DNA of 33,048 nt. It comes from a virus. The notes below the pieces were generated by a model. The model was given only the letters and a program-made list of their open reading frames with translations. It was not told the DNA's origin and did not search any database. Shown one piece after another: positions 1-33,048 of the stretch (the first letter of the stretch is position 1; each line of letters opens with the position of its first letter). The DNA lies in IMG/VR virus record IMGVR_UViG_3300032241_000938, positions 1 through 33,048 of that record; one strand, given 5' to 3'. The position numbers and the translations under genes are program-made.

Positions 1-1
1 A

Positions 2-199
2 CTAGTGGCCAAGGCCAACGACATCATAGAGTGGACTGGTTCAGAGTGGCATGTAGTATTTGACTCCGCTCAGATCTCCGACACCTTAGTGTGGGTGACG
101 AATATATACACAGGAGTTCAGTACTTGTGGAACGGTGTTTCATGGGTCAAGAGCTTTGAAGGTGAATATGCGGCGTCCCAATGGAAAATAGTATTGTAA
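2..199 (+). CDS. C-terminus of probable neck protein (gp14-like), 5' end outside window
   Basis: The reading frame is open from the left edge (the codon at 2-4 is Leu), so the GTG at 5 need not be the start. This is probably the last 65 or so residues of a longer protein. The tail is rich in Trp and Tyr, with a pattern of IIEWTGSEW, then TGVQYLWNG, then SWVKSFEGEY and a final W-hydrophobic end. I associate this style of C-terminus with the gp14 neck protein of T4-like cyanophages, which joins head and tail, but that is recall rather than a search. The stop overlaps the next gene by 19 bp, so the Nudix gene is probably translated by coupling to this late structural gene. Other small T4-like head or tail proteins are possible. 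Confidence 0.5.
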   Translation, partial: LVAKANDIIEWTGSEWHVVFDSAQISDTLVWVTNIYTGVQYLWNGVSWVKSFEGEYAASQWKIVL

Positions 200-630
200 A
201 AGATCAGATAGTTTGTAGCGGAGCATTGTTCTACGCTAAATCTACACGACGGTTTTTACTATTACAAAAAGCTCACGGCAAACACGAAGGTACCTGGGGA
301 CTAGTAGGTGGTACTAATATTACAGGCGAAACTCCGTGGCAAGGACTCCAACGAGAAATTAAAGAAGAAATCGGCGCAGTTCCTAAAATATTAAAAACTA
401 TTCCATTAGAAACATTTGTAAGTAACGACAAAGTTTTTAATTTTCATACTTATTTGTGCGTGATTGATAACGAGTTTGTTCCTTCACTTAGCGATGAACA
501 CTACGGTTGGGCATGGGCAACTATAGATCGTGCTCCTAAACCTTTACATCAGGGCTTGCGTAATAGTTTTAGTAGTAAAACCATACGAACTAAATTACAA
601 ACTGTATTTGATCTAGTTGAGTTAATATAA
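181..630 (+). CDS. Nudix hydrolase
   Basis: A 149-residue single-domain Nudix protein. The Nudix box GX5EX7REUXEEXGU is complete at residues 44-66: G44, E50, R58-E59, E62-E63, G65. The acidic residues bind the divalent metal, and the family hydrolyses nucleoside diphosphates linked to another group. The N-terminal strand (VCSGALFY, then FLLLQK) fits the core fold, and the length is normal. The substrate cannot be read from the sequence; NUDT/MutT-like, ADP-ribose or nucleotide-sugar substrates are all open. The ATG lies inside the end of the preceding gene, and the stop TAA shares its last base with the next ATG (TAATG). This gene therefore links a structural gene to the halogenase in one translationally coupled run. 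Nudix genes are common in T4-like phages, so it may not belong to the halogenase pathway. Confidence 0.9.
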   Translation: MENSIVKDQIVCSGALFYAKSTRRFLLLQKAHGKHEGTWGLVGGTNITGETPWQGLQREIKEEIGAVPKILKTIPLETFVSNDKVFNFHTYLCVIDNEFVPSLSDEHYGWAWATIDRAPKPLHQGLRNSFSSKTIRTKLQTVFDLVELI

Positions 631-2117
631 TGTTAAAAAAATGTCAGACAGTTTGTATTGTTGGTGGTGGTTCAAGCGGTTGGATGGTTGCCGCATATTA
701 TCTTTATCAAATTCCTGATTTAAAAATTATACTTATAGAGAGCCCTACAGTACTTTCTGTTGGAGTCGGCGAAGCTACGATACTCGGATTTGATGAATTC
801 TTAGAAAGTTGTGGAATGAATACCGCCGAGTGGATGGCGGCTACCGATGCCATTTTTAAATGCGGTATCTTATTCCCAGGTTGGCGAGACGAAACTACAC
901 CAGTATGGCATCCGTTTAATCTTACATATACACGTCAAAATATGGGAGATTTGAGTGACATAGAATTGTGGCACAATGTTAGTAACAAGGAACAATACGA
1001 TTATAATACCTACGCCGTAGGAGATTGGGACACTTGTGTATTACATAACAAAGTAACACCTATAAACAAAAGAAAAGCATATCATCTCGATTGTATTAAA
1101 CTAGCTAATTTTTTATCTAACAAATGTAAACCTTATTTAGAATATATCTCTTCCAATGTTAATAATGTACAAGTGTCTGAAGAAGGAATTTCTAAATTAA
1201 TACTAGAAAATGATCAAGAAATTATTGCCGATTTATATATTGATTGTACTGGATTTAAAAAATTATTGAGTAACAGTTTGCCTGAAAGTAACTGGATTAA
1301 CAAAGATAAAATGTTATTCCTTAATTCAGCTGTTGCTACACAAATTAACTATGTAGATCCAAAAACAGAAATGACCCCTTATACCACAGCACAAGCTGTA
1401 GATTTTGGTTGGATTTGGAAGACTCCTATACAAGATAGAATTGGCAGTGGGCTAGTATACGATAGTGATTTATTAACTCCTGAACAAGCAGAAAGCGAAT
1501 TTGTTAAGCATTGGGGCGAAAATCGTCTAGTTCATGGAAGATTTAATCATATAAAATTTAAACCAGAATTTAATACGAATAATTGGCGTAAGAATTGTAT
1601 TAGTGTCGGGTTAGCTAGCGGGTTTATTGAACCATTAGAAAGTACAGGATTACAGTTAATTATAGACGGCATTGTAAATTCTGCTGATGCTATTAAAAAA
1701 GGTTTTTATACAGAATACGACCAAAAATGTTTTAACAGTACATTATCTATAAGATATGATAACGCTACAGATTTCATTGGAATACACTATTTAAATAATC
1801 GGCGAACTGGCAAATTTTGGCGCAAGGTTCAAGAAAATATTCAACCAACCGATACACTATTAGCAACTATTGAACAGTATCAATACAGCAGACAACTTTT
1901 TATACAGCAAAGCAATAAACATCTATTTGGAGCTCATAATAAAAATATTTGGTTCGATGCTGTAGGTATTAAATACTTGGTGCCGCAAGTTCCCGAAGAT
2001 CAAGCCAGACAGCTTTTAGAAGAATCGTATATTAACAGAAATAAATGGGCATATACGTATGCTCCTACTAATTACGAACTTGCTAAAATTAGAAACGATC
2101 AAGGGTATTATGAATAG
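630..2117 (+). CDS. FAD-dependent halogenase, tryptophan halogenase family (copy 1)
   Basis: A 495-residue protein of normal length for flavin halogenases (PF04820 type), which use FADH2, O2 and halide to make hypohalous acid. Visible marks: the dinucleotide-binding GxGxxG at G12-x-G14-x-x-G17; GVGEAT at about 45-50; a lysine K77 in AIFKCGILF at the place of catalytic Lys79 of PrnA; DCTGFK at about 205-210; and PLESTG at 335-340, where E337 matches PrnA Glu346 and the following S/T/G matches the halide-binding turn. The WxWxIP signature reads WIWKTP (261-266), with Thr for Ile. All catalytic positions I can place are present, so it is probably active. No flavin reductase lies in the window, so FADH2 must come from elsewhere. 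Marine viral halogenases are known (VirX1 of a cyanophage, reported to favour iodide). The substrate here is unknown. Its end overlaps the next gene by 8 bp. Confidence 0.88.
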   Translation: MLKKCQTVCIVGGGSSGWMVAAYYLYQIPDLKIILIESPTVLSVGVGEATILGFDEFLESCGMNTAEWMAATDAIFKCGILFPGWRDETTPVWHPFNLTYTRQNMGDLSDIELWHNVSNKEQYDYNTYAVGDWDTCVLHNKVTPINKRKAYHLDCIKLANFLSNKCKPYLEYISSNVNNVQVSEEGISKLILENDQEIIADLYIDCTGFKKLLSNSLPESNWINKDKMLFLNSAVATQINYVDPKTEMTPYTTAQAVDFGWIWKTPIQDRIGSGLVYDSDLLTPEQAESEFVKHWGENRLVHGRFNHIKFKPEFNTNNWRKNCISVGLASGFIEPLESTGLQLIIDGIVNSADAIKKGFYTEYDQKCFNSTLSIRYDNATDFIGIHYLNNRRTGKFWRKVQENIQPTDTLLATIEQYQYSRQLFIQQSNKHLFGAHNKNIWFDAVGIKYLVPQVPEDQARQLLEESYINRNKWAYTYAPTNYELAKIRNDQGYYE

Positions 2118-2703
2118 TAAAGAAAATTTTATAGGTGTATTTGATAATGTTATAACACCATCTCAGTGTCAAGATATTATAAGATATTATGACGAAATGG
2201 ATGCGCTTGATTTAACTATTGATCATAAAAAATACGGCGGTGATGGAAAACCTGGACATAAACGTAAAGACTCGACTGTGTTTATGTTTGAAGAAGATGT
2301 GTTTTATCTTAATCGTACACACCATACTTTAATAAATGTGTTGCCTGCTTTTTGGAAAGCATACGAAGAATATGTAGAAGAATTTAGTATGTTAAAAGCC
2401 TGTTCCAAACATGGTATACGAAGCATACGAGCGCAAAAAACTCCTGTGGGCGGAGGGTTTCACGAGTGGCATTTTGAAACAGATACTCACGATGTTGCTT
2501 CTAGAGTTGTAACCTGGATGTTGTTTTTAAATGATGTCGAAGAAGGTGGTGAAACTGAATTTTTATACTATCCAAAGAGAATTAAAGCAAAAGCTGGTAG
2601 AATGATAATATGGCCAGCTGGGTTTACTCATGCTCATCGAGGAAATCCGCCACTAAGTAATACAAAATATATACTAACTAGTTGGTTAAACTTATTAGAA
2701 TAA
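2110..2703 (+). CDS. 2OG/Fe(II) dioxygenase, prolyl-4-hydroxylase-like
   Basis: A 197-residue protein. A start at 2059 is possible in frame, but ATG 2110 is preferred: it follows AAGGG by 4 nt, overlaps the halogenase by only 8 bp, and the family fold begins right after it (FIGVFDNVITPSQC). The core resembles P4H-type oxygenases: WHFET at 120-124 (H121-x-E123), then MLFLNDVEEGGETEF (137-151), then a distal histidine H176 in HAHRGNPPL and K186 as a likely 2OG anchor. The first metal motif is HxE rather than the usual HxD, a variant that still coordinates iron in some families. Such enzymes hydroxylate proteins or small molecules and are frequent in T4-like marine phages. Its place directly behind a halogenase suggests oxidation of the same substrate, or of a virion protein. 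The stop abuts the convergent gene on the other strand with no gap. Confidence 0.85.
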   Translation: MNSKENFIGVFDNVITPSQCQDIIRYYDEMDALDLTIDHKKYGGDGKPGHKRKDSTVFMFEEDVFYLNRTHHTLINVLPAFWKAYEEYVEEFSMLKACSKHGIRSIRAQKTPVGGGFHEWHFETDTHDVASRVVTWMLFLNDVEEGGETEFLYYPKRIKAKAGRMIIWPAGFTHAHRGNPPLSNTKYILTSWLNLLE

Positions 2704-3288
2704 TTATTTGTAATTTACGCCGATACTGATACGTTCGCTGTCAGTTAAATTTGTATCAACCCTATGAATAAGCCAAGCAGGCCACAATAATAATCGTCCG
2801 ACCTTTGGACTATAGACCATATTTCCGTCTGTTATTCCATCTCCAGGAAATATATTATTGAACATATAAGGGTTGGGATTTTGAAAAATAATATTTCCAT
2901 CAGTTTCAGTTGTAGCATAATAATATACAGCTGATAATTTTACATCCAAATGCTGATGATCGAAATAAAAATACCCTTTATTAAAAAAATTTGTCCAGGA
3001 TCCATCTAATCTTAATATTTTACCAGCATACTGCATGCTATAAGCATACTCGTGTACTTTTTCTGTGATTGATGTTTCAAATATTTTTAAATTATATTTT
3101 TCAATATCGTTAATATGCTCTTCGCCAAACGTAAATGTAGTTTCAACTAATCCGCCTGCAGTAGTTAATTTTTTATTTTTTCTAATTTCAGGCATGGCTT
3201 GATCAAGTTCTTTTTGTATAGCAGTAAGCTGATCTCCTGTAAAATCGTGTACAAATATTGGTGTTGAAAAAAGTAATTGTAAAGGCAT
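2704..3288 (-). CDS. 2OG/Fe(II) oxygenase of the TIGR02466 (2OG-FeII_Oxy_5-like) type
   Basis: A 194-residue protein with the layout of the TIGR02466/PF13759 putative 2OG-Fe(II) oxygenases: an N-terminal FSTPIFVHDF strand, then GSWTNFFNKG (96-105), HQH at 111-113, LSAVYYY, a GNIIFQNPNP strand (131-140), and a C-terminal GRLLLWPAWLIHRV with H175, then ERISIGVN with R186. H111/H113, H175 and R186 are the likely metal and co-substrate residues. The family is well conserved but its substrates are largely unknown. It is the last gene of the minus-strand run, 2 bp after the preceding gene, so it is certainly co-transcribed with it. Paired halogenase and TIGR02466-type genes also occur in some bacterial loci to my recollection, which supports a shared pathway. 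Confidence in the fold is high, in the reaction low. Confidence 0.8.
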   Translation of the reverse strand: MPLQLLFSTPIFVHDFTGDQLTAIQKELDQAMPEIRKNKKLTTAGGLVETTFTFGEEHINDIEKYNLKIFETSITEKVHEYAYSMQYAGKILRLDGSWTNFFNKGYFYFDHQHLDVKLSAVYYYATTETDGNIIFQNPNPYMFNNIFPGDGITDGNMVYSPKVGRLLLWPAWLIHRVDTNLTDSERISIGVNYK

Positions 3289-3290
3289 AA

Positions 3291-3803
3291 TTATTTAAAG
3301 TCTATTACTAGTATATCTCTTGTGCCTATACATGGTCTGCTAGAATGAGATAATGTTCCTGGAAATACTATCCAATCTCCTGGATTTAAAATAATATTCT
3401 TAGCAAAAGATTCTGTTAATGCCACTGCGATAGGTCTTGGATCAAATAGTAGTAAATCTCCGATTCCTAAAATATTTACTATTAATGTATATTTGCTACT
3501 AGAATGTATATGTGGATCTTGAAATCCTCCAGCTTCATAACTAACTACCCAACTACTTTTAATAGGTAAGGAAAGTTCATCTAGAATTTCAGATAGTTGT
3601 AGCATAACATTATCAAGCCACAACGGCATTTTGTCAGAAGGACCAAACACTCTTTGATATCCACAATGGGTTGTAGTCTCGGGCGGTGGCGGTGTTATTA
3701 ATTTTTCAACTTCGATCCATTTTTTATAATCGTTAAAAGTTTTAGAGTCAATTGTTACAGACCCTCTATATATGACTGTAGGAAATAAAACTTCTGTAAT
3801 CAT
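3291..3803 (-). CDS. Small 2OG-oxygenase-fold or cupin-like protein
   Basis: A 170-residue double-stranded beta-helix protein. Visible marks are EVLFPTVIYRG at the start, then QDPHIH with H98 and H100, YTLIVNILG, LLLFDPRP, NPGDWIVFPG (140-149), H153 in SHSSRP, and R156 or R162 near the end (TRDILVIDFK). The HxH...H...R pattern and strand order match 2OG/Fe(II) oxygenases related to the next gene downstream, though shorter. I cannot exclude a non-2OG cupin. The proline-rich stretch TPPPPET (37-43) lies in a loop. Its ATG overlaps the upstream TGA (ATGA), so translation is coupled to the 245-aa gene. It most likely acts in the same tailoring pathway as the neighbouring halogenase. Confidence 0.65.
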   Translation of the reverse strand: MITEVLFPTVIYRGSVTIDSKTFNDYKKWIEVEKLITPPPPETTTHCGYQRVFGPSDKMPLWLDNVMLQLSEILDELSLPIKSSWVVSYEAGGFQDPHIHSSSKYTLIVNILGIGDLLLFDPRPIAVALTESFAKNIILNPGDWIVFPGTLSHSSRPCIGTRDILVIDFK

Positions 3804-4537
3804 CCGAAATGTTTATTATACGCTTCTTTTATTTTATTTCTTTGTACATTGAAAGAAAAATTTATTAAAAATTTACGTTTTTCAATCCATAGCTTGTCCC
3901 AAGCATTTGCATCTCGACACACCATATCATATGCTCTTTCACTTAGTGGAATAACATGCGCCATAGGTGTGCCTGCTTTTATTTTATATTTGCCGTTTAA
4001 TACATACCATCTAAGTTGAAAATTTATTTCAGAACTTATACCTGGATCTAATATTCCTGGTACGTGTTCAAATTCAAAAGTATCACTGTAACTTAAAGGA
4101 AGTACTAAAAATCTAACACCTGGAGGTGCTGTAACATGCCAAGGACTTGATATTTTTATTATAGTTTCCATTGCTCCTGGAGGTGTTGGCAAAAAGGAAG
4201 CGGCCTCTGCATGAGAATTAATGATAGAAACTCCTGGAATATTCATTAACGATGAAATTTCTTCGTCAGGCACAGTCCATTTAAAGTTTTGAGGATCGCC
4301 CCTTGTTTCAATCAACACATCCCATGGCATTGGGACTAAGAATCCTTCCCCTAAAATTTCAAATATACCAGGGCATCTTTGTAAATGTGGAAATCTTTCC
4401 ATGTCTGCTTGTTTAACAGCAACTTTATAGTGTTGTCTACAAACATCTACCCATGCTGGTAATTGTTTTTTAGCCGGTACTACTGGAAAAGTATCAGCAA
4501 TACCAGCTATACTTGAAAAAAACTCAATCTTCTTCAT
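3800..4537 (-). CDS. Unrecognised conserved-type protein, 245 aa, in the halogenase operon
   Basis: I do not recognise this gene with confidence. It is 245 residues, soluble, without a signal peptide or membrane segment. Features seen: MKKIEFFSSIAGIADTFPVV at the start, a KKQLPAWV segment, CPGIFEI, GFLVPMPWDVLIETRG, PPGVRFLVLPLSY, a VPGILDPGISSEINF stretch, and GTPMAHVIPL near residue 200. Alternating hydrophobic strands with many prolines suggest an all-beta fold, and the GTPMAHVIPL turn resembles trimeric dUTPase-like or cupin-like barrels only loosely. It may belong to a domain of unknown function found beside other halogenase or 2OG genes (DUF6065-like comes to mind, unverified). It overlaps the halogenase stop by 14 bp and the downstream oxygenase by 4 bp, so it is made together with them. 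Confidence 0.75.
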   Translation of the reverse strand: MKKIEFFSSIAGIADTFPVVPAKKQLPAWVDVCRQHYKVAVKQADMERFPHLQRCPGIFEILGEGFLVPMPWDVLIETRGDPQNFKWTVPDEEISSLMNIPGVSIINSHAEAASFLPTPPGAMETIIKISSPWHVTAPPGVRFLVLPLSYSDTFEFEHVPGILDPGISSEINFQLRWYVLNGKYKIKAGTPMAHVIPLSERAYDMVCRDANAWDKLWIEKRKFLINFSFNVQRNKIKEAYNKHFG

Positions 4538-6041
4538 CTTTATACCATTCTTTTAAAAATTCATAGTGATTTGGAAACATCTCGTTTACGAGATCAACTC
4601 TGTGACTTTGATTTCTTATAAAATATTCAGCATATTTTTTACCATGATCGGTTAGCGGACTCTTAGCATCTTTATATACACCGGCCGCATGAAGTACGCT
4701 AAACCAATGCCCAACGTGGAATCCACTAAATTTATCAAGGAAAAATCCGTTGTGTGGCTCTGGCACAAATTTGCTAATGATTTCTTTAACAGATTCTGGA
4801 ACATCTTCGAGTGGTTGATTTCTTATAAATTTCCAAAATGGTGTATCATCTTTAGAAGAATAATGATAGTGTGCCCAAACAAAAGCTAAAATTTCAGTTA
4901 CCATATTCATGTAAGACATATTCAAATTTTGTTTAGCAACATCGTTCCAAATGCCTGAATGTTGATTTAATAACCCTGTTAGATGCTCGACAATTTTTGT
5001 AGTAAATGTAATACCAGTTGCTTCTAATGGTTCTACAAATCCGGCACTAAGCCCTACAGCAATCACATTTTTATAAGCAACAACTTCATGACTGCCGCAT
5101 TTCATTGTTAAATGTCTAGCAGGTGTTTTGAATTCTCCAATCTTTTCTCGTAATTCTTTTTCAGCATCTTCAGCTGAAATAAATCGATCGCTATATACAT
5201 ATCCGTTGCCAGTTCTTTTAAATGATGGAATAGTGAACATCCAACCGGCATCCATTGTTGTAGCTTTAGTATAAGGAAAACATTCTGTTTCAGGATCTGT
5301 ATAGTTAGTAGGTATTACTACCGCTCGATTCATTGGAAGAAAATTTTCTATGCTATGAAATTTTACACCTAAATTCTTTTCAATTAATACACTACTAAAT
5401 CCAGTACAATCAATATACAAATCGGCAGAGTGAGTTCGCCCTTGTTCATCTATTAATCCTGTAATTCCGTCTTTGTCCTTTGTTACTTCTATTACCTTAG
5501 TATCAAAATAGCCAATCTTGTCACCTACAATATTTTTTAACGAATCTATAATAGCATAGGCGTCAAAATGAACTGCTCCAAATTCTCTAACTCCAGGTAT
5601 AGCATAATTTGTATCTAATCCTGCTAGCTTTGGACTTTTGTTATTTTTTGCCATTCTATAAGCTGGTAAAAAATCAAAAAATTCATCTACAGGTTTATCG
5701 ATGAAATAATCAGTTGTACGTATTCCTGGGCCTACTAGTGTATTTTCAATAAAATCATTATCTACAAAAAAGTTTTTTTTATTCCAACCAATGAATTCAA
5801 CTCCTAATTTAAAGCTGGCACTGCTTGGTTTCATCCATGTTATTGGATCTATTCCACAATCGTATAAAAATCTTGCGGTAGCTGGTTGTGTGCCTTCGCC
5901 TACTCCGATCGGTCCAATCGCAGTACTTTCTATTAGTGTAATTTTAGCGGGAAATTTTAAATTTTTAATTAAGTAGGCCACAGTTAGCCATCCGCTTGAT
6001 CCACCACCAAATACAATTATTTCTTTAATTTTAGTTATCAT
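4524..6041 (-). CDS. FAD-dependent halogenase, tryptophan halogenase family (copy 2)
   Basis: A 505-residue flavin halogenase. The frame is open to a further start at 6080, but ATG 6041 is preferred: it overlaps the preceding TGA as ATGA, and GxGxxG follows at the same distance as in copy 1. Marks: G12-x-G14-x-x-G17; GVGEGTQ at 46-52; K78 in ASFKLGVEF at the place of catalytic Lys79 of PrnA; DCTGFSSVL at 211-219; PLEATG at 338-343 with E340 matching PrnA Glu346. The WxWxIP motif reads WMFTIP (267-272), with Phe for the second Trp. It shares the fold with copy 1 but differs throughout, so the two are old paralogues or separate acquisitions, not a recent duplication. Different substrates, or successive halogenations of one substrate, are likely. 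It is coupled to the U32-methyltransferase gene upstream and the 245-aa gene downstream. Confidence 0.88.
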   Translation of the reverse strand: MITKIKEIIVFGGGSSGWLTVAYLIKNLKFPAKITLIESTAIGPIGVGEGTQPATARFLYDCGIDPITWMKPSSASFKLGVEFIGWNKKNFFVDNDFIENTLVGPGIRTTDYFIDKPVDEFFDFLPAYRMAKNNKSPKLAGLDTNYAIPGVREFGAVHFDAYAIIDSLKNIVGDKIGYFDTKVIEVTKDKDGITGLIDEQGRTHSADLYIDCTGFSSVLIEKNLGVKFHSIENFLPMNRAVVIPTNYTDPETECFPYTKATTMDAGWMFTIPSFKRTGNGYVYSDRFISAEDAEKELREKIGEFKTPARHLTMKCGSHEVVAYKNVIAVGLSAGFVEPLEATGITFTTKIVEHLTGLLNQHSGIWNDVAKQNLNMSYMNMVTEILAFVWAHYHYSSKDDTPFWKFIRNQPLEDVPESVKEIISKFVPEPHNGFFLDKFSGFHVGHWFSVLHAAGVYKDAKSPLTDHGKKYAEYFIRNQSHRVDLVNEMFPNHYEFLKEWYKDEED

Positions 6042-7714
6042 AATTTTTCCACGATTAATATATACAACCCGTTCCACCACTCAGTTTTGTTTTCTTCACT
6101 ATTTAAGATAATTTTTCTGTATGTTATATGAGCACCCATTTCTGCTAGTGCGTAATTTGCGCCGTCTACTACTCCTTCCCAATTTGCGTCATCGAGAATA
6201 ATAACCGATTCTTTTGATAACACAGGATAATAGTATTGTATTGCTTTAGTCACTGAATCAAAGTCGTGCGGACCATCGTAAAACATCATCTGTATATTGT
6301 CTGTTATATCTTTAAGATCGACTTGAAATAAATCGCTGTCAAATAGAACAACTTTTGATGTTAGAATATAAGGAGTTATATTTTTAACAAAATCGTCTTT
6401 GTTATTTGATGGCAATTCTGGTAAAGCATCGTCTGATGGTTGTATTTGTTGTTTCCAGTTGTCGACAAAATAAGCATTAAGCGGATTATTTTGTAGTACG
6501 GCCGCTGCCGTAGCTCCTAAGAATGATCCTATTTCTAAATAAGATCCAACTCCGGATGCTATAGAATTCAATAGTGTTTGAACACGTATACTAGTTAATC
6601 CTGGAATCTTGTTGTTAATTTTTGGAACTCCAGAGTCTGCTATACAACTAGCCACATGTTTTACTAAATCACTGTAGTCAATATCAACTTTAGCTTCTGC
6701 GATTCTGTCGCAATACTGACATTCCCAACAATCAAACTTGCAATTTTTAATTTTTTCTCGCCATATGCTAATTGGCTTGCCAACAAGATTTGTTTCTTTT
6801 AAAAAGTTTTCAAAATTATCATGTATGTATTCTTCGCCTGCGGCCCAACGATCTACAATTTGCATAGTTTCGGCTAGTCTATCATAGTTTTCTCGACCAT
6901 GCATTTTAAATACATCTATACCTAGATCAAAAAATTCTTCCCAGTCTTCTCTCCAACCTGGTAAATTTGCTGTTTTTAATGTGATAGCGGGATCTTGTAC
7001 TTCCCACTTAGGACAACTAACACGACTAATAGGGTCATTAAAATATTGAGGTTGTTCTGAATCTCTAGTATTATTATACTGAAAGTGTTCAACCATCATT
7101 GGACAAGCACCAAGACATCCTTCGTTAGCTAATAAACTGTATTGTATATCTTTTCCTAGATTTTCTTTGATCCATACTTTAGCTTCTTTTAATCTTAACA
7201 ACGTATCACGATCTCTCATCAGATCTCTGTCTAAATTAATATAATCAAATCCTACTTTTGCTAAATTGACAACTTCTACTGCTGTACGCACATCTCTTAA
7301 AATTGTGTTTTTAACAAACAAATCAGGAAAGGCGGCTTTAATTTGTCCAGTTGCCATCCAGTGTGTATGCGGAATAGTGGCAATTTTTACGCCAGCATCA
7401 TACAATTTTTTAAAATTAAAAATAAAAATGTCTAGATTTTTTTGTGTAGGCGGAACTTCAATGTTATTAAATGTGGCACTGATTGGGATACCAATGTGAT
7501 CTTGAATAATAAACGCATTTTCTATTGCGGCTTGTTGGTCTTCTTCGATAATAATAACTTCGCCCATAGCATCTTGCTTAAATGGAGCAATTCTAGAAGT
7601 AAAATACACATCAGATATCCACTCTTTGTTTCGTTTTAACCATTCTGTAAAAACGTAAAACTGGTTTGAATCTAATTTTGGATTCAGTGGAACACTAAAA
7701 ATTTTTTTATTCAT
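6038..7714 (-). CDS. U32-peptidase-like Fe-S barrel fused to a class I SAM methyltransferase
   Basis: A 558-residue two-domain protein. Residues 1 to about 300 look like a U32 (UbiU/UbiV, RlhA/TrhP-type) barrel: a GVKIATIPHTH strand (108-117), an NEGCLGACPM cluster with C200 and C204, C234 in SCPKW, and GIDVFKMHGRE (265-275), which matches the U32 'lKIhGR' strand. A second cysteine group C325-x3-C329-x2-C332-x2-C335 follows, so at least one Fe-S cluster is likely. Residues about 375-558 form a Methyltransf_24-type Rossmann domain: motif I YLEIGSFLGAT (392-402), VDNW with D418, FYDGPHDFDSV (478-488), and ILDDANW (506-512). U32 relatives act in O-independent hydroxylations and RNA or ubiquinone modification; none is a safe guess here. 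It is the first gene of the cassette on this strand, after a 75-bp gap with a hairpin, and its stop overlaps the halogenase start. Confidence 0.75.
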   Translation of the reverse strand: MNKKIFSVPLNPKLDSNQFYVFTEWLKRNKEWISDVYFTSRIAPFKQDAMGEVIIIEEDQQAAIENAFIIQDHIGIPISATFNNIEVPPTQKNLDIFIFNFKKLYDAGVKIATIPHTHWMATGQIKAAFPDLFVKNTILRDVRTAVEVVNLAKVGFDYINLDRDLMRDRDTLLRLKEAKVWIKENLGKDIQYSLLANEGCLGACPMMVEHFQYNNTRDSEQPQYFNDPISRVSCPKWEVQDPAITLKTANLPGWREDWEEFFDLGIDVFKMHGRENYDRLAETMQIVDRWAAGEEYIHDNFENFLKETNLVGKPISIWREKIKNCKFDCWECQYCDRIAEAKVDIDYSDLVKHVASCIADSGVPKINNKIPGLTSIRVQTLLNSIASGVGSYLEIGSFLGATAAAVLQNNPLNAYFVDNWKQQIQPSDDALPELPSNNKDDFVKNITPYILTSKVVLFDSDLFQVDLKDITDNIQMMFYDGPHDFDSVTKAIQYYYPVLSKESVIILDDANWEGVVDGANYALAEMGAHITYRKIILNSEENKTEWWNGLYILIVEKL

Positions 7715-7718
7715 GAAA

Positions 7719-7766
7719 ACAGACCTTTATAGACAATGTACTGGTACATTACTTATAAAGATCTGT
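7719..7766 (-). promoter_or_regulatory. Long hairpin over the ribosome binding site of the U32-methyltransferase gene
   Basis: Two 23-nt arms (7719-7741 and 7744-7766) pair around a 2-nt centre. Read as minus-strand RNA, 22 of 23 positions pair, three as G-U and one as an A-C mismatch. The same arms read as plus-strand RNA have three mismatches, which suggests that the minus-strand RNA is the selected form. The core GTAC-centred 7+7 part (7735-7750) is perfect on both strands. The hairpin ends only 4 nt before the ATG at 7714, and the only Shine-Dalgarno-like stretch (AAAGG, 9 nt upstream of the ATG) lies inside its 3' arm. It could repress initiation, protect or process the mRNA, or attenuate read-through from the structural genes. 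No U-run follows, so a simple intrinsic terminator is less likely. Confidence 0.6.
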
Positions 7767-7774
7767 GTTAAGGG

Positions 7775-7782
7775 TATTTAAA
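7775..7782 (-). promoter_or_regulatory. Candidate T4-type late promoter
   Basis: On the minus strand this reads TTTAAATA, 7 of 8 matches to the T4 late consensus TATAAATA. It sits inside a 12-bp perfect palindrome (7774-7785) just after the stop of the upstream gene. A start a few bases downstream would place the hairpin at 7719-7766 at the very 5' end of the mRNA. AT-rich sequence gives such matches by chance, so this is tentative. Confidence 0.3.
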
Positions 7783-7789
7783 TACTGAA

Positions 7790-8440
7790 TTATTCTACAC
7801 CAGGAACGCCCATATATCTAGGTTGGCCGCAACGAATTTCCAAACCTGGCTGGCTTAAATCCCAAGCTGGCGATCCTAAATTCTCTTCTACTTTTTGGAG
7901 ATTAGACACTTCGGTACACATGCGGTTGTGCATGAGCCTGTGCGCATCGTCCAAATTAACACAATCGTCTATCTCTAAAGAAATTTTCGCTTTTTTATCA
8001 GCATACTCAGACTGGGTTACTGTATCCAATGCTTTATAATGATTCGATAATTCTAGACGCATTAAAATTTTTAGAAATTCTAAAGCATTAGCCTTATTAT
8101 CGTCAGTTAATTCATATAGTGTTTTTTGGCGTTTGGTTTCGGGATCTGCTCCTGGAATATTTGGATCGTCTAATGAATTGTCTGGAAATAAATCAGGAAC
8201 ACCGCCGTCGCTTACACGAAATTTCATGTAATTTCCATGTTTTCTGAAATCATGACGATTAAATTTAGCGGCAAGAGCAATTGTCTCGGAGATTTCAACA
8301 GCACTAAACGAATCTAAATCTACAAGAGAAACATTTTCTGGAGAAATGTATCCTACAATATAAAATCCATAATTTCCATGACGTTGTACGTTAGCTACTC
8401 TAGGATCTGTGTTAGCTATTGATTCATAGATTATATACAT
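7790..8440 (-). CDS. Unrecognised phage protein, 216 aa
   Basis: I do not recognise this protein. It has 216 residues, no signal peptide or membrane segment, and a mixed composition quite unlike the T/S/G-rich fibres upstream. The first third (YIIYESIANTDPRVANV, then NYGFYIVGYISPENV) looks alpha/beta; a charged helical middle follows (about 100-175). The end (residues 180-216) is rich in G/P and aromatics (GSPAWDLSQPGLEI). It starts 17 bp inside the preceding coiled-coil gene, so the two are coupled and may form a complex. The position at the end of the fibre gene run suggests a structural, assembly or chaperone role. It is the last gene before the hairpin and the auxiliary cassette. Confidence 0.7.
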   Translation of the reverse strand: MYIIYESIANTDPRVANVQRHGNYGFYIVGYISPENVSLVDLDSFSAVEISETIALAAKFNRHDFRKHGNYMKFRVSDGGVPDLFPDNSLDDPNIPGADPETKRQKTLYELTDDNKANALEFLKILMRLELSNHYKALDTVTQSEYADKKAKISLEIDDCVNLDDAHRLMHNRMCTEVSNLQKVEENLGSPAWDLSQPGLEIRCGQPRYMGVPGVE

Positions 8441-9311
8441 TATTTAAATCTTCTCCATTGGGTTGTTCTGCAGTACCTTGAATAGTTTTATTCAAAGTAT
8501 CGATTAGATTTTTACGATCGCTATCTAATAACTTATTGATAGCAGATTCTTTGATTTCGCCAATAAATGCCTTTTCAGGAAGTTCTGTATTTAATCTTCG
8601 AGCAATTTCAGTTCTTAGATAGTCTTGACGAGCGTCATATGTTAAACTAAAATGATTTGCCATGGCAACAATTTCGTTTTGTTGATTTGGTGCTACCATT
8701 AAAATTGCTTCTAGATTTCCTGCTCCAATTCTACCGTACGCACTTAGATCTAAAGCCGCCTGGCGAGCTAGTCTAACTGTCCAATAATGCTTTTCATATG
8801 CCGCTTCTTCTGGAGTACCAAATACAGTCATTAAAGATCTGCCGTCTGGAGTCTTTCCTTCTTCCGAGTCTAATAGCGCATCAATTAGTGCAGCAATTTC
8901 CTGACGTTCTCTATATACATCCGACACACGATTTATTGATCGTTCTATATCTTTACGTTTTTTTGTTGCTTCAATTAGAATTATTTTCTTTTTAAGTTCA
9001 TCAGTTTCAAGTTCAGCATCTCTTAAAAATATTTCTTCTTCTACTTTGAATTTTGAAATATCATATTCAATAGTTTCAATACTATTATCTCGAGATTTTA
9101 ACTCCATTAACCACTGACGCAATTTTCCAAAAGGAGTAAATTGTGCTTCGCCAATAAACCATTGATGTTTAAAACTTGTAGTTCCCCATTCGAGATTTAA
9201 AGCTGTGCTTAACAATTTTTCTTGATTTTCTGTCAATAATGCTGTGTCTGTTCTTACTTCTATGTTATTAGAGTTCGGATGAAATTCAATTAAATTATTA
9301 TCTGTAGTCAT
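8424..9311 (-). CDS. Coiled-coil phage protein, probable structural or assembly factor
   Basis: A 295-residue, highly charged protein. Residues about 62-150 show long helical, heptad-like runs rich in E, K, R, I and L (for example SIETIEYDISKFKVEEEIF and ELKKKIILIEATKKRKDIER), consistent with a coiled coil. A conserved-looking patch follows (GTPEEAAYEKHYWTVRLARQ, about 165-184), then a second helical region to about 280. No enzyme motif is seen. The ATG is preceded by GAAGGA at a good distance. The gene follows the fibre cluster and overlaps the 216-aa gene. Similar charged proteins sit beside fibre genes in T4-like cyanophages as I remember them, so a fibre-assembly chaperone or virion role is plausible but unproven. 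Confidence 0.7.
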   Translation of the reverse strand: MTTDNNLIEFHPNSNNIEVRTDTALLTENQEKLLSTALNLEWGTTSFKHQWFIGEAQFTPFGKLRQWLMELKSRDNSIETIEYDISKFKVEEEIFLRDAELETDELKKKIILIEATKKRKDIERSINRVSDVYRERQEIAALIDALLDSEEGKTPDGRSLMTVFGTPEEAAYEKHYWTVRLARQAALDLSAYGRIGAGNLEAILMVAPNQQNEIVAMANHFSLTYDARQDYLRTEIARRLNTELPEKAFIGEIKESAINKLLDSDRKNLIDTLNKTIQGTAEQPNGEDLNNVYNL

Positions 9312-9344
9312 AGGTTTTCCTTCAAGATATACATTACTAATTTA

Positions 9345-10604
9345 TCAATCTCTATGGAAACAATGTGCAGAACTGGCGCCGACGTGTCCGCCTGGTTGTA
9401 GTGCTCCGCCAATTTCGCTAGCACTATCAGTTGCTAGTACTATTTTACCAGAACGATTATTTTGTCCGTTACCGACAGCATCATATCCACCGATAGTATA
9501 GCAAGCTAATTGCCCAAGACCGTTGTTGTCTTCGCCTTGGTTCTGACATGGTTTTGTTATACTAGTAGACACGTTGGTGTCTGTGGTAGTTAAATTAATT
9601 TTATTAAGCGATGTGCCGCCATTATAACTACCGCCAGTAGATCCGTATCCGTAACCGTACTTACCGTTAAATCCTTTTTGTTGGCCGTACGCTGCATGTG
9701 TTCCATTGGCGCTACTAAAAGCTTCAGTTGACCAATTTATTCTGTTGTTGCCGCCGCCATTATACCAAAGAACTCCAATAGATTCTCCAGAAATTCCGCT
9801 ACAGTGGTCGTTAGCAGTGCTGGTACTGGTTATATTTGTAAAGGTTTCATTACTGAATGTAAATTTGAATGGATTTCCTGTTCCGTCCCCCATTGTAAAA
9901 GATTTCGTTCTATACCCATCAAATACTGTTCCTGTATTATTACACGTGACAGGAGGGGCACCTGTACTGTTTGATTTAACTTCTGTTCTTAAATTAAAAC
10001 GACTTGTACTACTCGTATTCCATATATAACCATAGTTGTCTGCTGTAGCTCCAGATTTATAATGGAAGTTATCAATACATCCGTCACCCAGATTAGTACT
10101 GGTATCGTTAGAGTGAGTAGTTCTATTAACATTTGACCATAACTGGCTGCCTTGATAGCCGCCAGCCATATAATTTCTGGTGATAATTTGTCTGTAAGGA
10201 TAAGGAACAGATAGTGTAATTGTATACGTTCTTTCAGTATAAGGGCTACCAATACTTGAAACAGTGGCTCTAACTGTAAATGTATAAACAGTACCGTCAG
10301 TGTTGATACCCTGAGCAGTATAACTTCCAGATACTGCCCCAGTACTAGAATTTAAACTAAAACCTGGAGGTAATGCTCCGGAACTAATTGTATATACAAT
10401 TGATCCTTGGTTAAAAGGATCGATAGCATTACGTTGTCCACCGCCACCAGAACTACCTGGTGAGTTATAAGCTCCGTTCATTGTAGAAGTACCCAATGAG
10501 CCGGCGGCAGAACTACTAGCTGTGTCTATAGGGCTTTGTCCTGGGTGATATCCACCTTGACCTTTAGCTTCGTTACTTCCGCCTACTGTTCCTAAAAATG
10601 GCAT
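9345..10604 (-). CDS. Ig-containing virion structural protein (fibre or appendage)
   Basis: A 419-residue protein with four parts. The N-terminus (1-60) is a low-complexity G/S/A-rich tail that may attach to the particle. Residues about 67-133 form a putative Ig-like (He_PIG-type) domain with SGALPPGFSLNSSTGAVSG and a YTFTVRAT strand. Residues about 138-200 carry the block ITRNYMAGGYQGSQLWSNVN and THSNDTSTNLGDGCID, which I recall from cyanophage virion structural proteins. The C-terminal half is rich in G, N, T, S and aromatics and ends in QPGGHVGASSAHCFHRD. The many prolines, glycines and beta strands fit a trimeric appendage. TTAGGAGC lies just before the ATG as a strong ribosome binding site. 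The exact location on the virion is not visible. Confidence 0.75.
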   Translation of the reverse strand: MPFLGTVGGSNEAKGQGGYHPGQSPIDTASSSAAGSLGTSTMNGAYNSPGSSGGGGQRNAIDPFNQGSIVYTISSGALPPGFSLNSSTGAVSGSYTAQGINTDGTVYTFTVRATVSSIGSPYTERTYTITLSVPYPYRQIITRNYMAGGYQGSQLWSNVNRTTHSNDTSTNLGDGCIDNFHYKSGATADNYGYIWNTSSTSRFNLRTEVKSNSTGAPPVTCNNTGTVFDGYRTKSFTMGDGTGNPFKFTFSNETFTNITSTSTANDHCSGISGESIGVLWYNGGGNNRINWSTEAFSSANGTHAAYGQQKGFNGKYGYGYGSTGGSYNGGTSLNKINLTTTDTNVSTSITKPCQNQGEDNNGLGQLACYTIGGYDAVGNGQNNRSGKIVLATDSASEIGGALQPGGHVGASSAHCFHRD

Positions 10605-10627
10605 ATTATGCTCCTAAATTAATTTAA

Positions 10628-11617
10628 TTAACCGAATGAACCATACTGACCTAATACATAGGTAAATGATCCGCTTGGGTTTGTAACGATAAATGTGGCA
10701 AATTCAACCTTGCTAGCACGTGGAGTAGGTGCTGTACCGCCTGCCCAAGTAATGCTGTAACCTGTACCGTTAATCTGTACACTTGTTGGATAGTACGGTG
10801 TGCCGCCTTGTACTAGAATCAGTGTAAGTGTGGTAGTTCTGCCACTGGTTGTGGGCACGTTGGTAAAGTTTGGTACAAAGTTAGCACTTAAACTGGTCAA
10901 GTACCATACATCACTAGTTGTAAAACTTAGTGTAGGAGCAGAACCTGGACTTGAGTTAGATGCTAATACTTCTTGGATACAAGTAGCCGTCAACGTGTTG
11001 TTAGCTGTTAAAGTTGTAAATGTACCTGCGGCTGCGCTAGATCCACCAATAGCTGGAGGACTTGCTAGATATGTACTAAAACCAGCACCGCTTACTGTTG
11101 AGCTAGCTGATAGTGTTGTAAATGAACCAGCTGCCGCAGTTGATTGTCCAACAGCTACGTTATTAATGTTACCTGCTGTTGCTGGGTTAATTGTAACTGA
11201 ACCAGTTCCTGTAGGCGCTAACGATACGCTGGCGTTAGCCATGTTAAAGTTAACTGTAGAACTAGCAGTTAGTGTAGTAAATGCTCCTGCTCCACCGCTG
11301 AATGCTGTTGATACCCAGTTAGTACCGTCTGATACAAATACAGCTGAGTTCAATGATCCTAGTGAGCAAGTGTTTGCAACACTAGTTCCAGGGCCAGTAA
11401 TAATACCGCTTGTAGCTGTAGTGCTTAATGTTATTGTATAAGTCGAAGCATTATAAAATGACATACTGAACCCAGGAAAAAGCACTGGGTTAGGAAGTTG
11501 AACTGTGTAAGGTGCGCTTGCTGTAAATTCAGTTAATACACCTTGCTGAGGTATAAGCGGACTAGGAACAGCTGATGAAACCGAATTAACGGTAAATTGC
11601 GAATTATAACGTGCCAT
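10628..11617 (-). CDS. Tail-fibre protein with FTTLTAS repeats
   Basis: A 329-residue fibre. Residues 1-108 form a beta-rich N-terminal domain (SQFTVNSVSSAVPSPLIPQQ, then YTVQLPNPVLFPGF). Three short repeats follow: AGAFTTLTASSTV (110-122), AGSFTTLSASSTV (163-175) and AGTFTTLTANNTL (197-209). This is a motif common in phage tail fibres, where it forms a repetitive shaft. Residues about 215-329 are a globular C-terminal domain (TTLTLILVQGGTPYYPTSVQINGTGYSI, split here as a beta sandwich) that ends in VLGQYGSFG, as in cyanophage fibre proteins. It is 23 bp after the 120-aa gene and 23 bp before the Ig-containing gene, so all three are co-transcribed. It may be a side fibre or tip carrier for the giant fibres. 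Confidence 0.75.
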   Translation of the reverse strand: MARYNSQFTVNSVSSAVPSPLIPQQGVLTEFTASAPYTVQLPNPVLFPGFSMSFYNASTYTITLSTTATSGIITGPGTSVANTCSLGSLNSAVFVSDGTNWVSTAFSGGAGAFTTLTASSTVNFNMANASVSLAPTGTGSVTINPATAGNINNVAVGQSTAAAGSFTTLSASSTVSGAGFSTYLASPPAIGGSSAAAGTFTTLTANNTLTATCIQEVLASNSSPGSAPTLSFTTSDVWYLTSLSANFVPNFTNVPTTSGRTTTLTLILVQGGTPYYPTSVQINGTGYSITWAGGTAPTPRASKVEFATFIVTNPSGSFTYVLGQYGSFG

Positions 11618-11640
11618 AGATTAGTCTCTCTTTGTTCCGA

Positions 11641-12003
11641 TTATGATGTGCTTGTTTCAATGCCGTAAATATTCACGTTTACAGCAGTACCGGTGCTAGT
11701 TGCGTAGATATAAGGAGTCGATGCTGACAATGCTCCACCTAATGCTACTAAACCAGTACGTTCAAACACACCATAAGGTGCTATGTTTGTCTGATATTCA
11801 AAATATTCACTTGCGCCAACACCACCCGCTGTTGAGCTTGATGATATTGCTAGTCGAATTTGCACAGCACTCGAACTAGTGTTTGTAAATGAAATATTGT
11901 ATATTCCATAATAACCACTAGGTACTGTGTATACAGGTGATTGACTTGTTAAAGCTATTGTACCTGTAGTTAATTGAGTTGATGCTACTCTTCCTGTTGC
12001 CAT
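11641..12003 (-). CDS. Small beta-sandwich virion protein, 120 aa
   Basis: A short all-beta protein with alternating T/S/V/I strands: MATGRVASTQLTTGTIAL, YTVPSGYYGIYNISFTN, then IAPYGVFERTGLVALGGALS and a last strand VNVNIYGIE. The last 60 residues resemble the end of the partial gene at the right edge (VINGGERLVLGPSTN, then SIDLVMSWVEI), so both probably share one small jelly-roll-like domain. Such free-standing domains may cap or decorate fibres. A good GGAGAAAT ribosome binding site precedes the ATG, and the gap to the giant gene is 22 bp. Nothing enzymatic is seen. Confidence 0.7.
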   Translation of the reverse strand: MATGRVASTQLTTGTIALTSQSPVYTVPSGYYGIYNISFTNTSSSAVQIRLAISSSSTAGGVGASEYFEYQTNIAPYGVFERTGLVALGGALSASTPYIYATSTGTAVNVNIYGIETSTS

Positions 12004-12025
12004 GTTTTATTTCTCCAATTATATT

Positions 12026-15000
12026 TTAATGCTGAGTAAAGAATGCTAGAGCAACAGGTGCCCCGTCAATTCCGCCTGTAAATAACATTTTACTTGACAC
12101 ATAAATTTGTGCGTTCGATGTATTACTTATCGTATTTCCAGCGATATATATCTGTCCAGATGTTATGGTATTTACGTTCAATGTTGATTGACCGCCACCA
12201 ATCTGGGCTGTAATAAACGCTTTGATAGCTTTTTGGGTTGGTACCACACTGTCGCTATTAGCTGTAAAGTATGGATCTGTACTAAATTGGGTAATTGTAG
12301 CACTTCCAACTCCTAAACTAACTGATCCAAGTGTCAATGATTGTAGTCCAGCTAAGTTAAACGCACTTGCGTTCAATGTAGCAGTACCAGTTGACTGTTG
12401 AACTCCAAACAAGTTACCAACGTTAAAGTTACCGTCTTGGTCAGTTGATGTAAAGAACACACGACCGCCACCTGTACTTAATGTTTGATTAGACTGAACT
12501 GCCTTAGTTGGATCAACGTTTGGATAGTTAGTTGATGTTACTCCGCCTGTACCAATATACAAGAAATCATGTCCTGTCATACGTGTGTTACTGTATAACA
12601 AGTTTGTTGTAATTAGTGTTCCGTTTGGCGGTGCTAATAGTGTGCTTAATCCAGGATTAATTTGGAATGTAGCTGTATAGTTACCAGCAATACCTAATAC
12701 GTTAGTTACCGCAACAAGTTTGTACCATGTATTTGAAATACTTGAGAACACTACGTTACAACCTGCTTTTGGTATTTGATACAATCCGCTTACGTTGATA
12801 AATGTACCTGTTTGATACAAATCAGCATACCCGTCACCAGCATAACTTGAGGTAGCAGTTGTATTTCCAGTACCACGGTTTGTAAATGTAGGATTACCCA
12901 ACGCACCGTTACCGATACGTGCTGTTACCGGAGCATTATTAACGTGGTTTGGATCGGTAATTGTTACAATCGGACTAGCAAAGTATGTCATGCTAGAAAT
13001 TACTGCAGTTGTTGCTATAAATGACGATCCACCGCTTGTTAATGCTACTTGGAATTGTGTAGCTGTAATACTATTAGGAACAATATAATAATACTGTCCA
13101 GTAGTAATACCACCTTGGCTTGTACCATTGAATACAACTGGTTGGTTTGCTACCAAATTAGTTGTACTGTCAACTGTAATTAAACTCAATGCGCCTACAG
13201 TACCAACAATACTTACACTACTACTTGTACCAACTGTAAACACTGAACCATTTAATGTTGTGCTAATCTGTACACTTGTACTTGCCGCTGTTGTAGCATA
13301 TACATAATATGTTGTACCACCAACTACGTTACCAAAACTTGACGCAAATACGATTGGTTGTCCTTGTACTAGTGTTGCGGCACTAGCTAATGTAATTGTT
13401 GTAGTTGAGCTTGAATTTACAGTTACACTAGTACTAGCATAATATGTTGTTGCTGTCACGTTTCCGCGTGGGAATCCGCTACCTGGTTCAATCATACGAA
13501 CTTCAGATACCGCATTTGACACAACTTTAACACGACCTTGTGGCGTTGATCCAGTTGCTAAGGTAGCCGCTGTTGTTCCGCTTGTAGCTGACACACTTAC
13601 CCATGTTGGAACTGCGCCTAGTGTAGCATTTTGTGGATTACCAAATGCTAGGCCTGTCCAGTTACTTGAACTTGGCATTCCAGTTGCGTAGAATGTCCAG
13701 TTTACACCGTCCCAGCTAGTTGCTACAGCTTGTGAACTTGTTGCGATTGCTACAAATAAACCTTCTCCATAACGGATGTTACTCCATGTTGTTATACCAC
13801 TAGCATTTAATGGATTGTTTTTAATTGATACCCATGTGTTGTTAGTTACGTTTGGACTTGTTCCCCAAGCACTAGTTTGCCAGTTGTAAGTATAGTATAC
13901 TGTACCGTCACTAGCTAATGCTACGAAACGTCCATTACCATATGCTAAACCTGTCCAAGTTTTGTTTGGCAATGTTCCGCCTGTTGACCATGTTGTTGGA
14001 TCTGACTTCATCCAAGCAGTCACAGTTCCACCGATTGCGCAGAAAACACCACCACCGTAAGCAACTGCTTTATAACCACTTGAGTTAGCAATAATATTGC
14101 TTGATTGATTTGTCCAAGCACTGCTTGGAGCACCAGTAGCACTTGCCGCTGCCGCACTACCACTTCCTCCTACAGCAATAAACAAGTTATTGCCGTATGC
14201 TAATGATGTCATAGTACTTGTTGGCAACACATTTGTATTAGCTGTCCAAGCACTTCCCAGTGTTGTGGGTAAGTTATAAGCATTTGCTGTGCTTGCGCTT
14301 GATATTGCTAAGAATCCAGCATTTGGATCTGTGATAGTAATAGTCGGCGCTGTAGCATAGCCATAACCCGACTGTGTAATTGTAAAGCTACTTACACCAG
14401 TATTTGTTAAGTTAGCTGTAGCCACTGCTAGTGTACCAACATAAGTTAAAGTTACACCGTATGTAGCACTTGCTCCAATGCCAGTTGCTCCGTAACCTGA
14501 TTTACCATAAACACTATTTGTAAATGTTGGAGCAGTTGAACTAAATGTTCCTGTTGCGCCAGCTTGATAGTAGTTACGAACGTTTGGTGAAACGCTAGTA
14601 TCGATATAGTAGTAATAGTTGTTAGCAGTTGCTGAACCGCTAGCAGTCCACGCTGTAGCCGTAAATGGCGCACTTATTGTAACAGTAGGTGCTCCAAAAT
14701 AGTTAAAGCCCCATGTGTTAGCAGTAATGCTTGACAATTCGTTTGTTACAACTGTAACAGTTGGGCTAGTATATCCGCTACCAGTAATTGTCATAGTAAC
14801 TGATTGGATTGTTCCATTTAATACCTGACAAATTGCTGTTGCTCCAGTACCTGTACTGTCTGTAATCACAATAGTTGGAGGAGTTGTGTAGTTGTATCCG
14901 CCATTAGTTACTGTAATGCTTACTACTTGACCAGCTGTATTACCTGTACCCAATACTGGTGTAAGAACTGCTCCTGAACCGCCAACGCCGCCAACAACTG

Positions 15001-18000
15001 CTGTTGCTGTAGCGCCTTGACCGCCACCATATACTACGTTACTCCATGTTGTAGAGCTTGGCATTACACCGCCTACGTTCCATGTTTTACCATCAGTACT
15101 ATAAGATGTTGCTGTTGCGCCAGTTGATGTAGCTACAAAGTTGCCTGCGCCGTATGTTATTCCAGCCCATGTATTTCCAGCACCACTTAGTGTACGTGCT
15201 GTACTTGAAAGTCCTGGACTTGTGTAAGCGATTGCTGGTTCAATAATGTAAGTTGAAGTAGCATCTAATACTGGTTGAATTGTGTATCCTGGAATAACAT
15301 GATCCCAACCTGCTTCATATAACAGAACACTAACTGTACCAGTTAATGTTGCGCTAGCCATATTTTGACTTACGCTAACTGTCCAGCTTGTACCACTACC
15401 TGCTGTGATATAGGTATTAGCGGCCACAGTTCCTCCGCTTAACAACATACCAATATAAATGGTATTTGTAATAGCGCCACCAATTGTTAGTGTATTTCCA
15501 ACAATAGTTGAACCTGCCATTGTGGCCGGTGTTGAACTAGTCGCAGTCAAAGTATAACTGTTTGTACCTGCGGTTGCGTGAGCCGCTGTATCAGCTACTT
15601 GGAATGCGGTACTAGTAAGACTTGATGAGCTTACATAATAAACTGTTGATGCTGATAATCCAGCAACCGGTGTATACAAGTAAATTGGTTGTCCAGCGTA
15701 TAATGTGGCTGTACTTGCTACAGTAAATGCGCTTGTTGTGCTTGCTGTGATAGTTAAACTAGCAAAACTTGGACGAACAATGTTAGCAAGTTTTGAAGCA
15801 CTACTATATCCAATAATGTTTGCGTACTGACCTACACCTGTACCAGCTGTAATTTGAACACGCATACCAAGATATGCTGAACTCAAATTAGTATCTGAGT
15901 TGGCAATTGTAATAGAACCAACTGCGCCAACTTGAGCTACGTTGCTGATTGTTAAGTAGTTACTACCACCAACACCTTGTCCATTGTTTAAGTCAACTAA
16001 ACGTGTTTCAAATACTGCTGAATCACGGAATTCGTCTTGTGTTGTAGCAATATTATAACCAGCACCACTAATTGTTGGAATAGCATTAGTATATGATGAA
16101 CCTGCGTTTTCATATTCTAAACGCCATACGTAGTTGGTAGCATCTGTAATTACGTTAGTAACGTATGCCGAATTATAGCGATTGTTTAATGTAGCGTAGA
16201 TTGGAGCTTCGTATGAATCAATGCCTTCGGCAATAACACCATACGTACCATATGAGCTGTTACCGTTAGTAGCACGAATACGTCCGCCTAGCTCTGACAA
16301 GTAACCTGCGTAACCATAGTAACAGAATACGCTAACTGCTTCAGTAATAGCGCCTGAACCAGTACAATAAACACCAATTCCATCACTTAGTACTTGTGTA
16401 AAGTCGTTTGACACCATGGATTTATATCCACCGTTGTGTAAAGAAGCATCAATCTTCATACCTATACAACCATTACCAAAGTTAGTAATATTTTGTGTAT
16501 ATGGTGAACGATAGTTAATCCATACACTCGAGTCGTTAGGACCAAATCCTTGGTCAAATGCTATGTAAGAACCGGCTGTTGGGCGGCGTGTACCATAAGT
16601 ATTTGGCAATGCCAAGCTACCTAACAACCCGTTACAAGTCATATTGCGTACACCAGTACCGCTTTGTAAACGGAACAAGTCATTAGTTGTTGATCCGGTA
16701 ATGATTGACAAGTGTGAACTTACAGCACGAAGAGTTTTGTAGTTACCTGTCTTGGCCAAGTCATAAACAAGTCCATCAAAGAAATATCCGGTATCACGTA
16801 CACACTTAGTTGTATTGGTATAGTAAGCTACATTCATAGAACCAGTTCCACCGACTAATGTTACTGTAGTCTGTGTTCCAGTTCCTGCTTGTACTGTACT
16901 TACTGTAAATGTAGTTGTTGTTGGAGTTGTCAATACCCAGTATGGAGTATTAGCAGAAATATTGGCATCAAAGATTGTGCCAGTTAAACCAAACTGTACT
17001 GGATCGCCAACTGTTAAGTTGTGAGCAGAACTTGTAGTAAATGTACCATTAGTTGCTGTTGTTGTTACAGTGCCACCATATGTACTCAGTATGTATGCTA
17101 CAATTTCATTAGACAAAAATGTCTTATTAGCACGAATAATTTCAGCACCTTGTATTGTAGTTAATGTATTATTATAACCAGTAGCACTGTAGTTAGAAAC
17201 AATACCATAACCTGGAGCAACTGTACCATTAATAATCTTAGCTGGAGAACCTTGTGTTAGTTGTAATCCAGCTGTAGCGGTTGCTGTTAACCCTGTAACT
17301 GTATTAGTAATTACATGAGCAGTACCACTCTTATATGTACTTGTTACAGTAATTGTTGTACCAGCATTTGGATATGTACCAGCAGTCACTGAGTTAATCC
17401 AATAAATGTCACCATTCCAAATACCGCCAGATTGATTTACTGTTGCTGTTAGCTGAGCATTTAATCCAAATGTAGCACCTGTGATAGTTCCGCCGCTAGC
17501 TGTGGTTGTAATCGCTACACTAGAACCCAATGTACCTGTTAAGGTAAATGTAGTTGTACCGTTAGTTGCCAATATATAGAATGTTTGCGCATTTACAGAA
17601 GAACTACCATTGATTGTACCAGCAGATAGTGTGCCGTTAATTGTAACAGCTTGACCCACCACTAATGTAGTACTTGAACAACTAAATTGTCCAGCGGTTC
17701 CTGTGATAGCAACTGTACTCAATGTTGGGCTAGTTTGTAAACTAACAGCTGATCCACCAAAAGTCGTAGCTAGCTGAATAGTACTTCCGCTTGGATTAAT
17801 TACATAGTAATTTTGATAATTTATTATTCCACCTAAGTTTGTTCCGCTGAACCAAATCTTCTGACCTGCTACAATACCTAAACTTGCGGCAGTTGCTGCA
17901 AGTGTAAGTGTATTAGTTGTTGAACCAATTGTAGCTAGTACAGATGTTGTTACTGGAGCGGGCAATCCTGTGAATACGATTGGCATATTAACATACATAC

Positions 18001-21000
18001 CAGCATTGCTGTTTACTGTAATCAAGTTTGTGCCAGTTGTGACTGCTGTTACAGGAATCGCTGTACTTGAAGCAGTGATAGTTGTTGTTGTTCCTAAACC
18101 ACTGTAGATACCATAAACAACTGCTGTCATTGCACCAATAGAACCTACTGTAGTAGTAATTCCGCTAATAGTACCTGTAGACGTTGTTGTAATAATTGCG
18201 CTACCACCGGAGGTTGCTGACAATGTAAACGATGTTGAGCCGTTAGTAGCAATAATGTAGTAAGTAGTTGGTGTAGAATATCCTACAATACTACCTGTTG
18301 AGAATGTTCCACTAAATGTAACTGGTTGTCCTACAACTAATGTAGAACTTACTGCGTTACATGTGAATGTACCGTTCGCACTAGTAATTTGAACTCCGCT
18401 TAATGTATTAGTTGGAGTAATAGCAAATACAGAACCACCATAAGTAGAACTAACAGTTAACTGAGTTGCGCTCAATACTTGTTTAATGTAATAAACTCCG
18501 GATGCTAAATTACCAATAGAAGTTCCGCTAAGAGTGATTTGTAATCCCGGAACCATGCCAACAGTTGTACCTAATGTCAAATAGTTTGTAGTAGGTATTC
18601 CATTAATAACTGCCGTAGTTGTTGAACTTACTGATTGACTATAATTAGTTAACCAGCTGATTGGACTAGCTGTAATAGTAATTCCAGTAATAGGACTTCC
18701 TGAGCTACCACCTGCTACGCTAGTAACATTTGATCCGTTTTGTGTTGCTGACAACTGGAATGCTGTAGTTGTTGGAGTGCCAATAACATAATAAACTGTT
18801 CCAGATGCGTATCCGCTAATACTACCTGCTGAGAATGTTCCGCTGATAGTAACTGTTTGTCCTACAACTAATGGAGTACTTAATGGAGTGGCAAGTGTAA
18901 ACACACCGGTTATACCACCAAGGTAAGCACCGGTAATTGAAATAGTTGGTCCAGATACTAGTGTAGTACCTGTATTAATACCAATACCACTTATAGTCAT
19001 ACCTGCTGTGATTATGCCGCTAGAAATACTGTTAACAGTAATCTGTGTTCCAATAATTGTACCGTTAAATACAGCATTGTTAGTTGGTTGCCCTTGCAGT
19101 GTTGCTACCATCTCATCTATAACGATTGATGTTTGTGCTACAGCACCATTAGCCGCTAGTAGCTTACAACGCTCTCCAATAAATCCAATAGAATTAAATG
19201 TGCTATCAGCTAGTGTTTGTTGTAGCGCCGCTACTAAAGGTATTAGTCTTTGATATGAACGACCAGTAATGATACTATAGAAATTACTAGCAAACAATGT
19301 ATCGTAACTTAAAGCAGTAACAACATAGCCTGCGTCACGAGTAGTTAAAGTTAAACTTGGACTTTCTGTTTGATAGAATTTCTTCACAAATGCGGTAGCA
19401 TCTGCAGCAATTTCAGTTGCGCGAGATTGAATAGCATTGAATGATGCTTGGTTAGCTGGGGTAGCGAATGCGATTGCTCCAGATGCTTGAGGAGTAATTG
19501 TAAATGTTCCAGTTATTGGTAACTGTGCACCTGAGCTTCCGTATGTTTGACTTATACTAACAGTCCAGCTTGTACCGCTACCTGCTGTAATATAAGTGCC
19601 CGGAGCAATACCCACAGTAACAGTCATTTGACCAGTTGCTGTTGATAACGTTGGACTTGTGGTTGTACCATAGTTGTATAGTGTAACTGTGCTACCTGAC
19701 ACAACGTTAACAGTATATGTTGTTTGTGTTAACCCACCAAAAGCAAACTGATTTCCATAAGTGTACGGAGTACTAAATGTAATGGCCATTCCAGCTACAA
19801 TTCCAGTAGTACTTGCTAGTGTTACAACGTTAGTGCTGACAGTTGTTGCTGTAGCAGTTGTTGTTAACGCAGTACTTGTTACTAGTTGGCCAATTGCCAA
19901 TCCAGTACCGCTTGTTACTGTTAATGTTGTTCCGCTAATATATCCAGTTGTAGTTCCAGTTGTAGTATTAGCAAAACCACCGTTGTTCAAGAAATAAATT
20001 ACATCAGCTACACGAGCTTGTGCAAATTTAGCTGAAGCTTGTGAACCAGATGAACCAGTTGTTACTTGTGCGGTTGAGTTTCCAGAACTTACTAAACTTG
20101 CTGAAGACGCAGTACCGTTGTCTGTTGGATCTAACACATAAGGAAGAATAGCAGACAAGCGATTCAATGCTGCCAATACACCTGTTGTATAAGGTGCTAC
20201 AATCAATGGAGTATTCAAACTATAGAATGAATTACCAACAATTAATGATTGATTATTACAACCATATGTTAAGTCATATTGTAACGCATCTAACACGCTA
20301 CTTAAATCACGAATAGTTTCTGCTTGGTATGTTGGACCGTATTGTGCCCAAGTTGTACCAGTTAGTGTGTTGTTTAGATAATTAGCAATTTCATCTTTAA
20401 TAAATTGATAGTTTTGTACCAATTGCGCAACAGCATTTCCGTAACCTACTAGATAGTATGTATTGTATGCTGTTACAGTAGGCATATTAAATGCTGGCTG
20501 ATGTATTAAGCCTTGGTTAGCACCATAACCTACTGAGTTACTTGGTCCAGTAATTACTGAGCCACCAGACATGATATCTTGGATAATCTTAGTATTAGTT
20601 ACAACAAGATTGGCTGCAGTAGCATTACCTGTATCACCAGCAGGTAAACTTGTTATCTGCGTTTGTGTATTTGGGAAAGGTCCAGTTGAAGTAGCAGTGA
20701 TACTACTGTTACTAATTAAATTACTTAACTGACTTTGAATTCTTTGTAAAGCTACCGCTGTTTTAGGAGCGTCATTTACTAGGTATGGTTTAGCTGGGGC
20801 TGCCTGAACAATGGTACTACGTAACTCATCACCAACAAGAGCTGTATCTTGACTTAGAACAATTGGACCATACTCGTTGTATGTTCCTGTTTTTAAGAAG
20901 ATAGTTGTACGTGGGCGTTGTAATGTTGGAACATTTGCGTATGTTCCTGCGCTTAATGCGCTTACTACAATAGCTAATAAGTTTTGAGCATTTACCAACG

Positions 21001-23605
21001 CACCGGATTCAATTGTAGCCGCTGGTGCTGTTACTGTATTTTGTAGTGCTCTATTTGCCGCAGGAATGTTTTGTAATGCTTGATAATTTACACTAGGAGC
21101 AGTACCATTCATTACAGCAGTGAACAAGTAGTTTTCTAAGTAAGTCAAACTTGCTACCCATACGTTCATTTCGTATGTGGCATTGTTAGAAATATAACTT
21201 GTTAGAGTGGAGAAGAATGTTTGTGTAGCAGTTACACAGTATAAATTACCACCGTGTGTTAAGTCAAAAATTACACAATCAATTAATGTACCAGCATCAC
21301 GTTCTGCCTTGCTCTTGTCATAGAAAAAAGAAGCTGTAGAAGCTACACCGCTGTTAGCACTAATACCTAAGCGTTGACTTGCCAATGCGTTAGCATAACT
21401 TGTTGATACAGCAAAAGAAGTTGAACTAATACTTCCAGCAGTAACATAATAAGTTGTACCTACTGTTAATCCAGCAGTTGCTTGATTAAATGTAATTGGC
21501 ATGCCGGCATACATACCAGCAGTAGTAGTCTGGCTAGATGTACTAGAACCGCCTACAGTAATTAAGTTGTTAGATGCTGCACTTCCTGTAACATTATATG
21601 AATATAATGTTTGGATATAGTTGTTAACTTCTTTCAACATGAATTGCTTGTTAGACTTAAGAGCCAAACCAGCATTAGGATTTAAATAACCTTCTTCAAT
21701 TTGTCTTGCCGCATACAGTACACTTGCCCATGGTTTATCAATTGTTAAACCTTGACCACTACCTTGAGAGTCAGTTCCGTTTTGAGCAACATATACAACG
21801 TTGTTTAATAAACCATAATATGACCATGATGGTACACTACCGTTAACACGTAATACTTGTCCGTCTGTTCCAATAGGCAATCTTTGTGCGCCATTTGTAC
21901 CGTAGTAAACAATATCACCTGTAGTAGTCAATGCGCCACTGTCTGCTCCGCTAGATAAAATATTCCAGTAAGCGCCAGCTGTATCTGCGATTGGATTGTT
22001 ACCAGATGCTCCAATGTGAGCACTGATACAAATATAACTGCTATTGCCATAATAAACTGCATCTCCAGCAACATAAACTGTTCCTGATTTCCATGTTATA
22101 GCATATCCAGATACAACTGAGACCGTAGCAATAGCACTACCACTAATTGTAGCAACTTTAACAACAAGATTGTTATTTACTGTGCCACCTAAATTTGTAC
22201 CAAGAATAGTTAATGTATCGTTAACAGCATAACCACTACCGCCGGCGCCACTGTGAACTACCACGCTATACGCTGTACCAGTTATAGTTACGTCAAATGT
22301 AGCCGCACCGTTACCGCCAGCACTTACTAAATTTGAACTAGCAACTGCTGATAGTGTATATGCTGTAGGAGCATTCCAACGAATACCGGAGTTTAATTGA
22401 CTCCAGTTAGCACTTGGAGGTTGTGAAGCTGAGTTGTCAGCGATAGCAACATAAGTATAACCGCCTAGTGTTACTACTTGTCCAACTTTGTATGATGTTC
22501 CACTTGCCCATGCGCCTGCGAATGTAATACCCGAAGTGAATACTTGCCAGTATGTTGTTGCAGTACTTGGAGTTTGTCCTGTACCGCTTTGAATACAAGT
22601 ATATGTATAGCCACCGTATGTTACAACGTCACCAACAATATATGCTGTTGATGGGTTGTATGAATTCATAAATTCAAAACCGTTAACAAACAATGTGAAA
22701 TCACTAGTGTTAAGTGTTGAACCTGAACTTGTATGTTGAGTTGTACAAATCCATAGATCTGCTCCATACTTAACAATATCGTTTAATTTATAGCGTGTTG
22801 CGGTTGCCCAAGTACCTAGATAATTTAATCCAGAGTTAAAAGCAGACCAACTGCTTTGATTTGCTTCTAAACCTGAAGAAGCTGTGTTAGCACTAATGTG
22901 AGCAGTTGTACAAACATAAGTAATACCACCGTAGTAGATAAAATCATCTACTTTATAACGTGTATTGGTAGTCCAGGCGCCTAACCAGTTAAGATTGCTA
23001 GCAAAAGCAGACCAACTGCTTTGATTTGCTTCTAAACCTAATTGGCTTGTTCCAGAAACTGTTCCTAAAGCTGAAACGGTGTATGTTCCAGTTAAGGCAA
23101 AAGTAACTTGAGTAGTTGAACAAGTTACAACTGTAAATGTTGTGTTAACTGTATTAACTGTTCCGCTTGTGCTAGTAGGACTAAATCCTGCTAGTGTAAT
23201 AGTTGAACCAACTAGGAATGGTTGAACTGTTTGTGCGGCATAAGTTAATGTGGCCGTTCCGCCACTAACTGTAAATGCTGTAGCTGTTAAAGTGGCAGTA
23301 GCACTAGTACTTGTGTGAGCAGTAGTACATAGATAAACGATACCACCGTACTGTGCTAAGTCACCTAAGTTATAATAAGTAGAGTTAGCCCAGGCTCCTG
23401 TCCACTTTTGACCATCGGCCATTAAGTTCCAGTATGGCGTAACGTTATTTAAATCCGTTGTGAATAAACTTGAACTTGTATTACTTATTACACAAATATA
23501 AGTTTTTCCGCCATTTGTAACTACGTCATCAACCACATATGATGTGTTTGGTGCCCATGTACCTTGGTACACAAACTTAATTCTACCTAGTTTAAATTCT
23601 GCCAT
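12026..23605 (-). CDS. Giant tail-fibre/appendage protein, 3859 aa
   Basis: One uninterrupted frame of 3859 codons. Order of parts: seven chitin-binding-like modules (about 12-552) with the pattern W..xTxYxxGDxVxYGGxxYxC; a short linker GDIVYYGTNGAQRLPIG; a pectate-lyase-like start (VYVAQNGTDSQGSGQG); helical 'RDAG' modules (around 760, 1480 and 2265); the first beta-helix part ending VGDELRSTIVQ (about 925); roughly 1375 residues of repeated beta modules; the rest of the beta-helix (about 2305-2600, with FGNGCIGMKID and LSDGIGVYCTGSGAI); propeller-like YGNGRFVA repeats (about 2805-3330); and a C-terminal domain (about 3670-3859) with GHDFLYIGTGG, GNFNVGNLFGVQQ and FTANSDSVVPTQKAI. N- and C-terminal parts match the neighbouring 2847-aa protein, so they are paralogues. 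A receptor-contact role is inferred from the modules. AGAGG lies 10 nt before the ATG. Confidence 0.85.
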   Translation of the reverse strand: MAEFKLGRIKFVYQGTWAPNTSYVVDDVVTNGGKTYICVISNTSSSLFTTDLNNVTPYWNLMADGQKWTGAWANSTYYNLGDLAQYGGIVYLCTTAHTSTSATATLTATAFTVSGGTATLTYAAQTVQPFLVGSTITLAGFSPTSTSGTVNTVNTTFTVVTCSTTQVTFALTGTYTVSALGTVSGTSQLGLEANQSSWSAFASNLNWLGAWTTNTRYKVDDFIYYGGITYVCTTAHISANTASSGLEANQSSWSAFNSGLNYLGTWATATRYKLNDIVKYGADLWICTTQHTSSGSTLNTSDFTLFVNGFEFMNSYNPSTAYIVGDVVTYGGYTYTCIQSGTGQTPSTATTYWQVFTSGITFAGAWASGTSYKVGQVVTLGGYTYVAIADNSASQPPSANWSQLNSGIRWNAPTAYTLSAVASSNLVSAGGNGAATFDVTITGTAYSVVVHSGAGGSGYAVNDTLTILGTNLGGTVNNNLVVKVATISGSAIATVSVVSGYAITWKSGTVYVAGDAVYYGNSSYICISAHIGASGNNPIADTAGAYWNILSSGADSGALTTTGDIVYYGTNGAQRLPIGTDGQVLRVNGSVPSWSYYGLLNNVVYVAQNGTDSQGSGQGLTIDKPWASVLYAARQIEEGYLNPNAGLALKSNKQFMLKEVNNYIQTLYSYNVTGSAASNNLITVGGSSTSSQTTTAGMYAGMPITFNQATAGLTVGTTYYVTAGSISSTSFAVSTSYANALASQRLGISANSGVASTASFFYDKSKAERDAGTLIDCVIFDLTHGGNLYCVTATQTFFSTLTSYISNNATYEMNVWVASLTYLENYLFTAVMNGTAPSVNYQALQNIPAANRALQNTVTAPAATIESGALVNAQNLLAIVVSALSAGTYANVPTLQRPRTTIFLKTGTYNEYGPIVLSQDTALVGDELRSTIVQAAPAKPYLVNDAPKTAVALQRIQSQLSNLISNSSITATSTGPFPNTQTQITSLPAGDTGNATAANLVVTNTKIIQDIMSGGSVITGPSNSVGYGANQGLIHQPAFNMPTVTAYNTYYLVGYGNAVAQLVQNYQFIKDEIANYLNNTLTGTTWAQYGPTYQAETIRDLSSVLDALQYDLTYGCNNQSLIVGNSFYSLNTPLIVAPYTTGVLAALNRLSAILPYVLDPTDNGTASSASLVSSGNSTAQVTTGSSGSQASAKFAQARVADVIYFLNNGGFANTTTGTTTGYISGTTLTVTSGTGLAIGQLVTSTALTTTATATTVSTNVVTLASTTGIVAGMAITFSTPYTYGNQFAFGGLTQTTYTVNVVSGSTVTLYNYGTTTSPTLSTATGQMTVTVGIAPGTYITAGSGTSWTVSISQTYGSSGAQLPITGTFTITPQASGAIAFATPANQASFNAIQSRATEIAADATAFVKKFYQTESPSLTLTTRDAGYVVTALSYDTLFASNFYSIITGRSYQRLIPLVAALQQTLADSTFNSIGFIGERCKLLAANGAVAQTSIVIDEMVATLQGQPTNNAVFNGTIIGTQITVNSISSGIITAGMTISGIGINTGTTLVSGPTISITGAYLGGITGVFTLATPLSTPLVVGQTVTISGTFSAGSISGYASGTVYYVIGTPTTTAFQLSATQNGSNVTSVAGGSSGSPITGITITASPISWLTNYSQSVSSTTTAVINGIPTTNYLTLGTTVGMVPGLQITLSGTSIGNLASGVYYIKQVLSATQLTVSSTYGGSVFAITPTNTLSGVQITSANGTFTCNAVSSTLVVGQPVTFSGTFSTGSIVGYSTPTTYYIIATNGSTSFTLSATSGGSAIITTTSTGTISGITTTVGSIGAMTAVVYGIYSGLGTTTTITASSTAIPVTAVTTGTNLITVNSNAGMYVNMPIVFTGLPAPVTTSVLATIGSTTNTLTLAATAASLGIVAGQKIWFSGTNLGGIINYQNYYVINPSGSTIQLATTFGGSAVSLQTSPTLSTVAITGTAGQFSCSSTTLVVGQAVTINGTLSAGTINGSSSVNAQTFYILATNGTTTFTLTGTLGSSVAITTTASGGTITGATFGLNAQLTATVNQSGGIWNGDIYWINSVTAGTYPNAGTTITVTSTYKSGTAHVITNTVTGLTATATAGLQLTQGSPAKIINGTVAPGYGIVSNYSATGYNNTLTTIQGAEIIRANKTFLSNEIVAYILSTYGGTVTTTATNGTFTTSSAHNLTVGDPVQFGLTGTIFDANISANTPYWVLTTPTTTTFTVSTVQAGTGTQTTVTLVGGTGSMNVAYYTNTTKCVRDTGYFFDGLVYDLAKTGNYKTLRAVSSHLSIITGSTTNDLFRLQSGTGVRNMTCNGLLGSLALPNTYGTRRPTAGSYIAFDQGFGPNDSSVWINYRSPYTQNITNFGNGCIGMKIDASLHNGGYKSMVSNDFTQVLSDGIGVYCTGSGAITEAVSVFCYYGYAGYLSELGGRIRATNGNSSYGTYGVIAEGIDSYEAPIYATLNNRYNSAYVTNVITDATNYVWRLEYENAGSSYTNAIPTISGAGYNIATTQDEFRDSAVFETRLVDLNNGQGVGGSNYLTISNVAQVGAVGSITIANSDTNLSSAYLGMRVQITAGTGVGQYANIIGYSSASKLANIVRPSFASLTITASTTSAFTVASTATLYAGQPIYLYTPVAGLSASTVYYVSSSSLTSTAFQVADTAAHATAGTNSYTLTATSSTPATMAGSTIVGNTLTIGGAITNTIYIGMLLSGGTVAANTYITAGSGTSWTVSVSQNMASATLTGTVSVLLYEAGWDHVIPGYTIQPVLDATSTYIIEPAIAYTSPGLSSTARTLSGAGNTWAGITYGAGNFVATSTGATATSYSTDGKTWNVGGVMPSSTTWSNVVYGGGQGATATAVVGGVGGSGAVLTPVLGTGNTAGQVVSITVTNGGYNYTTPPTIVITDSTGTGATAICQVLNGTIQSVTMTITGSGYTSPTVTVVTNELSSITANTWGFNYFGAPTVTISAPFTATAWTASGSATANNYYYYIDTSVSPNVRNYYQAGATGTFSSTAPTFTNSVYGKSGYGATGIGASATYGVTLTYVGTLAVATANLTNTGVSSFTITQSGYGYATAPTITITDPNAGFLAISSASTANAYNLPTTLGSAWTANTNVLPTSTMTSLAYGNNLFIAVGGSGSAAAASATGAPSSAWTNQSSNIIANSSGYKAVAYGGGVFCAIGGTVTAWMKSDPTTWSTGGTLPNKTWTGLAYGNGRFVALASDGTVYYTYNWQTSAWGTSPNVTNNTWVSIKNNPLNASGITTWSNIRYGEGLFVAIATSSQAVATSWDGVNWTFYATGMPSSSNWTGLAFGNPQNATLGAVPTWVSVSATSGTTAATLATGSTPQGRVKVVSNAVSEVRMIEPGSGFPRGNVTATTYYASTSVTVNSSSTTTITLASAATLVQGQPIVFASSFGNVVGGTTYYVYATTAASTSVQISTTLNGSVFTVGTSSSVSIVGTVGALSLITVDSTTNLVANQPVVFNGTSQGGITTGQYYYIVPNSITATQFQVALTSGGSSFIATTAVISSMTYFASPIVTITDPNHVNNAPVTARIGNGALGNPTFTNRGTGNTTATSSYAGDGYADLYQTGTFINVSGLYQIPKAGCNVVFSSISNTWYKLVAVTNVLGIAGNYTATFQINPGLSTLLAPPNGTLITTNLLYSNTRMTGHDFLYIGTGGVTSTNYPNVDPTKAVQSNQTLSTGGGRVFFTSTDQDGNFNVGNLFGVQQSTGTATLNASAFNLAGLQSLTLGSVSLGVGSATITQFSTDPYFTANSDSVVPTQKAIKAFITAQIGGGQSTLNVNTITSGQIYIAGNTISNTSNAQIYVSSKMLFTGGIDGAPVALAFFTQH
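13610..15190 (-). other. Propeller-like repeats of the 3859-aa protein, interrupted
   Basis: Repeats of the type W..(I/V)xYGxGxFVAxxxxxxxxYSxDGxxWxxxxxP, at about 15005-15190 and 13610-14265. They resemble Asp-box or kelch-like propeller blades. Between the two groups lies about 740 bp coding for GSGYTSPT-type repeats (ITGSGYTSPTVTV, TQSGYGYATAPTITI, NGGYNYTTPPTIVI). A role in glycan contact is possible, but no catalytic sialidase residues were identified. Confidence 0.55.
17465..18915 (-). repeat. Three 'VVGQxVTxxGTxSxGxIxG' beta modules in the 3859-aa protein
   Basis: Three units of about 75-80 residues at roughly 17465-17700, 18145-18385 and 18660-18915. Each starts with LVVGQ and a VTISGTFS-like strand, has a YYVI or FYIL strand, a TAFQLSAT-like strand, and ends with ITGIT or its equivalent. 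Two of the units also share close nucleotide runs (around 18303 and 18833, starting GAGAATGTTCC). Related units occur in the 2847-aa protein (about 26925-27150 and 25140-25380) and in the right-edge gene, so the module is shared across at least three genes. Confidence 0.75.
22838..22874. repeat. 37-bp direct repeat, copy 1
   Basis: Identical over 37 bp to 23003-23039. The distance of 165 bp equals 55 codons, one chitin-binding-like module. It encodes the GLEANQSSWSAF segment that ends a module. Exact identity at all codon positions implies recent duplication or gene conversion. Confidence 0.9.
23003..23039. repeat. 37-bp direct repeat, copy 2
   Basis: Second copy of the 37-bp repeat at 22838-22874, in the same orientation. 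It lies right at the edge of the foreign beta insert in module 2 of the giant protein, on the side where the module resumes. Confidence 0.9.
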
Positions 23606-23625
23606 TTTATATCATCCTCTGATAG

Positions 23626-23633
23626 TATTTATC
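23626..23633 (-). promoter_or_regulatory. Candidate T4-type late promoter of the giant fibre gene
   Basis: On the minus strand this reads GATAAATA, 7 of 8 matches to the T4 late consensus TATAAATA, 20 nt before the ATG at 23605. It lies in the 53-bp gap between the two giant genes, the longest gap in the fibre cluster. A start a few bases downstream would leave a short leader containing AGAGG (23616-23620). Position and match fit a late promoter, but no second element can be used to test it. Confidence 0.4.
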
Positions 23634-23658
23634 TTTACTGTAATTCTTTCTTTTTAGT

Positions 23659-26600
23659 TTAATAACCATTCGGTATTGGGTTATTTCCTGATGTAAAATC
23701 TGCCGCTATGTCAGTCTTGGTTCTTGCGGCTCCTATGAATACATCTAAAGTTTGCATGCCGCCAGCAACGCCACCTTTACCACTAATGTAGACTTTATTA
23801 ACCATTTTAACAACAGATCCTGGTGCTCCGTTAGGAATAGTAGATTGAATATAGTTTGCTCCACCTACAGTAATAGTACCTGCGGTAAATGCTCCAGTAT
23901 ATGTGTTGGAACCACCCTGACTTAATCTTCCACTTAGGTATGACTTAATAGCACGTTGGGTTGGAATGATTGCGTCCGAGTTAGCAACGAATGTTGGATC
24001 AGTACTAAACTGTGTAACAACAACACTCGATCCGCCAACAGCAATACCGCCTAAACTTAAGGTATTCAATCCTTGTAGTCCAAATTGTGTAGCACTTAAA
24101 GTAACTGTACCAGTTGCTTGTTGTACTCCAAATAATGATCCTACTAGGAAGTTGCCGTTTTCGTCTGTACTAGTATAGAACACGTGACCTTGATTAACTT
24201 CAATTGCTTCGTTACCCGGTACAGCAATATTTTCGTTAATAAACGGATAATTTACTGCTTGTTGATTACCAACACCCACTGACAAGAAGTCATGGTTGGT
24301 TAAACGACACTGACTATAAAGTCGACGTATTGAAACTTGCGTACCATTTGTTGGACTTAATGCCGCTGACATTGTTGGTGACACTTGAACGTTAGCTTCG
24401 ATAAATGGAGCTTGTGTGCCGTACACAATAGTTGCGCTGGTAACTTTATAAACTTGACTGTTGCCTGCGATAGTTAAGTTACTACCAACTAATGGTAAAG
24501 ATGCCAAGTTATTAATAATCAATGTATAACCTGTTTGATATGTATCAGCGAAACCGTTACCAGTTATCGTTACTACTGTACTGGTTGTGTTATATCCATT
24601 ACCGCGTGATACAAACGTTGGGTTTGACAATGTACCATTACTAATACGAGGTGTAATTACTGCTGTCACTTGCGAGTTAAAGTCAGTAAGTGTAGCAGTT
24701 GGTACTGATGTATGTCCAGAACCAGTTTCAAATAATGTAACTGCTGTAACTACACCAGATGTAACTGTAGCGCGACCTTGCGCACGAGTTCCTTCTGAAA
24801 TAGTTGTTACTTGTCCTAGAGATGCTCCGTTGCCAGAGAATGCTGGGAACACACCAACGTTACTAGAATTCAAACCGTAACCAAGAACACCAAGGTTTCC
24901 ATAAGTTAAAGTGCGCTGGGTCCAATAAACACCTGCATGTGAATTGTATTCTGTAGTTCCACTAGCTTGTACAGCTACAAATCTTCCCTGACCATATGCG
25001 ACTGATGTAGCAGAAATATAAGTCAATGATTGATACCAAGTAATAGCATCAAAACTATAGGCAGAATATAATCCTGTTCCAGTTTGAACGGCTAAGAATC
25101 TGTTATCACCGTAAGCTAATGATGAATAATTTGCTGGGCCCACTGTGAATGTCATTCCACTAATATTACCTGATTGAGTTGTAATTGCTGATCCACTCGT
25201 AGTTGTTAGTGTAAATGTTGAATAACCGTTAGTAGCACTAATCAAATAAGTACCTGTACTAACTGTTCCAGAACCAACGTTAATTCCGCTAATAACAACA
25301 GTTTGTCCAACCAGTAATTGCGATGTGCTATTATTGCAGCTGAAAGATCCAGCACCACCTGTAATTGTAATATTAGACAAGATTGCTGAAGCTTGCGGTA
25401 ATGTTGATGAGAACCAATTTGCGCCATCAGCACTATAAGCTGCAGTTCCGTCGCTAGAAACTGCTAAGAATTTATTCAAACCATAAGACACACCAATCCA
25501 TGTTTTATTAGCTGGCAATGTTGATGAAGTCCATGTTGCTCCATAGTTAGTGGAATATATTGCGTTAGTTGTACTAGACACGATGGCAACAAATATACCA
25601 TTACCGTAAACTATACTCGAATATGGATTGCTACCGGTTGTAGCAGGCAATGCTACAGATCTCCAACCTGCTCCGTTTGAATTAGAATAAATTGCTACTT
25701 GTGATCCAGTATTTGGCTGTCCCAACGCAATCCAATAATTATTTCCATAAGCCGTACCGGTCCAAGTTACGCTTGTGGCTCCGTTTGGTAATGGTAACAC
25801 CATCGATGACCAATTTAAACCGTTTACTGATTGTGCGCCAGTTGATCCAGATTTTGGAATAGCTAAGAAATAATTTTGGCCGTATACAATAGCCGACCAA
25901 GTATTTCCGCCAGCTAAAGGTGCTGACATAGATCCGGTAGTTTGTGACCAACCTGGAGATGAAAATGACACTCTTGGTTCAATAAAATAACTAGTAGTCG
26001 AATCTAATGCTGATACTGAAGGTGTTCCTGGATTAATGTTATCCCATCCGCTAACACATAACTGCATGTTTCCAATACCTGTAGTCAATGACACAGCAGA
26101 ACCGTTTTGTGTGGTACTAACTTTAATAGTACCAGCAACGTTATCAATAGCGGTTATATAGTATCTTGTATAAGAATTAATACTGCTACCACCAATTAAA
26201 CTTGTTTGATAAGTTCCGTTCATTGTACCAATAGCACCAATACTGTTAGTAACTACTAATTTAGCACCAGTACTTGTTACAGTATACCCGCCTGCGCTTC
26301 CGCCTAGTGGCATAGGTGCTGGACAAGTTCTTGCGTTAACTAGACCAGTCGCACTAGTTAACGGGAACTGGTTAGTTTTATCTGTTGAAACAACGATTGT
26401 GTTGTTATTGGTATTAATTGTTAAAATATAATAAACAGTTTCTGAAACAAGGTTTCCAAAAGTTTGTCCTTGTGGTATTCCACTAAAAATAATTGGTTGG
26501 CCTTGTACAAAACTTGATACAGATCCGTTTACTGTAATTAAGTTTGTAGTAAATTGTGTAGCTATAATAGTTGTTCTAATAATACTGCTTGCTACTTGGA

Positions 26601-29600
26601 AATTATTACCATCTACAATACTACTAATCCAATATTCAGTATTGGCTGTAAGACTTGCGTCGATATTGTTTCCACTAAACACTACAGGATTCAACGGAAC
26701 CATACTGCTAGTTGTAGCACTGATAGTATTAGTTGTACCACCAGTTGAAGACGATACAGACAACACTAATTGTTGTGCCGATATTGAGAAGTTGTTACCA
26801 TCAATAATATCTTGAATATAGTATGTTGTGCCTAATGTTACTCCGCCTAGCGCAATACCTGTAAACTGAATAGCAATATTAGGCAATGCGTTAGCTGTCG
26901 TGATAGAGTAAGCAGTTACAGTTATACCAGTAAGTGTACCTGAACTCACGCTAGTTGTGATTGGTGATCCGCCATAAGTTGCCGACAACTGGAAGGCAGT
27001 ACTTGTAGGACTACCAATAACATAATATGTGGCGCCTTCGACATACCCACCGATACTACCACTTGATAGTATACCAGTAATTGTAACTGTTTGACCTACT
27101 GACAAGTTGAATCCTGTTCCGCCAAACACGCCAGTTGTGCCAGTAATACTTGTAACATTAAGAACTGTAGCAGTTCCAGTACTTGTCAAATATCCTGAAT
27201 AGTTAGGATATGCCATTGACATTGTTACGTTAGCTAAAGCATTTACAGTTGACAATTGAATTGCGTTACCATATAATGTTGCTGAAATTTGTATATAATT
27301 TCCAACGATACTAACAATATAATATTGATATCCAGGAGTTATATTAAATCCTAAACCGCCGAATATAACTGGCATATTTAATGCCAACCCAGCAGTACTA
27401 GCCATTTGAATAGTATTGGTTGTTCCACCAAGTGTTGCCACTGCGGTTGCAGTACCAACTGATGTAGCATTTACAACAGATGTAAAATATGTCGGAGTAA
27501 ATTGTACTAACTGGTTAACATATAATTTGCTAGTGTCTGTACCTGCGGCCAGTGTAAGCAAATTAGTAGATGTTGTTGTATTTGTAATTGAAATTTGATC
27601 AACTTCGTCTTGACAAATCAATGCTGTTTTTGTAGGAATGCCATTTACAGTACCGTTAGTTCCGTTGTAATATGTAATGTATCCATACTGTCCAGCACCG
27701 GTACCTGCTTGTATGAAAATTCTCATACCGATATAGTTGTATAAACCTGGATCAGCGTTAGATATTTGTATACTATAAGTGTTACCACTTTGCGCAGTAT
27801 TTGATGATGTAGCGTATCCGCTACCACCAGTATAGCCTGCGGTATCTGTTGTAATTCTAGCTTGGAATACTGATTGACTGCGAGTTTCATCTCCTGATAA
27901 TATCGCACCTGAACCAGCTCCTACGACTTCGTAATTAGCATAAGCAGTATATGTACTTGACTGAGTTTCAAGATAAAAACCTGGACCATATGCTACTGTA
28001 GCAGTTGGGTTAGATACTTCTAATTGTGCGCCATATATAATTGAATATGTTCCTGCTTTTGGAGCATTAGCACCTTGTGGAAAGAATTTATAAGTTAGTG
28101 TGTTGTTAAGAGCAGTAATATCATAAACTGATACCCAAACTTTATACCAACCTGCCACTAGGGTTTTCTGTGCGCCATAGTATGCTGGTATTGCTCCTGC
28201 GTTAGTGCTATTTCCGTATGCTGTACCTGCGTAAGGAGTTACAACGTTTGTAGTTACGTTATAAGTTATACCACTTACTACTGTAGTTGTTCCTGAAAAT
28301 ATTCCTTGAATATCAATTGTTGAACTTGTGCCTGGATACACATACATACTTAATGTGTAAGCCTGTGCGCTTCCTGCTGGAACAGTTCCTGTTACTGATG
28401 ACAAAGATAAAATACCAGTACCGTTTAAAGAACCTACTGTAAGTGTACAATCGTTAGTTCCATCAATACCGCCTAGCTGAGAACCTTTAATTAAAATTCT
28501 GTTGCCAACTGTATAGTTTGATCCAATACTGCCTGAGTGAACTACTGCTGTGTAGGCTGTTGCTGTAACAGTAATATCAAATGTTGCGCCGGCACCTGGA
28601 GCACTATTTTGTGTTGTCCCGGACACAGCTGAATAAAATGCGCCTGGAGGATTTATACTAACAGATTGTTGAATATAACCAGTACCTGGTGTGTTGATAC
28701 TACCAGTAAGCAACCATGCTTCTGTATAACCTGTTGGTGCTGTTTCATTTTTAATAAACGATACGTTACCATCGTTGGTCCATTTGCTTGATACAAAGTT
28801 GTTGCTATACTGCATCATATTGGTTGTTTGAGTATAGTAACCAGAACCAGCGTTGTTATAGTTTAATTTTAAAATGTTATCTGATGTACCAAACGCATTA
28901 CTTACGCCAGCTTGAACTTGAGTACTTTGGTTGAAAATTGTACCAACTGCTGGAATTTCATTAACGTCATATCCTTCAGACACGACACCAAAAGTACCAT
29001 ACGAGCTGTTGCCGTTGGCAGAACGAATACGTCCGCCTCCCTCGGCAAAATAACCAATATAATTGTAATATGTGAACACGCTAATTGCTTCAGTAATAGC
29101 ACCACTGCCTGTGCACCATATGCCAACACCATCGCTTAGTACCATGGTAAAGTCGTTCGATGTAAATGACTTGCTACCACCGCCATGTAAATTACCATCT
29201 ACTTTATAACCTACGCAACCTGTACCAAATTGTGTAACGTTCTGAACATAAGGAGAACGTTTGTTAATCCATACTGTAGTATCGTCTGGTCCGTTACCTG
29301 GCGCAAAACTTACATATTTTCCGCCGGTAGGTCTTGCGATAGCATACGCATCAGTTTGTGTCAACTGTCCTAGTAATCCAAAATTTGACAAGTTACGCAT
29401 AGTAGTACCGTCAGTCATGTACCACATGTCTTTCAAACAATCGCCTGCGTAGAACAACATATTACCTACGTTACCTGTCATTGTAACTACTGAACCAGTA
29501 GCTGTAAATGTTTGTAATATTCCAGATATTGTGGCCGCCTGAGACAATGTTACTGTAGAAATACTACTGATTGATTGATTAAACGATACAATAGTCGTAC

Positions 29601-32202
29601 CTGTTGGAATTCCTGGTCCTGTTACAGTTGTACCGACTACTAAGTTACTAATTTTACTAGCATTAGAAATTACGTTACTGCCAGTTACAGTTGTACCAGT
29701 AAATGAAATTGTCGGAGCATTTAAAATTTTAAACGACGACGCTGTTAATGAACTTCCTTGAACATAATAAGTTTGTCCTGGAGTAATATTTGGTTCAAAA
29801 GAAGTAGTAGCATTATTAACATATGGACTAATAAACTGAATTGGCATTTGATCCACCAATCCTGTAGTACTTAATACTGTTATAGTATTGTTAAGTCCGC
29901 TGGTAGCAGTAGCATAAGATTGTATGCTAGTAGATGGTTGAACAGCAACACTACGCAATTCATCTCCTACAATACTTACGTTTTGTGGAATAAGAATTGG
30001 TAATACTTCACTGTATGTTCCAGTCTTAACATTAATAATAGCTGTTATGCCGCTATTAGTTGATGGTATAGTGCTGGCATTTTGATTAGTTAATGCTGTG
30101 ATAATGATTGACATCAAGCTAGAAATTTCAGCACCAATTCCTGTTTCAGCTGCCAACCCTGTTAAGTTTTGATTTACATAACCAGCAGAACCTTTAGCAA
30201 TACCATTTAATACTTGATAGCTAGATGTTGGAGCAGTATTTGCCACTACATTCTGCATTAACGTTACTAGATAATTTAAAGATGCTACAATGTACGGTAA
30301 TACAGATTCTGTTAAACTATTAACAATTTGTGTTTTACTACCATAGAAGAAAAATCTCAAGGCGGCCGCAACAGTTTGACTGTTACCGCCTCTCTGCATA
30401 TCGTATATAACTGCATCAATAATATAACCAGCATCGCGTTGTGTATAGAAAGGATCCCACAAACTAGTTGGATCGAACGGACTGATACTATTAGCCATTT
30501 GATAGTACATCCATTGAGTCATTTCAGTTATCATCCATCCTTTATTAGCTAATAAAGAAGCAGATGCATTAGGAAAATATTGACCTTGTCCTACAATGTT
30601 ACAAGCATACTTGATACTCTTCCATGGTTGATCCCATGTCACACCGTAGTCTGCTCTGTCTGTTCCAACAGCAACGTCAACATAATAGACTGCTGGAACA
30701 ACGTTAATTTTTCTCCAATTTGGAACACTACCACTAACAACTAAATTGTATGTGTTAGTACCAATTGGGACTGGAACATATTTTCCATTATTAAATGTTT
30801 CGAGGTCACCATAATAAGTTAATGAGTTATTTCTAACCCCATCAATCATAATGCTCCAGTATGTGTTGTTAAAATCTAAATCTGGACGATTATTACCGTA
30901 ACTAGAATCTGTTGAGTTACTAGCTGTATGAGCTTGAGAGCAAGTATATGTAGTATTAATCCAAGTTACTGTATCACCTACTTGATATAAAGTTCCAGTA
31001 GCCCATCTATTAAGCCAAAAAGTTCCAGGGATTAATAACTTCCAGTAAGTACCATTAACAGCAGTAAATTTAATTATTTCACTAGCTGTTGGATTATTAT
31101 CCGGCGCTCTATCTAAAACAAGAGTAGTACCGTTAGTAACAGATGTCACTGTTTGACCTAAGGTAAATCCTGCGCCAATTACAATCATACCTGGAACAAT
31201 ACCTGTAGTACTTCCTACCACTAATGTTGTTCCAGTATTTGATGTGTAAGTTGTTATAATACCGCTAGAGTTAGGATCTTGTCCTACATTATCAATTATT
31301 GATTCGTATAATCTGCCATTTCGTCTTACTACAGCACCAAGTGGGTAAGATGTAGATAAGTTCCAATTACCTTGAATACTATATCCTACATCGAATAATC
31401 CCCAATTAGATAAAGAAGATGAAGGAGTATTACCTAAGTTATTGTTAGTTAAAGAAACATACGCACTGCCACCATAGACAATAGCGTCGCCTGTTTGATA
31501 GGTAGTTGCTGAAGACCAAACTAAACTAAAATCTTGTCCTGGCAAATATAAAGTAAAGTTACTAGAATTAAATGTAGTCTGTGATGTATGATACTGTGTA
31601 CAAATATAAATGTTAGCGTTAAGTTTTACAAGGTCGTTAAGTTTATAACGAGTATTTGATGCCCAAGCGCCTTTGTATACAACTCCTTGATACCAAGTAG
31701 ACCAAGCAGATTGATTTGCTTCGAGTCCTGTAGTAGCATTGGCAGCAGATGTGTGATTTGCAATACACTTATATACTATGCCGCCATACGTTACAGTAGC
31801 GCCTACACCGTACGGTGTACTGGGTGTCCAAACACCTGCCCATGTATTATCAGCAACTAAAGTTGACCAGTTGGTTGCATCATTAGCAAACAAGTTTGAA
31901 CTAACGTTTGCTGTTGTACAAGAATAAAGATAGCCGCCGTAAAAAATTATATTACCAACACTATAGCTAACACCAGATTGCCAAGGTCCTGAAAACTGAT
32001 TGCTTGGAGCCATTAGATTCCAATAAGGATACGGACTTGCATTCAAATCCCCTGCAAATGTAATACCCGCTGTGTTTGGAACTAAACAAACATATACAGA
32101 TCCAGCATTAGATACTACAGAGTCTCTTGCATATACTGTACCAGTTGTCCAGGCGCCTGCCCAGTTGTATCTTAATCTACCAATTTTAAATTCTGCTGCC
32201 AT
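23659..32202 (-). CDS. Giant tail-fibre/appendage protein, 2847 aa, paralogue of the 3859-aa protein
   Basis: A 2847-residue protein with the same scaffold as the next gene. Parts: seven chitin-binding-like modules (about 13-455, MAAEFKIGRLRYNWAGAW at the start); VYYVDVAVGTDRADYG as the beta-helix entry; one RDAGYIIDAVIYDM helical module (about 590); first beta-helix part ending VGDELRSVAVQ (about 745); a 175-residue beta insert; the rest of the beta-helix (about 920-1120, FGTGCVGYKVDGN, LSDGVGIWCTGSGAI); a jelly-roll carbohydrate-binding-like domain (about 1128-1418) with MMQYSNNF at its start and IYGAQLEVS near its end; repeated beta modules; propeller-like repeats (about 2095-2440); and a C-terminal domain (about 2630-2847) with TNHDFLSVG, GNFLVGSLFGVQQ and FVANSDAIIPTQRAI, plus a unique end that closes in NNPIPNGY. 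It is probably a virion fibre. AGGAAAG precedes the ATG. Confidence 0.85.
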   Translation of the reverse strand: MAAEFKIGRLRYNWAGAWTTGTVYARDSVVSNAGSVYVCLVPNTAGITFAGDLNASPYPYWNLMAPSNQFSGPWQSGVSYSVGNIIFYGGYLYSCTTANVSSNLFANDATNWSTLVADNTWAGVWTPSTPYGVGATVTYGGIVYKCIANHTSAANATTGLEANQSAWSTWYQGVVYKGAWASNTRYKLNDLVKLNANIYICTQYHTSQTTFNSSNFTLYLPGQDFSLVWSSATTYQTGDAIVYGGSAYVSLTNNNLGNTPSSSLSNWGLFDVGYSIQGNWNLSTSYPLGAVVRRNGRLYESIIDNVGQDPNSSGIITTYTSNTGTTLVVGSTTGIVPGMIVIGAGFTLGQTVTSVTNGTTLVLDRAPDNNPTASEIIKFTAVNGTYWKLLIPGTFWLNRWATGTLYQVGDTVTWINTTYTCSQAHTASNSTDSSYGNNRPDLDFNNTYWSIMIDGVRNNSLTYYGDLETFNNGKYVPVPIGTNTYNLVVSGSVPNWRKINVVPAVYYVDVAVGTDRADYGVTWDQPWKSIKYACNIVGQGQYFPNASASLLANKGWMITEMTQWMYYQMANSISPFDPTSLWDPFYTQRDAGYIIDAVIYDMQRGGNSQTVAAALRFFFYGSKTQIVNSLTESVLPYIVASLNYLVTLMQNVVANTAPTSSYQVLNGIAKGSAGYVNQNLTGLAAETGIGAEISSLMSIIITALTNQNASTIPSTNSGITAIINVKTGTYSEVLPILIPQNVSIVGDELRSVAVQPSTSIQSYATATSGLNNTITVLSTTGLVDQMPIQFISPYVNNATTSFEPNITPGQTYYVQGSSLTASSFKILNAPTISFTGTTVTGSNVISNASKISNLVVGTTVTGPGIPTGTTIVSFNQSISSISTVTLSQAATISGILQTFTATGSVVTMTGNVGNMLFYAGDCLKDMWYMTDGTTMRNLSNFGLLGQLTQTDAYAIARPTGGKYVSFAPGNGPDDTTVWINKRSPYVQNVTQFGTGCVGYKVDGNLHGGGSKSFTSNDFTMVLSDGVGIWCTGSGAITEAISVFTYYNYIGYFAEGGGRIRSANGNSSYGTFGVVSEGYDVNEIPAVGTIFNQSTQVQAGVSNAFGTSDNILKLNYNNAGSGYYTQTTNMMQYSNNFVSSKWTNDGNVSFIKNETAPTGYTEAWLLTGSINTPGTGYIQQSVSINPPGAFYSAVSGTTQNSAPGAGATFDITVTATAYTAVVHSGSIGSNYTVGNRILIKGSQLGGIDGTNDCTLTVGSLNGTGILSLSSVTGTVPAGSAQAYTLSMYVYPGTSSTIDIQGIFSGTTTVVSGITYNVTTNVVTPYAGTAYGNSTNAGAIPAYYGAQKTLVAGWYKVWVSVYDITALNNTLTYKFFPQGANAPKAGTYSIIYGAQLEVSNPTATVAYGPGFYLETQSSTYTAYANYEVVGAGSGAILSGDETRSQSVFQARITTDTAGYTGGSGYATSSNTAQSGNTYSIQISNADPGLYNYIGMRIFIQAGTGAGQYGYITYYNGTNGTVNGIPTKTALICQDEVDQISITNTTTSTNLLTLAAGTDTSKLYVNQLVQFTPTYFTSVVNATSVGTATAVATLGGTTNTIQMASTAGLALNMPVIFGGLGFNITPGYQYYIVSIVGNYIQISATLYGNAIQLSTVNALANVTMSMAYPNYSGYLTSTGTATVLNVTSITGTTGVFGGTGFNLSVGQTVTITGILSSGSIGGYVEGATYYVIGSPTSTAFQLSATYGGSPITTSVSSGTLTGITVTAYSITTANALPNIAIQFTGIALGGVTLGTTYYIQDIIDGNNFSISAQQLVLSVSSSTGGTTNTISATTSSMVPLNPVVFSGNNIDASLTANTEYWISSIVDGNNFQVASSIIRTTIIATQFTTNLITVNGSVSSFVQGQPIIFSGIPQGQTFGNLVSETVYYILTINTNNNTIVVSTDKTNQFPLTSATGLVNARTCPAPMPLGGSAGGYTVTSTGAKLVVTNSIGAIGTMNGTYQTSLIGGSSINSYTRYYITAIDNVAGTIKVSTTQNGSAVSLTTGIGNMQLCVSGWDNINPGTPSVSALDSTTSYFIEPRVSFSSPGWSQTTGSMSAPLAGGNTWSAIVYGQNYFLAIPKSGSTGAQSVNGLNWSSMVLPLPNGATSVTWTGTAYGNNYWIALGQPNTGSQVAIYSNSNGAGWRSVALPATTGSNPYSSIVYGNGIFVAIVSSTTNAIYSTNYGATWTSSTLPANKTWIGVSYGLNKFLAVSSDGTAAYSADGANWFSSTLPQASAILSNITITGGAGSFSCNNSTSQLLVGQTVVISGINVGSGTVSTGTYLISATNGYSTFTLTTTSGSAITTQSGNISGMTFTVGPANYSSLAYGDNRFLAVQTGTGLYSAYSFDAITWYQSLTYISATSVAYGQGRFVAVQASGTTEYNSHAGVYWTQRTLTYGNLGVLGYGLNSSNVGVFPAFSGNGASLGQVTTISEGTRAQGRATVTSGVVTAVTLFETGSGHTSVPTATLTDFNSQVTAVITPRISNGTLSNPTFVSRGNGYNTTSTVVTITGNGFADTYQTGYTLIINNLASLPLVGSNLTIAGNSQVYKVTSATIVYGTQAPFIEANVQVSPTMSAALSPTNGTQVSIRRLYSQCRLTNHDFLSVGVGNQQAVNYPFINENIAVPGNEAIEVNQGHVFYTSTDENGNFLVGSLFGVQQATGTVTLSATQFGLQGLNTLSLGGIAVGGSSVVVTQFSTDPTFVANSDAIIPTQRAIKSYLSGRLSQGGSNTYTGAFTAGTITVGGANYIQSTIPNGAPGSVVKMVNKVYISGKGGVAGGMQTLDVFIGAARTKTDIAADFTSGNNPIPNGY
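24880..25920 (-). other. Propeller-like repeats of the 2847-aa protein, interrupted
   Basis: Successive blades such as NTWSAIVYGQNYFLAI, YSSIVYGNGIFVAIV, KTWIGVSYGLNKFLAV and YSSLAYGDNRFLAV, each followed by a Y-S-x-x-G/N-x-x-W strand. About 240 bp (25140-25380) between the fourth and fifth code for a GQ-type beta module that does not belong to the propeller. The same domain, at the same relative place, is present in the paralogous giant. Confidence 0.55.
27950..28818 (-). other. Jelly-roll carbohydrate-binding-like domain in the 2847-aa protein
   Basis: The sequence runs from MMQYSNNFVSSKW to the IYGAQLEVSNPTATVAYGPG stretch, with YTLSMYVYPG and GWYKVWVSV between. This is the pattern of the beta-sandwich domain common in phage tail fibres ('YSExFsnxxWtk ... 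YxxSvyvk.G ... WYRvxvt ... GAQLE.GxxaTxYixT'). The paralogous giant lacks it at this place. A module of another family is inserted inside it at about 28375-28645. Confidence 0.65.
30838..32166 (-). repeat. Seven chitin-binding-like modules in the 2847-aa protein
   Basis: The same module type and the same count as in the paralogue, at residues about 13-64, 68-117, 119-171, 174-221, 224-271, 276-393 and 396-452. Conserved points are the GAW/GVW entry, TxYxxGD, YGG(I)VYKC and HTS. Module 6 is longer because of an insert at residues 314-382. The equal number in both proteins suggests that the array was already present before the genes diverged. Confidence 0.7.
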
Positions 32203-32217
32203 TTTTGTTCTTTCCTA

Positions 32218-32610
32218 TTAGTTCGCGCTAACTATTTGTGATTGTGAATATGTATATACTTGATTGATACGGACTACTAACTCCCCTGCACTATCAATAT
32301 AATAATAACAATTTTTATTGTCCCAACGGTATTGATCAAATACTAAATTTGTATAAGGACGACTATGATCAGTAGCCAGCCTTCCGTCAAAGAAATCTAT
32401 ACCGTATTCAAATTGTTCAAAATTATTTGCGTTTGCTCCTGGTACATTAATTGCTAAAGAACCAGTACTAGTTAACTGATCTACTTTATAAAAATAAAGA
32501 GTACCATCACTTGTTCCAATATCGGATCTTGCTAGTCCGTAGAAATATCTAGGATTTCCGCTGCCTAATAAATCGTTTAGATTGTATTCATTACCAATGT
32601 AATATGTCAT
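32218..32610 (-). CDS. Conserved phage structural protein, 130 aa
   Basis: A small acidic, Tyr- and Asp-rich protein: TYYIGNEYNLNDLL at the start, then RYFYGLARSDIGTSDGTLYF, INVPGAN, FEQFEYGIDFFDGRL (about 64-78), FDQYRWDNKNCYYYID (about 91-106), and GELVVRINQVYTY. I recall this 'YGLRR...DFFEGRD...QYRWD...YYID..GELVVRIN' pattern from T4-like cyanophages, where it is annotated only as a virion structural or hypothetical protein. It ends 15 bp before the 2847-aa fibre gene and begins 11 bp after the right-edge gene, so it belongs to the fibre operon. The function is unknown; an attachment or adaptor role for the giant fibres is a guess from position. Confidence 0.75.
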   Translation of the reverse strand: MTYYIGNEYNLNDLLGSGNPRYFYGLARSDIGTSDGTLYFYKVDQLTSTGSLAINVPGANANNFEQFEYGIDFFDGRLATDHSRPYTNLVFDQYRWDNKNCYYYIDSAGELVVRINQVYTYSQSQIVSAN

Positions 32611-32621
32611 AATTTTAATCC

Positions 32622-33048
32622 TTAGCTTATTTCTACCCAGCTCATTACGAGGTCAATACTTGCCGCTTGGTTACTCATAACCAACACATTAGTACTAGGT
32701 CCTAATACCAAACGTTCGCCGCCGTTAATAACTCTAGCACTGGCATTTGCTGGAATTACAATATTGTAAGCATAATATGCAGTTGTTCCTGCTACCGTAT
32801 CTACTAGCTGTACACTACCTAAAATAACGTTTGGTGTAGTATTAGATAAACTTAGTCCAATAACAGTTGTTTTGGCGCTGGCATTAGTAACTATTGCTGT
32901 AAATGATATTGTGCCGCCTGTTGCTGCACCAGTTGTTGAATTTGCGTATGTTACAGAAGTTGCTGTACATCCAGTAACTGTATATGTCCCGTTGTAGCCG
33001 GCTACACTAATACCGGATACTGTTATAGTTTGTCCAGTTGTAAAAGGC
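32622..33048 (-). CDS. Partial fibre-type protein, N-terminus outside window
   Basis: The frame is open from the right edge, with 141 residues visible before the TAA at 32622-32624. It begins with a repeat of the type found inside the giant fibres (TTGQTITVSGISVAGYNGTY, then a CTATSVTY stretch and GGTISF). It continues with a beta-sandwich (TTVIGLSLSNTTPNVILGSV, YYAYNIVIPANASARVINGG) and ends SIDLVMSWVEIS. The last part resembles the 120-aa protein at 11641-12003. It is therefore probably the end of another virion fibre or appendage protein. The gap to the next gene is 11 bp and contains AAGGA as its ribosome binding site. Confidence 0.75.
   Translation of the reverse strand, partial: PFTTGQTITVSGISVAGYNGTYTVTGCTATSVTYANSTTGAATGGTISFTAIVTNASAKTTVIGLSLSNTTPNVILGSVQLVDTVAGTTAYYAYNIVIPANASARVINGGERLVLGPSTNVLVMSNQAASIDLVMSWVEIS

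Follow-up and report, generated by a model that had tools for sequence, protein, structure and literature searches.

A recurring gene set of flavin halogenases, a dUTPase-fold partner and oxygenases beside the fibre genes of T4-like phages, with a putative role in late tailoring

Two flavin-dependent halogenases, a dUTPase-fold protein and three oxygenase-type proteins are encoded next to the fibre genes of an uncultured T4-like phage. Since these genes co-occur in nearly fixed order in related phages, a shared multi-step function is likely. We tentatively favour a late multi-enzyme tailoring system whose bulky aromatic substrate would most likely be a fibre or another virion protein, and for which we infer the chemistry, the docking and the substrate.

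Gene layout of the window

The window, that is the whole stretch of DNA analysed, is a 33,048-base virus record and represents a fragment, the right two thirds of which consist of two giant fibre genes. All eight open reading frames described in an earlier note on this DNA were found again at the same positions. These enzyme-like genes sit between a gp15-type gene at the left edge and the giant fibre genes. The window encodes the following features:

2..199, + strand: C-terminus of a gp15-like tail sheath stabiliser, truncated at the contig end; homologues in about 30 loci
181..630, + strand: Nudix hydrolase (PF00293, E 4.8e-15)
630..2117, + strand: HalA, flavin-dependent halogenase (PF04820, E 6.6e-90)
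2059..2703, + strand: Ox1, 2OG-Fe(II) oxygenase (PF13640, E 4.7e-11; phrog_61, 3e-52)
2704..3288, - strand: Ox2, TIGR02466 / 2OG-FeII_Oxy_5 protein (TIGR02466, 72 bits against a cut-off of 62.5)
3291..3803, - strand: Ox3, divergent oxygenase-fold protein (phrog_81, 6e-10; PF13759, weak)
3800..4537, - strand: P7084 (phrog_7084, 1.5e-35), halogenase partner, not named in the title of the earlier note
4524..6080, - strand: HalB, flavin-dependent halogenase (PF04820, E 1.4e-90)
6038..7714, - strand: U32MT, predicted U32-type TIM barrel plus catechol-type O-methyltransferase (phrog_1458 over the full length, 4.5e-165)
7790..8440, - strand: G9, conserved unknown before U32MT, in 79 of 98 U32MT loci
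8424..9311, - strand: G10 (phrog_1409), conserved unknown before U32MT, in 91 of 98 U32MT loci and in 121 cultured phage records
9345..12003, - strand: G11, G12 and G13, fibre-associated (phrog_1417, tail-fibre phrog_11338; synteny)
12026..32202, - strand: two giant fibre proteins of 3859 and 2847 aa, the second a tail fibre (phrog_9851, E 1e-121)

The gene at the left edge had been taken for a neck gene but encodes the C-terminal end of a tail sheath stabiliser of the gp15 type. Its full-length relative (L018:19178-20683) matches T4-gp15_tss with an E value of 1.4e-24 as well as phrog_11196/227. In this relative the match to the gp15 family is confined to residues 1-240 of 501, the remainder being a long C-terminal extension.

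The description of eight coupled genes holds for the overlaps, but the genes are arranged in two blocks that converge at 2703/2704, which excludes a single operon. On the + strand, Nudix-HalA-Ox1 follow gp15; on the - strand, U32MT-HalB-P7084-Ox3-Ox2 follow the fibre genes. The overlaps, TAATG at Nudix/HalA and ATGA at U32MT/HalB, suggest translational coupling, the latter using ATG 6041, the likely start of HalB, which overlaps the U32MT stop. The likely true start of Ox1 is an internal ATG at 2110. Relatives of the Nudix gene form the gp15-side end of the cassette in many loci.

A late-promoter-like motif, WTAAATA, was found upstream of G12 in 21 of 34 cases and upstream of G13 in 19 of 25, compared with about 5% of random 130-bp windows. 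Upstream of U32MT it occurs in 5 of 89 and it is likewise not enriched upstream of the halogenases or P7084, a distribution that fits read-through into the cassette from the fibre side. A late promoter of the cassette's own was considered as well, and a conserved motif was not found. No structured RNA or tRNA was found in the window. A defence system was discarded, as PADLOC returned generic matches only (a 2OG domain, and PDC-S07 for the Nudix protein).

The giant fibre proteins begin with repeated W...Y..GD.V.y.G..Y.C modules that, by eye, have a carbohydrate-binding, CBM5/12-like look. A virion protein encoded in the neighbouring position of another contig (L009:13148-14941) has a weak CBM_5_12 match.

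Predicted activities of the encoded proteins

HalA and HalB both match PHROG 2928 and score 302.6 and 304.8 bits with PF04820, against a cut-off of 21; their identity to each other is only 29%. The nearest solved structures are Thal (phmmer 8.7e-63) and VirX1 (8.6e-62) for HalA, which has one close relative (66%, L010), and PyrH (6.6e-68) for HalB, with VirX1 at 4e-52. The flavin motif GxGxxG reads GGGSSG in both. The WxWxIP motif carries one substitution in each protein, WIWKTP in HalA and WMFTIP in HalB, and viral homologues share the form seen in HalB. In agreement with the earlier note, both proteins retain the catalytic Lys (PyrH K75) and Glu (PyrH E354), and an alignment of 57 viral halogenases has the Lys in 57 and the Glu in 56. 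Given that both catalytic residues are kept, HalA and HalB are probably active.

The Tyr-Tyr, Glu and Asn positions, which we take to hold the amino and carboxyl groups of free tryptophan in PrnA and RebH, are replaced in HalA, HalB and nearly all of the 57 viral sequences, with the C-terminal alignment being less certain. Because of these replacements the two enzymes probably do not act on free tryptophan, a substrate that we considered and regard as disfavoured. HalA and HalB thus have the family profile, the flavin motif and the catalytic Lys and Glu in common with PyrH, Thal and PrnA, but appear to have lost the free-tryptophan contacts. The earlier conjecture of chlorotryptophan as the product of phage PrnA (PMC9964418, PMC2984593) is weakened by the same replacements, and the published chlorotryptophan/antibiotic reading fits poorly.

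VirX1 (PDB 6QGM) belongs to the same family and is about a third identical to HalA and HalB. According to an excerpt of a review, it is a trimer from cyanophage Syn10 with an open site that accepts bulky substrates (PMC8407142); the gene neighbours of VirX1 are not discussed in that excerpt. The Syn10 halogenase beside P7084 has 530 aa compared to the 531 residues of VirX1, a match by length alone.

Ox1 scores above the Pfam cut-off for 2OG-FeII_Oxy_3 (PF13640) and Ox2 above those of PF13759 (2OG-FeII_Oxy_5) and TIGR02466, its relatives with solved structure being 2rg4 and 3bvc. Ox3 remains below every Pfam/TIGR02466 cut-off and matches 2OG-FeII_Oxy_5-type models weakly. The metal-ligand motifs reported earlier for the oxygenases are invariant in all three, but only Ox1 displays the canonical HxD/E...H arrangement (H138-x-E140...H193, conserved), whereas Ox2 and Ox3 have H-x-H...H plus an Arg (H111, H113, H175 and R186 in 70 homologues of Ox2; H98, H100, H153 and R162 in 14 of Ox3). 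As these residues are conserved, all three are likely metal-dependent oxygenases, with a putative 2OG dependence of Ox2 and Ox3.

The AF2 model of P7084 (pLDDT 93) adopts a dUTPase fold (Z 10.5, rmsd 3.0 over 115 residues). PF00692 (dUTPase) is matched weakly by 3 of 29 homologues, with a best E value of 0.001, and by eye only parts of dUTPase motifs III and IV (GILDP...; AGTPMA) can be recognised in the alignment.

The U32-methyltransferase fusion proposed in the earlier note is borne out by a predicted U32 fold and a methyltransferase, though no Pfam U32 match was obtained for U32MT. In the model (pLDDT 84.5), residues 1-280 match the U32 protein Mk0906 (5d88; Z 16.2, 220 residues, rmsd 3.0) and residues 363-557 match O-methyltransferase folds with Z up to 17; the C-terminal part also matches PF13578. 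Since the methyltransferase domain dominates the list, 5d88 is the sole barrel among the best 50 structure matches (VIA-align). U32MT relatives are present in 123 cultured cyanophage records. A single-sequence search revealed no bacterial homologues, and a profile search yielded three MAG contigs, of which at least one is phage-like by its G9-G11 neighbours. A Syntrophaceae MAG (L124:7589-8689) encodes a lone U32-type domain, with genes for sulfate activation, a sulfotransferase and a GLUG-repeat protein in the vicinity.

Occurrence of the cassette in uncultured and cultured phages

The search for co-occurrence that the earlier note had proposed gave a strong result: synteny of the set extends over dozens of contigs from uncultured T4-like phages (IMG/VR), with the near-constant order fibre-G13-G12-G11-G10-G9-U32MT-[Ox]-Hal-Ox-P7084-...-Nudix. 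In a set of 98 loci centred on U32MT, with a few contigs counted twice, a halogenase is present in 54, while 44 have U32MT and G10 without a halogenase; these two genes also occur in more than 120 cultured genomes. Pairing was counted in 77 U32MT loci, after removal of four contig-repeating loci and with at least 6 kb required downstream. Halogenase and P7084 are both present in 46 of these, halogenase only in 1, P7084 only in 6 and neither in 24; the corresponding numbers for halogenase and oxygenase are 47, 0, 8 and 22. The p-values are tiny but overstated, as the loci are phylogenetically related. Among cultured phages P7084 occurs in 14 records, each with a halogenase adjoining or near, and certain uncultured loci contain P7084 and an oxygenase without a halogenase. 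The link between P7084 and the halogenases is strong but not absolute.

A profile scan detected at least 585 halogenase relatives; back-translated patterns of the single HalA and HalB sequences were too specific and gave zero matches. Among the best 80 of these at least 585 loci, a cassette-type oxygenase is found in 65, P7084 in 25 and U32MT in 15, with up to four halogenases per locus. Four loci (L153, L155, L190 and L204) combine three or four halogenases with several oxygenases around P7084 genes. Halogenase loci without U32MT but with long flanks have a fibre-like large open reading frame within 10 kb in 11 of 13 cases, an uncalibrated count. The content of the cassette differs between loci. 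In some relatives a DUF401-type membrane protein (phrog_14035) is encoded in the gap between cassette and gp15, where L012 has an outer-membrane beta-barrel protein, uncommon in lytic phages (L012:18946-20593 and L018:16912-17949).

The terminases of related contigs indicate two or more T4-like lineages, one close to phage C48C1 and pelagiphage Mosig and another close to PA5oct. For the terminases L116 and L114, from contigs G001 and G008 with the same cassette, the nearest relatives are PA5oct-like phages (56%) and phage C48C1 (67%). The presence of the same cassette in different T4-like lineages would suggest cassette transfer or great age. A cyanophage origin was judged by psbA and not adopted; a psbA-type gene was looked for in ten of the larger related contigs and not found.

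The earlier statement that no such phage system had been described needs qualification, since the core exists in cultured Kyanoviridae, although it had previously been annotated gene by gene only. Cyanophage auxiliary genes including halogenases and 2OG oxygenases have been itemised singly (PMC3037559, PMC2984593, PMC9964418). In syn9, Syn10, S-RIM44, P-TIM40 and S-CREM1, one or more halogenases, P7084 and several 2OG oxygenases directly follow the fibre genes, in S-CREM1 after a gene annotated as collagen-like. The arrangement of the window corresponds to two halves in cultured phages, Hal-P7084-oxygenases (syn9 group) and G11-G9-G10-U32MT (Syn33/S-RIM12). Similar to the window, syn9 and Syn10 have fibre genes, two tandem halogenases, P7084 and an Ox2-/Ox3-/Ox1-type series in overlapping genes. 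They differ by having more oxygenases, by using a single strand and by lacking U32MT and G9-G11 in the compared stretch, and their halogenases are about a third identical to those of the window. Syn33 and S-RIM12 share the fibre-G11-G9-G10-U32MT block, with U32MT about 42% identical, but have no halogenase or P7084 in the compared region and only one downstream oxygenase. The halogenase of HTVC008M adjoins terminase genes, and that of S-SSM7 is surrounded by carbamoyltransferase and heptose/sugar genes.

Public cyanophage genomes already contain the components and much of the arrangement. What appears to be new is the recurring unit with its dUTPase-fold partner, the predicted fold of the fusion and the joining of the two halves in T4-like phages in which psbA was not detected, as well as the apparent loss of free-tryptophan-binding residues in viral halogenases.

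Candidate substrates and alternative functions

In the mechanism we propose, reduced FAD, oxygen and halide would drive HalA and HalB, with a flavin reductase probably supplied by the host, and the two enzymes would halogenate the aromatic groups of a bulky substrate accommodated in an open site. The oxygenases would hydroxylate the same substrate or a neighbouring one, and U32MT probably hydroxylates and O-methylates. P7084, with its dUTPase fold, may be a non-catalytic and probably trimeric partner through which the halogenase docks onto its substrate. Late phage proteins would be the most likely substrates, and among them the tail fibres or adhesins of the neighbouring genes would come first; the giant fibre proteins, which are T/G-rich with 1.3-1.6% W and 5.4-5.8% Y, are candidates.

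The fibre-adjacent position, the missing amino-acid-binding residues and the open site of VirX1 (PMC8407142) favour a large substrate made late, such as a fibre. So does the fact that the cassette is without a late-promoter-like motif of its own while G12 and G13 have one. The multi-step late tailoring suggested by the earlier note agrees with the nearly fixed order, the intact-looking sites and the fibre-linked, probably late position, but as to the substrate it is still inferential. On the other hand, large fibre genes are common in this genome region, so that their closeness to the cassette may be a coincidence. U32MT does not have to work together with the halogenases, given its persistence in so many loci without one and in so many cultured genomes. 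The halogenase near the terminase in HTVC008M counts against fibre tailoring, as does the general abundance of 2OG oxygenases in these phages, with 24 in one genome (PMC9602691). The more specific reading, that phages halogenate, hydroxylate and methylate their own fibres, with a dUTPase-fold trimer docking a trimeric halogenase onto aromatic residues as the native role of VirX1-type enzymes, is possible but doubtful.

The cassette could instead convert a host aromatic into a halogenated, hydroxylated and methylated metabolite, such as a signal or an antibiotic. The halogenases have bacterial relatives that work in such pathways, antibiotic protection has been guessed for PrnA-like genes (PMC2984593, PMC9964418) and, by structure comparison, the methyltransferase half of U32MT resembles the natural-product O-methyltransferases TomG, SafC and MycF. 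We nevertheless regard this as unlikely, given the replaced free-tryptophan-binding residues and the constant position in the fibre region. Furthermore, Pfam analysis of the ten proteins at 181-9311 of the window, itself a fragment, revealed no scaffold-forming, transport or resistance gene.

Nucleotides, tRNA or DNA as targets of P7084, the Nudix protein, the oxygenases and U32MT appear improbable. The dUTPase fold of P7084 and the U32 fold of U32MT point in this direction, and U32MT could unite in a single protein the roles of YrrN/YrrO, the U32 proteins of B. subtilis, and of TrmR, with which they work (PMC6599085), in making mo5U34 in tRNA. YrrM/TrmR is the best PDB match of the methyltransferase profile, albeit marginal (E 0.016). 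Like TrhP1/TrhP2 and TrmR, U32MT would combine a U32-type with a TrmR-like O-methyltransferase fold, but as a single fused protein with another cysteine pattern and in a fibre rather than a tRNA context, and we treat the parallel as a lead, not a classification. The residues essential in TrhP are E162/C170/C177 (PMC6599085); U32MT has E198, C200 and C204 plus a Cx3Cx2Cx2C block and does not keep the E/C/C spacing of TrhP/RlhA. Comparison of its profile with three E. coli U32 proteins gave a probability of 11%, most dUTPase motifs are unrecognisable by eye in P7084 and the window contains no detected tRNA.

A late change of the host envelope or its glycans, for example as a superinfection block or release aid, is in our view quite improbable. 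It would suit the sugar-gene neighbours of the S-SSM7 halogenase, the barrel and DUF401 proteins in the gp15-side gap of certain related loci and the sulfotransferase and GLUG-repeat protein near the MAG relative of the U32-type half, yet the window cassette has no export or glycosyltransferase domain by Pfam. Least probable is that unrelated accessory genes accumulated at a hyperplastic insertion site between the fibres and gp13-gp15: the structural modules of cyanomyoviruses do contain such regions (PMC2984593) and cassette content varies, but the order is fixed, the genes have start/stop overlaps and the halogenase-P7084 pairing holds across distant lineages.

In the literature examined we found no report on the native substrate of viral flavin halogenases. 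VirX1 is a prized biocatalyst, and the unit of halogenases, dUTPase-fold partner and oxygenases near the fibres guides the choice of proteins for co-expression and the search for products, making the question of the natural substrate testable. If phages do modify their own fibres in this manner, the cassette would be a viral protein-halogenation system, and halogenated fibres would add a new layer to the chemistry of phage-host recognition.
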